DNA from: Tychonema litorale BBK16
GTDB lineage: Bacteria > Cyanobacteriota > Cyanobacteriia > Cyanobacteriales > Microcoleaceae
Assembly: GCF_021648855.1 (NCBI RefSeq)
Contig: NZ_JAKJHX010000022.1
Span: forward strand, 1 to 58,010
Reading direction: 5' to 3'
Length of the DNA: 58,010 nt
Shown here: in pieces, positions 1 to 58,010 of the stretch
How positions within the stretch are numbered: position 1 is the first letter of the stretch
Layout of the letters: each line of letters opens with the position of its first letter
Made by a program: the position numbers and the translations under genes
Notes under the pieces: model-generated
Seen by the model: the letters and a program-made list of their open reading frames with translations, nothing else
What the model was told of the DNA's origin: nothing
The model's database searches: none

Positions 1-53
1 TTAGCTAAAAGCGAGAGATACCAAGCATTGCAGGCTTAAGTTGACACCTATGG
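1..53. mobile_element. Right end of a MITE-like element (partial)
   Basis: Bases 34-53 read CTTAAGTTGACACCTATGG, matching the right terminal repeat of the complete 200-bp element at 50089-50288. The interior (1-33) is only loosely like that copy, and the left end lies outside the window. The right flank (from 54) contains GTGTCC, possibly a degenerate half of the palindromic repeat this element enters elsewhere. Confidence 0.5.
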
Positions 54-96
54 GCTCTCGGAGTGTCCTCCATTTGTATCAATTCCGTTGTTGAAA

Positions 97-1233
97 TTAT
101 CCATTTTCTTTGTGAATTTTGGCGATCGCACTTGTCACCCGCCCCAACTCCTCATCCGTCAAATTAGAACCAGAAGGCAAACAAAGCCCATACTCAAATA
201 ACTCCTCAGCCACCGCACCGCCAATACATTCACAATCAGCAAATACTGGTTGTAAATGTAAAGGTTTCCAAACCGGACGAGCTTCTATTTTCTCTTCAGC
301 CAGTGCGAGACGAACGTGTTCTCTATCTACACCAAAAGCGGCCGGATCGATCGTCAAACAACTCAACCAACGAGTCGCGCGTCCAAATGAAGCTTCCGGC
401 ATAAATTCGATTCCCGGCAAGTTTCCTAAAGCCTGTTTATAAAAGTCAAAATTGTGCCTTCTAGCCTCTACTCGTTCCTCCAAGACTCGTAATTGACCCC
501 GACCAATTCCCGCCAAAACATTGCTAAGACGATAATTATAACCAATTTCTGAATGTTGATAATGAGGAGCTGCATCACGAGCTTGTGTTGCCAAAAAACG
601 AGCTTTTTCTACCAGTTTTTGGTCATCAGAAACCAACATCCCACCACCGGAAGTGGTGATAATTTTGTTACCATTGAATGAGAAAATACCAATTTTACCG
701 AAGCTTCCAGGCGATCGACCTTTATAGCTAGCGCCTAGAGATTCGGCCGCATCTTCTATCAGCGGAATTTCATAAGCATTGCAAGCTTCGAGAATTGGGT
801 CGATATCGCAACTTTGACCGTATAGGTGTACGATAACAACAGCTTTCGGTAATTTTCCTAATTTTGCTCGTTTGTCAAGTGCTTCTCGGAACAAATCGGG
901 GTTGAGATTCCAAGAAGTGCGATCGCTATCAATAAAAACAGGTTTTGCACCAAGATATGCGATCGGGCTAGCTGTCGCAATAAAAGTCAGAGTCGAGCAA
1001 AAAACCTCATCTCCCGAACCGACACCAATTAATTTTAAAGCTAAGTGTAAAGCCGCTGTCCCGGAAGTAACAGCCGCCGCGTGTTTAGCACCAACTACCT
1101 CGCAGAATTCTTGCTCGAAAGCATCTACATGGGGGCCAACGGGAGCGATCCAGTTTGTATCAAAAGCTTCTTTGACGAACTCCTGTTCGAGGGAACCCAT
1201 GTGAGGTGTTGAAAGGAGAATTTGTTTTTTCAT
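97..1233 (-). CDS. DegT/DnrJ/EryC1/StrS-family sugar aminotransferase
   Basis: PLP-dependent aminotransferase of fold type I that, in this family, transfers an amino group from glutamate to a keto group of a nucleotide-activated sugar. Visible are the phosphate-binding SGTAALHLAL segment (about 57-66), Asp161 in IEDAAESLG that holds the pyridine nitrogen, and the Schiff-base Lys190 in FSFNGNKIITTSGGG. At 378 aa it is full length. It is the last gene of the minus-strand polysaccharide run, behind a hairpin that may lower its transcription. With the 4,6-dehydratase at 13534-16323 it could make a 4-amino-4,6-dideoxy sugar; that substrate is inferred. No strong ribosome site is seen before the ATG at 1233. 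Confidence 0.92.
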   Translation of the reverse strand: MKKQILLSTPHMGSLEQEFVKEAFDTNWIAPVGPHVDAFEQEFCEVVGAKHAAAVTSGTAALHLALKLIGVGSGDEVFCSTLTFIATASPIAYLGAKPVFIDSDRTSWNLNPDLFREALDKRAKLGKLPKAVVIVHLYGQSCDIDPILEACNAYEIPLIEDAAESLGASYKGRSPGSFGKIGIFSFNGNKIITTSGGGMLVSDDQKLVEKARFLATQARDAAPHYQHSEIGYNYRLSNVLAGIGRGQLRVLEERVEARRHNFDFYKQALGNLPGIEFMPEASFGRATRWLSCLTIDPAAFGVDREHVRLALAEEKIEARPVWKPLHLQPVFADCECIGGAVAEELFEYGLCLPSGSNLTDEELGRVTSAIAKIHKENG

Positions 1234-1261
1234 CTGAATTTTTAGTTTCTTTTCGATTAGG

Positions 1262-1293
1262 TAATAAAATAAACCAGGGGTTAAATCCCCTGG
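1262..1293 (-). terminator. Probable rho-independent terminator downstream of the sugar transferase
   Basis: On the minus strand CCAGGGG and CCCCTGG (1287-1293 and 1274-1280) form a 7-bp GC-rich stem with a 6-nt loop, followed by TTTATTTTATT. It lies between the sugar transferase stop (1359) and the aminotransferase start (1233). It may be leaky, since both genes belong to the same pathway. Confidence 0.6.
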
Positions 1294-1358
1294 CTCATAG
1301 CTTAAGTCCTTTTTAGAGAACTCTCAAAAATCTTCAGTCAGTTTTAACAAAGGAACTA

Positions 1359-2069
1359 CTACCCGATCGCACTGCTAGTTTGGTTATTGTCAAGCAAACC
1401 TCTAAAGTCTGGGATTGTAGTATCACCTTCTTGGCTCATTCCGTCTCTTTTCAAGACTTTCAGCACTGTCAAAAACAAAATTTTCAAATCTAACAACAGA
1501 TTCCAATTATCCACATAAAAAACATCAAGTTGGAATTTCGCATCCCAGCTAATAGAATTGCGACCATTGACTTGAGCCCAACCGGTAATTCCAGGCATAA
1601 CATCGTGGCGACGTGCTTGTTCTGGACTATAGCGATCGAGGTATCTGACGAGTAAAGGACGAGGCCCAATAACACTCATGTCACCTTTAAAAACGTTCCA
1701 AAGTTGAGGAAGTTCGTCTAGACTGGTCTTGCGTAAAAATAGACCGAAGGGTATGAGGCGCTGTTCGTTGGGCAACAAATTGCCATCAGCGTCGCAATCG
1801 TTTGTCATCGTCCGAAACTTATATAAGTTGAAAACACGACCGTTTTTACCGGGACGAGGTTGGCAGAAAAAGACGGGGCCGCCCATGCGGATGTAAATCG
1901 CGATCGCCACCATTAACATTACCGGAGAGAAAATCAAAAGTGCGATCGCGGCACACAATCTATCTAATACCCACTTAATGACTTGGCTGACTTTTATGGA
2001 ACTTATTAGTTTATTAAGTTGTGATATTTGTGAGTTAGATTTGATGAATAGTGATTGATAAATACTCAT
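1359..2069 (-). CDS. Initiating sugar-phosphate transferase (bacterial sugar transferase, PglC/WcaJ type)
   Basis: Moves a sugar-1-phosphate from a nucleotide sugar to undecaprenyl phosphate and so starts repeat-unit assembly on the inner face of the cytoplasmic membrane. One N-terminal hydrophobic membrane segment (WVLDRLCAAIALLIFSPVML) is followed by the family signatures LYKFRTM, DELPQLWNV and VIGPRPLL. Length (236 aa) fits the small monotopic PglC-like class rather than the long WbaP class. The reading frame is open to 2117, but the ATG at 2069 has GAGG about 8 nt upstream and gives the usual N-terminus, so that start was chosen. Confidence 0.93.
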   Translation of the reverse strand: MSIYQSLFIKSNSQISQLNKLISSIKVSQVIKWVLDRLCAAIALLIFSPVMLMVAIAIYIRMGGPVFFCQPRPGKNGRVFNLYKFRTMTNDCDADGNLLPNEQRLIPFGLFLRKTSLDELPQLWNVFKGDMSVIGPRPLLVRYLDRYSPEQARRHDVMPGITGWAQVNGRNSISWDAKFQLDVFYVDNWNLLLDLKILFLTVLKVLKRDGMSQEGDTTIPDFRGLLDNNQTSSAIG

Positions 2070-2340
2070 GATTACAACCTCGAATAGCAATTCGCCTGAT
2101 TTCCTTGAGTATCTCACCCTCTGAGTTTATACGGTGGCGAATGCTAGTAACTTTACAGACACTTTAGAGAACTTAGGTGTTTTATAAAGCTTTCGTAAAC
2201 TTATGGTTCGGAGAAACACTTAGCTTTACAGAATCTTTATAAAGTACACCTATTTATAAATTTTGTGTAAAATGTTGAGAATTAAGATAATCGCTGAGAC
2301 TAATTATGCTGCTGATATAGTCCCTCTTCTGTCATTCTGA

Positions 2341-2402
2341 GGATACGGCACTGCCGTATCCCACCGAAAATAATACTGTAGGGACACGACACTGTCGTGT
2401 CC
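2341..2402. repeat. Two REP-type palindromes in the 2118-2451 gap
   Basis: Copy 1 (2341-2361) has arms GGATACGGCA and TGCCGTATCC; copy 2 (2382-2402) has GGACACGACA and TGTCGTGTCC, each around a single central base. The arms differ at two positions but both stay fully paired, so the changes are compensatory. The rest of the 334-bp gap is AT-rich and shows no gene. Confidence 0.85.
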
Positions 2403-2451
2403 TAATTTGGGCCACTAACAATCCCGATGCTAACGGATTTGATATCAATTT

Positions 2452-3465
2452 CTATCCCTGAATAGCAACAAGCCGATCGCACTTTGAACTTTTGATATTT
2501 CCTTCAACCCTCAGCCAACTGTCGTCAGCTTTCTCTCCGTTAGCCCAAGCGATTAATGCCGCCGGAATATTTGCTCCTGCAATCTGAGAAAATGGGTATC
2601 CGCCACCAAAACGCGGGTTCAATTCTAACACGCACAAACCTTTTGAACCCACCATGACATCGCAGTCCAGGTTGCCGATATGACCCAAATTTTGGCCTAT
2701 TTTCTCACCGAGTTGTTTGATTTCTGCATTTTCTACTGTCACAGCGCGATCGGTTTCTCCCGCTCGCATGGTAAGCTTGCGCTTGATAAAAGTAGTGATG
2801 TATGAACCCTCTAAATCATTGATAATATCAAGACCGTGTTCTTGTCCAGTCAAGCGCTCTTGTATGAGAATACATCTTTCCGGATCGGATGAACTTACTT
2901 CTGCTAAGAATGACTTGCCGATCAGTTTTTTCACAAAGCGATAAGCTAATTCCAACTCTTCATCATCTTCGGGATATTCAATGCCAATTGATGCACTTCC
3001 CCAACGAGGTTTAACTACCAACGGAAAAGTTATTTCTCCTTTTGCGATCGCATCCCTTGCTTCCTCCAAAGAAAGATAAGTTTTTGGAGCAGAAATGCCC
3101 AGCTTTTGTAAAAATTCAAATGTCGCAAACTTGTCAAAACAAAGGTCAATCACTTCTGGAGATGAAACAACAGGAATCGTGCCTATTTCCAGAAAGCGAT
3201 CGCGTTGTCTTGCCAAGTAAGGTAATTCTAGATCATTAAGTGGTATGATTAATCTTACCTGCTTTTGCTGACAGATATCCAGCAATTTATCGAAGTAATC
3301 GCTGTGCTTTATAGGTGGCAACAAAAAACTTTCATCTGCTGCTTGTAATGCTGGAGCTTCGAGAGTAGCATCTCCAGCAAACACTTTTCCTTGATTTCCC
3401 AGTGCTTCTCGAAAGAATTGAACCAGGTAGTGGCGGCGTCCGGCACAAGTTAACATCACATTCAT
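2452..3465 (-). CDS. ATP-grasp domain carboxylate-amine ligase (CarB/PylC-like)
   Basis: A 337-aa ATP-grasp enzyme; the family activates a carboxylate as acyl-phosphate and joins it to an amine. The N-terminal pre-ATP-grasp Rossmann part begins MNVMLTCAGRRHYLVQF. The nucleotide-binding strand is FPLVVKPRWGSASIGIE, and the magnesium ligands lie in VLELNPRFGGGYP. It sits in the polysaccharide run between the sugar transferase and a PaaK-like ligase, with a 36-nt gap to the latter. A role in attaching an amino acid or acid to an amino sugar is inference; the substrate cannot be read from sequence. Confidence 0.85.
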   Translation of the reverse strand: MNVMLTCAGRRHYLVQFFREALGNQGKVFAGDATLEAPALQAADESFLLPPIKHSDYFDKLLDICQQKQVRLIIPLNDLELPYLARQRDRFLEIGTIPVVSSPEVIDLCFDKFATFEFLQKLGISAPKTYLSLEEARDAIAKGEITFPLVVKPRWGSASIGIEYPEDDEELELAYRFVKKLIGKSFLAEVSSSDPERCILIQERLTGQEHGLDIINDLEGSYITTFIKRKLTMRAGETDRAVTVENAEIKQLGEKIGQNLGHIGNLDCDVMVGSKGLCVLELNPRFGGGYPFSQIAGANIPAALIAWANGEKADDSWLRVEGNIKSSKCDRLVAIQG

Positions 3466-3501
3466 CTGTGTTACGCTCTTTTGAGTAGGGTATTTGTAAA
3501 A

Positions 3502-4839
3502 TTAGTTAGATACTGGTGAATCTTCTTTTGAAGGGTCGTACAAACTAACGATGTACTTTCTTTTGCCAGAATTCAACACTGGAATTTCGTCAACATAATC
3601 AATCTCAATTTGAGCATCAGCCCCCAATATCTGCTTGAGTTTCTCAATCACCGATGCTTCTTGTGAGAATGTCTCGTTGACACAAAGACGAAGGCGGTAA
3701 CGGGTTCTATCCTCCTGAATAAATTGAAACTGCTTCATCACACCTAACCTACCCAAAGCCTCAAACGTGCCATCAAATGCGAAGATAATCAACCGTCGTC
3801 CCGCAGTATCATATACCGTATCGACGCGACGCCCTTCTAAGGATTGAAGAATCGGAGTCGCAAACTGAGGGCTATCACTCGGAAGAATAGAGCCTATATC
3901 ACCAGTGTCATAGCGAATCATCGGCAGCGCATAGTTATAGAGATCCGTAACAACAATCCGTCCAGGAGTGCCTGGTGGTGTCGGTCGATCGCTATCAAAA
4001 TCAAGCGTTTCAAAAAAATAGCTAGCGGTATTGAGATGGAATTGATTAGAAGTAGGGCATTCATAAGCGAGTACGCCACACTCTTCGTTGGAGTATCTTG
4101 ACAACACCGGACAGTTAAAAGCCGTGCGGATGGTATCGCGCATATTTGGATAAAGTGGCTCTGAAATACACAGCACACCCTTCACTCCAAAATCTTCGGG
4201 GGTATCTCCTTGGGCGATAACATGACGAGCAAGGTCATTAATCACGGAGGGGTTTCCAATGAGGATTTCAATGTTCTTATCCTTTAGAAGTGTCAGGCGT
4301 TGTTCCTCGGAGGAGGCAAAGTCTAAGGTGTTCAGACTGAACTCAACCTTGTTTTTGATGAACCGTGAAACTGCATTTTCTCTATGTATTGAACCTGCTG
4401 CTACGACAAAGGCATATCGGGTACCCACATGATATCCAACAAGAGAATTAAAATAGATCACTTCTGCCAATACTCGTTGGCGCTTACTGGTATTCTGAAA
4501 TATCTGAAAAGGAGTTCCAGTCGAACCGCTAGTTTGCACTAACCTAAGTTTCTTGCCCTTGAAAATCTGGGACTCAAATTGTTCAAACGATTCCCTGATG
4601 ATGTTCTTGTTGACTACAGGAAAGTCTTGAATTCGACCAGAACCATCGTAGTTTTTATAATAATCAGTGGTTTGAACGGCATGGGTGAGGAGCGATTTAA
4701 TCTGCTGGGCTTGATGTTCAGCTAAAAGGGAGGAATCTGCTGATACCTGTTGAATATTTTGGAGGTGGGTGTGGATGGGTGCACCCTGGAGATAGTCTCG
4801 TCCCCAAAACAAAGATTTGCGTACATTGTTCATGATCAT
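3502..4839 (-). CDS. PaaK/CapK-like adenylate-forming enzyme
   Basis: A 445-aa member of the phenylacetate-CoA ligase / coenzyme F390 synthetase group, which activates carboxylic acids with ATP. The phosphate loop TSGSTGTPFQ and the acyl-adenylate region LPMIRYDTGDIG are intact. Related CapK-type proteins are regularly found in capsule and exopolysaccharide loci, where their substrate is mostly unknown. AGGAG lies 10 nt before the ATG at 4839. Its position next to an ATP-grasp ligase suggests the pair activates and transfers an acyl group onto the repeat unit; this is inferred. Confidence 0.85.
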   Translation of the reverse strand: MIMNNVRKSLFWGRDYLQGAPIHTHLQNIQQVSADSSLLAEHQAQQIKSLLTHAVQTTDYYKNYDGSGRIQDFPVVNKNIIRESFEQFESQIFKGKKLRLVQTSGSTGTPFQIFQNTSKRQRVLAEVIYFNSLVGYHVGTRYAFVVAAGSIHRENAVSRFIKNKVEFSLNTLDFASSEEQRLTLLKDKNIEILIGNPSVINDLARHVIAQGDTPEDFGVKGVLCISEPLYPNMRDTIRTAFNCPVLSRYSNEECGVLAYECPTSNQFHLNTASYFFETLDFDSDRPTPPGTPGRIVVTDLYNYALPMIRYDTGDIGSILPSDSPQFATPILQSLEGRRVDTVYDTAGRRLIIFAFDGTFEALGRLGVMKQFQFIQEDRTRYRLRLCVNETFSQEASVIEKLKQILGADAQIEIDYVDEIPVLNSGKRKYIVSLYDPSKEDSPVSN

Positions 4840-4928
4840 ATGGTTTTGACTCCTAATCTACAGACTTTTCTAACTGTTGCTTACGAAGTTCAGCAAAATT
4901 ACCCTCTGTGTTTGTACCAGTGTCAACA

Positions 4929-6068
4929 TCACTTTTGTACAGCTTCGGCATACAATTCTTCGTGCATTTTTACAATTTGTCCTACATCGCAAGTAGCCAT
5001 GCGATCGCGTCCCCGCTTGCCCATTTCTCGCACATCTTCAGGATGATCCAACATCCAAGCCATTGCCTGAGCAAATCCGTCTATATCCCCCACATCAAAT
5101 AGAAGGCCACAGCCGGATTCTAACAATTCTTGATTACCACGAATATTAGTAGCGATCACCGGAATTTCCAGCGACAAAGACTCCATAATACTTCTAGGCA
5201 ATCCCTCCTGTTCCGAAGCCAGCAAAGTCGCCACAGAAGCTCGCATTAGAGTCGCAACATCTCGGCGACTTCCGAGAAAATGCACCTGATTTTGCACACC
5301 CAAATCCGACGCCAATTGCTGCATTTCTGCGAACATCGGCCCATCTCCAGCAAAAACCAAATGAACATCAGGTCGAGCCAGTTTAGCAAATGCCGTTAAC
5401 ACATCCTGCGGGTGCTTGCGGGGAATGAATTCGATCGCGGATATAAAAAGTTGATTTTCCTCATTAAGCCCCATTTTCTGACGTACTTTTGCGACATCAG
5501 CTTCAGCAACAGCACGGGGACTGTAGCGATCGAGATCCACTCCAATTCCCGGCATATAGCGGACTCTTTCAGCAGGAAGAATTTTGTACCGTTTTGCTGC
5601 TGATTCATCCTCGTGATTAATCGTGACTAAATAATCAGTCCAAGGGCCCGCCAACTTTTCCAAATTTAGAAAAACAGAATTTTTTAACGGCTTACCTAGA
5701 GGATGGAAATGAAATCCGTGAGCCGTGTATATCACCTGAAATTTTTGCTGCTTTTTCAAATCTTTGAGGGCATATCTAGCAACAAAAGCAGCGACAGGCG
5801 TATGTACGTGAATTATATCGTATTTTTCTGTTTTGACAACCTCTCTAATCACTTGCGGAGCAGCCAAAAAATTTCTCGGATCTAGAGGATTACGCGACCA
5901 TTCTACATCCCAAACGCGATCGAATGCCTGCAAACATTCAGCATTTTCTGAAATTCCGCAAGCCATTGCATGAACCTTCCAGCCTTGTTCGCGGAAGTGA
6001 TGGGCAAAGGGTAGGAGAAAAGCGCGGATAGTTCCTGGAACGGTAGTGATAATTAGAAGGCTACTCAT
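4929..6068 (-). CDS. Glycosyltransferase, GT4 family (GT-B fold)
   Basis: A 379-aa retaining glycosyltransferase. The N-terminal acceptor domain has a Gly-rich start region and HVHTPVAAFVARY; the C-terminal donor domain shows EFIPRKHP, FAGDGPMFAEM and the EX7E nucleotide-sugar motif in EQEGLPRSIMESLSLE. It carries no transmembrane segment and is expected on the cytoplasmic face of the membrane. The preceding gene (6112-7299) is only 43 nt away in the same direction. Donor sugar and linkage cannot be deduced. Confidence 0.93.
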   Translation of the reverse strand: MSSLLIITTVPGTIRAFLLPFAHHFREQGWKVHAMACGISENAECLQAFDRVWDVEWSRNPLDPRNFLAAPQVIREVVKTEKYDIIHVHTPVAAFVARYALKDLKKQQKFQVIYTAHGFHFHPLGKPLKNSVFLNLEKLAGPWTDYLVTINHEDESAAKRYKILPAERVRYMPGIGVDLDRYSPRAVAEADVAKVRQKMGLNEENQLFISAIEFIPRKHPQDVLTAFAKLARPDVHLVFAGDGPMFAEMQQLASDLGVQNQVHFLGSRRDVATLMRASVATLLASEQEGLPRSIMESLSLEIPVIATNIRGNQELLESGCGLLFDVGDIDGFAQAMAWMLDHPEDVREMGKRGRDRMATCDVGQIVKMHEELYAEAVQK

Positions 6069-6111
6069 GAAACTTCATACCTCATTAAACCTGATCAAAA
6101 TTGAGACAGCC

Positions 6112-7299
6112 CTAGTTTTTTTGCTTCAACCAAGCTTCAGTCATCTCTCGCACGTAGCGGTAAAATTCATTCCGCTGTTTGCTAAGCACTTCATCTCGAT
6201 AGTCTTTGGCTTTCTCCAGGTTGCGGGCTGACATCCTAGTCATGCGATCGCGATCGGTTACAACTTCGCGGATTTTGTTTGCCAAAGCAACTGCATCACC
6301 AGGCGGCACCATATCTTCCGGCTGCAACAGTTCGGGAATGCCACCTACTGTAGAGCCAATACAAGGGAGCGATCGAGCCATCGCTTCCACCATCGCTCTA
6401 GGTAAACCTTCTTGATGAGAAGGAAGAACGAACAAATCGGCTAAATCCAATTGAGCAATCACTGCATCACCACTAGATAACTGACCGAGAAAAGATACAC
6501 GATCTCCCAAACTAAGAGCTTTAGCTTTGGCTTCCAATTCAGATCGATGTTTGCCATCTCCAATCATAGTTAATTTAATATCTAGTCCCTCTCGCACACA
6601 GAGCGAAAAGGCATCAATTAACACATCAGGGGCTTTATAAAGTTGAGCCATCGTACCGACAAAAACCAGATTAAAAGTTCCTCCTTGACGCGGTAGACGA
6701 GATGAAGAAACCAACGTGTACTCTGAAATATCTACATCCGATATACCTACAGAAAAGTTACCACAAGGGTATCGTTGCTGCAAAGCGTGTTTGGTCACAT
6801 AAGCGGCCGCCATTGCATCTCTACACTGCCGTCGCAAGTTTGGTGGAGATGACCAACGTAAGAAGGGGCGCAACGGATGTTTAATGGCACCGGGTGCAAA
6901 AACATCATAAGGGTCAGCGACAACTTCCACACTGTAAGGGTGGCCGGTTCGGAATAACATCGGTTGGATGCAGGAAGCAATTTGGGAGCCTAGACGAAAA
7001 ATCACCGCATCATCGGGACCAACAGAATTTCTTGCCACTTGGTTGACTTGTCTCGACTTGAGGAGATACTGCCAAGGACCAATGTAGTATGGTATGGCGG
7101 CAAAGGAAACTCCTTCCCCATTTGCCTCTTTCCAGTCAGAGGGTACATTAGGTACGTCTTGGACGCGGGCTACTACGCGCACGCTATCAAATACTTGTAA
7201 GTATCGCATCCAAAAGGAATAGGGGAAGGTGGTTTGCGTCCACACCTTTCCGTCTGGGGTGCGATCGAAACGATGTTCAAGAGTTACTACAACATTCAT
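6112..7299 (-). CDS. Glycosyltransferase, GT4 family
   Basis: A second GT-B glycosyltransferase (395 aa). The donor domain shows LVFVGTMAQLYKAPDVL, the GDG loop in MIGDGKHR, and the EX7E motif in HQEGLPRAMVEAMA. The frame is open to a TTG at 7371, but that extension is encoded by a palindrome and looks non-coding. The ATG at 7299 gives a natural N-terminus (MNVVVTLEHRFDRTP). No clear Shine-Dalgarno sequence precedes it. It is part of the same minus-strand polysaccharide run; sugar specificity is unknown. Confidence 0.9.
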   Translation of the reverse strand: MNVVVTLEHRFDRTPDGKVWTQTTFPYSFWMRYLQVFDSVRVVARVQDVPNVPSDWKEANGEGVSFAAIPYYIGPWQYLLKSRQVNQVARNSVGPDDAVIFRLGSQIASCIQPMLFRTGHPYSVEVVADPYDVFAPGAIKHPLRPFLRWSSPPNLRRQCRDAMAAAYVTKHALQQRYPCGNFSVGISDVDISEYTLVSSSRLPRQGGTFNLVFVGTMAQLYKAPDVLIDAFSLCVREGLDIKLTMIGDGKHRSELEAKAKALSLGDRVSFLGQLSSGDAVIAQLDLADLFVLPSHQEGLPRAMVEAMARSLPCIGSTVGGIPELLQPEDMVPPGDAVALANKIREVVTDRDRMTRMSARNLEKAKDYRDEVLSKQRNEFYRYVREMTEAWLKQKN

Positions 7300-7362
7300 A
7301 GTGGAAATAAAGTGATTAGAAGTGAAAAAAGTTTTGAGTTTTGAGTTAAAAGAAGGGATAAG

Positions 7363-7391
7363 GAGTTGCAAATTGAATCAATTTGCAACTC
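7363..7391. repeat. Perfect 14-bp inverted repeat between two EPS genes
   Basis: GAGTTGCAAATTGA and TCAATTTGCAACTC flank one base, giving a 29-bp perfect palindrome. It lies in the 104-nt gap between the glycosidase-like gene (stop at 7404) and the glycosyltransferase start at 7299. No T-run follows on the minus strand, so it resembles an mRNA-processing or stability hairpin, or a protein-binding site, more than a terminator. Confidence 0.75.
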
Positions 7392-7403
7392 ATCAATCTC
7401 AAA

Positions 7404-8576
7404 TTATCTTGTTGCTTGATAGACTTCAACATCCAAAGGTTTGAGAATACCAGATAGGCGATTGGCATTTAATACTAAATTAGTAGGACGATTGTCAAAT
7501 ACAGGTTTTATTTGACTAAAAATTTCCGGAATTGGAATCGATACAGGTTTCCTATCATAAGAACGGTTAACTATGACTATTAAAGCTTGATTTCGCTGTG
7601 TCCACATACCAGTAATTACCTTTTCTACTCCCCCATCAACTATATTTAATACCCCATTTAATACTGGGGAACTAATTGCCTTGATTTCCGGCACTAAAGT
7701 TTTCATTCCTACCCACAAATCTTGATGTGATGGTAAATGCCAATTTTTATCATGATAAGTGTAGTAGATAATTCCTTTCGCACCTGCTAAGAGCGCTTGA
7801 TATGTCATATTTCTTACTTCATCTAAGGTTGGTACGCGGATGGAATTTTTATTTTTTTTATGCCAAGCAAAAGCTTGTACGTTAGCATACATGGTTTTTC
7901 CATACTGCTTAACTACATCGCGGGCTAGAGAAATGCGATCATAGGTTAATGATATCTCATCATCTCCATTACCAATAGGATAAGATTGCATGGCAACTAC
8001 ATCAGCACAATTTCCAAATTGTTTGATTTTATCTGAATAACCACTGATATAAGTGATGTGATGTGGATCGGCTAATTTTGCTTGTTGATGAAATTTTAAC
8101 ACTTCCTGGGGAACTAGCTTGCCATTGTCAACATCATCAGCAATATTCCAACCTAAAACGGCAGGTTTTTGTTTAAAGGAATTGATCATATTGAGTAAGC
8201 CAATACCTTCTTCGCTCAAAACGTAAATGCCAAGACTATAAGCTTCGTTCAGGAATTTTTCGTAACTATTGACTTCGGTTGCCGAAGCGTGAATCGTGTT
8301 AAATCCAGCCGCTGCAATGTCGCGCATATCTTCGATCAAATCTTGTGCTGTTGATTCCCATGAAACGTGATAAAACCCAAAAGGAAAGAATGGTTTACCA
8401 TTAAGCATGGTGATGCCATTAACAATATTTACACTGTTAGTTAACGGTTGATTTTTACTTACTGCTTGAGAGAAGCAGGATGACTTATTGTTGGGTAAAA
8501 CCAGCATAATTGTCGCCAGTATTCCGACCGATATTAAAAGTATATATTTTTTATTCCAATTTTTTCGGTTGATCAT
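7404..8576 (-). CDS. Secreted TIM-barrel glycoside-hydrolase-like protein
   Basis: A 390-aa protein with an N-terminal signal or anchor segment (KKYILLISVGILATIMLVLP). The body resembles clan GH-A barrels: a GKPFFPFGFYHV entry strand, AAGFNTIHAS after the first helix, and VLGWNIADDVDNG at the strand where catalytic acids usually sit. A C-terminal region looks like a beta-sandwich. It starts inside the stop of the polymerase gene (ATGA overlap at 8573-8576), so translation is probably coupled. It may trim or release the polymer outside the cytoplasm. The catalytic residues were not identified with certainty, and the GH family is not assigned. Confidence 0.7.
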   Translation of the reverse strand: MINRKNWNKKYILLISVGILATIMLVLPNNKSSCFSQAVSKNQPLTNSVNIVNGITMLNGKPFFPFGFYHVSWESTAQDLIEDMRDIAAAGFNTIHASATEVNSYEKFLNEAYSLGIYVLSEEGIGLLNMINSFKQKPAVLGWNIADDVDNGKLVPQEVLKFHQQAKLADPHHITYISGYSDKIKQFGNCADVVAMQSYPIGNGDDEISLTYDRISLARDVVKQYGKTMYANVQAFAWHKKNKNSIRVPTLDEVRNMTYQALLAGAKGIIYYTYHDKNWHLPSHQDLWVGMKTLVPEIKAISSPVLNGVLNIVDGGVEKVITGMWTQRNQALIVIVNRSYDRKPVSIPIPEIFSQIKPVFDNRPTNLVLNANRLSGILKPLDVEVYQATR

Positions 8577-9937
8577 ATGTTTTCGCTTAAGCTTTTTGGG
8601 CTAGGTAAAGAATCTTCTATTAGATAAGGAGTTCGCAGGATAATTGCTACTGAACTCATATAAAGTCCGAGAAAATGACCAAAAGCAGGTTGTGGATAAA
8701 AAGTTTCTTGACTAAAAGCGGTAATTAAAAAGGTAATAGTCCCCCAAAAAAAAGGTTTCTCTTTTATTTCTGTTTTGTAAAGATAAAATAAAATTATGCT
8801 AAATAATACGCTAAATATGCACAAACCTATCAAACCAGTTTCGGAAGTAATTTGTAGATAAAGCATATGAGCATTATTTCCCCGATCAATCGCAGAGCCA
8901 AAACCATTCCCTACAAACCAGTTAACTTGATTTTCGTCTAATGCATTCAGGTGAGCAGCCCAAAGTTCGTCACGTCCACTTAGGTTTTCAGTTTTATTAG
9001 CTTGAAAGACCGTTAGTTGACGATCAATAATTGAACCTTCAATGGAATTCACCTCAATAGATTGAGACCCAAATGCAGATGCCAGCACAGGTAAAATCAA
9101 TGCTATATTAACAATACATAAAGCATAAATGGGTTTAGATGTCAAATATATAAATAGCAAAAAGAGCATGGCTCCAAATCCAGAACGAGATTCGCTGATA
9201 AAGACAGTTAGCGTAGAAATAACAAGCAAAATAGTATTAGATAAATCTTTTTTTTCATTGTTTCCTAAGTGCAGCCTCAAAATAAGAAGCATTGTTACTT
9301 GTGCTGCTACATAAGCATGATTGTAACCAACAAAACCTAAACCTTTAGTTCCTATTTTGCCAACACCTTCATAGAATTGCCAAGCTCCGATTTTAGGCAA
9401 ATGGGCGGTGATTAATGAAAGAGGTACTACACCAGCATAGGTCAAGAAAACTCCCAGGCAAACAAAAATTAATACACCATCAACAATTTGCCTCATTACC
9501 TGAAGTCGTGCTGCTGTTAATGGGATGCGACCAATTAACCAAAATAAACTAAAGTATTGCACTAAGCGATAAAGTTGGAAAGCCCCAAAGGGAGCGCCGT
9601 TGGCATTCTCATCAGCAGAAGCCAAGTAGCAAAGATAAGATTGGATGCACCCCAGAAAAATAATTATAAGAATCGAAAATATTTTTTGATTCGGAATAGA
9701 AAGGCGTGTAGTATATCGACGACTTTGGATAAAGGTGAAGACGAGGAGGAAAAATGCAAAGTCACAAAAACCAGGCCAAATAGCCCAGGGTCCTATAGGT
9801 AAAATGGGGACGGTGAAACTTTGGGAGAGCAAATAACAGCATAAAGCAAAAAACAACCATTTTGTGTGTTGTAACTGCGATGACGATATAGGCGTAAAGT
9901 TAGGTATAACAGATTTAGCTTGGGTTTTTGACTTCAT
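8573..9937 (-). CDS. O-antigen polymerase/ligase family protein (Wzy-like)
   Basis: A 454-aa integral membrane protein with about ten hydrophobic segments and one larger loop (about 265-330) containing GRDELWAAHLNAL and WFVGNGFGSAIDRGNNAHMLYLQ. That is the usual pattern of the Wzy_C / WaaL superfamily, with an Arg in the loop and a conserved HN..YLQ segment. It is expected to polymerise undecaprenyl-linked repeat units on the outer face of the membrane. It overlaps both neighbours by ATGA (8573-8576 and 9934-9937), which suggests coupled translation of glycosyltransferase, polymerase and glycosidase. Confidence 0.88.
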   Translation of the reverse strand: MKSKTQAKSVIPNFTPISSSQLQHTKWLFFALCCYLLSQSFTVPILPIGPWAIWPGFCDFAFFLLVFTFIQSRRYTTRLSIPNQKIFSILIIIFLGCIQSYLCYLASADENANGAPFGAFQLYRLVQYFSLFWLIGRIPLTAARLQVMRQIVDGVLIFVCLGVFLTYAGVVPLSLITAHLPKIGAWQFYEGVGKIGTKGLGFVGYNHAYVAAQVTMLLILRLHLGNNEKKDLSNTILLVISTLTVFISESRSGFGAMLFLLFIYLTSKPIYALCIVNIALILPVLASAFGSQSIEVNSIEGSIIDRQLTVFQANKTENLSGRDELWAAHLNALDENQVNWFVGNGFGSAIDRGNNAHMLYLQITSETGLIGLCIFSVLFSIILFYLYKTEIKEKPFFWGTITFLITAFSQETFYPQPAFGHFLGLYMSSVAIILRTPYLIEDSLPSPKSLSENI

Positions 9938-11088
9938 TGAATGATCTCTCCAGTGTAAAGTTCCTCCAATTGTTTAACGCTATTATGAATATTGAACGAA
10001 CTTTGCTCAATCAGTTTATAAGCTTCTGCTTGGGTAATTTTTGGTTTGGCTTTGTTAGTAGTTAGGATCGCATTAGACCATTCTGATGCAGTTTGGGCAA
10101 GGGAGATTCGTTGCAATAGAGGTTTTATAACATCTGCTTCTTCTGGGACTACATTTGAAAAAACACAGGGCAAGCCTGCTGCTTGTGCCTCGATTAAGAC
10201 TAAACCCAAACCTTCATAAAGAGATGGCAAGACGAATGTATCCATAGCCCCAAGCATCAGTCTGGGTACATCCGATCGCAGTCCTGCAAAGATGACATAT
10301 TTATCTAAGCCCATTTCGATCGATTTCTGCTTTATCTGGGGACGCAACGATCCATCACTCACAAGTAACAAGCGCATATTGGGTTGTTTTTGGGCAATCG
10401 CCGCTGCGACTTCTAGTAGAAATAAATGGTTTTTTTGTTCTTCAAATCTGCCGACGTGACCGACGACAAAGGCGTCGGCAGGGATGCCGAATTCAGCACG
10501 AACAGCAACAGAATCAACTATATCGCGAAATGGTATCAGATCTACGCCACAGTAAAGAATTTGCCAGCGCGAGTCAGTTTTCCAAGCTTGGTTGAACAAT
10601 ACTGTTCTTACTTGGCGGCTAGCTGACAAACCAAGTTTTGCATATCGATCGATTAACCATTTTGTTAGAGTTAGATACAAGCGCCGATGTAATCCTGCTT
10701 TGGCATCAATTACAGAGGTATCGTTGTGGCTGTGAGCAATTCGTACAGCCACCCCTGCTTGTTTCGCTAAATAGAGAACATAACCGCTAAAGTGATGGAC
10801 ATGACTGTGAACAATGTCATAGGGTCCATATTCGCCTAAAATTCGTTTAAAGTTGCGAGCGTACAACAAAGGTTTTGACGGATCGAGACACGGGATAATT
10901 TTGCTACCAAGAGCACGCACTTCGTCGTCGTAAGGACAGGGTTCAGTCGTATGAACCAAAAAGTCCATTTGAAAGCGATCGCGATCGATATGTCTCAAAA
11001 CGTGCATCAGCCAAGTCTCTATACCGCCCCGGTTCATGCCGCCAACGACGTGGAGAATTCGGATTGTTTGTCCATTAACTGATGCCAT
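9934..11088 (-). CDS. Glycosyltransferase, GT4/GT1 family (EpsF-like)
   Basis: A 384-aa GT-B glycosyltransferase. The N-terminus ILHVVGGMNRGGIETWLMHV is the typical acceptor-domain start of EpsF-like enzymes. HSHVHHFSGYVLYLAKQAG follows, and the donor domain has GHVGRFEEQKNH and the EX7E motif in LYEGLGLVLIEAQAAG. GGAGAG lies about 8 nt before the ATG at 11088. Its stop overlaps the start of the polymerase gene. Donor and acceptor are unknown. Confidence 0.93.
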   Translation of the reverse strand: MASVNGQTIRILHVVGGMNRGGIETWLMHVLRHIDRDRFQMDFLVHTTEPCPYDDEVRALGSKIIPCLDPSKPLLYARNFKRILGEYGPYDIVHSHVHHFSGYVLYLAKQAGVAVRIAHSHNDTSVIDAKAGLHRRLYLTLTKWLIDRYAKLGLSASRQVRTVLFNQAWKTDSRWQILYCGVDLIPFRDIVDSVAVRAEFGIPADAFVVGHVGRFEEQKNHLFLLEVAAAIAQKQPNMRLLLVSDGSLRPQIKQKSIEMGLDKYVIFAGLRSDVPRLMLGAMDTFVLPSLYEGLGLVLIEAQAAGLPCVFSNVVPEEADVIKPLLQRISLAQTASEWSNAILTTNKAKPKITQAEAYKLIEQSSFNIHNSVKQLEELYTGEIIQ

Positions 11089-11124
11089 ACTTTGTTCTCT
11101 CCAAGTTCCTAGAATAATTCAATT

Positions 11125-12096
11125 TCAACAAGCTCCTTTATAAAGTTTTATCAACTCCTTATCGGAAAGAATCGAATCACTTTTTCGCCCCATAAAATAA
11201 TACCCTGATGCAGCATCAAGAGTTCCTGCTTTGTCAATCAATAATTCATCAAAATATGTCAAATAAAAGGAGGTAAATCTTGCAAAAATCCCAAGAAAAA
11301 TTCTCAAAATTTTTGATTTAGTAAAACTTTTGAGAAAATAACTATAAGACCAAGCTAATGCCATCCCCGGTCCGCACGCAGCTCCACTCTCAATTTCTTC
11401 AAACTTTCTAAATAAGCGACGGTGTCCAAGATGAGTAAAACGAGTAAAGTCATAGCAACCTCCATGTACTTGCTGCATAAATGGAGTTTCGGCATAAACT
11501 AACCCATCTTTTTTTAAGACTCTATGAATTTCTTCTACACACTGATACGGATCGACCACATGTTCAAGAACTGCCTGTACAATTACACCATCAAATGAAT
11601 CATCTTTAAAGGGTATGCTATGTGCGTCTAAGATAACATCTGTCCTAGGACCAAATGAAACATCACTTTCAACTAATACAACCTCTGGATATTCCACAAC
11701 AACTTTCATTCCCTCGCCCAATATACTTCCACCCAGCACTAAAACCTTTGGTGAATTTGATTTAGTCAATAAAAGTTTCACAAAGTCTTGATAGTTATTC
11801 ACTGCTTTTACATTCCTACTTATGCCAGGAATTAATCGCTTTGTGATTTTTTTAAAAGGATTTTCGGGCGCTAAATCAAAATACATATTCCGACTACTTA
11901 AAAAGTCATCAATAGTAAATATGCTGGCATCCTCATCGATCAAAATTGGTATGCCATCTCTTACCGGGAATAACAAGTTACATTCCAATCTGTTACATTG
12001 GTATTGTTGGCTACCGACCGACTCTAAATTTCCTTTACATCTGGGACAGCAAAGTAGTGGTTGAATGAGGGCAGGTAGTTGTAGTTCAGATTGCAT
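11125..12096 (-). CDS. SAM-dependent methyltransferase (type 11) with N-terminal zinc-ribbon
   Basis: A 323-aa protein. The N-terminal part has a Trm112-like zinc ribbon (LLCCPRCKGNLESVGSQ, then a CNRLEC pair and FPVRDGIPILID). It is followed by a class I methyltransferase fold with KVLVLGGSILGEGM (motif I), VILDAHSIPFKDDSFDGVI and QAVLEHVVDP. The frame opens at 12177 inside the upstream flippase gene, but the ATG at 12096 has AGGGA about 9 nt upstream and lies clear of that gene, so it was chosen. It probably O-methylates a sugar of the repeat unit; that target is inferred. Confidence 0.85.
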   Translation of the reverse strand: MQSELQLPALIQPLLCCPRCKGNLESVGSQQYQCNRLECNLLFPVRDGIPILIDEDASIFTIDDFLSSRNMYFDLAPENPFKKITKRLIPGISRNVKAVNNYQDFVKLLLTKSNSPKVLVLGGSILGEGMKVVVEYPEVVLVESDVSFGPRTDVILDAHSIPFKDDSFDGVIVQAVLEHVVDPYQCVEEIHRVLKKDGLVYAETPFMQQVHGGCYDFTRFTHLGHRRLFRKFEEIESGAACGPGMALAWSYSYFLKSFTKSKILRIFLGIFARFTSFYLTYFDELLIDKAGTLDAASGYYFMGRKSDSILSDKELIKLYKGAC

Positions 12097-12127
12097 TGAT
12101 TTAATCCCTAAGTTATTTAGTACAAAG

Positions 12128-13453
12128 CTAAAAGAGTACACAGTTGTGTTTGTTGAGTCTTTGCAGTGCATAGACAATAACTCCCAAACTAAAAACTACT
12201 TGAACGATCGCCCCAACGATCAGCGCGATCGCCGCCCCTCGCACTCCCTGTGTTGGAATTAACCAGAAACAGGCGATCGCACAACTCCCCGTTACCAAAA
12301 CAAACAAAGGCATTTGCACCCGAAAGTATCTAGCCGCCGTCATCCCGTAACCCAAAAAGGAAGAAACATAACCCATACCCGCAGCTACCATCAGCCACGC
12401 GAACAAATCAGCTCGCTCAGCATACTCCGGCGTATAAAGTAAAGTTAGGATTGGTTTGCCGGCAACAACAGCGACAAAAACACCTCCTATACCTAACATC
12501 AAGCCCACCCCCACCAGCTTCAGCAAAAGTGTGCGAAAGGCAGTGCTATTTCCCGCCGCATAATATTTTGCCAGTCGTGGACTTGCAGACTCGGCAAGTG
12601 CACTCACAACCATACTTCCAACCACCATTAGGTAAGACATGGCAGCGAAAATACCCAATTCTCGTTCGCCCAAATACCGTTCGATAAAATAGCGAGGAAT
12701 ATTAGTATTTAGCGAAATCAGCATCATCACAAAGCCCAGAGGTAAAGCAAGCAAAACTAACTTCCTCAAGGTTTTTTGATGCCAGCGCGGATACAAGGAA
12801 TTCTGGCTGTTTTCAGGTAAAACATCGGCAACTAATAAATCTTCTTCCTGTTTCTGATGGGAAGAATTATTTAAAATTAATCTACCATTGCGAATGTCCC
12901 AGCCGAAGAGGACTAAACCCCACGCAATTGCTAATCCGATCGCTCCCCCTACCACACTCCCAGTTACGGAAACTCCGATCGCCAAAAGTAACAGCGATAA
13001 AGGGCCTTTAATCATCAGGGCGATCGCAATTCGATCCATCCGTTCATGTTGTTGGATCAGTCCGTTAAATACATCGGTGATCGACTCGAAGGCTTTTGCT
13101 AGCGCGATCGCCAAAATCACCAGTGAAGTCTCCAACCGATATCCAGCTTTCAGCGTAATTCCCGCAATTATCAACAGTGCTAAACCAGTTCCAATCAACC
13201 TCAAACCCAGATAATCACTGAAAACATAATCCCCTTTGGCATCCGTCGCTTGGATACCACGTAATTGCAGATTAGTAAACATGATCACTGGCGCTGTCAC
13301 TGCCAAACCCAAGGTAAATTGACCGACCATTTCAGGACTGCCCAATTTAGCAAGCACCACCAACATCCCCCACTGGGAAGCCGCATAAATGAGGTTGCCA
13401 GTGAAAGTCCAGGAAAAATTCCGGCGTAGTGTTAGTGGTTTCAATTGTTGCAT
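12128..13453 (-). CDS. Oligosaccharide flippase (Wzx / MATE-like)
   Basis: A 441-aa protein made almost wholly of hydrophobic helices (about 12), with the N-terminal pattern LRRNFSWTFTGNLIYAASQWG that marks polysaccharide transporters of the MOP superfamily. It is expected to flip undecaprenyl-linked repeat units across the cytoplasmic membrane. Hydrophilic residues about 205-220 form a cytoplasmic loop. It lies between the dehydratase-EAL gene (80 nt upstream) and the methyltransferase (31 nt downstream), all on the minus strand. Confidence 0.9.
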   Translation of the reverse strand: MQQLKPLTLRRNFSWTFTGNLIYAASQWGMLVVLAKLGSPEMVGQFTLGLAVTAPVIMFTNLQLRGIQATDAKGDYVFSDYLGLRLIGTGLALLIIAGITLKAGYRLETSLVILAIALAKAFESITDVFNGLIQQHERMDRIAIALMIKGPLSLLLLAIGVSVTGSVVGGAIGLAIAWGLVLFGWDIRNGRLILNNSSHQKQEEDLLVADVLPENSQNSLYPRWHQKTLRKLVLLALPLGFVMMLISLNTNIPRYFIERYLGERELGIFAAMSYLMVVGSMVVSALAESASPRLAKYYAAGNSTAFRTLLLKLVGVGLMLGIGGVFVAVVAGKPILTLLYTPEYAERADLFAWLMVAAGMGYVSSFLGYGMTAARYFRVQMPLFVLVTGSCAIACFWLIPTQGVRGAAIALIVGAIVQVVFSLGVIVYALQRLNKHNCVLF

Positions 13454-13533
13454 TAGTAGCTAATTGCCTGCTTGCTAATTGGTTAATTCAAAATCATGTA
13501 TTTCAAATCTAAAAATTCTCAAAAATTACTCAT

Positions 13534-16323
13534 TTAACCATTAACAGCCATCCCTCCAATCAATTTTTCCACCTTATAGCACTCTACAGGTTTTGAGAAA
13601 AAGTATCCCTGACCATAGAGGCACTTCAGAGCTTTGAGCTGAGCTATTTGCCATCTCGTTTCCACTCCTGTCGCAATCATTCCCATACCTAACTCCTGAG
13701 TTATGGCAATGATTTTGTTGAGAATTTCTAAGTTGGGTTTGCTAGCATCCAGCCCGCTGACTAGAGAACAATCTAACTTCAAACTGTCGAATTTTCCATA
13801 CTTCAGTCGGGTCAATTGATAGAGTTGAGTTAATGATACATCACTCAGACCACAATGGTCAATTTGTACTTGCAACCCTAAAGTTTTGAGTTGGACAAAT
13901 ACAGATCCAGCCAACTCACAATTTTGCGTTACAACATCTTCAGGAATTTCTAACCTCAAGCTAGAAGCATCAAGATTTGTTTCTTTCAATATTTGGGCGA
14001 CTGTCTTGATTAAGTTAGGGTGGAACAACTGTTTGCTAGTCAAATTCACGCTGACGGTTAAAGGAGAGTTAAGACGAAATTGCGACTGCCAAATCTGCAT
14101 CTGGCTCGAAGCTTGCCATAGTACCCATTCACCAATGGGAACAATTAAGCCAGTTTCTTCTGCCGCTGGTAGGAATTCGTCCGGCCAAAGCAAACCTTGA
14201 GTTGGGTGTTGCCAGCGCAACAGCGCTTCAAAGCTACTAATTTTATTAGTTTCCAGGCAGACGATCGGCTGATAGTGAATCCGAAGCTCCTCATTGGCCA
14301 GAGCCACTCGCAAATCATTCTCTAACTGCACAGATGCTGCACTACTAATCTTTGTCACAGCGATTGTTTCTTTGGCTGTATTTGCCTGCAAATTGGTTGT
14401 TGAATATCCTGATATGTATTCAGGTACTAACTGCTGTAGTATTGAGACTATTAAATTGGCATCATTGCGATCGCCTGCTTGACAAAGAGCCTCTACTTCC
14501 AGCTCAATATTTTCTTTCACTAGGCGGCTGGCATTCCCCAAACTCAGAATTTTTTCGTGTTTAGTTTTGTTGTATTTTTCTCCGGGAATGAACAGTTCTT
14601 CAAACAGTTTTTCTCCAGGCCGCAGCCCTGTGAAGGCGATTTCAATGTCTTTGCCGACTTCATATCCTGAAAGCCGAATCAAATCGTTTGCCAAATCAAC
14701 AATTCTGACAGCTTCCCCCATTTCTAGCATGAAAACTTCCCCGCCACCACCGATGACTGCTGCCTGCAAAACCAGTTGAACTGCTTCGGGAATAGTCATG
14801 AAATAGCGACAGATATCTGGATGGGTAATTGTGATCGGCCCGCCCTCGGCAATTTGTCGTTTGAAAGTGGGTACGACGCTACCGCGACTGCCAAGAACAT
14901 TGCCGAAACGCACCACAACAAAGGGGTTCTCGCTTTTTTTTGCTGCTTGCAATACCAGCATTTCGGCAACTCTTTTGCTGGCTCCCATAATGCTAGTTGG
15001 ATTCACCGCTTTGTCGGTGGAAATCATCACAAAGTTTTGTACTTTGTATTTCAATGCCATCTCCAACAGATTTTTCGTTCCCCGCACGTTGTTGGTAATC
15101 GCTTCTGGCGGGTTTAATTCCATCATCGGTACGTGTTTGTGAGCGGCCGCATGAAAAATCATGTCTGGTCTGGTTATTTCAAACACATAGTCTAAGCGAT
15201 CGAGCAAACGAATATCGGCGATACAAGCTGTAATGCGAGTAATATCTGTTTTACTATTGTTTGTCTTTTTAATTTCTGACAGAATTTTTACGAGCTCTTG
15301 TTGAATGTTGAATACAGAATTTTCTCCGTGTCCGACAATGATGATTTCCGCAGGATCACACTTTAATATTTGCCGACAAAGTTCACTGCCGATCGATCCG
15401 CCCGCACCGGTAATTAGAATTTTCTTGCCCCCAATCAATTCCAAGACTTTCTGGATATCTGTTTGGATGGGGGCGCGACGAAGCAAGTCCTCAATTTGTA
15501 CTTCTCTAAGGCTACCTAAACTGACGCGACCATTGATGATTTCATTGAGGCCGGGAAGGGTGCTGGTTGGCACTCCAATTGACTGGCAAATTTCAACGAT
15601 CGCCCTAATCTCATTTCCCGGTGCTGAGGGTATGGCAATCATGACTTTGCCGATATTTAGCGATCGCACTACGTCCGGAATATTATAACGATTGCCTACT
15701 ACGATCAGTTTGCGAATCTGCTTGGTGATTTTTTTGGGGTCATCGTCAATGAAAGCGATGGGATCGAGTCCTACCTCTGGACTCCTCTGCATTGTTTGCA
15801 TCAGAGACGTGCCTGCACTGCCCGCACCGACTATCAAGACGCGATCGCGTTGCTGAACTTTCCACGGTTTTTGGTTCCATCTTTCGAGGGCTGGAATGCT
15901 AAAACGAATCGCCGCCACTAACAAAAAGCTGATCATCGCGTCTAGTAGCGGCAGCGATCGCGGTAGATTGGCGATCGGCGAATTATTTAGCTGGTAAAGT
16001 TGTTGGAACAAGATGATTTGCATCGGTAGCGAGATACCTATCAGCATCGCTATTTGTGCCATTTCTTCCAGACCCGCATACTGCCAGTAACGCTTGTAGA
16101 GGCCACCTGCATAAAACAGTATAATTTTGACTGTTAAAAATAATACTGTAACTACCGCTAGACCGTGTCGGTAGGGAGCCAGAGTTGATGTATCATCTAA
16201 ACGAATTGCCAGGGCCAATGATGGTGCGATCGTAAAACAAATTGCATCGATTATCAAAAAGTGACGAGTTCTTAATTCCGCCAAGACTTTGCTGATTTTT
16301 TTTATGTTCCCATTTATATTCAT
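13534..16323 (-). CDS. FlaA1/CapD-type nucleoside-sugar 4,6-dehydratase fused to a degenerate EAL domain
   Basis: A 929-aa fusion. Residues about 20-145 form four membrane helices; GAGSAG (166-171) begins the first Rossmann domain and TGAGGSIG (305-312) the NAD-binding SDR domain. In the catalytic region, Ser435/Thr436, Met446 and Lys450 match the Ser-Met-Lys triad of large WbpM/PglF-type dehydratases. These enzymes make UDP-4-keto-6-deoxy sugars. Residues 666-929 are an added EAL domain: EAL (699-701), Asn760, Glu792, Lys849 and QGYFFSKP remain. The DDFGTG loop is DHCGLS (822-827), AEGVE is ATGVE, and about 6 residues are inserted before Lys849. The domain is thus probably a c-di-GMP sensor rather than an active phosphodiesterase. 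AGGAT precedes the ATG. Confidence 0.92.
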   Translation of the reverse strand: MNINGNIKKISKVLAELRTRHFLIIDAICFTIAPSLALAIRLDDTSTLAPYRHGLAVVTVLFLTVKIILFYAGGLYKRYWQYAGLEEMAQIAMLIGISLPMQIILFQQLYQLNNSPIANLPRSLPLLDAMISFLLVAAIRFSIPALERWNQKPWKVQQRDRVLIVGAGSAGTSLMQTMQRSPEVGLDPIAFIDDDPKKITKQIRKLIVVGNRYNIPDVVRSLNIGKVMIAIPSAPGNEIRAIVEICQSIGVPTSTLPGLNEIINGRVSLGSLREVQIEDLLRRAPIQTDIQKVLELIGGKKILITGAGGSIGSELCRQILKCDPAEIIIVGHGENSVFNIQQELVKILSEIKKTNNSKTDITRITACIADIRLLDRLDYVFEITRPDMIFHAAAHKHVPMMELNPPEAITNNVRGTKNLLEMALKYKVQNFVMISTDKAVNPTSIMGASKRVAEMLVLQAAKKSENPFVVVRFGNVLGSRGSVVPTFKRQIAEGGPITITHPDICRYFMTIPEAVQLVLQAAVIGGGGEVFMLEMGEAVRIVDLANDLIRLSGYEVGKDIEIAFTGLRPGEKLFEELFIPGEKYNKTKHEKILSLGNASRLVKENIELEVEALCQAGDRNDANLIVSILQQLVPEYISGYSTTNLQANTAKETIAVTKISSAASVQLENDLRVALANEELRIHYQPIVCLETNKISSFEALLRWQHPTQGLLWPDEFLPAAEETGLIVPIGEWVLWQASSQMQIWQSQFRLNSPLTVSVNLTSKQLFHPNLIKTVAQILKETNLDASSLRLEIPEDVVTQNCELAGSVFVQLKTLGLQVQIDHCGLSDVSLTQLYQLTRLKYGKFDSLKLDCSLVSGLDASKPNLEILNKIIAITQELGMGMIATGVETRWQIAQLKALKCLYGQGYFFSKPVECYKVEKLIGGMAVNG

Positions 16324-16750
16324 ACAGAATCCTATCAGACGATAATTTTACCAAAACTATATCTAGCTCCTCTTGAAGTATTTTTTTATACTTGTATTCC
16401 CATGGAAGAAATCAGCATTTAAATCGGAAACCACTCAAGTGGCATCATTAAAGTGATATTACAAAATAAAACTGTGTCCCCTAATTTTATTTTCATAAAT
16501 TTAACTTTCCGACCTCATCTGGATGCTACACTCATCCTCTCCTACCATTAGTGGTATTGTCCAGAAATTTATAACTCTTTACCGTATCTTCACAAATATA
16601 CGTAAATTTGTCGGTTGTTCCGAGCACAAACAATATATTTCTTAAAACACAGATATTATTTCACTTAAGTGGTACGATGGATATCTTGAATAATGAGTAT
16701 AAAAGCCCAGACTGTGACTGCTTACAAAAATCATTTTTCCGGAGTAACTA
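16324..16750. promoter_or_regulatory. Divergent promoter region of the EPS locus with repeated palindromic motif
   Basis: A 427-bp AT-rich gap between two divergent polysaccharide genes, so it must hold both promoters. A 12-bp near-palindrome occurs twice: CCACTCAAGTGG (16431-16442) and TCACTTAAGTGG (16661-16672). A weaker ACCATTAGTGGT lies between them (16544-16555). Such paired sites are typical of a dimeric regulator. No gene is seen here; the -10/-35 elements could not be assigned with confidence. Confidence 0.55.
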
Positions 16751-18958
16751 ATGGAATCAACTGAAACTGGTATTGGAGTTCAGGAATACTGGCAGATTCT
16801 GAAGCGCAGATGGCTACCAGCCGTAGCTGTATTTGCGTCGGTTCTGGTACTCACCACCTACAGCACACTTAAGGAAAAACCAGTTTATGAAGCAGAAGGC
16901 AAGCTGTTATTTAAGAAAAGCACTCCTGGCTCTGCTTTAACAGAATTGGGCAAAGAAATTGGACAGTTAACTCCGGCTGCCGAGCAAAGTAATCCTCTGA
17001 CTACCGAGATCGAACTAATTCGTTCTGTCGAAAATATTGAAAAAACTATCAATAGACTTCATCTCAAGGATGAAAAAAGCAATCAGATTAAAACAAAAGA
17101 TTTTTTGAAGAAATTGACGGTAGCTACGATTCGGGGAGCTGATATTCTCACGGTTTCATATAAAGATAAGAACCCGAAGATAGCAGCAGATGTCGTAAAG
17201 ACTATGATGGATTTTTATATAGATAATAATCAGAAGGTTAATCGTCTAGAAGCGGTGTCTGTCCGACAGTTTATTGAAAGAAAACTGCCTCATTCAGACA
17301 AAAATATGCGAAAAGCAGCGGTAGAATTGAGCAAATTCAAAGAAGATAATAAAATTGTAAATCTTGAAGAAGAAGCCAAATCAGCAGTGACAGTAATGGC
17401 GGGACTAGAAAGTCAAATTGACCAAGCTCAGTCTGAGTTTCTCAAGGCAACTGCGAAGTCGAAAGCATTTGAAAATGAACTACGAATGAATCCCCAGCAA
17501 GCATTAGCTGCCAGCACTCTCAGCCAATCTAGCGCTGTGCAGGAAGCTCTGAAAGAATACAAACAGACAGAGCGTCTGTTGGCAATTGAGCAAAATCGTT
17601 ATGTAGAAACTTCGGAGTTCATAGTTAGGCTAAAAAGTAATAAAGCTACTATGAAAGGTTTGTTGGACAAACAGATACAACAAGTTTTAGGTGGTGAAAA
17701 ACCGTTGCCAAATCAAGCCTTACAGATAGGAGAAGTGAAGCCAAAACTGATCGAAGAATTTATTAAGGTAGATGTGGAACGTCAGGGTTTGGCTCAGCGA
17801 GTGACTATTTTATCAAATGCTTTAGCTGGCTATAAGGAACGGGTGAAAGTTTTGCCTAAGCTAGAGAAGGAAAAGCGGCAACTAGAAAGAAAACTCCAAG
17901 AGTCTGAAGCGGATTATGAAGAGTTGCAGAAAAAACTTCAGCAAATTCGGATTACTGAAAATCAGCAAGTTGGGAATGCTAGAATTGTCCAAAGACCTAG
18001 TGTTCCTGAAGAACCGGTGGCTTCTCGTAAGTCTTTATTGCTGGTTTCGGGTATTTTGCTGGGAACGTTGCTCGGTATTGTCGCGGCGATAGTTTTGGAG
18101 TCTCAAGATAAGTCTGTGAAAACTATTGAAGAGGCGAGGGAATTGTTTGGCTTTACTTTGTTGGGGGTGATTCCTTTCCATAGAAAGCCTGAAAAAAATC
18201 CTCGCCGCAATTCCTGGCGGCTCAAGTCTGCTGAGCAGGATTTAGAGTTATCTCCTCGACAGATTGTGGTTAGGGATACTCCTCATACTTCGAGCAGTGC
18301 TGCTTATCGAATGCTTCAGGCAAATTTGAGGTTTTTGAGTTCTGATAAAGAGCTGAAAGTGATTGTGGTTAGTAGTTCGCTACCGCAAGAGGGTAAGTCT
18401 ACTGTGTCGGCTAATTTGGCTGTGGCTATAGCTCAATTGGGACGGAAGGTTTTGCTGGTAGATGCGGATATGCACTGTCCTGTTCAACATGGGATTTGGG
18501 AACTTCCGAATCAGGTTGGTTTGAGTAATGTGATTGTGGGACAGGCTGAGTTGAAAAGTGCGATCGCCCAAGTGATGGATAATTTAGATGTGCTGACTTG
18601 TGGGGTGATTCCGCCTAATCCGATGGCTTTGTTGGATTCGCAACGGATTACTTCATTGATTAAGCAATTTTCGGCTAGTTATGATGCCGTGATTATTGAT
18701 GCTCCTTCTTTGAATGTTGCTGCTGATGCTCTGATTTTGGGAAATAAGGCTGATGGGATTTTATTGGTTGTGCGGCCGGGAGTTCTGAATTCTGGTACTG
18801 TGGCTTTTGCGAAGGAGCTTTTGAAGAAATCAAGTCAGCACGTTTTGGGTTTGGTTGTGAATGGAGTAAGTGCTAAAAATGAACCCCACAGTCATTACTA
18901 TTTTACGAATGAATCTTATGCTCAAGAGCAGAGTGCTAGTGTCAATCAGAAAATCTAG
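16751..18958 (+). CDS. Polysaccharide co-polymerase / BY-type tyrosine autokinase (Wzz-Wzc family)
   Basis: A 735-aa inner-membrane protein controlling polymer length and export. The N-terminal Wzz domain begins GVQEYWQILKRRW with the first membrane helix (about 20-37), then a long coiled-coil periplasmic region. The second helix (about 425-447) reads LLLVSGILLGTLLGIVAAIV. The cytoplasmic kinase has Walker A PQEGKST (about 547), Walker A' VLLVDADMHCP and Walker B AVIIDAPS. The C-terminal tail has only three tyrosines (SHYYFTNESY), fewer than in typical Wzc. GGAG lies 8 nt before the ATG. It is divergent from the rest of the locus. Confidence 0.95.
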   Translation: MESTETGIGVQEYWQILKRRWLPAVAVFASVLVLTTYSTLKEKPVYEAEGKLLFKKSTPGSALTELGKEIGQLTPAAEQSNPLTTEIELIRSVENIEKTINRLHLKDEKSNQIKTKDFLKKLTVATIRGADILTVSYKDKNPKIAADVVKTMMDFYIDNNQKVNRLEAVSVRQFIERKLPHSDKNMRKAAVELSKFKEDNKIVNLEEEAKSAVTVMAGLESQIDQAQSEFLKATAKSKAFENELRMNPQQALAASTLSQSSAVQEALKEYKQTERLLAIEQNRYVETSEFIVRLKSNKATMKGLLDKQIQQVLGGEKPLPNQALQIGEVKPKLIEEFIKVDVERQGLAQRVTILSNALAGYKERVKVLPKLEKEKRQLERKLQESEADYEELQKKLQQIRITENQQVGNARIVQRPSVPEEPVASRKSLLLVSGILLGTLLGIVAAIVLESQDKSVKTIEEARELFGFTLLGVIPFHRKPEKNPRRNSWRLKSAEQDLELSPRQIVVRDTPHTSSSAAYRMLQANLRFLSSDKELKVIVVSSSLPQEGKSTVSANLAVAIAQLGRKVLLVDADMHCPVQHGIWELPNQVGLSNVIVGQAELKSAIAQVMDNLDVLTCGVIPPNPMALLDSQRITSLIKQFSASYDAVIIDAPSLNVAADALILGNKADGILLVVRPGVLNSGTVAFAKELLKKSSQHVLGLVVNGVSAKNEPHSHYYFTNESYAQEQSASVNQKI

Positions 18959-19112
18959 GGGGATGGGGAGATAGGGAGATGGGATAAATTTTTAACTGAT
19001 AATTAAGGTTTAAGGTGCTTTTGGATTGTGGATTTTGTTTGGCCCGATCGCGCAAAAATCAAAACTAATCTATGGCTGGCTTAGTCCTGGATTTGCCAGG
19101 TTAAATGTATCT

Positions 19113-19154
19113 GTATCAGATTCTACTAAACTTGGGGAGCAAATCGGTTAATGT
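19113..19154 (+). promoter_or_regulatory. NtcA-activated class II promoter of ntcB
   Basis: GTATCAGATTCTAC (19113-19126) is a perfect NtcA box GTA-N8-TAC. Exactly 22 nt after it lies TAATGT (19149-19154), fitting the TAN3T -10 box. This spacing is the established layout of NtcA-activated cyanobacterial promoters. The start codon of the LysR gene follows 64 nt further on. Confidence 0.88.
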
Positions 19155-19218
19155 CGCTATGATTCTTCAGTAACTACTGATTGCGATCGCGCCAAATGTT
19201 AACTAGACTTAAAAATCC

Positions 19219-20196
19219 ATGCGTTTAGAGCAGCTTCAAGCATTTCTTTCAGTTGCCCAAACCGGAAGCTTTCAACAAGCAGCAGGGAAGTGTGGAGTCA
19301 CCCAATCGACTATTAGCCGCCAAGTGCAGGGACTAGAAGCTGAACTTGGTTTGTCTTTGTTTCATCGCACCGCTCATGCCAAGCTGACTTTGGCAGGGGA
19401 GCGCTTGTTGCCTCATGCTCGCAAAATCTGTCAGACTTGGCAAAATGCTAGTCAGGAATTGGGAGATTTGCTCGCGGGTAAGCAACCGGAACTATGCGTA
19501 GCTGCTATTCACTCGGTTTGTGCTGCTTATTTGCCGCCTGTGCTTCAAAAGTTTTGTCGAGATTATCCACAGGTACAGTTGCGGGTGACAGCCCTGGGGA
19601 GCGATCGCGCTTTGAAAGTCCTGAAAGACGGTTTGGTGGATGTAGCGGTGGTGATGAATAACCGCTACTTTACTCAAGGCCCCGAAATGTTGGTTCAGGT
19701 GCTTTACAATGAGCCGATCGAGGTATTGATGGCAGCGAGTCATCCCTTGGCTAAATACGATCTAGTACCAACGGCGGAATTGATTTGTTACCCGCAAGTG
19801 GTTTTTAAGGATGGTTATGGAATGCAGCGGATGGTACAAGATGAATTTGGTCGCATGGGTGCTAAACTGCAAGCTGTTTTGGAGTTGAATACTCTGGATG
19901 CTTTTCGAGGGGTGGTGCGACAGGGAGAATTGATTGCTTTGTTGCCACATTCGGCTTTGCTGGAAGCGCGCGGCGATCGCACTTTGGCAATTCGCCCGAT
20001 CGAAAACCAAAGACGAAATTCTAAGGTTTCCGCGATTGGTACTGTGGCGACAGATCCGATTTGGACTCGCGAAGTCGTTTTGGTGACAACTCACGATCGA
20101 ATGCAAATTCCGCCGATCGCCCATTTCTGTCAATTAGTACGAGAATTTGTGCCACCGCAATTTGATGTATTAAAAGTCGGAACAACTAACAAATAA
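19219..20196 (+). CDS. ntcB: LysR-family regulator, probable nitrate-assimilation activator NtcB
   Basis: A 325-aa LysR-type regulator: N-terminal winged HTH (MRLEQLQAFLSVAQTGSF..., then QSTISRQVQGLEAELGLSLF, residues about 1-60), then a two-lobed effector domain (about 90-300). The family alone does not fix the target. Three context facts point to NtcB, the nitrite-responsive activator of nitrate assimilation: a perfect NtcA promoter upstream, a CnaT-type gene immediately downstream (as in Anabaena sp. PCC 7120, where ntcB and cnaT are neighbours), and mobA after that. The nir/nar structural genes are not in the window. Confidence 0.82.
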   Translation: MRLEQLQAFLSVAQTGSFQQAAGKCGVTQSTISRQVQGLEAELGLSLFHRTAHAKLTLAGERLLPHARKICQTWQNASQELGDLLAGKQPELCVAAIHSVCAAYLPPVLQKFCRDYPQVQLRVTALGSDRALKVLKDGLVDVAVVMNNRYFTQGPEMLVQVLYNEPIEVLMAASHPLAKYDLVPTAELICYPQVVFKDGYGMQRMVQDEFGRMGAKLQAVLELNTLDAFRGVVRQGELIALLPHSALLEARGDRTLAIRPIENQRRNSKVSAIGTVATDPIWTREVVLVTTHDRMQIPPIAHFCQLVREFVPPQFDVLKVGTTNK

Positions 20197-20210
20197 CTAA
20201 TCACAAATAA

Positions 20211-20230
20211 CCCTTCGACTCCGCTCAGGG
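20211..20230. repeat. Dispersed TCGACT-type palindrome
   Basis: CCCTTCGACTCCGCTCAGGG in the 67-bp gap between ntcB and cnaT. Relatives of this sequence occur at 30944-30957, 33457-33482, 39236-39259 and 39364-39385. Confidence 0.7.
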
Positions 20231-20263
20231 TAGCGCAAATAATCAATAACTAATCACAAAATT

Positions 20264-21322
20264 ATGAGTAACACTTTTAGAGAATTGCTACGAAAAATTG
20301 GCAGCGGTGTACACACAGGAGAAAATTTAACTCGCACCGAATCAGCCGCAGCAACGCGGATGATGCTATTAGGAGAAGCCACACCGGCTCAAATCGGAGC
20401 TTTTATGATTTCCCACCGCATTAAGCGGCCGACGGGGGAAGAATTAGCCGGAATGCTCGATGCTTATGAAGAATTAGGGCCTAAACTCGCCTATCCAAAC
20501 AGAGAAAAAGGGTTTACAGTATCTAGTGTTGCGGTGTTTGGAGTTGCATACGATGGGCGATCGCGCACAGCCCCAGTTAGTCCTTTAACTGCCCTAATTT
20601 TAGCCACCGCAGGTGTTCCCACTCTCATGCACGGCGGCGATATTATGCCGACAAAAGAAGGTATTCCCCTCATAGAGATTTGGTGCGGTTTGGGTGTTGA
20701 CTGGACAAAACTCGCGATCGAAAAAGTCCAGCAAGTTTTTGACAACACTGGTTTGGGTTTTGTTCACATTCCCACGCATTTTCCCCAAGCCAATAGTTTA
20801 GTTCCCTACCGGCGCGAAATCGGCAAACGGCCGCCTTTTGCGACAATGGAATTGATGTGGTGTCCCTGTGACGGCGATGTTAACGTCATCTCCGGTTACG
20901 TCCACCCGCCGACAGAAGGTATGTTTATCAAGACCTTTGAATTGCGAGGAATCAAGAATTATACCACAGTTAAAGGACTGGAAGGAAGTTGTGATTTGCC
21001 ACGCGATCGTACTGCGATTATCGGTATTGCCAAGCCGGATACTGAGTTTGAGCGAGTGCTTTTAGCTCACGGAGATTACGGTTTTAGCAACACAAATCCT
21101 GACTTTGAATCCACATCTGAGTTATTAAAACAAATGCAGGAAGTGTTGCAGGGAAAACCATCAGAATTGATGCAGTCGGCTATCTGGAATGGCGGATTTT
21201 ATCTGTGGCGCTGTGGAATATGTTTGGATATAAATTCTGGTTTTATCAAAGCAGAAGTTTTGTTAAGTAGCGGTCAAGTTATGCAAAAACTTCAGGAAGT
21301 TAGCAATGCTGTTGACTGTTGA
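20264..21322 (+). CDS. cnaT: Anthranilate-phosphoribosyltransferase-family protein, probable CnaT
   Basis: A 352-aa protein of the glycosyltransferase family 3 (TrpD-like) fold: helical N-domain (RELLRKIGSGVHTGENLT..., PAQIGAFMISHRIKRPTGEEL) and an alpha/beta part with VPTLMHGGDIMPTKEG. The GTGGD phosphoribosyl loop of true TrpD is absent (VAVFGVAYDGRSR), so it is not the tryptophan enzyme. In Anabaena sp. PCC 7120 a protein of this type, CnaT, is needed for expression of the nir operon and is encoded beside ntcB; the same order here supports the name. The last codons and the stop lie inside a heptamer repeat array that continues downstream. Confidence 0.82.
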   Translation: MSNTFRELLRKIGSGVHTGENLTRTESAAATRMMLLGEATPAQIGAFMISHRIKRPTGEELAGMLDAYEELGPKLAYPNREKGFTVSSVAVFGVAYDGRSRTAPVSPLTALILATAGVPTLMHGGDIMPTKEGIPLIEIWCGLGVDWTKLAIEKVQQVFDNTGLGFVHIPTHFPQANSLVPYRREIGKRPPFATMELMWCPCDGDVNVISGYVHPPTEGMFIKTFELRGIKNYTTVKGLEGSCDLPRDRTAIIGIAKPDTEFERVLLAHGDYGFSNTNPDFESTSELLKQMQEVLQGKPSELMQSAIWNGGFYLWRCGICLDINSGFIKAEVLLSSGQVMQKLQEVSNAVDC

Positions 21323-21394
21323 CTGTTGACTGTTGACTGTTGACTGTTGGCTGTTCGCTGTTGGCTGTTCGCTGTTGACTGTTCGCTGTTGACG
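21311..21394. repeat. Heptamer array GTTGACT / GTTCGCT / GTTGGCT
   Basis: About twelve 7-bp units of the GTTGACT type in perfect phase. The array begins inside cnaT and provides that gene's stop codon (21320-21322). Its length and heptamer unit match the class of short tandemly repeated repetitive (STRR) sequences known in filamentous cyanobacteria. Confidence 0.9.
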
Positions 21395-21398
21395 GGCT

Positions 21399-21468
21399 AA
21401 TAACGAATAACTAATAACCAATAACCAATAACCAATAACTAATAACCAATAACTAATAACCAATAACT
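21399..21468. repeat. Heptamer array AATAACC / AATAACT
   Basis: About ten 7-bp units directly abut the preceding array and run up to two bases before the mobA start at 21471. Any ribosome-binding site for mobA would have to lie in the repeat; none is evident. A similar short array is at 52756-52787. Confidence 0.9.
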
Positions 21469-21470
21469 TA

Positions 21471-22073
21471 ATGATAAATGATAAAATTGCTGTAATTGTG
21501 CTGGCTGGTGGCCAAAGTTCGCGGATGGGTAGGGATAAAGCTCTCTTGGAAATAGAAGGTAAATGCTTATTAGTGCGATCGTGCGAAGTGGCTGCGAATT
21601 TAACTTCAGAAGTCTATGTGATGACTGCTTGGCCCGATCGCTATCGATCGACTTTAACCAACAAATGTCAATTTCTGGTAGAATACGATCCCGGTTCCGG
21701 GCCTTTGATCGCCTTAAGTCAGGGATTGACTCAAATTACTACCGAGTGGATTTTACTCCTAGCTTGCGATTTACCTTTGTTGGATGCCCAGATAATTCAG
21801 CATTGGGTCGATCGCTTAACAGCAGTGCCGCCATCTACTTTAGCCGTTGTCCCCTATCAAAATTCACGCTGGGAACCTTTGTGTGGATTCTACCGCCAAC
21901 AATCTCTGTCAAGTTTGCAAAGTTTTATTGAGAACGGCGGGCGATCGTTTCAAGTATGGTTGAATCAAATTACAGTAGTACCTCTATCTGTAGGGGAACG
22001 AGAAGCAGTAATGTTGTCAAATTGCAACACAATAGAAGAGTTTGAACAATTAAAAAGTCAAATTAGTCATTAG
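21471..22073 (+). CDS. mobA: Molybdenum cofactor guanylyltransferase
   Basis: A 200-aa nucleotidyltransferase that joins GMP to molybdopterin to give the bis-MGD cofactor used by nitrate reductase. The signature VLAGGQSSRMGRDKALLE is at the N-terminus. YDPGSGPLIALSQGL and ACDLPLLDAQII (metal-binding Asp) follow. The length fits MobA. Its place behind ntcB and cnaT agrees with a nitrate-assimilation role. The C-terminal codons and TAG stop (22071-22073) are part of an ATTAGTC heptamer array. Confidence 0.93.
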   Translation: MINDKIAVIVLAGGQSSRMGRDKALLEIEGKCLLVRSCEVAANLTSEVYVMTAWPDRYRSTLTNKCQFLVEYDPGSGPLIALSQGLTQITTEWILLLACDLPLLDAQIIQHWVDRLTAVPPSTLAVVPYQNSRWEPLCGFYRQQSLSSLQSFIENGGRSFQVWLNQITVVPLSVGEREAVMLSNCNTIEEFEQLKSQISH

Positions 22074-22101
22074 TCATTAGTCATTAGTCATTAGTCATTA
22101 G
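22062..22101. repeat. Heptamer array ATTAGTC
   Basis: Five to six units of ATTAGTC, the first of which provides the end and stop codon of mobA. The same heptamer recurs at 44900-44945. Confidence 0.9.
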
Positions 22102-22162
22102 CAATATCAAGTCCGCATAAATAATTATAATTAAGTCAGTATTGAAAATTGAATTCCTCAAA

Positions 22163-22207
22163 GCCTTCCTTCTTCCCTCTTCCTTCTTCCTTCTTCCTTC
22201 TTCCTTC
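22163..22207. repeat. Heptamer array CTTCTTC
   Basis: About six units of CTTCTTC just before the aminotransferase start at 22214. The same unit occurs at 33489-33520 and, in reverse, at 47614-47640. Confidence 0.85.
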
Positions 22208-22213
22208 TAACAA

Positions 22214-23389
22214 ATGAACTTACAACACTGGTTACTCGATCGCGATATCACATTTCTCAACCACGGCTCTTTCGGGGCCTGTCCAATTCCCGTACTCGAA
22301 GCGCAAACAAGTTTTCGAGAACAGTTAGAAAGAGAACCTTTACGGTTTTTGATGCGGGAATTTGAGCCGCTATTAGATCATGCTAGAAACGAATTAGCTG
22401 CTTTTATCGGTACCAGTAGCGATGAGTTGGCATTTGTGCCGAATGCGACGACGGGAGTAAATGCAGTTTTGCGATCGCTCTCTTTTGATCCAGGCGACGA
22501 ATTACTAACTACAAATCAGGAATATAATGCTTGTCGCAATACACTAGATTTTGTGGCCAGTCACAGTGGTGCTAAAGTAATCGTAGCTGAAGTCCCATTT
22601 CCAATAGAATCACCTGAACAAGTTATCGAAGCAGTAATTAAGTGCATTTCACCAAAAACAAAATTAGCATTATTAGACCATATTGTCAGTCAAACAGGTT
22701 TAATTTTTCCGATCAAACAGCTAGTGAGCGAATTAGCCCAAAGAGGTATTGATGTCTTGGTAGATGGATCTCACGCACCAGGAATGATTGCACTGAATCT
22801 AGATGAAATTGGCGCAACTTACTACACTGGAAATTGTCACAAGTGGCTGTGTGCGCCAAAAGGTGCGGGTTTTTTGCACGTGCGGCGCGACAAGCAAGAT
22901 GCTATTCGGCCCACAACTATCAGTCACGGTGCTAATTCCCCGCGCACTGATAAATCGCGCTTTCAATTGGAATTTGACTGGATGGGAACTGTCGATCCAA
23001 GTGCTTATTTATGTGTCCCTGTTGCGATCGATTTCATGGGTTCTTTGTTGGATGGCGGATGGCCGGAATTGATGGCAAAAAATCATGCTTTGGCGTTAGC
23101 AGGAAGACAGATATTGCTGGATAAATTAGATTTAAGCCCGCCTTGTCCTGACGAAATGGTAGGTTCGATGGCTGTTGTACCACTCAAAGATGCGGAACTT
23201 GATGCAGTTGGAAAGTCAGGAATCGCACCTTTGCAAGAGGCTTTGTGGGAGATTTTCAAAATTGAGGTTCCAGTGATTCCTTGGCCAGATGCAAATCAGC
23301 AGTTGGTGAGAATTTCGGCTCAATTTTATAATACTTTGCCACAGTATGAATATTTGGCTAAGGCGCTGGTTGAGTTGACAAGTTTGTAG
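22214..23389 (+). CDS. Class V aminotransferase / isopenicillin-N-epimerase-like PLP enzyme
   Basis: A 391-aa PLP enzyme of the cysteine-desulfurase / epimerase group. It opens with FLNHGSFGACPIPVLEAQ, typical of isopenicillin-N epimerase-like proteins. It shows FVPNATTGVNAVLRSL (cofactor phosphate binding), DILVDGSHAPG-type Asp-x-x-His (VDGSHAPGMIAL) and the Schiff-base lysine in YYTGNCHKWLCAPKGAGFL. There is no Cys-rich mobile loop of the desulfurase type. Substrate unknown; members are annotated variously. The stop overlaps the first base of a 20-bp repeat that brackets the next gene. Confidence 0.9.
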   Translation: MNLQHWLLDRDITFLNHGSFGACPIPVLEAQTSFREQLEREPLRFLMREFEPLLDHARNELAAFIGTSSDELAFVPNATTGVNAVLRSLSFDPGDELLTTNQEYNACRNTLDFVASHSGAKVIVAEVPFPIESPEQVIEAVIKCISPKTKLALLDHIVSQTGLIFPIKQLVSELAQRGIDVLVDGSHAPGMIALNLDEIGATYYTGNCHKWLCAPKGAGFLHVRRDKQDAIRPTTISHGANSPRTDKSRFQLEFDWMGTVDPSAYLCVPVAIDFMGSLLDGGWPELMAKNHALALAGRQILLDKLDLSPPCPDEMVGSMAVVPLKDAELDAVGKSGIAPLQEALWEIFKIEVPVIPWPDANQQLVRISAQFYNTLPQYEYLAKALVELTSL

Positions 23390-23408
23390 TATCGTAAAAA
23401 GCGATCGC
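23389..23408. repeat. 20-bp direct repeat, copy 1
   Basis: GTATCGTAAAAAGCGATCGC, identical to 23658-23677. The two copies flank the small HTH gene exactly. The repeat ends in a HIP1 octamer, which is common genome-wide, but the preceding 12 bases are also identical. Confidence 0.85.
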
Positions 23409-23621
23409 TCACTCCTGCACAATTTCTACCAAATCTTCAATCATTACATCAAAGGTGCGAGCCAATTTGTGTATGGAAATGAAATCAATAGTTGACACTC
23501 CCGGACAGCGGGCGTAGTGTCTGACGGTGCTGTAAATTACTCCCGATCGCTCTGAAACTTCTTTCAGCGTCCAACCTTTCTCAGCGGCAAATTCTCTGAC
23601 TTTTAGTCTGACTAAACCCAT
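23409..23621 (-). CDS. Small XRE/Cro-type helix-turn-helix regulator
   Basis: A 70-aa protein that is essentially one HTH domain: KVREFAAEKGWTLKEVSERS, then a recognition helix GVIYSTVRHYA and a closing helix TIDFISIHKLARTFDVMIEDL. The frame runs up to 23648, but that extension is encoded by a palindrome that looks like an operator, so the ATG at 23621 is preferred; no Shine-Dalgarno sequence is visible at either. It is bracketed by 20-bp direct repeats. It could be a stand-alone repressor or an antitoxin; no toxin-like partner is obvious beside it. Confidence 0.75.
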   Translation of the reverse strand: MGLVRLKVREFAAEKGWTLKEVSERSGVIYSTVRHYARCPGVSTIDFISIHKLARTFDVMIEDLVEIVQE

Positions 23622-23630
23622 ACTTGACAA

Positions 23631-23648
23631 ATGATGGTACACCATCAT
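23631..23648. promoter_or_regulatory. Palindrome at the HTH gene start, possible autoregulatory operator
   Basis: ATGATGGT and ACCATCAT form an 8-bp inverted repeat with a 2-bp centre, located 10-27 bp upstream of the chosen start. Position and symmetry fit a site for the dimeric HTH protein encoded next to it. Confidence 0.55.
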
Positions 23649-23657
23649 AGGATGGTT

Positions 23658-23677
23658 GTATCGTAAAAAGCGATCGC
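23658..23677. repeat. 20-bp direct repeat, copy 2
   Basis: Identical to 23389-23408; the two copies are in the same orientation and 249 bp apart. Confidence 0.85.
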
Positions 23678-23748
23678 CCTAACGTCTGCAAAACTAAAAG
23701 ACGATCGCCTATCCAACTTAAATTCCCATCAATTGGGATGTATCAACT

Positions 23749-24099
23749 ATGTTAGCAAGCTTTCGACCAAAATCAACCCCCAGAAATAGATTGAGCCGGT
23801 TTGTGACAAAAGAGGCGATCGCGCGGCTGCTGAAAATCAAGATAGAACAAATATATCGCTTCGAGTGCTGGGCGCACATCCTCTACGTGCACGCCCAAGG
23901 GATGAGTCGGTTTGTGAGTTATGCGGACTTTCCGCCGATTGTGGGAGTGGAATCGCCATCGGGTTTAGATTTTGGTTATTGGAAGCGCCGGATGGCGAGT
24001 CTGAAGGAGAGATTTGCGCCGAATTTTTGGGTGGATTTCTATGCGGAGAGATTTCGGGAGGCTGTTTCTGTTGCTGAATTGTTGGAATGGGGGAGTTAG
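23749..24099 (+). CDS. Conserved hypothetical protein, 116 aa
   Basis: Basic N-terminus (ASFRPKSTPRNRLSRF), then VTKEAIARLLKIKIEQIYRFE, which could be a DNA-binding helix-turn-helix. A central HAQGMSRFVSYADFPPIVG segment and an aromatic, helical C-terminus (FWVDFYAERFREAVSVAELLEW) follow. No catalytic motif is evident and the family was not recognised. The amino-acid composition and HIP1 sites are like those of the surrounding genes, so it appears to be a real coding region. The 278-bp gap that follows contains only a REP palindrome. Confidence 0.7.
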   Translation: MLASFRPKSTPRNRLSRFVTKEAIARLLKIKIEQIYRFECWAHILYVHAQGMSRFVSYADFPPIVGVESPSGLDFGYWKRRMASLKERFAPNFWVDFYAERFREAVSVAELLEWGS

Positions 24100-24271
24100 T
24101 TGGGGTGGTTAAATTGATGTTGGGGGCGATCGGGCTGGAGTCGCTGCGAAAGGTTTACGCGCAAGAGAAATCTCTGCTGGAGCATTTTTAAATGCTGTGT
24201 TTTTTTATAACTGGACTTACGAACTCGTGACCTAAAAAGTAGTGCTACAAGATTGTACCCCATATCCGTAG

Positions 24272-24292
24272 GGAAACGGCAATGCCGTGTCC
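24272..24292. repeat. REP palindrome
   Basis: Arms GGAAACGGCA and TGCCGTGTCC around a central base; same family as 2341-2402, 39965-40025, 47237-47271 and 50045-50065. Confidence 0.8.
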
Positions 24293-24377
24293 GGTGCCGG
24301 GAGCTACGACTTTTAAGTATTGGCATAAGTTGAGGACAAGAAACCAAGGTGATGATACCATGCAGCATCATTCCAGT

Positions 24378-27300
24378 CTAAGAGTCCATAATATCTTCCT
24401 CCCCTATTCCCACACTCGGCAAACTGCCGACAATTTGCACAGTTTCCAAACTAACTGCGATGACTTGGCCAATTAACCGGACAATGTATTGTTCGTCATC
24501 CAAGCGATTCGGTTCATTAACAATTCCACTCCGTTTATCAGTTTTGAATTGATACTGGTCTATTACCCAATCTAACGCAGAACGGTTTCCCAGACGGTAC
24601 TCAAATGCTGAAGAGGGAATGCCGCTTAAGGTGAGAAAATCGTTGTAAATTAGTTGACTTTTATCTTTACTCAATCTCATCTTTTCTACCCGCCAATTTA
24701 ACGGCACGTCAGTATTTTCTATCCACTTAAGCGGATATTCGGGTTGCTGTTCGTAATTGACGTGAATTTCTGCTAAACGTTTGCCCGCATTAGCGAAAGA
24801 ATGAAAATCGGGAGTGTAGGGAATATGGGGCAATTCCCGTTTCAAATTGGCCGCGTAGCGAGTGCAATAGGTGGGATGGTGCAAAACAGCATAAACGTAG
24901 TAAAAAATATCCCATTTGCTAATCCTGTCGTCTCCGTAGTGGCGGCGAAATTCTGTTATTGCCCAGTCTGTGATATTTTCGCGGCGGTTTGTACCGTCTT
25001 CATCGTAGATGTAGAATGGAAAACATTGAGTTTTTTCCAGGATATCTAGGCAAGGTATTACTGATAATAACAGACACTGAAAAGGTTTGTTACTAGCTAT
25101 ACCACTAACACAAATAACTCGATTTTCCTTGGCTGTATCAGAAGCTGGAAATATATACGGAAATTGATATCGACGATTGTTTAAGTGAGTATCAAAATAT
25201 AGAAAAGAGATTGTAAAAGGTCGATATACCGAGCGCCTTACTCTATCAGAATTATATTGTAGGCTAATTCCTCGATTTAAATAATTTTTTAAGTCTCCAG
25301 ACCAGCTAATTTTAGTATCATCGCTAGTGACAAAATCATCAATATTGACTGAGCTATCACACCGCTGACTCCATCTGACCATCTGTTCGTTGTATGTTGC
25401 GATCGTTCGTTTAACATTTTCTGCAATAGCATCCTCATTAAAATTATATACCCAGGTATCGCGATTTGTTTTGACTCCATTACTATATAACTTAAAAATG
25501 ACTCTTTCATCAATTTTCTTAGAAGCTTTAGCTTCTTTACCACCAATCGGTATCAACTTTTCAAAATCATCTTGCAATCCTTCAGTTAGCCAATTATATT
25601 TTAGATCAGGATGAATTAATTGCCATTCAACCCCACCTAGATGTTGATACTTTTCTAAATACTCATACTTTTCTTCTTTTCGCCATAACTCATCAACCCG
25701 TGCATAGTAAATTTGTGCAGGTTTAGAATTTTGACCATTTTTATTTCTGACAAACAGGTTAATACTAACTCCTACTTGAATGCCGAAGACATTATGAGTT
25801 GTTCCTGAGAGTTTCGTGTTTTTTCTTACATTGCCGCCTAAATCTAGAATATAAATCGCATCAAAATCTTTCTGAAGATGTTGACGCATTCCATCAAAAG
25901 CAATTTCATTAACAAAGCTGTTATTCGTTACAAGAGCTACAATTCCCTCATCACCAATTCTATCCGATGCCCAACGAATCGCTTTCACATAAGGGTCAAA
26001 AAGGGCTTTTTTTAAAGTAGCTTTTGAGTCGTGAGAGTAAGTTTCTGTAACGCGGCGGTCTATTTCTTCATACTTGCGATTTTTATTGTTATCATTTTCA
26101 TTAGCCTGTGAAGAATTATAAGGCGGATTGCCAACAACAACAAAAATCGGCGAACTTCTCTGCCTCTCTACCCTAGCTGTATTTGCCGCCGTAAACAAAG
26201 AAAGTTGCTGTACTTTTTGGTCAGAAAAAGTATCAACTAAACAAATACCTTCAAATGGTTGATAAGTCCCCGTTGCCTCAAAATACTCATGTTCGATATT
26301 CATCGAAGCAATGTAATAAGGCAGTAACATCAATTCATTGCAGTGCAATTCGTCAGCATATTTCTGCGGTAGTGCCGTTTTCCGAATCTCCCGCATTACC
26401 CGCATCATAAAATTCCCTGTCCCCACAAAAGGATCGAGGATATGCACTCCTTTATCGCTTAAGGATTTGCCAAACTCTTTTTGCAAGATATCCTCAACAC
26501 TTTTGACCATGAAATTCACAATCGGTTGAGGAGTGTAAACGATGCCGTGAGTGTCCGCAACCTTGATAGCAAATCCTTGGAAAAACTTCTCGTAAATGGT
26601 GTTTAGAAAGTGCTGTTTTTCGCTAAATTCATCAATTGTCGCGGCGGTTTCTTCTAAGGCACGGTAAAAATAGTCAACTTCTCCGAGGAAATGGTCGCGA
26701 CTGAATGATTTAGAAGTTAAAGCATTAATAACTTTTTCGATTTCAACAGCGATGATATTGCGGTTTGTAAAATCTTGGTTATCAAAGATGCGGCGAAAAA
26801 TGCGTTCGGTGAGGATGTGCTGAATTAGCATTTCCTCGACAGCAGCTTCGGAGAGATTGGGGTTAATTGATTGGCGACAGACGGCGGTAAAGTCATTAAA
26901 TGCTTGAATAAATCTTTTGTTAGTTTTGCGTTGTCCGTCAATCAGACTAATCAGTTTTCCTGCTAAATCTTTGACTCTGCTGCCAAATTCAGCGGCGGCG
27001 ACTTCCCACTGGGCGATAGCGGGAGTTCGGTATTCAAAAAATAGCTTCAGCGTATCGACTAGGGATTGCGGTTTTGTGATATCTTCATCACAGAGTTGCT
27101 TGCCGCCTTGCCAAATAATTGCCCGTTCCGGTGCTTGAAAAATAATGTTATCTTTGGGATAGCCAACAGCAAATTTTTTTGTAACTTCGCGTTCCAGCTT
27201 GTCATGGGTGTCTTTTGCTTCCCAGATACCGTGTCTGAGACTGTCGGCCCGCACTAATTCCCCATCAACTCGGATTCGCTTATTGTTGCCAATTTTCATC

Positions 27301-27473
27301 TCTTTTTCGGGCACCAGCGTCCACCCAAATTGCTGACAGCAAGACTTTAGCAAATCGGCAAAAGCATCCTTTACTGCTAACTCGTGAGATATCCCCAATT
27401 TCGCAAATTGTCCCAGGGCATTGTAATATGCTTTAATCGGTTGGTGGGTTGGCTTGAGGTTGAGATTTGGCAT
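24378..27473 (-). CDS. Single-chain restriction-modification enzyme (type ISP / IIG-like N6-adenine methylase)
   Basis: About 1031 aa. The N-terminal part carries a PD-(D/E)XK-like nuclease pattern (Asp in RVDGELV, then WEAKDTHDKLE). A helical region follows, then an adenine methyltransferase with motif I LDPFVGTGNFMMRV and catalytic motif IV VGNPPYNSSQ. The C-terminal about 400 aa would be target recognition. No separate R, M or S genes or helicase motifs lie nearby, so cutting and methylation seem to be in one chain. The frame opens at 27542; ATG 27473 gives the usual MPNLNLKPTHQPIKAYY start. It is AT-rich relative to neighbours, as is common for acquired defence genes. Confidence 0.88.
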   Translation of the reverse strand: MPNLNLKPTHQPIKAYYNALGQFAKLGISHELAVKDAFADLLKSCCQQFGWTLVPEKEMKIGNNKRIRVDGELVRADSLRHGIWEAKDTHDKLEREVTKKFAVGYPKDNIIFQAPERAIIWQGGKQLCDEDITKPQSLVDTLKLFFEYRTPAIAQWEVAAAEFGSRVKDLAGKLISLIDGQRKTNKRFIQAFNDFTAVCRQSINPNLSEAAVEEMLIQHILTERIFRRIFDNQDFTNRNIIAVEIEKVINALTSKSFSRDHFLGEVDYFYRALEETAATIDEFSEKQHFLNTIYEKFFQGFAIKVADTHGIVYTPQPIVNFMVKSVEDILQKEFGKSLSDKGVHILDPFVGTGNFMMRVMREIRKTALPQKYADELHCNELMLLPYYIASMNIEHEYFEATGTYQPFEGICLVDTFSDQKVQQLSLFTAANTARVERQRSSPIFVVVGNPPYNSSQANENDNNKNRKYEEIDRRVTETYSHDSKATLKKALFDPYVKAIRWASDRIGDEGIVALVTNNSFVNEIAFDGMRQHLQKDFDAIYILDLGGNVRKNTKLSGTTHNVFGIQVGVSINLFVRNKNGQNSKPAQIYYARVDELWRKEEKYEYLEKYQHLGGVEWQLIHPDLKYNWLTEGLQDDFEKLIPIGGKEAKASKKIDERVIFKLYSNGVKTNRDTWVYNFNEDAIAENVKRTIATYNEQMVRWSQRCDSSVNIDDFVTSDDTKISWSGDLKNYLNRGISLQYNSDRVRRSVYRPFTISFLYFDTHLNNRRYQFPYIFPASDTAKENRVICVSGIASNKPFQCLLLSVIPCLDILEKTQCFPFYIYDEDGTNRRENITDWAITEFRRHYGDDRISKWDIFYYVYAVLHHPTYCTRYAANLKRELPHIPYTPDFHSFANAGKRLAEIHVNYEQQPEYPLKWIENTDVPLNWRVEKMRLSKDKSQLIYNDFLTLSGIPSSAFEYRLGNRSALDWVIDQYQFKTDKRSGIVNEPNRLDDEQYIVRLIGQVIAVSLETVQIVGSLPSVGIGEEDIMDS

Positions 27474-27650
27474 GGGGGATGGGCGATCGCAAATTGCTGA
27501 TTTAATTTTAAGCGATATTGTAACTTTTTTACCGTCAAACAAAACAAAATAAAAGTACGCGCGGCGAAGCTATCCCGTAGGGAATTGCCCGCACCTATCG
27601 CCCCCAACAATTACCACGGCATCAGCGATAATAGTATTAGCGCACTATTT

Positions 27651-27740
27651 AAAATCGAGGAAACACCTATGCTCGCGACTACCAGCCAACTACCCAAAAT
27701 CGAGGAAACAGCTCTGCTCGCGACTGCCGCCCTACAGGAT
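27651..27740. repeat. 45-bp in-frame duplication at the start of a Uma2 gene
   Basis: Copy 1 begins at 27651 and copy 2 at 27696, best conserved over the first 33 bases (AAAATCGAGGAAACA..CT, then CTCGCGACT). The unit contains the ribosome site GAGGAAA and the start; the second copy has CTG where the first has ATG. Confidence 0.8.
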
Positions 27741-28253
27741 AATCTTACCATAGAAGACTTCATGGCTCATCCGTGCGACAACATGGAATTGGTAGACGGC
27801 CAACTTGTGGAGAAAAATGGAGCCACGATCAAGCATGGTAAAATTCAATCGAGACTGGGTTGTGCTTGGGCAAATTACATGATTTCCAGCAAACAAGGAG
27901 GTGAAGTTTATATTTCACCTCCTTGTCGCACTAACCGACAAATTCGCCGCCCCGATGTCGCTTATCTCACACCCGAATTAGTTGCACAATTTGGCAACCT
28001 TGCCACATTACCCCAAAGTTTCCCCTTGATTGCCGAAATAGTTTCACCTACCGATATCGCTGAAGATGTCTTTCTCAAAGCACAGGAATATTTAGAATCA
28101 AGCTGTCAGGAAGTCTGGTTGGTTTTTCCTGAAAGTCGTTTAATATTTGTGATGACTCAAAATCAAATACTGACATTTCGATCGGGCGATACCGCCAGCA
28201 CTCAACAAATCTTGCTCGGTTTTAGCATTGAGGTCGATCGCTTGCTAGCTTAA
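27669..28253 (+). CDS. Uma2 family (DUF820) putative PD-(D/E)XK endonuclease
   Basis: A 194-aa member of the Uma2 family, very abundant in cyanobacteria. The core [34 protein letters not shown] and EYLESSCQEVWLVFPESR gives the family's expected Asp / Glu-x-Val nuclease arrangement. The biological role is unknown. ATG 27669 follows GAGGAAA by 5 nt. Its first residues are duplicated (MLATTSQLPKIEET, then ALLATAALQ) through a 45-bp tandem repeat. It closely resembles the gene at 30337-30882, pointing to local duplication. Confidence 0.9.
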   Translation: MLATTSQLPKIEETALLATAALQDNLTIEDFMAHPCDNMELVDGQLVEKNGATIKHGKIQSRLGCAWANYMISSKQGGEVYISPPCRTNRQIRRPDVAYLTPELVAQFGNLATLPQSFPLIAEIVSPTDIAEDVFLKAQEYLESSCQEVWLVFPESRLIFVMTQNQILTFRSGDTASTQQILLGFSIEVDRLLA

Positions 28254-28286
28254 ACTAAATTATGACCAATAAAGGAGTCAAACAAA

Positions 28287-28784
28287 ATGACAACTATCCA
28301 ATCAATAACAACTGCAATAACATCCCTTTATGAACAGGATTTTTATCTGTGGTTACAGACAACAATCAACTTATTAAAAGAGGGAAAGTTTTCTGAAATA
28401 GATTTAGAGAACTTACTAGAGGAACTGGAAAGTATGGGGAGAAGCGATAAGAATGCTTTAAAAAGTAATTTGAGGGTACTTTTAATGCACTTACTTAAGT
28501 ATAAATATCAGCCAGAAAAACGAACAAATAGTTGGCTATATACCATTCTAGAACATCGTAAACGCATCCGAGATACTTTCAAAACCAGTCCGAGTTTATA
28601 TCGTTTTTTTGAAGATATTTTTAATGAATCTTATCAAGATGCCAGAGAATTAGCCGCAGGTGAAACTGGTTTATCTATTCAGATATTTCCCCCAGAGTCT
28701 CCATTTACTGAAGAAGAAGTTCTTAATCCTGATTTTTTATCGCCTGACAGCGCTCAGCCTGAAAATCCTGAAAATATTGAATAA
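28287..28784 (+). CDS. DUF29 family protein
   Basis: A 165-aa protein with the DUF29 pattern: LYEQDFYLWLQTTINLL, DLENLLEELESMGRSDKNAL, HLLKYKYQPEKRTNSWLYTI and an acidic C-terminus. DUF29 proteins are small, mostly helical, multi-copy in cyanobacteria and of unknown function. It lies 33 nt after the Uma2 gene in the same direction, and AAAGGAG sits shortly upstream of its ATG. Confidence 0.88.
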   Translation: MTTIQSITTAITSLYEQDFYLWLQTTINLLKEGKFSEIDLENLLEELESMGRSDKNALKSNLRVLLMHLLKYKYQPEKRTNSWLYTILEHRKRIRDTFKTSPSLYRFFEDIFNESYQDARELAAGETGLSIQIFPPESPFTEEEVLNPDFLSPDSAQPENPENIE

Positions 28785-28957
28785 TTGAATCAGATATCTT
28801 TTCCACTGGTTCTGAAATCAAATTGCTACAATATATTTGAGACTTCTCAATCCCCCTCAGCTCGGACTTTGTTTTTGTAGCCCCGAATTCTATTCGGTGG
28901 GCTTAAAATTAAAAATGAATGCTTAATCCTTAATATCCCATCATTCTAGAAACCGCC

Positions 28958-30130
28958 ATGTCAGAAGACTTTTCCCTAGATGAGCTTTTAATCAATAGTT
29001 ACGACGCCTTCAAAGACGCAGAAAATGATGTGGGACAGTGCAATGTTTTAGTCATTGGCAAAACTGGTGTTGGCAAAAGTACCCTGATTAATGCAGTTTT
29101 TCGCCAACGCTTAGCAGAAACTGGAGTCGGCCGCCCTGTCACTCACGGTATTCGCCAATATACTAAACCGAATTGCCCGATCGCAGTTTACGACACTCCC
29201 GGACTCGAACTCAACGCCGAACAAATTAAAATTATTCAGTTAAACGTTGCTAAACTAATTGAAGACCAAAGACTTCTGCACCCCAAAGAACACATTCACG
29301 TCATCTGGTACTGCATCAATCACGGCGCAAATCGCATAGAATCCGTGGAGGAAGGCTGGCTAAGAGAAATGGAAATCATGGATGTTCCAGTTATTTTAGT
29401 GCTGACTCAAACTACATCAAAAAAACCGAGCGAGTTTTTCAAGCAACTGGAACACATGAATTTGCCAGTCTGTCAAGTTATCCCTGTCATGGCGGAACCA
29501 GAAGAGATTGATGAGGATTATACAGTAAAATCTCACGGTTTAGACAAGTTGGTAGATGCAACTTTTCAATTGCTGCCGGAAGTAGCTAAAAAAGCCTTTG
29601 TGAAAGAACAGATTGCAAATATTTCACTCAAATCCGACATGGCATTTAAGTATCTCAGTGCCTATGTTGCTGGTTCTGCAATTATTGGTGCAACTCCTGT
29701 ACCGTTTGCTGATGCGCCGATTTTGATGACGATGCAAACGGCAATGATTGCGAATATTACTGTGATTTTTGGAATGCCTTTTGATAAGGGATTTATCTCG
29801 GCGATGCTATCTGCTATTAGCGGCGCTGGTGGGGTGACTGCTGTTGGTAGAAGTATTGTGACTAATTTGATCAAAATGATTCCGGGTGCGGGCACAATTG
29901 TCGGTGGAGCTATCTCTGGTGCAACGGCGGCAACTCTCACCCTTGCTCTTGGTTTGGCTTATATCGAAGTGCTGAAAACTTACATGAAAGCTCAAGTCAA
30001 TGGTGAAAAACTTTCTTTACAGCAGTTGACTAAGATGTTTGTGGATTTGTATAAGGATTATGTTTCATCGGGGCGCAAAACTTTGAAGGATGATAAACCT
30101 AAGCCTCCGAATCAAATTAATATTGAGTAA
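28958..30130 (+). CDS. Membrane-associated GTPase with DUF697-like C-terminal domain
   Basis: A 390-aa protein. The GTP-binding domain has G1 GKTGVGKST (34-42), G2 Thr near 62 (GRPVTHG) and G3 DTPG (79-82). The G4 position reads LTQTT instead of NKxD, so guanine specificity may be altered. The C-terminal half has Gly/Ala-rich hydrophobic helices (VAGSAIIGATPVPFADAPIL, GAGTIVGGAISGATAATLTL) like DUF697/YcjF-type domains that associate with membranes. Related proteins belong to the Era/TrmE-like group; function unknown. It is followed directly by heptamer repeats. Confidence 0.85.
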   Translation: MSEDFSLDELLINSYDAFKDAENDVGQCNVLVIGKTGVGKSTLINAVFRQRLAETGVGRPVTHGIRQYTKPNCPIAVYDTPGLELNAEQIKIIQLNVAKLIEDQRLLHPKEHIHVIWYCINHGANRIESVEEGWLREMEIMDVPVILVLTQTTSKKPSEFFKQLEHMNLPVCQVIPVMAEPEEIDEDYTVKSHGLDKLVDATFQLLPEVAKKAFVKEQIANISLKSDMAFKYLSAYVAGSAIIGATPVPFADAPILMTMQTAMIANITVIFGMPFDKGFISAMLSAISGAGGVTAVGRSIVTNLIKMIPGAGTIVGGAISGATAATLTLALGLAYIEVLKTYMKAQVNGEKLSLQQLTKMFVDLYKDYVSSGRKTLKDDKPKPPNQINIE

Positions 30131-30297
30131 ATTGGGAATAGGGCATTGGGAATAGGGCATTGGGCATTGGGCATTGGTAGTTAGTTAACAGTTAACAGTC
30201 AACAGTCAACAGTCAACAATTACCCATTACCAATTACCAATTCCCAATTCCCAATTCCCAATTCCCAATTCCCAATTCCCAATTCCCAATTCCCAAA
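30131..30297. repeat. Composite heptamer arrays GGGCATT, CAACAGT, CAATTCC
   Basis: Three successive 7-bp arrays of different sequence fill the 206-bp gap between the GTPase gene and the Uma2 gene: GGGCATT/GGGAATA units, then CAACAGT units, then about nine CAATTCC units. Confidence 0.9.
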
Positions 30298-30336
30298 GAT
30301 TGCTATAATATTAGTGAATTCTGCAAAAAGGAGTAA

Positions 30337-30882
30337 ATGGCTATGGTAATGGCAGCCGTTTTATCAGAAAATGTTTCTCTAGAAGACTTTATAGCCAGTC
30401 CCCCCGACGATATGGAATGGGTGGATGGGCAAATCGCGGAGAAAAATGGCATGACAGTAAAACACAGTCGAATCCAATCTAGACTAGATTATTCTTGGAG
30501 AAGCTACAAGAATTCTAGCGGACAAGGTGGCGAAGTTTATACGGAAGTTCCTTGTCGTACTAACCTGAGAGTGCGACGGCCGGATGTGGCTTATCTGACA
30601 CCGGAATTAGTTGCACAATATGGCGATGTTCCTACTTTCCCTCAAAGCCCGCTGTTAGTTGCTGAAATAGTTTCTCCGACTGATATTGCAGAAGATGTTT
30701 TTCTGAAAGCACAAGAGTATTTGGATTCGGGTTGTCTGGAAGTTTGGATTGTTTTTCCAGAAAGTCGCTGGATAATGATCGTGACTCAAACTCAAAAGTT
30801 AGCGTTTAATTTCGGTGATATAATCAGCACTCAGTTAGCGCTGCTCGGTTTTAGTGTTGCTGTTGATGAATTGTTGGGTTGA
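30337..30882 (+). CDS. Uma2 family putative endonuclease (paralogue)
   Basis: A 181-aa Uma2 protein: [54 protein letters not shown] and [13 protein letters not shown]. It is collinear and clearly paralogous with 27669-28253, sharing long identical blocks. The ATG at 30337 is preceded by AAGGAG at a normal distance. As for other Uma2 proteins, the nuclease assignment rests on fold similarity and the cellular role is unknown. Confidence 0.9.
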
Positions 30883-31101
30883 AAGTAAAAAAAAGTTGAT
30901 AAATTAGTTTACGATCGCACTACCGACCAAAGAAACCGGGTTTCGACTACGCTCAACCACCAGTTTCTGAACCCCCCATGCGTAACTCCTACTAAAATTT
31001 TGCAAATTTGCACAAAGTCACCCAACGACGGTAATATGTTGATTGCTTTGTTTGCAGATATAGCGTAAATTTCGATCGCAATTAAAACCAATAATCAAAA
31101 T

Positions 31102-31419
31102 ATGTCCAAGACTTACACCGTTGAATTCCTCCACCAAGGCAGCACCCATACCATAGAAGTGCCGGAAGATCAACCAATTCTGCAAACTGCGCTCGCTGCG
31201 GGGATTGATTTGCCCAATTCTTGCAATTCTGGGGTTTGTACTACTTGTGCTGCTAAGGTTGTTGAGGGTCAACTTAAGCAAGTTGATTGCATGGGCGTTA
31301 GTCCCGAACTTCAGGCAGAAGGTTATGTGTTGCTTTGCGTTGCTTTTCCCCGATCGAACTTGAAGATAGAAACCGAAAAAGAAGATATTGTCTACGATCG
31401 CCAGTTCGGGAAATCCTAG
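31102..31419 (+). CDS. Plant-type [2Fe-2S] ferredoxin
   Basis: A 105-aa ferredoxin. The cluster ligands are visible as Cys-x4-Cys-x2-Cys in NSCNSGVCTTC and the fourth Cys in YVLLCVAFP. It carries electrons in the cytoplasm, for example from photosystem I to reductases. The loop CNSGVCTTC and the C-terminal tail (EDIVYDRQFGKS) differ from the main photosynthetic PetF (CRAGACSTC type), so it may be a minor or specialised ferredoxin. The 219-bp upstream gap contains palindromes such as GAAACC/GGTTTC but no recognisable promoter. Confidence 0.92.
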   Translation: MSKTYTVEFLHQGSTHTIEVPEDQPILQTALAAGIDLPNSCNSGVCTTCAAKVVEGQLKQVDCMGVSPELQAEGYVLLCVAFPRSNLKIETEKEDIVYDRQFGKS

Positions 31420-31465
31420 AATTAAGTTAAAATGGATACAAATACCGATCGCGGTAAACACCACT

Positions 31466-31681
31466 ATGGATCGCCCCATGACTACCCATTTTATTTCCGC
31501 AGAAGTTGACCTCCACGATACAGCCGAAGAACTACACTCGGCGATCGAGATTGAACTGCAAAAGCACGGCGAACCACTACGCTGGGCTGTTACAGATGTT
31601 GATGTCGATCGCCAAAAAGCCGTCGTAGAAGGCTACGTCCTCCTAGAATCACCCGTAGCACCATCCCCCGCAATAGCTTGA
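31466..31681 (+). CDS. Small conserved cyanobacterial protein, 71 aa
   Basis: An acidic 71-aa protein (HFISAEVDLHDTAEELHSAI, then WAVTDVDVDRQKAVVEGYVL) with no membrane segment or cofactor motif. The frame extends into the ferredoxin gene, but the ATG at 31466 (or 31478) gives a compact protein. The stop TGA overlaps the probable TTG start of the DUF3326 gene, so the two are likely co-translated. Function unknown. Confidence 0.75.
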   Translation: MDRPMTTHFISAEVDLHDTAEELHSAIEIELQKHGEPLRWAVTDVDVDRQKAVVEGYVLLESPVAPSPAIA

Positions 31682-32781
31682 ACCTCCGTCCTTTCACAGT
31701 GGTTTTGATAGTCCCAACAGGGGTTGGAGCGTCCATAGGGGGCTTTGCAGGGGATGCGCTACCTGTCGCTAGGGCGATCGCCCAAGTTTCGGATACGCTG
31801 ATTACTCACCCCAATGTCCTCAATGGCGCTCAACTCTATTGGCCTATACCTAACGCTCTTTATGTCGAAGGCTATGCCCTTGACAAATTTGCACAAGGAT
31901 GCTGGGGTCTACAACCAGTACATCAAAATCGCATTGGCTTAATCCTCGATTCTGGTATCGAACCAGACTTGCAGTTGCGCCACTTGCAAGCCGTTGATGC
32001 TTCTAGAGCCACACTAGGCCTGAACATCACCGATTATGTTTTAACCGACGCTCCCCTCAATGTAGAATTGCGAATGTCAGAATCAGGGGCATCCTGGGGG
32101 ACGATCGCGAATCCCGACAGTTTACTACGCGCCGCCGAAAAATTAATTACTCAAGCAAAAGTCGAGGCGATCGCCGTTGTGGCCAGATTTCCCGACGATA
32201 TAGGCAGTCTCGCCCTCGCCAACTACCGCCACGGCAAAGGAGTTGACCCTCTCGCTGGCGCTGAAGCAGTGATCAGTCACCTGATTGTGAGGACATTTAA
32301 AATCCCCTGTGCTCACGCTCCTGCCCTGTTGCCGCTACCCCTCGATCCGCATCTGTCACCGCGATCGGCTGCTGAAGAAATCGGGTATACTTTCCTATCC
32401 TGCGTACTTGCCGGACTCAGCAAAGCACCGCAGTTTGTCACCCAGAGCACTGAAGAGAGAGACGCATACAGAGAAAGAAAGCATACCCAATTACCAATTA
32501 CCAAAGATCGAGTCGATGCCGTGGTCATACCCGCGACAGCCTGCGGTGGTAGTGCTATCCTGAGTTTGAGTGGGCGATCGACACAAATCATCGCTGTGGG
32601 CGACAACAAAACCCAGATGCAAGCTACCCCAGAAAAACTCGGAATCGAAGCTTTGCAGGTAAACTCATATTTAGAGGCGATCGGAGTCTTGGTCGCTTTA
32701 CGAGCAGGCATCACACCAGCCTCCTTGGGTGCAGACATTTCCTCCTTGCGATGTTTGTCTGATTCAACTCCAAAAATCTAA
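31678..32781 (+). CDS. DUF3326 domain protein
   Basis: A 367-aa protein matching the cyanobacterial/plant DUF3326 family. It has the N-terminal VVLIVPTGVGASIGGFAGDALPVARA (split here: VPTGVGASIGGFAGDA), a HPNVLNGAQLYWPIPNALYVEG-type segment (starting HPNVLNGAQLY) and ARFPDDIG. Function is unknown; conservation across photosynthetic organisms suggests a basal role. A TTG at 31678 overlaps the preceding stop (TTGA), and a GTG at about 31699 is an alternative. Near 32480-32510 the gene contains a stretch like the dispersed ATTACCA heptamer, within a region unlikely to be conserved. Confidence 0.85.
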   Translation: MNLRPFTVVLIVPTGVGASIGGFAGDALPVARAIAQVSDTLITHPNVLNGAQLYWPIPNALYVEGYALDKFAQGCWGLQPVHQNRIGLILDSGIEPDLQLRHLQAVDASRATLGLNITDYVLTDAPLNVELRMSESGASWGTIANPDSLLRAAEKLITQAKVEAIAVVARFPDDIGSLALANYRHGKGVDPLAGAEAVISHLIVRTFKIPCAHAPALLPLPLDPHLSPRSAAEEIGYTFLSCVLAGLSKAPQFVTQSTEERDAYRERKHTQLPITKDRVDAVVIPATACGGSAILSLSGRSTQIIAVGDNKTQMQATPEKLGIEALQVNSYLEAIGVLVALRAGITPASLGADISSLRCLSDSTPKI

Positions 32782-32805
32782 AATCTAAAATCTAAAATTG
32801 ATTAA

Positions 32806-33393
32806 GTGGCAGAAAAACTTCCCGAAAATCCAGAATTTGAACCCTTGACACGCACCCAAGTTTTAGTAGCAATGGGCGTGACAGCAATCATATTGCTGGT
32901 AATAGCTAAATTGTGGTTACAATTTGGATCGGTATCACTTTTGCCAATCAAATTAATCGGAATTGACTTGCTCAAAGGATGCGCCATCGGACTTGCAATT
33001 ACAGGCGCAAGTGCGATCATTTATCAACTCTGGCCAGCTTATCGCCGCAGTGCTGACGTTTACTTGGAAGTAGTATTAAAACCATTGTTTTGGCCGGATT
33101 TGATTTGGTTGGGATTATTACCTGGACTTAGCGAAGAATTGCTATTTCGAGGTGTGATGATGTCAGCTTTAGGACTAAATGCTACCGGTTTAATTTTATC
33201 CAGTTTTTGTTTTGGGATTTTGCACTTAGGAGGAATCGATCAGTGGCCCTATGCTGTTTGGGCAACCGCTGTGGGATTGCTGTTAGGTTATAGTTTCTTA
33301 GATACTGGGAATTTGTTAGTGCCAATTGTCGCTCATATTTGTACAAATCTGATTTCTAGCTGTGTTTGGAAATGGGAAAACCAAGGCTTATAG
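32806..33393 (+). CDS. CPBP (Abi) family intramembrane protease
   Basis: A 195-aa membrane protein with the CAAX-protease/bacteriocin-processing signature: LSEELLFRGV (EExxxR motif), FGILHLGGI (FxxxH) and VAHICTNLI (HxxxN). About five hydrophobic helices. The family are intramembrane glutamate-type proteases or their relatives; the substrate is unknown. The start is a GTG at 32806, 24 nt after the DUF3326 stop, the gap being AAAATCT heptamers. Confidence 0.9.
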   Translation: MAEKLPENPEFEPLTRTQVLVAMGVTAIILLVIAKLWLQFGSVSLLPIKLIGIDLLKGCAIGLAITGASAIIYQLWPAYRRSADVYLEVVLKPLFWPDLIWLGLLPGLSEELLFRGVMMSALGLNATGLILSSFCFGILHLGGIDQWPYAVWATAVGLLLGYSFLDTGNLLVPIVAHICTNLISSCVWKWENQGL

Positions 33394-33406
33394 CCTTTCT
33401 CAGAGC

Positions 33407-33520
33407 GGGGCATAGGGCATTGGGCATAGGGCATTGGGCATCGGACATTGGGCATCGGACACTGAGCGTAGTCGAAGTGTCCAATAACCTTCTTCCTTCT
33501 TCCTTCTTCCTTCTTCCTTC
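33407..33520. repeat. Heptamer arrays GGGCATT and CTTCTTC with a dispersed palindrome
   Basis: GGGCAT(T/A) units, then an inverted repeat GGACACT...AGTGTCC (33457-33482), then CTTCTTC units (33489-33520). The block fills the gap between the convergent CPBP and serine-hydrolase genes. Confidence 0.88.
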
Positions 33521-33523
33521 GAT

Positions 33524-34969
33524 TTAACGACTAGGCCCGCGAGCATTTAGCTGATCGAAAACGTACCGGGAAATTGCCGGAAATATAGTTTCATCCTTGG
33601 CATAAGCCGGATTATCAGCAAAAACTACTAAGATATAAATCGCTTTATCATCCAAAGTTCTGACAAATGCCGCTTCAGTTCTAGACTTAGAAGTATAGCC
33701 CACTTTAGAACCAAAATAAATATTAGTTGGTAAAGATTCACCCAGAAATCCTTGTATCGGGTTGCTAGGGTCATTTTTCCAGGCCTTTGGTTCTAAATCT
33801 CTAGTCAGCAGGTAAGCCATTTTTCGGCTGGCGATACTGGAAACAGCTTGTCTGGTATAAATTTCATACATTAATCTGGCTGCTTGATCGGTAGTTACTT
33901 GATTGCGAATTGGCTGGGAAGGATCGCCCCGTAATTGCAAGTCTCGTCCCACTGGTTGTTCTTGTCTTAAATAATATATTGGATAATTTTTGGTGGTTAT
34001 CTTAATATTATTGTACTCGGCTGCCTGGAAAAATGTGTTAATTTGATTGCGCTTTTGAAGCCATGTTTGTAATTCTTCTCCTGCTAATTTACCCCCGGAC
34101 TCTGTATCTGTAATTTTGTCTAAGATTCGGCTAGCTGCATCGTTGTTGGAAACACGGATCATTTGTTCTAAATCAGAAGTAAAGGCAGATTCTTTTTGTG
34201 TAATTATACCTTTTTCTAAAGCTGAGTAAAAACCCGCCATCCAAAATAATTTAGCGACACTAGCCGGAAATCTCAATGTTTGATTTTGGTATCCAGCGAT
34301 GGTATGGGCTTGGGAATTACTGACATCTAGTAAACTAATTGATAGCGGTTCTATGGGTAATCCTTTGGTGGTGGCAATCTTCGCTGCCTCATCAACAATA
34401 ACTTGCAATTCTTGAGAATAAACTGGATTTGGAGCTGTTTTGATATTGTAGGTGAAGCTAGTATCAGAATTGGAGTCTACTACGTTTTCCGGTGTGGCAA
34501 TTGTTGGTGGGGCTAGAGCCTCTTGAGGTAAGATGACTGGCGGTTCGATCGCACGGCGAGCTCTGAATGGTAGCGTAATTATCCAACCGATCGCGATCGC
34601 CCCTAGAATTAAATACAGGATGTTGCGGTATTTTAAACGAGCAAATGGCTTCCTGACTCGGCGACGAGACTTGATTGGACTCTGGTTGATTGGGCGTCGT
34701 GAGTTACTTAGGCGTCTAGTTGGGGCTGTTTTCGTCTCAGAAAATCCAGGCTTTTGTCGTGGGTTAGTTAGGCGTCTAGTTGGGGCTGTTTTCGTCTCAG
34801 AAAATCCAGGCTTTTGTCGAAGTTGTTTCCCCATATCTACCCCTTGCCGCCAAATATCTGTGAGGTACTTCAGCCATCGGGTTAACCAGAGGGGGATTGC
34901 CTCTACAGAGAATGAAACAGCCCTGGGGCGTCTGGGGGGAATTTGGCGGCGGCGACGGTCTACTTGCAT
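33524..34969 (-). CDS. Membrane-anchored class A beta-lactamase-like serine hydrolase
   Basis: 481 aa. A basic cytoplasmic N-terminus contains a 20-aa tandem repeat (QKPGFSETKTAPTRRL twice, 52-88). One membrane helix follows (NILYLILGAIAIGWIITLPF, about 116-135), then a penicillin-binding-fold domain. Catalytic SVAK (237-240) and SNN (274-276, for SDN/SxN) are present; the third motif is KVG instead of KTG. The missing E166 loop could not be assessed. It more likely acts on peptidoglycan or as a serine hydrolase than as a true beta-lactamase. Convergent with repeats downstream; no operon partner. Confidence 0.83.
   Translation of the reverse strand: MQVDRRRRQIPPRRPRAVSFSVEAIPLWLTRWLKYLTDIWRQGVDMGKQLRQKPGFSETKTAPTRRLTNPRQKPGFSETKTAPTRRLSNSRRPINQSPIKSRRRVRKPFARLKYRNILYLILGAIAIGWIITLPFRARRAIEPPVILPQEALAPPTIATPENVVDSNSDTSFTYNIKTAPNPVYSQELQVIVDEAAKIATTKGLPIEPLSISLLDVSNSQAHTIAGYQNQTLRFPASVAKLFWMAGFYSALEKGIITQKESAFTSDLEQMIRVSNNDAASRILDKITDTESGGKLAGEELQTWLQKRNQINTFFQAAEYNNIKITTKNYPIYYLRQEQPVGRDLQLRGDPSQPIRNQVTTDQAARLMYEIYTRQAVSSIASRKMAYLLTRDLEPKAWKNDPSNPIQGFLGESLPTNIYFGSKVGYTSKSRTEAAFVRTLDDKAIYILVVFADNPAYAKDETIFPAISRYVFDQLNARGPSR
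34711..34819. repeat. 60-bp tandem duplication inside the serine-hydrolase gene
   Basis: The 49 bases 34711-34759 and 34771-34819 are identical, in phase with the codons, giving two 20-residue units in the basic N-terminal tail. Confidence 0.9.
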
Positions 34970-35124
34970 TACAGTGTTGTGGTATCAAACTCGCAGGATT
35001 AGTTTATAATAGGGCGGCGTCTAAATGACAATTTTGTCGATCGACTCAGTTTTTGCCCATTCTAAATATTTTATGGGCTGATTTATACTTCTGTTAATTG
35101 TAAAAATCTCAGGATAGCACTCTG

Positions 35125-36144
35125 TTGCAGCAACATCCGTTTAAAAATATGAGAAATTGTTGGGGGCTGGCTGTTTTGGGATTAATAATCGTTGGTGTTA
35201 GTAATTCTTGGATGCCTTCTGTTTCGGTGTTTCAGCCCCAATCTGCGACTGCCGAAGCTATTGTCGATCGACAAACAGGGATCATACAAATTGATTCAAG
35301 TCATATTATTACAGAAACTGCTGTACTTCCTGAAGATATTGCACGTTTTGAACGAGTTGTAAAGTATGCAAAGGAACAAAATTTGCCCGATCGCCCGATG
35401 GGAGAAATTATACAGGCGATCGGCGATTATTTTATGGGTCAACCCTACACTGAGGGTTTGTTGGATAAATCAGGGACAGAAAAATTAGTCATAACTTTAG
35501 ATAAATTTGATTGTGTTTTATTTGTCGAAACTGTACTGGCGATCGCACGGGGTGTCGCTGTCCAAGATTACGATTATCAAAATTTCGCAAATCGGATTGA
35601 ATCACAGCGCTATTTGAACGGTAAAATGAACGGTTATTGTAGCCGATTGCACTATTTTTCAGAATGGATTAATGACAATCAAAAACGCCAAACTGTAGAA
35701 AATATCACGGCAAAATTGGGCGGAATACTAATGGATAAAAAACTCAATTTTATGAGTCAACACCGCAGCAGTTATCCACAAATGCTCAAGGATGAAGCGA
35801 CTTATCAGTGCATTGTTAAAATCGAAGCCGATTTAGCAAAATCTACAGTTAATTACATACCAGAAAATCGGATCAAAAGTATTTATGCTCAGTTACAACC
35901 AGGGGATATTGTGGCGGTAGCTACGGATGTGAAAGGATTGGATGTAACGCACACTGGCTTGGTTTATCGGAATCGCGACGGGAATATTGGTTTAATTCAT
36001 GCTTCTCCGGCGGGACAGGTGACAGTGGCTTACGACTTGCACAGATATATTAGCAGGGTTGAAAGTGCGATCGGGATTGTGGTAGCTAGGGCGATCGATC
36101 CCAGACAAAATGGAGTAAGATTAAACGAACCGCGAAGGCGCTAA
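35125..36144 (+). CDS. DUF1460 (NlpC/P60-like) exported protein
   Basis: A 339-aa protein with a signal segment (CWGLAVLGLIIVGVSNSWMP) and the DUF1460 core. LDKFDCVLFVETVLAI carries the probable catalytic Cys; YFSEWINDNQKR and DVTHTGLVYRNRDGNIGLIHAS carry the His. The family resembles N-acetylmuramoyl-L-alanine amidases of the NlpC/P60 group, acting on peptidoglycan. The start is TTG 35125 (AGGAT upstream) or ATG 35149. The final codons (NEPRRR and stop) are written in a dispersed repeat that forms the terminator-like palindrome downstream. Confidence 0.83.
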   Translation: MQQHPFKNMRNCWGLAVLGLIIVGVSNSWMPSVSVFQPQSATAEAIVDRQTGIIQIDSSHIITETAVLPEDIARFERVVKYAKEQNLPDRPMGEIIQAIGDYFMGQPYTEGLLDKSGTEKLVITLDKFDCVLFVETVLAIARGVAVQDYDYQNFANRIESQRYLNGKMNGYCSRLHYFSEWINDNQKRQTVENITAKLGGILMDKKLNFMSQHRSSYPQMLKDEATYQCIVKIEADLAKSTVNYIPENRIKSIYAQLQPGDIVAVATDVKGLDVTHTGLVYRNRDGNIGLIHASPAGQVTVAYDLHRYISRVESAIGIVVARAIDPRQNGVRLNEPRRR

Positions 36145-36218
36145 GGACGCGAAGGAAGAGAAAGAAGAGGAAGAATAAGATGCAGTTCTTCCTTTGCGCT
36201 TTTCACGTCTTCGCGGTT
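36128..36218. terminator. Long inverted repeat between convergent genes
   Basis: Two 31-nt arms (36128-36158 and 36188-36218), AACCGCGAAG... and its approximate complement ...CTTCGCGGTT, pair with several mismatches. They lie between convergent genes and include the stop codon of the first (36142-36144). A bidirectional transcription stop is plausible; the sequence is also a dispersed-repeat type. Confidence 0.6.
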
Positions 36219-36247
36219 TAATCATTCCGTAGTTACCAGATTTGATA

Positions 36248-37594
36248 TCAATTGACAATTTCAGTACGAGATACCTTACTATTTCTCGCAGGATTTGCCG
36301 TTAATTCCGGCGGTGAGGCTGGAACAGCTCCCCATTCACTCAAAAAGCCTTTCAACAACACTTCTTGCTGAGTACGCAATACTTCGACATTAGCGCCTCC
36401 ATTCATAATCACAAACCAGACAGTTTGTTGTGTCTGAGTTGGCAGAGCTCCGCCCAAGGCGCTGACATTATCCAAAGTTCCTGATTTGATTACTGCTAAT
36501 TTTGGCAATGGCCGTTCTGACAGTATTCCTTTGTCTTTTCCAACTACAGTTAAAACATCGGCAACTGTCATATTGTAAGGTTGAAGATAGCGTTCTAGTG
36601 CTAAAAATAAACCGCAGGCGGCGCGAGGCGAAATGCGATTGTCTTCGCTTAAGCCGGAACCGTTGACAAGTTGAATTTCTGCTGGGGGAAGTCCTATTGC
36701 TACTGCTGCTTCTTGCGCTACTACTTTTGCACCACCGACAGTATCGGCTAACATATCTGCCATCAAATTGTTGCTGTACTGATTCATTTTTTTGATCAGT
36801 TCAGCTAGAGGCAAAGAGGAATGTTGGATTAAAGGCTGCGCGCTGATTGTAGGTGTTGATGGAGCAATTGTGACATTACCTTCTATTATTACTTGCGGTT
36901 TTGGGGTGTTGGGAGGTAGTGTTTGATATTGGGTTGTGGCTTCGGCAGACCAGATTTGGCTGTTCAATCCTTCTTTGAGCAATTCTCCAGATTTGAGGGG
37001 ATTTAATTCAAAGTTCATGTAAAATTTATTGGCAATTATCAGGTTGCCTGTGACTCGTTTGATGCCTTTTTTGTTTAAGGCGTTGCCGATCGCGATCGCC
37101 TCTTCCCACACAAATAATGGATCTTCGCTACCTTGAATAATTAAGTCGCCTGTTAAGACTCCGTTTTTTATACCACCATTTGTGCCAATAAAAGTAATAA
37201 ATTGATGTTCTGGCCCGAATTTTTGTAGTGCTACCAGAGATGTTGCTACTTTGGTAATTGAAGCGGCGGGCAGGGGAATTGTGCCTTGATGATTTGCGAG
37301 TAAAGTATTGCCAGATTGTATCCAAATCCCCTGGTTTTCTTTGGCAAAACCTTGAGATGTTAAGCTGTTGAGATACTCTTTGATTTTGGTGTTTGTGGTG
37401 GTTTCGGGATTGTTGGCAGAGACTATTAGTGGCTGATTTAGGTTAATCGGCGATGGGGAAACTGTGGCGACAGGAGTGGCTGTGGGAATTTGGGGTGATT
37501 CGGTGGCTGCACATCCGGTAATTAGTGTCAAAAGGGCGATCGCCTTTAGATTCCACATTTTCTGGATTATGTTGATTTTCATCAGATTTTTCAA
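36248..37594 (-). CDS. dacB: D-alanyl-D-alanine carboxypeptidase/endopeptidase (PBP4, S13 family), lipoprotein
   Basis: 448 aa. A lipobox (LLTLITGC, Cys28) marks a lipid-anchored periplasmic protein. The S13 catalytic set is complete: Ser112-Ile-Thr-Lys115, SNN in MNQYSNNLMADML, and KSG in VIKSGTLDNVSALGG. It removes the terminal D-Ala of peptidoglycan side chains or cuts D-Ala-mDAP cross-links. The usual S13 insert is short (total length is at the low end for PBP4). It is convergent with the DUF1460 gene, another likely peptidoglycan enzyme. Confidence 0.92.
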   Translation of the reverse strand: MKNLMKINIIQKMWNLKAIALLTLITGCAATESPQIPTATPVATVSPSPINLNQPLIVSANNPETTTNTKIKEYLNSLTSQGFAKENQGIWIQSGNTLLANHQGTIPLPAASITKVATSLVALQKFGPEHQFITFIGTNGGIKNGVLTGDLIIQGSEDPLFVWEEAIAIGNALNKKGIKRVTGNLIIANKFYMNFELNPLKSGELLKEGLNSQIWSAEATTQYQTLPPNTPKPQVIIEGNVTIAPSTPTISAQPLIQHSSLPLAELIKKMNQYSNNLMADMLADTVGGAKVVAQEAAVAIGLPPAEIQLVNGSGLSEDNRISPRAACGLFLALERYLQPYNMTVADVLTVVGKDKGILSERPLPKLAVIKSGTLDNVSALGGALPTQTQQTVWFVIMNGGANVEVLRTQQEVLLKGFLSEWGAVPASPPELTANPARNSKVSRTEIVN

Positions 37595-37640
37595 AAGAAC
37601 TTACACTTGAATATCAAAGCACTGAGTGTAGCCCAAGTGT

Positions 37641-37724
37641 TCAACACTAAATGCCCAATTCCCGATGCCCAATGCCCGATGCCCAACGCATCGTTAAAAT
37701 GGGGCAACCACGGGGGATTGCCCC
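37641..37724. repeat. ATGCCCA heptamers and a GGGGCAA/TTGCCCC palindrome
   Basis: Six to seven ATGCCCA/ATTCCCG units (37648-37690) are followed by an inverted repeat GGGGCAA (37701-37707) / TTGCCCC (37718-37724). Confidence 0.8.
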
Positions 37725-37759
37725 TACAAAGATTTTTGAAATTTCCCTGATAAACTGGT

Positions 37760-38095
37760 CTAGCCAGCCAAACTACCTATACTCAACGGCACCATCTCGC
37801 CGTGCATTGTCAATCCTAATAACATCGGTTCATTTGGTCGAATCAACTGTCCTGTAAGGGCGCAGCGTTCTTCCTGCTGTGCGGTAGCGTCCATGCTGGC
37901 TCGAATATCCGATCGCGTAAACATCTGGCGGTAATCTCCAGACTTCTGCTGCACATAATTCCATAGCAAATCTCGAATCAAAGCTTGATAGCCTTGATTC
38001 CCAGAGAGTTCTTTGAGTCTCTCTTTGAGGTCTTTTTCCAGTCGAATGCTGGTAACTTCCATTTCGGTGGTTGAAGTTCTAGGTAGGGTGTGCAT
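37760..38095 (-). CDS. Ribbon-helix-helix DNA-binding protein
   Basis: 111 aa. Residues about 12-55 (MEVTSIRLEKDLKERLKELS, then GYQALIRDLLWNYVQQ) form a ribbon-helix-helix domain like CopG/Arc regulators. The C-terminal part has a small Cys-containing segment (CALTGQLIRPNEPMLLGL) that may bind a ligand or metal. It probably acts as a transcription repressor. No partner toxin is adjacent. Confidence 0.8.
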   Translation of the reverse strand: MHTLPRTSTTEMEVTSIRLEKDLKERLKELSGNQGYQALIRDLLWNYVQQKSGDYRQMFTRSDIRASMDATAQQEERCALTGQLIRPNEPMLLGLTMHGEMVPLSIGSLAG

Positions 38096-38379
38096 AATTT
38101 TTTCTCCGTAACGGGTGGACAGATGTGTAATATCAGTGTAGTATGTTTAAAGCTAGATTTAAACCTCTATTAGGACTTTTTGCCTTCTGTGAAATTTCTC
38201 CCCATCTACTCCACCTGTCAACCCAAGTTAGATCGCCCCTGCGATCGTGCAAAATCGTCACGAGCCCAGGTCAGAACGGGATTTGTGACAGTTATTGCAA
38301 CGTCATGGGCGATCGGAAGCCTATGTAAAGGGAGTTATAGTGGATTAGGAGAAATTGCAGAAAATAATCATCACGAGAT

Positions 38380-38522
38380 AAACCGAGACGGTTTGGAAGT
38401 GGCACAGCCACAGGGAAATGTGCGAAGCGGGAGGTACTGCTAAACGACAGTACCGGTACAGGATGAAAATTTGCGTTTAGCAGTTTTTCTAGCCCCCGCT
38501 TCCTACTAAGAGAAGCGGGGGC
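38380..38522 (+). ncRNA. Structured RNA or insertion-element end upstream of the HNH gene
   Basis: The 553-bp gap 38096-38648 contains consecutive hairpins: AAACC/GGTTT (380-394), GTGGC/GCCAC (399-411), ACTGCTAAACG/CGTTTAGCAGT (436-446 with 474-484, followed by TTTT) and an 11-bp GCCCCCGCTTC/GAAGCGGGGGC stem (492-522), all as 38xxx. GAAGCGGG at 38424-38431 can also pair with CCCGCTTC at 38495-38502, giving two exclusive folds. Either a cis-acting leader of the HNH gene or the right end of an IS200/IS605-type element (TnpB omega-RNA region) would look like this. The upstream part, 38143-38370, has no convincing gene. Confidence 0.55.
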
Positions 38523-38648
38523 ATTTGATTGCAGATTTTAGCAATTTCCTGGAGTTGGGAAACTGGCTAGAAACCAGATTTAGCCAATGTTGGCGAAAAA
38601 TTTAACATCTCAGATCCAAAATCCAAAATTGATGAGGAGAAGCAAGCC

Positions 38649-39164
38649 ATGACTTTAGCGACTGATGTATTAAGGCAATCTGTGGTGGTGTTTTCTAAGA
38701 ATTATCTACCGATGAGCCGTGTCAACATCAAACGAGCGATCATTCTTTTAGTCACTGGTAAAGCTGAACCTCTAGATTTTACTACTGGTAATGGCTGGTT
38801 GGTGCGATCGCCCAGCACAGCAATTCATGTACCCGAACACATCCGCTTGACTTTGGCAAACAGGGAACGTCTTTGGAAAGTGCCACCAGTGAATCGCCGG
38901 GAAGTTTTGCGGCGGGATGCTCATTCTTGTCAATACTGTGGTAGCAACAGGCGTTTGACGTTAGATCACGTCATGCCTAAATCGAAGGGGGGGTTGCATA
39001 CCTGGGACAACGTGGTGGCTGCTTGCGAAGGGTGCAATTCTCGTAAGGGCGATCGAACTCCCATAGAAGCTGCAATGCCTCTGCGGGCTAAGCCAAAGGC
39101 TCCTATGCACCCCACTGTTGCTTTTGCCGAAATGTTTTGGCACGAACATCAAATTGGGGAATAG
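38649..39164 (+). CDS. HNH endonuclease family protein
   Basis: 171 aa. The N-terminal strand-helix segment SVVVFSKNYLPMSRVNIKRA (then ILLVTGKAE) is typical of a widespread small HNH family. The C-terminal HNH/zinc part is CQYCGSNRRLTLDHVMPKSK, then WDNVVAACEGCNSRKGDRTP, with two CxxC zinc pairs and the DH...N active site. It is expected to nick or cut DNA, though the cellular role of this family is unclear. GAGGAG lies about 8 nt before the ATG. A structured RNA element precedes it. The architecture also resembles small IscB-related HNH proteins; that relationship is not established here. Confidence 0.9.
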   Translation: MTLATDVLRQSVVVFSKNYLPMSRVNIKRAIILLVTGKAEPLDFTTGNGWLVRSPSTAIHVPEHIRLTLANRERLWKVPPVNRREVLRRDAHSCQYCGSNRRLTLDHVMPKSKGGLHTWDNVVAACEGCNSRKGDRTPIEAAMPLRAKPKAPMHPTVAFAEMFWHEHQIGE

Positions 39165-39480
39165 GGCATTGGGCATTGGGCATTGGGCATTGGGCATCGG
39201 GCATGGGGCATGGGGCATGGGGCATCGGGTATCGGAGACTGAGCGTAGTCGAAGTGTCTAAAAACCTTATTCCTTTTTCCTGAAGCGGTTTCTGAACCCA
39301 ACATATTTTAAAAGAGTTGGGTTTCGCTCTCGCCTCAACCCAACCTACACTATCTGAGCTCGTTCCCTGAGCGGAGTCGAAGGGTCGAAATACCAATTCC
39401 CAATTCCCGATTCCCAATTCCCGATTCCCAATTCCCGATTTCAAAATTTCAAAATTTCAAATTTTCAATTCCAAATTTAA
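39155..39480. repeat. Repeat-filled gap: GGGCATT and AATTCCC heptamers, dispersed palindromes
   Basis: GGGCATT/GGGCATG units (39160-39232), an AGACT/AGTGTCT palindrome (39236-39259), an AACCCAAC/GTTGGGTT inverted repeat (about 39295-39323), a TCGACT-type element (39364-39385), CAATTCC/CGATTCC units (39392-39440) and TTTCAAAA units. No gene is visible. Confidence 0.88.
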
Positions 39481-39491
39481 AGGCTGTCAAT

Positions 39492-39887
39492 ATGCTGAAG
39501 TTGACTTACACTGAAACGGGCTTTAACCTGGAGCGTTTAGCTCAATCTCCCGAACAGTTGGTGGCGCTGCGAGTTGTGCTGGCTATGCGAGTTGGTCAAA
39601 GCATCAGCGTCGAACCTAGCACTGCGGCGTTTTTGCTCCCTGCGAATTTACCCGCACTTTCTCTACTCCAATCTGAGGCCCGTGCGGATGGAAGTGATAC
39701 GATCGCCCTTTGTGTTGCTGATGCTGAATATGTAGAAGTGACTTTGCGCGGAACGTGGATTTCTCTGTCTGATGGCGCTGATGGCGTGTTTATGACCGTT
39801 TTGAGCGATCGGGCAGAGTTCTTGGTATTCAAACTCTGGTTGGAAACTCAGCCTGCTAACTCTGTCGTAGAAGAAGTCGGTGATTAA
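39492..39887 (+). CDS. Conserved hypothetical protein, 131 aa
   Basis: An acidic, soluble protein (pattern LTYTETGFNLERLAQSPEQL, then VALRVVLAMRVGQSISVEPS, ending FKLWLETQPANSVVEEVGD). It lacks a signal peptide, membrane helix or recognisable catalytic motif, and alternating beta/alpha stretches suggest a small globular fold. Codon use is like that of its neighbours. I do not recognise a characterised family; similar proteins appear to be limited to cyanobacteria (inference). Confidence 0.75.
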   Translation: MLKLTYTETGFNLERLAQSPEQLVALRVVLAMRVGQSISVEPSTAAFLLPANLPALSLLQSEARADGSDTIALCVADAEYVEVTLRGTWISLSDGADGVFMTVLSDRAEFLVFKLWLETQPANSVVEEVGD

Positions 39888-39964
39888 GATTAAAGAAAGA
39901 ATCCATGAATTTGTTGAACAAGCATCTTGCCTGTTCTATAGCAGTTTTCAAAGAATGATATAGA

Positions 39965-40025
39965 GGACACGGCAGTGCCGTGTCCCTACCTCGATTAATT
40001 GTAGGGACACGGCACTGCCGTATCC
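39965..40025. repeat. Two REP palindromes
   Basis: Copy 1 (39965-39985) has arms GGACACGGCA / TGCCGTGTCC. Copy 2 (40005-40025) has GGACACGGCA / TGCCGTATCC with one G-T pair. A TAATTTCTGCC unit is then repeated three times (about 40026-40063). Confidence 0.85.
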
Positions 40026-40074
40026 TAATTTCTGCCTAATTTCTGCCTAATTTCTGCCTAATTTATTCGTCAAT

Positions 40075-41901
40075 CTAAGGCGTATAGATGATATTGAAAT
40101 AAATACCAGAATCTTGAAGACTGTCTCCGCGATCGCGAATTCTCATCAAAGGTAAAGCATATTCTACGCGAACATTCACCCGTGGTATCGGTTCCCAAAT
40201 CACACCCAAACCCAAACCCGCCAAAAATCTCTGACTCGTTAACTTATTCGGATTATCTCGCATATTCCACACAGTACCCGCATCAAAAAACGGAGCCAAT
40301 TGAAGTTTCGGAGCACCGGAAGCATCCCTCTGTACAGTAATCCGATCCTCAACCGAAAATCGGAAGCCATTGTCGCCAGAACGGACATTTTGTCGATAGC
40401 CTCGCAAAGATTGCCCGCCACCAATTACAAATTGCTGAGAAGACAACAAACTATTAGCTGACAACTGCAAGTCTCCCTGCACAATTAATAAATGTTTATT
40501 GTTCAATCGCTGCACCCGCTGCACTTGACCTAGCCAACTCAAAAACTGCCCGTCGGGCTCAGAACCCTCGTTACTGGTGGCGTCAAACAAGCTAGTGCCG
40601 ATCGTAAATTGCGATCGCAGCGCCCAAGCACCTTGGGGATCGCGCCGAATATAGTCCTGTCCCAGTTTAATTGCACTCGTAGTGCTCACACCCCTAGAGT
40701 CCGGGCCGATGCCAAAAGCAGTCGGTTCACCATCAACAAAAGTACGGCCTGTTTGATAAGTAAAACCCGTAGATAAGGCAAATTCCTCGATCGGCGATCG
40801 CACTAACGGCTGTCGATAACTAACTTCAAATAAATGGGATTTACCCGAAATATCAAAAGCGTCAAAAGGTGCTTGCACGATACTATTACGATTCGGTGCC
40901 GCCCTCAGTTGCAAAGTACCATTCATCGCATTTAGTGGGACGCGATAGCTAAAATCAAACACATCAGAATCGCCGATCGATCGATAATAAGCCGCCGCAA
41001 GTTCGTCGCCATTTCCGGTGATATTGCGGTGACGCAAACTAACTCCCAATCTTGTAGAACCCACGCTAGGAGGCGAGTAATTGTCAATACTAAAACTAGA
41101 TTGAAACGGATTAGCTTCCGAGACGCGAACGATCAGAATGCTCTCCCCTTCATTATCACCTGCCCGCAGTCTAGCTTCTACATTATTAAATAAAGGATCG
41201 ACTCGTAACAAACGGAGTTGATCCTCTAATTTTGTTGTGCTTAAAGGCATTCCGGCACCGAGTTTAATCCGGCTGCGAATATACTCTGGATTTAATCTTT
41301 TAGTTCCTTCGACCTCAATTTTGCTGAGTTTGCCTTCGAGCACTTGAATCTGGACTACCCCTGCGGTGATAGTTTGGGGCGGTAAGACAGCTCTGGAGGT
41401 GATGTAGCCTCGATTGAGATAAATTTCAGTAATTTTGTCGGCGACCTGCTTGAGTTGTTCTAGGGTGGCTAAACGTCCCTCGAACGGGTTGACTAAAGCT
41501 TTAATTTCATCGGGGCTTAAAATCGTACTCCCAATTACTTGAATTTTCTCAATTCTAATTTCCCCAGTAGGCATGGGTGGGGGAACGGGTGAAGGTGGCT
41601 GCGGCTCAACTCTTGGCGGCGCTTGGGGAGGTTCCGGGGAAGGCTGCGGGGCCGGTTGCAGAAATCGATCGCGATTTGGGTCTGGCTGAGTTGGTGGTGG
41701 CGGTAACACCGGATTTTGCGATCGATCGCGGTTTAAGTCGGGCGGGATGTTTCCCAGTGGTGTTTGTGGATTCTGGGCTAAAAGATTATAAATATCGGAA
41801 GTTTGAGATATGGCTTGATCTGCATAGGATGGGAGGGTAGAGACTACACTCAGCAGTGAAACCGCAAACGGAAACATTATAGTATTTACAGTGCGACGCA
41901 T
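40075..41901 (-). CDS. TpsB/FhaC-type outer-membrane secretion protein (ShlB family)
   Basis: 608 aa from the ATG at 41901 (a GTG at 41943 is possible). Signal peptide (TIMFPFAVSLLSVVSTLPSYA), a Pro-rich linker (about 50-125), POTRA 1 (IRIEKIQVIGSTILSPDEIK...) and POTRA 2 (LSKIEVEGTKRLNPEYIRSR...). A C-terminal beta-barrel follows, with the L6 tip motif GGGQSLRGYRQN characteristic of the Omp85/TpsB superfamily. It would export a large TpsA protein across the outer membrane. No TpsA gene is adjacent; the upstream minus-strand neighbour is a DUF928 protein, a family often near cyanobacterial TPS genes. Confidence 0.9.
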   Translation of the reverse strand: MRRTVNTIMFPFAVSLLSVVSTLPSYADQAISQTSDIYNLLAQNPQTPLGNIPPDLNRDRSQNPVLPPPPTQPDPNRDRFLQPAPQPSPEPPQAPPRVEPQPPSPVPPPMPTGEIRIEKIQVIGSTILSPDEIKALVNPFEGRLATLEQLKQVADKITEIYLNRGYITSRAVLPPQTITAGVVQIQVLEGKLSKIEVEGTKRLNPEYIRSRIKLGAGMPLSTTKLEDQLRLLRVDPLFNNVEARLRAGDNEGESILIVRVSEANPFQSSFSIDNYSPPSVGSTRLGVSLRHRNITGNGDELAAAYYRSIGDSDVFDFSYRVPLNAMNGTLQLRAAPNRNSIVQAPFDAFDISGKSHLFEVSYRQPLVRSPIEEFALSTGFTYQTGRTFVDGEPTAFGIGPDSRGVSTTSAIKLGQDYIRRDPQGAWALRSQFTIGTSLFDATSNEGSEPDGQFLSWLGQVQRVQRLNNKHLLIVQGDLQLSANSLLSSQQFVIGGGQSLRGYRQNVRSGDNGFRFSVEDRITVQRDASGAPKLQLAPFFDAGTVWNMRDNPNKLTSQRFLAGLGLGVIWEPIPRVNVRVEYALPLMRIRDRGDSLQDSGIYFNIIYTP

Positions 41902-42059
41902 AATTAATTTTTTGTAATAACTTTGCTTGCTGGTCGATCGCACCAGTCGATCGTTTCAAATTAACTAGACACTCCTGAAGTTTAACGACTTAAAAATAAG
42001 CAGTCGGGCTGTCTCCGAGGGAAGTAGCCCTGAGTGCTCATTTGAACAAAAAATTGGAG

Positions 42060-42923
42060 TTATTGTTTATTTGCAAAATTTACATTACTTGGGACTAATG
42101 GTTCTTGGGAAATTTTCCCCAGATCAACCGAACTCAACATTTCTGACCACTTGAGTGCCAAGCTGCGATCGCTCGGAGATGAGACGCGCAGTTGAGCTAG
42201 AGTTGTGAGATATTCGTACCAGATACCTTGCTGGGTTAAAATGCTCAGCCGATCGCGCTCAGACGATCGATCCAACTCCGTTTTCAGCGTTGGGGCGATT
42301 GCAGTGCGGTTGATCCACCCAGAAACGAGAACATCGTCTTGAGAGTTTTTCGGGCTGCATTTAATAGTAAAGTACCAGTGATAGTTTTTGCCAACTTCCA
42401 GGACTGGCGAATTGAGGTCTTCGCCCAGGCTGACACTAACAATACCAGCACGGCTAGTTACCATCTGAAAACTTTTTTTGTAAATTGTTTTGTCCCTTTC
42501 GTCAGCTAACTCAAATTGGACTGTTGTGTTCAGGGCTATGGGAACGTAGTAGAAAAATGTCGGCTTTGCCGATACGGTTCGCCCCATAGTTGATTTGGGA
42601 ATCAAAGCCGTTGTCGAACTGGGGCAATTCGATGCTCCGCGCGTTCCTCCACCTTCCCGCCGTCCGGGTACGCCCTGTTCCGGCGGTTGAAATTTGTTCC
42701 AGAGCGTTTCTAGTTCATAGCTTTTGACTCTGCTTTCACTGTGGGAGGAAGATTGAACTGTTGCCGAATAAAAAGGTAGATGTGGGATGTCTAGACTATG
42801 GATGCCGTTTGCCGGATTGTTGAGAGCCTCTGCTGGCATTGAGAAACTAGCAGTGGCTACTGCCTCCAAAGACAGAATTAAGCAAATGGCTGCCGTGTTT
42901 AGATGACACTTTGTCAAAGCCAT
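42060..42923 (-). CDS. DUF928 domain exported protein
   Basis: 287 aa with a signal peptide (NTAAICLILSLEAVATASFS). The DUF928 core includes GGTRGASNCPSS, LIPKSTMGRTVSAKPTFFYY, a beta-sandwich middle (FELADERDKTIYKKSF) and NYHWYFTIKCSPK. The C-terminal third is helical and contains LTQQGIWYEYLTTLAQL, which is usual in the family. Function is unknown; the family co-occurs with two-partner secretion and CHAT-domain proteins in cyanobacteria. The ATG at 42923 was preferred to 42962 because it directly precedes the signal peptide. Confidence 0.82.
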   Translation of the reverse strand: MALTKCHLNTAAICLILSLEAVATASFSMPAEALNNPANGIHSLDIPHLPFYSATVQSSSHSESRVKSYELETLWNKFQPPEQGVPGRREGGGTRGASNCPSSTTALIPKSTMGRTVSAKPTFFYYVPIALNTTVQFELADERDKTIYKKSFQMVTSRAGIVSVSLGEDLNSPVLEVGKNYHWYFTIKCSPKNSQDDVLVSGWINRTAIAPTLKTELDRSSERDRLSILTQQGIWYEYLTTLAQLRVSSPSDRSLALKWSEMLSSVDLGKISQEPLVPSNVNFANKQ

Positions 42924-43199
42924 GATCGACCAGCCTTCTGATAAACATAAGAATTTTGTCACACTATTTTATTCTACCAAAAGTTTGTGTAAGTATAGTA
43001 ATCTATTGTACTTAATTTATATCTTAAGGTAGATACTATTAGTTTTGAGGATCTGACACATCTATAATTCTGTGTAACTATCAACCATGGTAGCTTAGTA
43101 GTTATCGGGACTCTCAGAACTCGACTACCACTAACAAATTTGGTTTTCTGTTTGGGTTTTGTGTTTTGGTTTTCTGTACAGTATCGCCATAAATTTAGC

Positions 43200-44891
43200 A
43201 TGAATCTCGATTCACCCGTTCTCTATGACAAACAGCCTTCGCGGCTGCGGATGGTAAGACCAATCGGAGTATACGCACTGCACGGCATTGCATTTTTAGG
43301 AAATAGATTGTTCGCTGTCGATCGGGCAGAAGGGCTACTATTGGAAATCGATCGAGAAAGTGACAACACTACTGTGTTGAATCCTTGTCAAACGGCTAAG
43401 TTTGCGGGTGCAACTGGACTGGCGATTTGGGAAGATACCCTTTGGTTTGCACGAGGTGAGGATATTTGTTGCTGTCGGGGCGCAATTCGGGACGGGGAAA
43501 TTGTTGAATTGAAACCGGAACATTTTGTTTCACTTACTTATCCTGCTGACGGAATTGCTGTTTGGGAATCTACACTTTATGTAACTTGCCAGAGACAGGG
43601 CTATATTCTGGTTTTTGACTGCAATACTGGTCGGGAAATTACTCGATTTTACGTTCCAGGTATTGGGGTAGAAAATATTACTGTGCGGGATGAAGAACTT
43701 TGGGTTTGTGACAAGACTGAGCAAACTGTTTACTGTTTAGAACGGGCAAATGGGGATGTTAAATTTAGTGTTTTAACCCCATTTGAAAACCCTTCTGGCT
43801 TGGCTTTTCACAAGGATTCTGAAACTGGGGAAGAAATTCTTTATGTGGCTTATGCTGGAGATGAACTTTACATCCGAGATGACCCCAATTCCGAAGATCC
43901 TTTTCAGTTGACAAAGCGCGATCGCACTTTTATTCAACCTTTGTCTTTTCACTATAATGAAGCCGAAAGCTACGCTCTGTCAAATGGTTTTTTGATGGAA
44001 ATGTCCTATGTAGAGGAACTGTCTCCCCTCGATGAAGTAGAAATTGATAATTTGGAGTGGCGGATTGCTTTACCTTCAGAAACTCATCGCCAAAAGGTGA
44101 GGCAGATTACGCCGATTGGGATGCCTTTTACTGAGGAAATTCAGGATGGGGAACGGGTAGCGGTGTTTAAGTTCGATCGGCATCATGCTGGGGAACGGCG
44201 AATTTTTGGCTGGAAGGCTTTGTTGGAAGTTAGGGCAATTAAGTATCAATTATCGCCGAGGGAGGTGGAAAAGATTCCTAAACTGTCGCCGGAGTTTGAA
44301 GCTAAGTATTTGGTGGACAATGACAATTTGGCGATGGATACGGAGATTGTGCGATCGGCTGCAACGGCTGCTATTGGTTCGGAAACTAACATTCTTAGGA
44401 AATTGCTGAGCATTCGCAATTTCGTTTATGACCAACTTTCCTACGGGATTAGACCTCATATTGACACACCGGATATTGTGCTGCGCCGTGGAGTTGGTTC
44501 CTGTGGCGAATACGTGGGGGTTTTGTTGGCTTTGGCAAGGTTGAACGGCATTGCTTGTCGCACGATTGGACGCTATAAATGTCCGGCTTTTGCTGATAGA
44601 AAAGGTTTGCCATTAGAGCCGGATTTCAATCACGTTTGGTTGGAGTTTTACATTCCGGGTTTTGGCTGGGTACCGATGGAATCCAATCCTGATGATATTC
44701 AAGAAAAAGGCCCTTATCCTTTGCGATTTTTTATGGGTCTAGCTTGGTATCACGTCGAAATTGGCAAGGGAATTCGGTTCCAAAGTCTGACGAGTGGAGG
44801 TCTTCCTTTGAATAAGGAGAATGTTTCTGTGGGGACGCTGGCAATTAATCATGTCAGGTTTACAATTTTGTCAGAGTTGCCAGCGATTTGA
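43200..44891 (+). CDS. Beta-propeller plus transglutaminase-like cysteine protease domain protein
   Basis: 563 aa. The N-terminal about 270 residues repeat blade-like strands (LHGIAFLGNRLFAVDRAEG, DGIAVWESTLYVTC, VENITVRDEELWVCD), as in NHL/SMP-30-like propellers. The C-terminal part is a transglutaminase-core domain with the triad Cys in GVGSCGEYVGVLLALARLNG, His in FNHVWLEFY and Asp in MESNPDD. No signal peptide from the chosen ATG (43200); the longer frame from 43140 would add a hydrophobic Phe-rich stretch that could act as one. Target unknown; protein cross-linking or cleavage is possible. Confidence 0.85.
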   Translation: MNLDSPVLYDKQPSRLRMVRPIGVYALHGIAFLGNRLFAVDRAEGLLLEIDRESDNTTVLNPCQTAKFAGATGLAIWEDTLWFARGEDICCCRGAIRDGEIVELKPEHFVSLTYPADGIAVWESTLYVTCQRQGYILVFDCNTGREITRFYVPGIGVENITVRDEELWVCDKTEQTVYCLERANGDVKFSVLTPFENPSGLAFHKDSETGEEILYVAYAGDELYIRDDPNSEDPFQLTKRDRTFIQPLSFHYNEAESYALSNGFLMEMSYVEELSPLDEVEIDNLEWRIALPSETHRQKVRQITPIGMPFTEEIQDGERVAVFKFDRHHAGERRIFGWKALLEVRAIKYQLSPREVEKIPKLSPEFEAKYLVDNDNLAMDTEIVRSAATAAIGSETNILRKLLSIRNFVYDQLSYGIRPHIDTPDIVLRRGVGSCGEYVGVLLALARLNGIACRTIGRYKCPAFADRKGLPLEPDFNHVWLEFYIPGFGWVPMESNPDDIQEKGPYPLRFFMGLAWYHVEIGKGIRFQSLTSGGLPLNKENVSVGTLAINHVRFTILSELPAI

Positions 44892-44895
44892 AGGA

Positions 44896-45003
44896 AGAAG
44901 TCATTAGTCATTAGTCATTAGTCATTAGTCATTAGTTATTAGTCATTTGTTCTAATGACCAATCACCAATCACTAATAATTAATCACCAATCACCAACAA
45001 CCA
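44896..45003. repeat. Heptamer arrays ATTAGTC and CAATCAC
   Basis: About seven ATTAGTC units (44901-44945), then CCAATCA/CTAATAA units to about 45003. Translation of the second block gives the spurious N-terminal extension of the next small gene. Confidence 0.88.
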
Positions 45004-45026
45004 ATTATAAGTTTACCGGAGGCGTT

Positions 45027-45167
45027 GTGGAATTTTCTATTGCTAATGTTCTTGTTTTAGTGGCCTTTGTACTACTGGTGACAGTTACGGGTGGGGTTGC
45101 CTATTTGACGGCGGTTGAATGGGGCGATCGCAGACGCTTAGATGAGGCTAAACGAAAAAAGAAATAG
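45027..45167 (+). CDS. Small single-membrane-span protein, 46 aa
   Basis: The GTG at 45027 lies 4 nt after GGAGG, an unusually good ribosome site for this window. The protein is one hydrophobic helix (IANVLVLVAFVLLVTVTGGV) followed by a charged cytoplasmic tail (EWGDRRRLDEAKRKKK). A rho-independent terminator follows at 45209-45240, so this is a self-contained short transcription unit. In size and form it resembles low-molecular-weight subunits of thylakoid complexes, but I cannot assign it. An upstream ATG at 44955 would only add translated repeat. Confidence 0.75.
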   Translation: MEFSIANVLVLVAFVLLVTVTGGVAYLTAVEWGDRRRLDEAKRKKK

Positions 45168-45208
45168 CTATTTGCTATTGACAAATGGTAATCTTTTTGT
45201 GATAACTA

Positions 45209-45240
45209 ACAAGGCGACACCATTGGGTCGCCTTGTTTTG
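45209..45240 (+). terminator. Rho-independent terminator
   Basis: ACAAGGCGAC and GTCGCCTTGT form a 10-bp stem with an 8-nt loop, followed by TTTGAGATTTTT. It ends the transcript of the 46-aa membrane protein gene. Confidence 0.85.
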
Positions 45241-45254
45241 AGATTTTTGGTAAT

Positions 45255-45320
45255 GAACAGGCAAGATGCCTGTTCCACAAATAATCAATTTTATTGTGGG
45301 GTGGGCATCCTGCCCGCCCA
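45255..45320. repeat. Bipartite dispersed repeat (GAACAGGCA / GTGGGCA hairpins)
   Basis: Hairpin 1 is GAACAGGCA-AGA-TGCCTGTTC (45255-45275); hairpin 2 pairs GGGCA with TGCCC (45303-45314). A second copy with compensated changes is inserted in the CbiG gene at 56763-56828. Confidence 0.85.
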
Positions 45321-45331
45321 TGAAAGGCTGA

Positions 45332-46237
45332 TTAACGATGGTCTAAGATGTCAATTACCCACCCACGAATCAGTTCGTTGATCTGTTCTGGTACTTCGTC
45401 GTGAGGACAATGACCGGCTTTGATGAAGTGTTCGGTTAACTGGGGATAGTGTTTGCGAAATTTGGCGCTTCTGTCTGTAGAATTCATCCAAGGATCGCCT
45501 GAACCCCACAGCATTAGCAGCCTACAGGTTAATTGACTGAGTAATATGTCTATTTTTTCTCCTTGGGGTGTTCTGAATACGGAGGCGAATACTTTGGGTG
45601 CACCACGATCGCACGATGGTTGATAAATTTCTTCGACTAATTGGTCTGTAACCGCGCTCTGGTCGAGATAAACTTTCTCTAGGGTTTTGCGAATTGTCGA
45701 TCGCTGGCGCACGTATTGGAACAGCAGAAAACTTGCCCAATCTTGCTGAAATAAGGCTTTAGCTACGGCAGATATGGCTTTTTGTACTGCTCTTTCTTCG
45801 GGTGCGGGTTGGGGTTCGCTGAAAGGGCCAGCGCTGTTGATTAAGATTAGTCCAGCAGCGGATTCGGGACGTTGTGCTGCGACGCACAAAGCGGCGTAAC
45901 CTCCCAGGGAGTTACCGGCTAATACGGCGGGCCGGCCGATGACATTGGTGATAAAGTCGTGGAGTTGGTCGCGCCAGAGGTCGCCGCTGTACTGCATTTC
46001 GGGTTTTGCCGATCGCCCGAATCCGATCAGGTCGATCGCCCATACCTCAAAATCCTGACTCAAGCCGCTGATATTTTTCCGCCAGTGGTCTGTGGACGCT
46101 CCAAAACCGTGAATTAATAGTAGTGGAGGGCGATCGGGATGCGGAGAGCTAGATCGAACATAGTACACAGAATGGCCCCGCCACTGCCAGTAAGTGCCTG
46201 GAATGGGGGCTGCGGTTATGGCTGGGGTTGTTTGCAT
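45332..46237 (-). CDS. Alpha/beta hydrolase
   Basis: 301 aa with the alpha/beta hydrolase fold: oxyanion strand LLIHGFGASTDHWRKN, nucleophile elbow GNSLGGYAAL (Ser in GxSxG), Asp in LWGSGDPWMN and His in KAGHCPHDE. The cap region is helical. Close relatives in cyanobacteria and plant plastids are annotated as haloalkane-dehalogenase- or pheophytinase-like hydrolases, but the substrate is not known. No signal peptide. It stands alone, with a dispersed repeat just downstream. Confidence 0.9.
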   Translation of the reverse strand: MQTTPAITAAPIPGTYWQWRGHSVYYVRSSSPHPDRPPLLLIHGFGASTDHWRKNISGLSQDFEVWAIDLIGFGRSAKPEMQYSGDLWRDQLHDFITNVIGRPAVLAGNSLGGYAALCVAAQRPESAAGLILINSAGPFSEPQPAPEERAVQKAISAVAKALFQQDWASFLLFQYVRQRSTIRKTLEKVYLDQSAVTDQLVEEIYQPSCDRGAPKVFASVFRTPQGEKIDILLSQLTCRLLMLWGSGDPWMNSTDRSAKFRKHYPQLTEHFIKAGHCPHDEVPEQINELIRGWVIDILDHR

Positions 46238-46650
46238 GATGTAAAAAATTAATTATTTACATTAATTATTGTATCAAAATAGTTTAGCCATGTGAGCTTA
46301 TGGTATGTCAACACGGGCGATCGGGCTGACAATCCGGTGGCGCAAAGGAGGGATCAACTGATTCATGTATGTTTTCTACCGATTCGGATGAGGGATCTTG
46401 AAGCGAGGAAAGTTGAGGATTTTGGGGATGACATGAGAGAAGTCGCCATCAGGGAGTTCCAGAAGCAGCAAAATCTGATATTTGCAAAGTTCCAGAATAT
46501 TTTGTCAGGTTATTTGTTTTTATTCATGGTTTTGATACTCTAAAATATAGATAGAGCTGTGGCGCTCAGTCGATCGGCATTGTTAATACTAGGGGAGCCA
46601 ACTATGCAGGGTGTGAACATTATTCACCTGAAAGTTAGGGAGTTTTCTGA
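46238..46650. other. 413-bp gap without a convincing gene
   Basis: A GTG-started frame of 83 codons (46292-46543) has no ribosome site, low-complexity composition and no recognisable fold. It is probably not translated. GGGAG at about 46638 serves the following gene. No palindrome or repeat was seen. Confidence 0.5.
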
Positions 46651-47130
46651 GTGATTGCTATCTCAGCCCGTCCCGTCGTCGGACGCAATTGGATTACGAT
46701 TAGCTTCGCTTCTACTTTGTACCTTTGTCCTGTTTTGGATCTGCTCCTAGCAGAAGTTCCGGATCACTGGCAAGCGGAGTTACGGTTGGGGCTTCAAGAA
46801 GCTTTGGTAAATGCGGCTAAACACGGAAACAAGCTAGACCCCAGTAAAACTGTTGGAGTCCGCTTTTCGATCGTACAAAATCAATATTGGTGGGTGATAT
46901 CGGACGAAGGATCTGGCTTTGAAGCCCCTTGTAGTTGCAATTTTTCTACTGACAATTGCGACAGTCATCTTGCAGATAAGTCTGAACTCCCTCATGTTGA
47001 ACAGGAATGTGGCAGGGGGTTATTTATTCTTTACCAGATATTCGATCGGGTTGAGTGGAATTCTCAGGGTACAGAATTAAGGGTATGCAAAGAACTTAGC
47101 AGTCGCTCTCGGCTGCCTAGCTGGCACTAA
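46651..47130 (+). CDS. RsbW-like anti-sigma factor / HATPase domain protein
   Basis: 159 aa, a single GHKL ATPase domain: N-box LQEALVNAAKHGN, G1 VISDEGSGF and G2 GRGLFILYQIFD. Proteins of this type are serine kinases of anti-sigma-factor antagonists or work with PP2C-type phosphatases. The cyanobacterial forms carry a Cys/Asn-rich insert like APCSCNFSTDNCDSH here. The start is GTG 46651 behind GGGAG. No partner STAS-domain or phosphatase gene is adjacent. Confidence 0.88.
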   Translation: MIAISARPVVGRNWITISFASTLYLCPVLDLLLAEVPDHWQAELRLGLQEALVNAAKHGNKLDPSKTVGVRFSIVQNQYWWVISDEGSGFEAPCSCNFSTDNCDSHLADKSELPHVEQECGRGLFILYQIFDRVEWNSQGTELRVCKELSSRSRLPSWH

Positions 47131-47236
47131 AACTACTAATATTTGGCTAAATTTTTATTCACCATCGTGCCGCAAACTTGCAGCCCGATGGTTTAAGTTT
47201 TAAAATGGTTCTTGAATTATTAATCAACAGAAATTT

Positions 47237-47271
47237 CTTGTAGGGAAACGGCAGTGCCGTTTCCCTACAAG
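47237..47271. repeat. REP palindrome, longest perfect copy
   Basis: 17-bp perfect arms (CTTGTAGGGAAACGGCA and its complement) around one base. This is the only copy in the window whose outer TAGGG/CCCTA parts are both paired to the end. Confidence 0.88.
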
Positions 47272-47323
47272 CATATTGATAGTACCTATAAACCTGGAAT
47301 ACGCTGAAACTCAAAATTCAAAA

Positions 47324-47605
47324 CTATTTTCCATGTCCGTGAGTGGGACAGGGAGGAGCAGAGATCGATCGATCTAGCCATCCTGCTGCTTGATTCAAGC
47401 GAGGGAGAGCTTCTTCGGGCTGATTTTTGAGCAAAAAGACCAAAGCAGCTCCAGCTTGCTCACAGGCCCGCGCTGAACGGTTAGATTTGAGACGATGCCA
47501 ATCTTTTTCGGAAATGGCAAGGCGCGCGGCCAGAGCTTGGGCTAGTTCTACTGTGCTAAGCTCGTTGAGGTTGACAGTTTTAGTTGTTTGTGTAGTTTCA
47601 AGCAT
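47324..47605 (-). CDS. Conserved small cyanobacterial protein, 93 aa
   Basis: A helical protein (LNELSTVELAQALAARLAI, DWHRLKSNRSARACEQAGAA, ALVFLLKNQPEEALPRLNQA) with a His-rich tail (CPTHGHGK) that might bind a metal. It has no membrane helix or signal peptide. Its start is followed upstream by an AAGAAGG heptamer array (47614-47640). I do not recognise a characterised family; the compact helical pattern and normal codon use support a real gene. Confidence 0.75.
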   Translation of the reverse strand: MLETTQTTKTVNLNELSTVELAQALAARLAISEKDWHRLKSNRSARACEQAGAALVFLLKNQPEEALPRLNQAAGWLDRSISAPPCPTHGHGK

Positions 47606-47712
47606 AAGTCGTAAGTAAGGAAGAAGGAAGAAGGGAGAAGGGCTATTGTTTTTATGATAATAGCTAGATCGTAGATTAATTTTTTTAATGATTGTCAGGT
47701 TTGCGGATCAAA

Positions 47713-48084
47713 ATGCCTCAACAGCCATCAAAGTTAAATCCAGAGACACCGGGAGATGAAAGTGAGTTTGTTCAAGCGCTGGAAACTGTAGAGCGATCGC
47801 TCGCAGCAGTCAAAGAACGCTACACTCAAATTCAGGTCGATCGCCTGCGCCAAGCCGAACTCGGTAATCTACTGGAAGATATCCGCCAATCAGTGCGCCA
47901 AAATCCCACAGCACAACTTAAGCAAGAATTACGGGAAATTGAGCAAGAATTGGAAACTATCGAGTTAAATTTAGAAAGCAGTCTGTTTTCTTGGGCCAGC
48001 ATCAAACAACCTTTTTGGCAAGCAGTTCGCTTTGGGGGACTCGGCATTTTGCTCGGTTGGATTTTGAAATCCTATGCGGGTTAA
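47713..48084 (+). CDS. Coiled-coil protein with C-terminal membrane anchor
   Basis: 123 aa from the ATG at 47713 (TTG 47692 possible). A long coiled coil (about 20-85; VKERYTQIQVDRLRQAELGN, LKQELREIEQELETIELNLE) is followed by one membrane helix near the C-terminus (FWQAVRFGGLGILLGWILKS). It would be tail-anchored with the coiled coil in the cytoplasm. Function unknown; no enzymatic motif. A GC-rich hairpin lies 20 nt downstream of its stop and may end the transcript. Confidence 0.75.
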   Translation: MPQQPSKLNPETPGDESEFVQALETVERSLAAVKERYTQIQVDRLRQAELGNLLEDIRQSVRQNPTAQLKQELREIEQELETIELNLESSLFSWASIKQPFWQAVRFGGLGILLGWILKSYAG

Positions 48085-48104
48085 AATTGGAAGTTAAGAT
48101 ACAA

Positions 48105-48161
48105 GGGGCGGGTTTTACCAACCATAATCGCCTGAAACTAATTATCTCGTAAACCCGCCCC
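48105..48161. repeat. GGGGCGGGTTT / AAACCCGCCCC stem-loop
   Basis: 11-bp perfect arms (48105-48115 and 48151-48161) around a 35-nt loop. The outer stem can be extended by TAC/GT with one bulge. It lies just after the coiled-coil gene and before the structured RNA element, and could act as a terminator or be a dispersed repeat. Confidence 0.75.
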
Positions 48162-48200
48162 CCTATTAGTTTGATAAAAAGGATTAGAAAATGTCAGGAA

Positions 48201-48604
48201 CTCAGGTCTAAGGACACTGAGCTTGCAAGAGCAAGTCTCGAAGCAAGCTATTCTGACCAGCCTAAGTCTTAACTGACTACGTTATTTAGGTCATGACACC
48301 CCGGAATGCGAAGCTAGTTCCCTGCTCTGTCGTTTGCAATTAAACAGTTCTAAAGTCACTGGAACAGTGTTGCAAGCCCAACAAGCCCTCATAACATTGG
48401 GCGTTGCCTAACATCACCCCGCAAGGGAGGCCCAACAAAGGCAAACATTATGCGTACAGGGTTGTAAGGTTTGAGATGGTAATTGTCCCATCGAAAGTAC
48501 AGTACAAAAGTACACCTGATCGAACAACTCCAAGGCGGTAATGGAAAGATTCAAGGCGGTTGAAACCGCCGGGTCGTTTTCCTCTCAGGTCTAAAGACTC
48601 TGAG
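48201..48604 (+). ncRNA. Large structured RNA element, candidate stand-alone HEARO/omega RNA
   Basis: The 543-bp gap before asnS is filled by a dense set of stems (all 48xxx). CTCAG-GTCT hairpin (201-221); CTTGC/GCAAG (222-235); CCTAA/TTAGG (261-290); GTTT/AAAC (332-345); CACTG/CAGTG (357-369); GCAA-GCCCAA with TTGGGC-TTGC (372-407); CCC-GCAA-GGG, a GNRA tetraloop (418-427); GATGG/CCATC (475-492); GTAC/GTAC (502-513); GGGTTGT with ACAACTC closing the 3' domain (459-465 with 524-530); and GGCGGT/ACCGCC (555-570). A near copy of the first hairpin ends the element (584-604, 19 of 21 bases equal). Size and layout resemble HEARO (IscB guide RNA); no IscB gene is present. Confidence 0.6.
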
Positions 48605-48627
48605 TTTCCCACTTACCGAGTTTGTTT

Positions 48628-50019
48628 ATGACAAATCAACGAATTGCAGCAATTTTGCGGGCTGGTGAACCGGATGAAACTGTAACTGTTCAAGGCTGGG
48701 TTCGTACTAAGCGCGAATTGAAAGAATTTGCCTTTGTAGAAGTCAACGATGGTTCAGCAATGGCTAATTTACAAGTAGTTATTAATGCCGATCTGCCCGA
48801 TTTTGAAAATGTACTCAAACAATTAAATACAGGTGCATCCTTAGAAGTTTCTGGAGTTTTGGTCGCGTCTCCAGCGAAAGGACAACGAATTGAATTAAAA
48901 GCATCCGCAGTTCAAGTTTACGGCGATGCCGATCCGCAAACTTATCCATTACAAAAGAAGCGCCATTCCTTGGAATTCTTACGAACAATCGCACATTTGC
49001 GGCCGCGCACCAACACCCACGGTGCTGTTTTTCGAGTCCGCAATGCTTGTTCCACAGCCGTACACCAATTTTTTCAAGAACGCGGCTTCTTGTGGGTTCA
49101 TACTCCGATTATTGCTGCTAGCGACTGCGAAGGTGCGGGGGAAATGTTCGCCGTTACTAACTTCGATTTGAAAAATATCCCGCGCACTGATTCCCAAGAA
49201 GTTGATTATGCTAAAGACTTTTTTGGGAAGCGCGCTTATCTGACAGTTAGCGGCCAGTTGGAAGCGGAAATCATGGCGATGGCTTTCGGGAATGTTTACA
49301 CTTTTGGCCCGACTTTCCGAGCGGAAAATTCTAATACTTCGCGACATTTGGCTGAGTTTTGGATGATTGAACCGGAGATGGCTTTCTGCGACTTGCTGGG
49401 AAATATGGATTTGGCTGAGGCGTTTTTAAAGTACATCTTTAAGTACGTTTTGGAGCATTGCCCGGAAGACATGGAGTTTTTTAACGATCGCATTGATAAG
49501 ACAGTTTTGGCAACTGCGGAAAATATCATTAACAATCAGTTCGAGCGAATTACTTACACAGAGGCGATCGCACTTTTGGAAAAAACTGATAAAAAGTTTG
49601 ATTTTCCGGTAAGTTGGGGTTTGGATTTGCAGTCGGAGCACGAGCGGTATTTGGCTGAGGATTTGTTTAAAAAACCGACAATTGTCAGTGATTATCCCGT
49701 CGGAATTAAAGCATTTTATATGCGGTTAAATGATGACGAAAAAACCGTGCGAGCAATGGATATTCTCGCTCCTAAACTGGGGGAAATCATCGGCGGTTCG
49801 CAGCGGGAAGAACGGCTGGATGTGTTGGAGAGACGCATGGAAGCTCAGGGGATGAATAAGGAGGAATTGTGGTGGTATTTGGATTTGCGCCGATACGGTA
49901 CTGTGCCTCACGCTGGCTTTGGTTTGGGGTTTGAGCGGTTGGTGCAGTTTATGACGGGAATGGGGAATATTCGGGATGTGATTCCGTTTCCGAGAGCTCC
50001 TTTGAGTATTGATTTTTAG
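48628..50019 (+). CDS. asnS: Asparaginyl-tRNA synthetase
   Basis: 463 aa, full-length class IIb synthetase charging tRNA-Asn. N-terminal OB-fold anticodon-binding domain ([20 protein letters not shown]). The catalytic domain has motif 2 [20 protein letters not shown] and motif 3 [20 protein letters not shown]; the final DVIPFPRAP is typical. Start ATG 48628; a TTG two codons upstream is possible. The ribosome site is weak (CCGAG). The preceding structured RNA ends only 23 nt before the start, so the asnS 5' leader may include it or its promoter may lie within it. Confidence 0.96.
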
Positions 50020-50044
50020 TTGAGGATTGTGCGGGAAAACCTAG

Positions 50045-50065
50045 GGACACGGCATTGCCGTGTCC
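50045..50065. repeat. REP palindrome
   Basis: Arms GGACACGGCA / TGCCGTGTCC around T. A second copy starting at 50075 is split by the insertion at 50089-50288 and resumes at 50289-50302. Confidence 0.85.
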
Positions 50066-50088
50066 TCCGGGTAAGGACACGGCATTGC

Positions 50089-50288
50089 CCATTGGTGTCA
50101 ACTTAACGTCAAACCCAGTCACAGAATAGTGTTTGACTCTTAAGCCTAGATCCCCCCTAGCCCCCCTTAAGAAGGGGGGGACAAGAGTCCGGTCAAAGTC
50201 CCCCTTCTTAAGGGGGATTTAGGGGGATCTAGACTTGGCATAAAACCCGTATTTCTCAAAGGTTTCAGCCTTAAGTTGACACCTATGG
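50089..50288. mobile_element. Complete 200-bp MITE with 20-bp terminal inverted repeats and 7-bp target duplication
   Basis: The left end CCATTGGTGTCAACTTAACG and the complement of the right end CCATAGGTGTCAACTTAAGG match at 18 of 20 bases. GCATTGC stands on both sides (50082-50088 and 50289-50295); removing the element and one copy restores an intact REP palindrome. The interior has no gene. It holds a long imperfect inverted repeat built on CTAGATCCCCC...GGGGGATCTAG (50146-50232). Partial copies lie at both edges of the window. Confidence 0.85.
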
Positions 50289-50337
50289 GCATTGCCGTGT
50301 CCCTACTAAAATCTAAAATTTAAAATGGTATAAACTA

Positions 50338-51084
50338 ATGGTTCTTCAAATCCCATCGAGTTCCAAAACACCAACTGTCACCTGGGAAGCCCTAGCAACC
50401 GACTTTGTATTACCGGATGATCCCGTGGAAAATATTCAACAACCACCCCTTGCTGCTGCTCTCACCGATGCTCTGGGAGCCGCTGGACGCATTTTGCCGA
50501 TCGCCCTAATTGGTTCCAATTTTGGACTGGTAGCGACTATAAATAAGCAGACTGTAGTCAAAGCACCGGATTGGTTTTACGTGCCGCAAGTGTATGGAAT
50601 CGCGGAGGGCACAATTCGCCGCAGCTACACGCCCAATCTCGAAGGTGCGCCGGTATCTGTGGTGATGGAGTTTTTGTCTAACGAAGATGATGGCGAACTT
50701 TCGGTGCGATCGACTCCTCCCTGCGGTAAGCTCTACTTCTACGAACAGATTCTGCAAGTACCGACCTATGTCACCTACGACCCCTACGAGCCCAAGTTGG
50801 AAGTCCGGTATCTGCAACATGGGGGTTATCAAACCCAGACTGCTGATGCTGAAGGACGAGTGCGAATTCCAGAGTTAGATTTGTGGCTGGGGATTTGGCC
50901 GGGGGAACGGCTGGGACAAACAATCAACTGGCTGCGCTGGTGGGATGAGGCTGGAAATTTGCTGATGTGGAGTTCGGAACAGGCAGAACAAGAACGGCTG
51001 CTGGCCCAACAGGAATGGCTGCGGGCGGATGTATTGGCTGCAAAGTTGCGGGAGTTGGGTGTTGATCCCGATCGGCTGACGTGA
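50338..51084 (+). CDS. Uma2 family protein, long form with C-terminal coiled coil
   Basis: 248 aa. The Uma2 core is recognisable by VVKAPDWFYVPQV (Asp of the nuclease core), VSVVMEFLSNEDDGEL, LYFYEQILQVPTYVTYDPYE and RIPELDLWLGIW. The C-terminal extension (SSEQAEQERLLAQQEWLRAD) is helical and charged. It belongs to a different subgroup from the two shorter Uma2 genes near 28-30 kb. The biological role is not known. The start is ATG 50338. Confidence 0.85.
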   Translation: MVLQIPSSSKTPTVTWEALATDFVLPDDPVENIQQPPLAAALTDALGAAGRILPIALIGSNFGLVATINKQTVVKAPDWFYVPQVYGIAEGTIRRSYTPNLEGAPVSVVMEFLSNEDDGELSVRSTPPCGKLYFYEQILQVPTYVTYDPYEPKLEVRYLQHGGYQTQTADAEGRVRIPELDLWLGIWPGERLGQTINWLRWWDEAGNLLMWSSEQAEQERLLAQQEWLRADVLAAKLRELGVDPDRLT

Positions 51085-51114
51085 AAGGGCGGGATGTTGC
51101 TTAGTTAGCCGTAG

Positions 51115-51170
51115 GGTGCGTCGCCATCAAAAATGCACAAATTTGATCAAGAATCTCACCGCGACGCACC
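51115..51170. repeat. GGTGCGTCGC / GCGACGCACC inverted repeat
   Basis: 10-bp perfect arms (51115-51124 and 51161-51170) between the convergent Uma2 and M16 genes. It may stop transcription in both directions, or be a dispersed repeat. Confidence 0.75.
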
Positions 51171-51203
51171 ACACAATACTCAGGTGCGCCACAGTAATCA
51201 TAG

Positions 51204-52685
51204 TCAAGTCGCCGAGGGAATTGTGATATCGACTGATTGGACTTTTATCGAAGTTCCCAAACTCGATAATGGTGGTTGAATTCCCGCAGTATTTCCCACT
51301 ACTAATGTTACCAGATTTTCCGGTTTCAAGTAAGTTTTTGCTACGCGCTGTACGTCAGCAATTGTGGTTTTTTCAACGCTGGTACGGTAGCTGAAAATGA
51401 AATCTTGCGGATAACCGTAGTATTCGTAGTTCATGACACGCGCCAAAGTTTGAGTAGGATCTTCAAATTTGAAGAGGAAAGAATTAATTTTTGAATCTTT
51501 AGCAAAAGCTAATTCTGCCGGGGTAATTGCTTCGGTGCGGATGCGATCGATCTCGGTGCGAATTGCTTTGATAAATGGTACTGTTGCTTCCGATCGCGTT
51601 TGGCCTCCAGCGACAAACACCCCTGGATAGTCAAACCTGGGACTCCAAGCAGCATAGACTGAATAAGCTAATCCTTGGCGCGATCGCACATTATTGAACA
51701 AACGGCCCCCAAAACCATTCAAAACCCCATTCATCACGTCCAAAGCACCGTAATCTGGACTATTCAACATTCCGCCCAAATGTCCCATCTGCACATAACT
51801 TTGGCTCAATTGCGGTTGATTTACCAAATATATGCCACCTTGATTTGCTACTGATACCGTTGGTAACGGTGGCATTTCCGCAATCTGACTCGGTTCCCAG
51901 TTGCCAAATTTTGACTCGATGAGCGATCGCATTTTTGCAGTATCAAAGTCACCAGAAATCCCCAAAATCATATTCTTGGGATGGAAATATTTCTGATAAA
52001 AACTCATCAAATCGTCGCGGGAAATATTCGCCAGAGTCTTGTATTCTACCGTGCGGGCGTAAGGACTGCGATCGCCATAAATCAGCTTTTGAAACTCGCG
52101 GCTAGTAATGTTGTCAGGATTGTCATTCCGGCGAGCGATTCCACCTTGCTCTTGTTTCTTCGCCAAATCCAACTTTTCCTGAGCAAAAATTGGCTCCCTA
52201 ATTACTTCCGCAAACAAGTCGATTACAGGCTCAATATCTTCAGCTAAAGCACTAAAATTAGCGCTACCAGAAGTAGCATTAATCCCCGTTTCTACCGAAG
52301 CAGCTTTGCGCTCTAGCAACTGATTTAGTTGGTCTGACGTGTGCTTTTTAGTACCGCCAGTTCGCATTACTTCTCCAGTCAAATTTGCCAGTCCAATTTT
52401 ATCGATCGGCTCAAAGCGATCTCCCGTCCGAAATAGGGCTGTTCCTCCAACTAACGGCAGTTCTTTGTCTTCCATTAAGTAGACTCGCATCCCATTTTTG
52501 AGTTCAAAGCGAGTGTATTTAGGTAGTTTCAATTCTGGTAGTGCGGGGAACTTCAATTCGTCGTAGTGCTTCGGTGCTGCTGCGAAGGAAGGTAACAAGT
52601 TAAATGTTGAAAACGAAACAGTAAAGAAGCAAAGCGATAGCAGAAATAGCTTGATTATTTTCATTTTTGATTTAGTCCTTTTCAT
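51204..52685 (-). CDS. M16 family peptidase-like protein, inactive subunit
   Basis: 493 aa with a signal peptide (KLFLLSLCFFTVSFSTFNLL). The M16 fold is clear (RFELKNGMRVYLMEDKELPL, YGDRSPYARTVEY, FHPKNMILGISGDFD), but the zinc site HxxEH is replaced: the aligned segment reads GLANLTGEVM, with Asn101, Gly104 and Glu105 at the three positions. It should therefore not bind catalytic zinc. AAGGAG lies 5 nt before the ATG at 52685. The gene follows the active M16 gene by 106 nt in the same direction, as in two-subunit M16B proteases where the inactive partner helps form the chamber. Confidence 0.9.
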   Translation of the reverse strand: MKRTKSKMKIIKLFLLSLCFFTVSFSTFNLLPSFAAAPKHYDELKFPALPELKLPKYTRFELKNGMRVYLMEDKELPLVGGTALFRTGDRFEPIDKIGLANLTGEVMRTGGTKKHTSDQLNQLLERKAASVETGINATSGSANFSALAEDIEPVIDLFAEVIREPIFAQEKLDLAKKQEQGGIARRNDNPDNITSREFQKLIYGDRSPYARTVEYKTLANISRDDLMSFYQKYFHPKNMILGISGDFDTAKMRSLIESKFGNWEPSQIAEMPPLPTVSVANQGGIYLVNQPQLSQSYVQMGHLGGMLNSPDYGALDVMNGVLNGFGGRLFNNVRSRQGLAYSVYAAWSPRFDYPGVFVAGGQTRSEATVPFIKAIRTEIDRIRTEAITPAELAFAKDSKINSFLFKFEDPTQTLARVMNYEYYGYPQDFIFSYRTSVEKTTIADVQRVAKTYLKPENLVTLVVGNTAGIQPPLSSLGTSIKVQSVDITIPSAT

Positions 52686-52755
52686 GCTTTCTCCTTGGTG
52701 AACTTTGAGTTTTACTAATGTTATTGATTATGGTTATTGCCTGAGAATCGAGTCA

Positions 52756-52787
52756 CAAATAACCAATAACCAATAACCAATAACGAA
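52756..52787. repeat. Heptamer array AATAACC
   Basis: Four to five AATAACC/AATAACG units in the gap between the two M16 genes; same unit as at 21399-21468. Confidence 0.85.
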
Positions 52788-52791
52788 TGAC

Positions 52792-54387
52792 TTACAGCGG
52801 TAAAAGCTTACCAATCGTCTTATTTTCCGGGCGGAAAGTAGCCTTAGCGACTCGCTGAATATCGGTAGGAGCAACATTCGCGATCGCATCTAATTGCTTA
52901 AACAAATTGCGCCAAGAACCTGTTTTCACTTGATAGTCCAGCAGCGAAAATGCCATGCCCATGTTAGAATTGAGCGATCGCAATAAACCAGCCCTCGCCT
53001 GAGTTTTCACTTGCTCCAACTCCTGTGCAGAAACCGATTCAGTTTTCAATCGCTCGATTTCCTGACTCAAAGCCACAGCAACTTCATCAACCGTGTGGCC
53101 CGGAGCAGTTTGAGCGTAAAATAACATCAAATTCGGATACTTTTCACCCGGATAACCACTAAAACCTTGAGCCGCCAAAGCTAATTGCTTTTCTACGACT
53201 AAAGACTTGTAAAGTCGAGAAGTACGGCCATTACTGAGCAAAGAACCGATTATTTCAAAAACTGCGTTGTCGGGATGATTCATCGCGGGCCTGTGGTATC
53301 CTTCCAAATACCAAGGTTGAGTTTTCAACCTCAGCGTCACTTCCTTAGTTTGTGTTTGTGGAGGTTCCACAATTTGCAATTTAGGAGCGGCGGGCTTCGC
53401 CTTGTAGCGACCGAAATAAACCTGAGCGAGTCGCTTCACCTCCGCAGTTGTCACATCTCCTACGATTGCAACAGTCAGGCTACTGGGAACATAGTGAGTA
53501 TCAAAAAACTTTTGCACCTCACTGCGAGTGAGGTTTTCAATGTCTTTACTGTAGCCAATTACCGGGCGGCGATAGGGATGAACGGAAAAGGCTTTGTCGG
53601 CAAAAACTTCAACCATTTGTCCAATGGGAGAATTTTCGGTTCGCAGCCTGCGTTCTTCAAGAATCACCTGTTTTTCTTTGTAAAACTCCCGGAATACTGG
53701 TTCGAGAAAACGCTCTGATTCCAGCGACATCCACAGTTCTAATTTATTAGCTGGAAGGCTATAAAAATACATTGTTGCATCGATAGAAGTCGCAGCATTT
53801 AGTCCAACTCCGCCTGCTTGTTCAACTATTTTTCCGAATTCATTGCGATTCACAAATTGCAATGATTCTAATTCGGTTTTGTCAAATTCTGCTTTTAATT
53901 TGGCGACTTCTTCAGTTTTGCCACTGGCTTTGGCTGCTTGAATTTGGTCGAAGAGTTGATCTTGTTTTTCTAACAGCGGTTTTTCGGCTTTGTAGTTGGT
54001 AGTGCCGATTTTGGGCGTGCCTTTGAAGGCTAAATGTTCAAGGTAGTGGGCGACTCCGGTTTGTCCGTCGGGTTCGTCTGCACCTCCCACGTCGGCGTGA
54101 ATCAAAAACGATGCTACTGCTGCTCTGGGCCTTTCGAGTACGACGAATTTCATGCCGTTATCGAGCTTGAATTCACTGACTTGGTTGATTACTCGATCGA
54201 GCGAAGGGACAGCAGAGGCTATTTGGGAGCCGCTGGCGGGGTTTTCGCGGGCGATCGCCATTTGGGGTGAAATTCCCCACCACAACACAACAGCAGCCAA
54301 CAGGGAGGCGAGGAATTGAGTTTGGCGTTTGAGCGATTCCCTAGGGTATAGCTTGGCTTCACGGGTTTTTTGAGACTGCGGGGTCAT
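52792..54387 (-). CDS. M16 family zinc metallopeptidase, active subunit
   Basis: 531 aa. A membrane or signal segment (FLASLLAAVVLWWGISPQMA) targets it to the periplasm or thylakoid lumen. The inverted zinc motif H114-YLE-H118 (GVAHYLEHLAFKGT) is intact, and LWMSLESERFLEPVF supplies the third ligand Glu. The middle helix-rich insert (about 125-175) and the C-terminal half follow the M16B pattern. It probably degrades small peptides as a heterodimer with the following inactive homologue (51204-52685). Upstream the gap has TTTTAGA heptamers (54391-54418). Confidence 0.93.
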   Translation of the reverse strand: MTPQSQKTREAKLYPRESLKRQTQFLASLLAAVVLWWGISPQMAIARENPASGSQIASAVPSLDRVINQVSEFKLDNGMKFVVLERPRAAVASFLIHADVGGADEPDGQTGVAHYLEHLAFKGTPKIGTTNYKAEKPLLEKQDQLFDQIQAAKASGKTEEVAKLKAEFDKTELESLQFVNRNEFGKIVEQAGGVGLNAATSIDATMYFYSLPANKLELWMSLESERFLEPVFREFYKEKQVILEERRLRTENSPIGQMVEVFADKAFSVHPYRRPVIGYSKDIENLTRSEVQKFFDTHYVPSSLTVAIVGDVTTAEVKRLAQVYFGRYKAKPAAPKLQIVEPPQTQTKEVTLRLKTQPWYLEGYHRPAMNHPDNAVFEIIGSLLSNGRTSRLYKSLVVEKQLALAAQGFSGYPGEKYPNLMLFYAQTAPGHTVDEVAVALSQEIERLKTESVSAQELEQVKTQARAGLLRSLNSNMGMAFSLLDYQVKTGSWRNLFKQLDAIANVAPTDIQRVAKATFRPENKTIGKLLPL

Positions 54388-54667
54388 TTTATTTTAGATT
54401 TTAGATTTTAGATTTTGGATTGTCAAACAGCAAGATGTTCGTGCCACATACAAAAGATCATATTCTAAGGATAAAGATTTTTGGAGGCATAAGCGATCTG
54501 TTGCGCCGCAGATGTTAGGCTGATACAGCAAATCTCAAAAAGAGTCTGGGGCATGGCGAGGAGTTTTAAGTTTAAGATTAAAGTCGCGCACAACTTAAAC
54601 TTAACATTATTTAGTCCCTCAGTCCACCTCCTACTCTTCCAAATCGCCAATTACCTATTACAAAGTT

Positions 54668-55285
54668 ATGCGAATTTTTAATCAGTCTCCTCCATCCGAA
54701 ACCGAAACCAAGAAGCGGATTTTACAAGCAGCTCAAAAGTTGTTTGCCCGCAGTGGATACGACGGGACAACAACTCGCGAATTAGCGACAGCCGCCGGGG
54801 TGGCGGAGGGTACTCTGTTTCGGCATTTTGATAATAAAAAAGCAATTTTGATTGAGGTGGCGACGGAGGGATGGGTGGAATTGCTGACAGATTTGTTAAC
54901 GGAATTGAGCGAGATGGGGAGTTACAAAGCTGTGGCTCAAGTTATGCGGCGACGGATGTTGAATATTCGCGAAAATAGTGACATGATGCGGGTATGTTTT
55001 TTGGAGGCGCAATTTCACCCAGATTTGCGCGATAAAATTCAGTTGGAAGTAATCGGAAAAATGAGTGTTGTGGCTGAGGCTTTTTTTGAGACGGCGATGC
55101 AAAAAGGAGTTTATCGTAAGATGAATCCCAAGATTGTCGCTCAAGTATTTTTGGGAATGTTTGCTGTTGCTGGTTTTAGTCAGAATACGATTATGGAACC
55201 TAATGCTTCTCCACAACAAATGCAGGAAATGGCGGAAGGATTAGCAGACATTTTTCTAAATGGGGTTTTAGTTAAGGATGAGTGA
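54668..55285 (+). CDS. TetR/AcrR family transcriptional regulator
   Basis: 205 aa. The N-terminal HTH is typical: KKRILQAAQKLFARSGYDGT, then TTRELATAAGVAEGTLFRHF and DNKKAILIEVATEGW. The C-terminal ligand domain is helical (residues about 65-200). It should repress a nearby or distant gene in the absence of an unknown ligand. It stands divergently from the M16 peptidase pair with a 280-bp gap, and the GNAT gene follows 24 nt downstream; these are the likeliest local targets. No obvious operator palindrome was found in the gap. Confidence 0.92.
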   Translation: MRIFNQSPPSETETKKRILQAAQKLFARSGYDGTTTRELATAAGVAEGTLFRHFDNKKAILIEVATEGWVELLTDLLTELSEMGSYKAVAQVMRRRMLNIRENSDMMRVCFLEAQFHPDLRDKIQLEVIGKMSVVAEAFFETAMQKGVYRKMNPKIVAQVFLGMFAVAGFSQNTIMEPNASPQQMQEMAEGLADIFLNGVLVKDE

Positions 55286-55309
55286 TTAGTATAACATATA
55301 AAAGTTGTT

Positions 55310-55828
55310 ATGAGCAAAGTTTTGGATTATTCTATTAGGCAGATAACACAGGAAGACGAGCCTTTTCTATGGCAGATGCTGTATGAAGCGGCGCACATCG
55401 CAGAAGAGGGTGAATCAACGGTACAAGCTGTTATGAATCATCCTTTAATTGCGAAATATGTCAATAATTGGGGACGTGAAAACGATCGCGGTTTTATGGC
55501 TGAATTAAACGGCAGCCAGCCTGTAGGAGCGGCATGGCTGCGTTTATTTCCAGAGAATGACAGGGGATTTGGCTGGGTTGGCGATACTATCCCAGAATTG
55601 GCAATAGCGGTTCTTCCAGAATATACAAATCAGGGTGTAGGAACGCAGTTGCTGGCTCATTTGTTGTCAGCAGCGAAAGCATCTTACCCGGCGGTATCCC
55701 TGAGTGTCAGAAGCTCCAATCGGGTCGTTAGTTTGTACGAGCGATCTGGATTTAAAGTAGTTGAAGGAAGCGAGACAATCAACCGCACAGGAGGGAAATC
55801 ATTCACCATGAAAATTGATTTTGATTGA
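55310..55828 (+). CDS. GNAT family N-acetyltransferase
   Basis: 172 aa, a single GNAT domain. The acetyl-CoA binding motif A is LAIAVLPEYTNQGVGTQLLA (Q-x-x-G-x-G/A), preceded by PVGAAWLRLF and followed by LSVRSSNRVVSLYERSGF, the motif B segment. It transfers acetyl from acetyl-CoA to an amine of unknown identity. The 24-nt distance to the TetR gene suggests co-transcription. Confidence 0.92.
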   Translation: MSKVLDYSIRQITQEDEPFLWQMLYEAAHIAEEGESTVQAVMNHPLIAKYVNNWGRENDRGFMAELNGSQPVGAAWLRLFPENDRGFGWVGDTIPELAIAVLPEYTNQGVGTQLLAHLLSAAKASYPAVSLSVRSSNRVVSLYERSGFKVVEGSETINRTGGKSFTMKIDFD

Positions 55829-55836
55829 GTGAATTA

Positions 55837-56199
55837 TTACTCTGTATACTCGTACATTTGCTGTACCCAATTCTCGCGATTCTCCTGCCATTCATCCGTA
55901 ACTGATTCCCAAGTTGTATTGGTTTCCAATTCCAGCAACAGACTTGATACTTCTTCAAGAGTTGATGCAGCCTGACATTCTTCTACCCAACTTTCCCGGC
56001 GCTCTTTCCATTGAGTTTGCACCGCTTGCCACTCCAGATTTGATTCTAATTCAACTAGCAATTCTGCTAGCTGTTTTTGGTCAATTGCTTCTGCCACCTT
56101 GCTCACCCAATCGTCACGCCTTTCTTCCCATTGTTCCGTCACTACATCCCATTGGATGTTGGCTTCAAACTCTAAGAGTAATTGGTTTAGTTCCACCAT
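55837..56199 (-). CDS. Trp-rich triple-repeat protein, 120 aa
   Basis: Three consecutive copies of a roughly 40-residue unit with the pattern LLxELExNxxWxxVxxxWxxRRxxWV. They begin near residues 6, 47 and 87 (LLLEFEANIQWDVVTEQWEE; LLVELESNLEWQAVQTQWKE; LLLELETNTTWESVTDEWQE). Trp positions are fixed in all three copies, so they are likely to form helical hairpins packed through Trp. It is strongly acidic with no signal or membrane helix. I do not recognise the family. It is convergent with the GNAT gene; its stop is 8 nt from that gene's stop. Confidence 0.78.
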   Translation of the reverse strand: MVELNQLLLEFEANIQWDVVTEQWEERRDDWVSKVAEAIDQKQLAELLVELESNLEWQAVQTQWKERRESWVEECQAASTLEEVSSLLLELETNTTWESVTDEWQENRENWVQQMYEYTE

Positions 56200-56274
56200 G
56201 TTAAACCTTTTATTGTTTGTGGTTTGTGCTAAAATAATACAAGTTTTATTTATTCAGATATTCGCTTCTTTATA

Positions 56275-56955
56275 ATGATTAATGAATTTAGTTTGGAGAG
56301 GCTAGATATTCCTGGCGGTTGGAGTTGCGAGGGTGAAATTTCATCAACTATCAAAGCTAGAATTGGGATTAGTTTCACCGAGAGAAGATTGGCACCAGAA
56401 TCTACTTTACCAAAAGTAAAAGTTCAATGGCATCCGAGAGTGTTGTGGGTGGGGATAGGTTGCAAACGGGGAACACCGAAAGAATTTATCGAAACTGCGA
56501 TCGCACAAGTATGTCACAGTTATGATTTAGCAGAAAGTGCGATCGCCGGAATTGCCACAATCGACACTAAATCCAATGAAGCCGGAATTGTCGAACTTTG
56601 CCAACAGCGAAACTGGGCTTTAAAAACCTTTCCTGCTAATACCCTAAATTCTGTAGAAGTTCCCAATCCTTCCAATATTGTAGGGCAAAAAGTCGGCACG
56701 TACAGTGTAGCAGAAGCTGCTGCACTTTGTGCGATCGAACTGACATCTTGTAACATTCTCAAAAATAGGCAAGATGCCTGTTTCACAAAGATTAAATCTT
56801 CTTGTGGGGTGGGCATCTTGCCCGCCCATCAAAAGCTTTTAGTTCCCAAACAAATATTTCGCAGTAAAAATCCCCACCCTTCACAAGGGGGGGTAAGGGG
56901 GGGTTCTGCTGTAACTGTAGCCGTGGCCGTTTGTGCGATCGCAAATCTAAGATAG
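56275..56955 (+). CDS. cbiG: CbiG C-terminal domain protein (cobalamin biosynthesis), invaded by repeats
   Basis: 226 aa. VLWVGIGCKRGTPKEFIETA, AIAGIATIDTKSNEAGIVEL and GQKVGTYSVAEAAALCAIE are the marks of the CbiG C-terminal domain. CbiG opens the delta-lactone of cobalt-precorrin-5A in anaerobic-type vitamin B12 synthesis. The N-terminal CbiG domain and any fused CobJ domain are missing. Two dispersed repeats are inserted without breaking the frame: residues about 163-185 (NRQDACFT ... CGVGILPAHQ) and about 199-210 (NPHPSQGGVRGG). Remaining family sequence (LLVPKQIF, AVTVAVAV) continues after each. It may be functional with surface insertions, or a decaying remnant. Confidence 0.8.
   Translation: MINEFSLERLDIPGGWSCEGEISSTIKARIGISFTERRLAPESTLPKVKVQWHPRVLWVGIGCKRGTPKEFIETAIAQVCHSYDLAESAIAGIATIDTKSNEAGIVELCQQRNWALKTFPANTLNSVEVPNPSNIVGQKVGTYSVAEAAALCAIELTSCNILKNRQDACFTKIKSSCGVGILPAHQKLLVPKQIFRSKNPHPSQGGVRGGSAVTVAVAVCAIANLR
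56763..56828. repeat. Bipartite dispersed repeat inside cbiG
   Basis: AAATAGGCA-AGA-TGCCTGTTT followed by a GGGCA/TGCCC hairpin, homologous to 45255-45320, in frame with cbiG. A second, different C/G-rich repeat (CCCCACCC...GGGGGGG) lies at 56870-56903. Confidence 0.85.
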
Positions 56956-56959
56956 TATG

Positions 56960-57319
56960 TTACTGCTCGGCATTCACAAATTGACCAATCAAGCCCGAAA
57001 CAAACGACAAAACAATTGAACCGAACAAAGCAGGCCAAAAACCACTAACCGCAAAACCGATACTGAATGCACCAGCCAACCACGAAGCTAGGGACAACGA
57101 AATCGCATTGACAACGAATAAAAACAAACCCAAAGAAAGAATGCTCAAAGGCAGAGTCAGTAATGTTAGAATCGGTCTAACAACCGCATTTACAAATCCA
57201 ATCACCACCGCAGCCAGCATCGCCGCCGGAAAGCTAACCACCGTGATACCTGGTACAATGTAAGCTGTAACCACCAGCGAAACTGCTGCTACCACCCAAG
57301 TTAAGAAAAAACTTAGCAT
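56960..57319 (-). CDS. Small four-helix membrane protein (phage-holin IV-like superfamily)
   Basis: 119 aa, nearly all hydrophobic with four membrane helices and the family pattern GFVNAVVRPILTLLTLPLSI, then LGLFLFVVNAISLSLASWLA and a Gly-rich last helix. Despite the holin-like family name, such proteins are common chromosomal genes in cyanobacteria with no phage context, and no lysis or phage genes are present here. Function unknown. The stop lies 4 nt from the cbiG stop on the opposite strand. Confidence 0.88.
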   Translation of the reverse strand: MLSFFLTWVVAAVSLVVTAYIVPGITVVSFPAAMLAAVVIGFVNAVVRPILTLLTLPLSILSLGLFLFVVNAISLSLASWLAGAFSIGFAVSGFWPALFGSIVLSFVSGLIGQFVNAEQ

Positions 57320-57428
57320 ATCTTTTTTTTCATCTCCATCACTATTAATTGAAATTGTAACTCTTTAGTCGATCGCCCAAAGTTCGGGATACACTACCAG
57401 ATATCTACCTTGCGAGGACACCCGATTT

Positions 57429-57926
57429 ATGAAACTCCGGCAACTAGCAGCATTCCTATTGACACTCAGTATCTTAATATTCCCGCTACCAGCTTGGGCG
57501 CAATCTAAATATTATCCACCTCCGTTGTCCTTTAGCAACGCCGAACTGACAAGGCGTGATTTTTCCGGTCAGGTTTTGCGGGCTGCGGAATTTTCTAATG
57601 CTAATATGGACTTGACTAACTTTTCTAATGCCGATTTGCGGGGAGCAATTATGAGTGCTTCGGTGATGACTGAATCGAATTTGCACGGAGCAAATTTAAC
57701 TAATGCCATGATCGATCAAATTAAATTTACCAAGGCTGATTTAAGTGACGCAATTTTAGTGGAAACAATTTTGCTGCGTTCTACTTTTGATGGAGTTGAT
57801 ATCACGGGGGCTGATTTTACTGACGCAATTATGGACGGCGCACAAATCAAAGAATTGTGTACAAAAGCCAGCGGTATCAACTCTCAAACAGGAGTTTCTA
57901 CTCGCGATTCTTTAGGATGTCGCTAA
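57429..57926 (+). CDS. Exported pentapeptide-repeat protein, probable thylakoid-lumen or periplasmic
   Basis: 165 aa. Signal peptide with an AWA cleavage site (LLTLSILIFPLPAWA). About 15 pentapeptide repeats A(D/N)Lxx follow (FSNANMDLTNFSNADLRGAI, GANLTNAM, KADLSDAI, GADFTDAI), predicting a right-handed quadrilateral beta-helix. The C-terminal tail holds two Cys (ELCTKASG..., LGCR) that could form a disulfide in the lumen. Similar short lumenal pentapeptide proteins occur in cyanobacteria and chloroplasts, with function unknown. The gene is followed by a REP half-site and a MITE end. Confidence 0.9.
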   Translation: MKLRQLAAFLLTLSILIFPLPAWAQSKYYPPPLSFSNAELTRRDFSGQVLRAAEFSNANMDLTNFSNADLRGAIMSASVMTESNLHGANLTNAMIDQIKFTKADLSDAILVETILLRSTFDGVDITGADFTDAIMDGAQIKELCTKASGINSQTGVSTRDSLGCR

Positions 57927-57974
57927 AGTTGGCTATTACAGTAGGTACTACTTCCCGTAGGGACACGGCAGTGC

Positions 57975-58010
57975 CCATAGGTGTCAACTTAAGGTAAAAC
58001 CCAGTCAGAG
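57975..58010. mobile_element. Left end of a second MITE copy (partial)
   Basis: CCATAGGTGTCAACTTAAGG (57975-57994) followed by TAAAACCCAGTCAGAG, close to the left interior of 50089-50288. It begins directly after a REP half-site GGACACGGCAGTGC (57961-57974). The element runs off the window. Confidence 0.75.

Follow-up and report, generated by a model that had tools for sequence, protein, structure and literature searches.

What does a degenerate EAL domain do at the end of an enzyme that makes an activated sugar? The question is raised by a gene of Tychonema litorale BBK16 on contig NZ_JAKJHX010000022.1, of which we analysed the stretch from position 1 to 58,010 (the window). A first-pass annotation of the letters alone had placed a complete membrane sugar dehydratase and an EAL domain in one uninterrupted frame of 929 codons, and had proposed that the enzyme making the first committed sugar is itself the receptor for c-di-GMP. 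The answer towards which we lean, with somewhat better than even confidence, is that a PglF-type dehydratase has acquired a non-catalytic EAL receptor for c-di-GMP through which production of the initiating sugar would be tuned; that the ligand binds, and what binding does and in which direction, are read from sequence. The frame is as annotated: it lies on the minus strand at the coordinates originally assigned (Table 1), begins with ATG and has no internal stop. The protein consists, in order, of membrane helices, a Rossmann part, the PglF-type UDP-sugar 4,6-dehydratase, a variable linker and the EAL domain, and three Pfam domains match the single chain: PF13727, PF02719 (392 bits) and PF00563 (198 bits against a cut-off of 31). 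GGDEF is absent from the Pfam matches of the protein, which sets it apart from the LapD/FimX arrangement of GGDEF before EAL. Hydropathy of the membrane part peaks in 19-residue windows starting at residues 21-24, 51-58, 88-91 and 123-129. Domain placement in the predicted structure is unreliable (pTM 0.55, linker block means 30-36), and hence the model gives no support to an EAL-dehydratase contact.

Table 1. Features of the fusion gene and of its gene cluster in the window (Tychonema litorale BBK16).
Feature	Positions	Strand	Basis or remark
DegT sugar aminotransferase	97..1233	-	best solved relatives 1o61, 4ztc
Bac_transf initiating phosphoglycosyltransferase	1359..2117	-	best solved relative diNAcBac-1-phosphate transferase (PglC)
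ATP-grasp protein	2452..3465	-	domain match
AMP-dependent CoA ligase-like	3502..4839	-	below NCBIfam cut-off
Glycosyltransferase (PF00534)	4929..6068	-	Pfam
Glycosyltransferase (PF13692)	6112..7371	-	Pfam
390-aa ORF of the cluster	7404..8576	-	zero Pfam/NCBIfam matches at the cut-offs used
Wzy_C polymerase/ligase (PF04932)	8573..9937	-	Pfam
Glycosyltransferase (PF00534)	9934..11088	-	Pfam
Methyltransferase (PF08241)	11125..12177	-	Pfam
Wzx-type flippase (PF01943)	12128..13453	-	Pfam; next gene downstream of the fusion
Fusion gene, 929 aa	13534..16323	-	membrane PglF/WbpM-type UDP-sugar 4,6-dehydratase (predicted) with degenerate EAL
Degenerate EAL domain PF00563, residues 669-912	13588..14319	-	Pfam
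T885 codon (RocR E352 equivalent)	13669..13671	-	Glu in none of 168 listed fusions
Lengthened D822-to-K849 stretch	13777..13860	-	alignment with ordinary EAL domains
H823 codon (RocR D296 equivalent)	13855..13857	-	never Asp in 168 listed fusions
Linker, residues 641-664	14332..14403	-	pLDDT under 50 at 640-661; mean dN/dS 0.83
PF02719 dehydratase domain, residues 302-594	14542..15420	-	Pfam and alignment
PF13727 CoA_binding_3 (Rossmann) domain, residues 129-252	15568..15939	-	Pfam
Membrane part, residues 1-155	15859..16323	-	four hydropathy peaks; long helices in the model
Wzc-type chain-length/autokinase protein, divergent from the fusion gene	16751..18958	+	domain/homology match

The enzyme part has the features of the PglF/WbpM type, namely a PF02719 domain with the GxxGxxG, T/S-D-K and M-xxx-K motifs, preceded by N-terminal membrane helices and PF13727. 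The SMK triad had been placed at S435, M446 and K450, where it is indeed found; these residues are invariant, with D437 and K438, in all 168 fusion proteins of the listed set described below, and G306, G309 and G312 are kept in the same 168. T436, which aligns with T395 of PglF, is Thr in 163 and Ser in 5. The original assignment to a complete FlaA1/WbpM-type dehydratase can be refined, as the closest solved relative of this part is PglF, and the best explanation of the sequence is a membrane-bound enzyme with predicted PglF-type UDP-GlcNAc 4,6-dehydratase activity. The fusion is the sole strong PF02719 match in the window genome (395 bits; next 87).

A search with residues 600-929 matched 7097 proteins, and 102 of the best 120 combine PF02719 with PF00563; searching again from a distant member (best 120) brought the total to at least 168 fusion cluster representatives among the matches listed, three pairs of which are at least 99.5% identical and some of which are partial. 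The domain-architecture check proposed in the first-pass annotation thereby returns 168 listed entries with the same domain order, and the assembly or sequencing join that it had guarded against is rejected by them. Absence from all close relatives had been named as grounds for abandoning the idea; the full-length fusion is present in 10 of 24 genomes of the genus, the window's own included, and in one genome of another family (11 of 39 near genomes). The other 14 genus genomes, some of them incomplete assemblies, gave no full-length fusion match. All named source organisms of the listed fusions are cyanobacterial, and the carriers comprise Microcoleus, Oscillatoria nigro-viridis PCC 7112, Phormidium, Aerosakkonemataceae, Leptolyngbyaceae, Gloeocapsa PCC 7428, Gloeocapsopsis, Stanieria PCC 7437, Moorena, Xenococcaceae, Merismopedia, Pleurocapsa, Chondrocystis and others.

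A class-wide sample of 388 genomes contained 102 with a dehydratase match at 1e-90, and the full-length fusion was confirmed in at least seven (G000, G074, G273, G270, G111, G178 and G237), with an eighth carrier (G287) in which it is split over two frames; these counts are lower bounds, since at most two candidates per genome were scored at E 1e-90. The confirmed class-wide fusions fall in families f1, f17, f44 and f47, to which the near-genome comparison adds f15. Unfused orthologues are commoner in this sample (24 unfused read against 7 confirmed full-length fusions; 16 of the 24 in two families, 12 in f18 and 4 in f47), and the EAL is therefore an add-on. Close orthologues (46-62% identity) carry the EAL or else stop as frames of about 650-750 residues; those at about 36-45% form a more distant group, unfused in the five loci read and in G387. 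Three long candidates (L080, L104 and the 1210-aa frame of G387) were rejected, their dehydratase frames ending as usual with no C-terminal domain. No EAL remnants were detected by tblastn (E 0.01) beside unfused orthologues in 27 loci (24 genes), where flanks of 1.5 kb were searched for most loci and four of four controls were positive. None of the best 80 loci of a search outside cyanobacteria, nearly all of them non-cyanobacterial, matches past residue 658, and two (L105 and L142) have an EAL encoded by a frame of its own in the flanking sequence; an independent fusion beyond these 80 is possible. The dehydratase persists in several lineages that have no EAL on it, and 14 of the 24 genus genomes lack a full-length match, so that any control by this domain is optional for the enzyme. 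We count against our explanation that the dehydratase stands without an EAL in many lineages and that in P0060 and P0187 an EAL of the fusion type follows a truncated glycosyltransferase, which makes the tie of this EAL to the dehydratase less than absolute.

Residue roles in the EAL domain are given in RocR numbering and, except for E352/E355, are assumed. The annotation had recorded N760, E792, K849 and QGY as retained, DDFGTG as DHCGLS and AEGVE as ATGVE, and every one of these readings is correct. Of the features of an active phosphodiesterase, the EAL fold and the first-metal E, N, E and D are present, and the second Asp of DDFGTG (RocR D296) and the first Glu of EGVE (RocR E352) are missing. 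Across the 168 listed fusions the D296 position holds N in 88, H in 60, Q in 15, R in 4, K in 1 and Asp in none; the E352 position holds T in 113, A in 42, V in 5, I, S and D in 2 each, M in 1 and Glu in none, one protein being truncated there. Of 29 control EALs from outside the fusion set, 28 have both residues; the remaining one, P0060, is a hybrid of a truncated glycosyltransferase and a fusion-type EAL that groups with the fusions in the tree. Among the 28 ordinary EALs the Gln of YQP is missing from one and the second ExxE Glu from one, and the nearest free EAL relative seen (52-54% identical) has IDDFGTGYSSL and AEGVE intact. In TBD1265 the exchange E703A, at the first Glu of ExxE, abolished activity and a change of E706 was without effect (PMC12943098, in part); the fusion EAL loses the first Glu of this motif and keeps the second.

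Ligand contacts were mapped from a FimX contact list (PMC7288161, in part) together with alignments to solved EALs and the assumed RocR numbering. Q685, E699 and R703 are kept in all 168 listed fusions, E792, E888, Q905 and G906 in 167 (the exception at E888 and Q905 being the truncated protein), D822 in 166, L701 and N760 in 165, L702 in 164 and K849 in 150, so that 11 of the 12 ligand or first-metal positions are kept in at least 164. We take E888 and Q905 to be guanine-side residues. These twelve columns have a mean entropy of 0.12 bits against 1.55 over 251 columns, and none of 20,000 random sets was as low; they were picked from known contacts and are conserved in EALs generally, and the point is their retention while two other residues are lost. 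With catalytic residues lost and nucleotide-binding residues kept, the domain has the character of a non-catalytic EAL receptor, and a single conserved residue pattern extends over 35 divergent fusion representatives. The incomplete retention of N760 and K849, and the two proteins with Asp at 885, were counted against our explanation. The insertion suspected before K849 is also real: this lysine is 27 positions past D822 in the window, a distance that is 21 in 28 of the 29 control EALs, and the corresponding D295-to-K316 spacing is 25 to 28, or 4 to 7 residues longer than in ordinary EALs (21), in 167 of the 168 listed fusions, the remaining one being truncated.

Selection was gauged from Nei-Gojobori counts with our own script over 28 non-independent pairs of eight close orthologues. 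The EAL has a mean dN/dS of 0.182 and the Rossmann-dehydratase part one of 0.161; the values for the membrane part and the short 24-residue linker are 0.382 and 0.833. The EAL is under purifying selection about as tight as that on the enzyme part (0.18 vs 0.16). Trees were built from 42 of the 168 listed fusions, hand-picked for spread, plus 5 loci. In the EAL tree, which includes seven of the window genome's other EALs (those on C40 and C3 were left out), a 100/100 branch splits the 28 ordinary EALs from all 47 fusion EALs; as both losses are also common to all fusions, a single origin is favoured and several independent fusions are disfavoured. The intact ordinary EALs and nearest free relative likewise favour a fusion partner that was an active phosphodiesterase, with the two residues lost once. 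A quick dehydratase tree of 75 rows, which left out L010-L019 and L024, unites all 47 fusion rows in a supported clade that also encloses 18 unfused rows; this grouping is not kept in a careful tree of 72 rows, which additionally left out three outgroup rows and needs five state changes on a weak backbone. One gain of the fusion followed by several losses of the EAL is a reading of this pattern that the tree does not prove.

The fusion gene is the head of a Wzx/Wzy-type cluster (Table 1), and we compared its neighbourhood in 16 fusion loci (15 relatives and the window), 14 of which have enough upstream sequence. The divergent Wzc gene is found in 12 of these 14 (the exceptions are L067 and L069), and the next gene matches the window's Wzx in 8 of the 16. 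Strains differ in the middle of the cluster; genes for the phosphoglycosyltransferase and the DegT protein lie towards its far end in all four extended loci and are 86-93% identical to those of the window. At L069 the fusion stands beside genes of the DegT, PglD-like and PglC-like kinds, of which two have the opposite orientation; a PglD-like gene was not seen in the other 21 loci compared, and in the window the aminotransferase is the last gene before the contig end. Among solved proteins the dehydratase, aminotransferase and initiating transferase match best PglF, 1o61 and 4ztc (taken to be PglE) and PglC, so that, judged from these pathway neighbours, the initiating sugar is probably of the bacillosamine type. 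No c-di-GMP riboswitch was found in the window above Rfam thresholds, where the sole match is HEARO. The window genome encodes 16 GGDEF domains above cut-off, and the c-di-GMP signal should therefore be available.

From the architecture, conservation, selection, predicted fold and gene cluster we infer a sequence of events in which binding, the dimer switch, the sign of the effect and the exact sugar are the conjectural terms. The EAL would descend from an active phosphodiesterase: the residues for the first metal and the nucleotide were kept, Asp296 and Glu352, two second-metal/catalytic ligands, were lost, and with this combination the domain should bind c-di-GMP uncut. Binding would alter the pairing of EAL domains through the rebuilt, lengthened loop-6 region; pairing, via the linker, would shift the activity or assembly of the dehydratase and so set the supply of UDP-4-keto-6-deoxy sugar, which the aminotransferase and PglC-like transferase of the cluster would convert to the lipid-linked starter on which a Wzx/Wzy polysaccharide is begun. 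The degenerate EAL of LapD turns binding into dimerisation via a switch loop (PMC3032553, in part), and the altered loop 6 and longer stretch before K849 of the fusion occupy the corresponding place. By analogy, c-di-GMP most likely switches the dehydratase on. The receptor-enzyme idea of the first-pass annotation is thus sustained in part: the fusion is real, under selection and at the head of its cluster, and two residues are lost in all 168 listed fusions while those that would hold c-di-GMP are kept, but the unfused lineages indicate that such control is not universal. We give an even chance to a broader account, in which c-di-GMP gates the entry of sugar into a Wzx/Wzy pathway at its first enzymatic step, the EAL was fused once, lost its cutting site and was retained for binding in scattered cyanobacterial families, and the enzyme was freed wherever the EAL was lost.

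Other functions of the EAL have to be weighed against this one. It may bind c-di-GMP and recruit or time a cluster partner, such as Wzc, Wzx, the PglC-like transferase or a local diguanylate cyclase, with the dehydratase as a mere membrane anchor. The divergent Wzc (12/14 loci) and the Wzx match in the next gene (8/16), the fast-evolving linker, a model without reliable interdomain contact and the fusion-type EAL behind a truncated glycosyltransferase all agree with such recruitment; among the matches listed, however, the fusion-type EAL is joined to the dehydratase except in P0060, and never to Wzc or Wzx, and we consider this unlikely. A shade less likely still is that nucleotide binding was lost as well, leaving a module of the YdiV type; EALs of that type serve in dimerisation or protein binding. 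The loss of both residues, the rewriting of loop 6 across the fusions and the longer stretch before Lys849 could be so explained, but an unbound pocket should drift, and Q685, E699 and R703 (168/168) and E888 and Q905 (167/168) have not done so in the listed fusions.

A slow or one-metal phosphodiesterase that lowers c-di-GMP near the polysaccharide machinery would account for E699, N760, E792, D822 and Lys849 being mostly kept, and two fusions have Asp at 885; the catalytic Glu, however, is found in none of the 168 listed fusions, and replacing that Glu abolished the activity of TBD1265 (PMC12943098, in part), which makes residual activity improbable. We regard as more improbable again a pocket that senses another ligand, for example pGpG or a UDP-sugar end product as feedback: the rebuilt second-metal site (mostly N/H at 823; T/A at 885) could alter preference, yet E888 and Q905, taken as guanine-side, persist in 167 of 168 listed fusions. 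That the EAL is a functionless passenger or relic, as its absence from many orthologues might suggest, is rejected with near certainty by its mean dN/dS of 0.182, close to that of the enzyme part, and by the conservation of one residue pattern over 35 divergent representatives.

The pieces of a c-di-GMP-tuned dehydratase are known, and the combination is, in our best reading, a degenerate EAL receptor with a predicted new output. Direct control of polysaccharides by c-di-GMP is mostly exerted at synthases and exporters, and the reviews sampled agree; in BcsA and Alg44 it operates via PilZ. PglF, the Campylobacter UDP-GlcNAc 4,6-dehydratase (PDB 5bju-5bjy), and the WbpM/CapD group are the closest enzymes, and PglF is without an EAL. 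LapD and FimX are non-catalytic EAL receptors, as proposed here, but theirs come with a GGDEF domain and act on a protease-binding domain or a pilus machine, whereas the partner in the fusion is a sugar enzyme; LapD has KVL for EAL, which the fusion keeps intact, different residues having been lost. BcsA, Alg44, PelD, NfrB and BgsA resemble the proposed system in having a polysaccharide output and a receptor domain in or on the machinery; they act at the polymerising or exporting step, and the fusion differs in that it would act at the nucleotide-sugar step of a Wzx/Wzy-type cluster, with an EAL as the predicted receptor. GlgX is not known to have an EAL domain. NfrB is a glycosyltransferase fused to MshEN (PMC8669469, in part), and GlgX of Streptomyces is a carbohydrate enzyme that needs bound c-di-GMP for activity (PMC9530166, in part), in glycogen breakdown, unlike the nucleotide-sugar synthesis of the fusion. 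From the same phylum as the fusion carriers, a 2023 review lists the receptors CdgR, which controls cell size, and Tll0007, a PilZ cellulose synthase (PMC10519070, in part). A study of 16 c-di-GMP genes in Anabaena does not contain the word 'dehydratase' in its main text (PMC13075795), in line with the unfused Nostoc orthologue (L076). The annotation knew of no such fusion, and we likewise recognised no description in the open-access literature searched; a 2013 survey of cyanobacterial output domains may mention one, and the automatic label in some databases reads 'FlaA1/EpsC-like NDP-sugar epimerase/EAL domain-containing protein'.

If the proposed control is true, c-di-GMP would govern how much precursor is supplied to a Wzx/Wzy polymer. 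Signalling by light or cell state could then be linked to the formation of cyanobacterial slime, sheath and mat along a route open to direct test. Natural comparisons are offered by related lineages that have or lack the EAL, and the carriers include the sequenced strains Oscillatoria nigro-viridis PCC 7112, Stanieria PCC 7437 and Gloeocapsa PCC 7428.

The polysaccharide gene cluster (window 97-13453) and the loci compared with it in other genomes (L058-L069 and L156-L159) share a common layout, in which Wzc and the dehydratase-EAL fusion gene form one conserved end of the cluster. The genes for the PglC-like initiating phosphoglycosyltransferase and the PglE-like DegT aminotransferase are conserved towards the opposite end, while the glycosyltransferase genes in the middle differ between strains.

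The fusion-type degenerate EAL domain is also found behind a truncated N-terminal part of a glycosyltransferase in two metagenome proteins, P0060 (525 aa) and P0187 (423 aa). The joint between glycosyltransferase and EAL is apparently identical in position in the two proteins, and this architecture is that of a gene that has undergone recombination, or else of a chimera that recurs. Outside the cyanobacteria, one Paenibacillus and one Clostridiales contig (L105, 1-2209, +; L142, 1-990, +) each carry a separate upstream EAL frame flanking an unfused PglF-type dehydratase, a proximity that may be coincidental.

Elsewhere in the window are restriction-modification and putative nuclease genes and a HEARO RNA, a class described as HNH endonuclease-associated. 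A GTPase gene with matches to MMR_HSR1 and DUF697 lies between the two Uma2-family genes.

Additional features of the window.
Feature	Position	Strand	Details
Type ISP restriction-modification protein	24378-27542	-	1054 aa; PF18135, PF22240, PF02384
Uma2-family putative nuclease gene	27585-28253	+	
Uma2-family putative nuclease gene	30337-30882	+	
HEARO RNA	48193-48417	+	129.7 bits
ORF	48622-50019	+	465 aa; 3' of HEARO RNA
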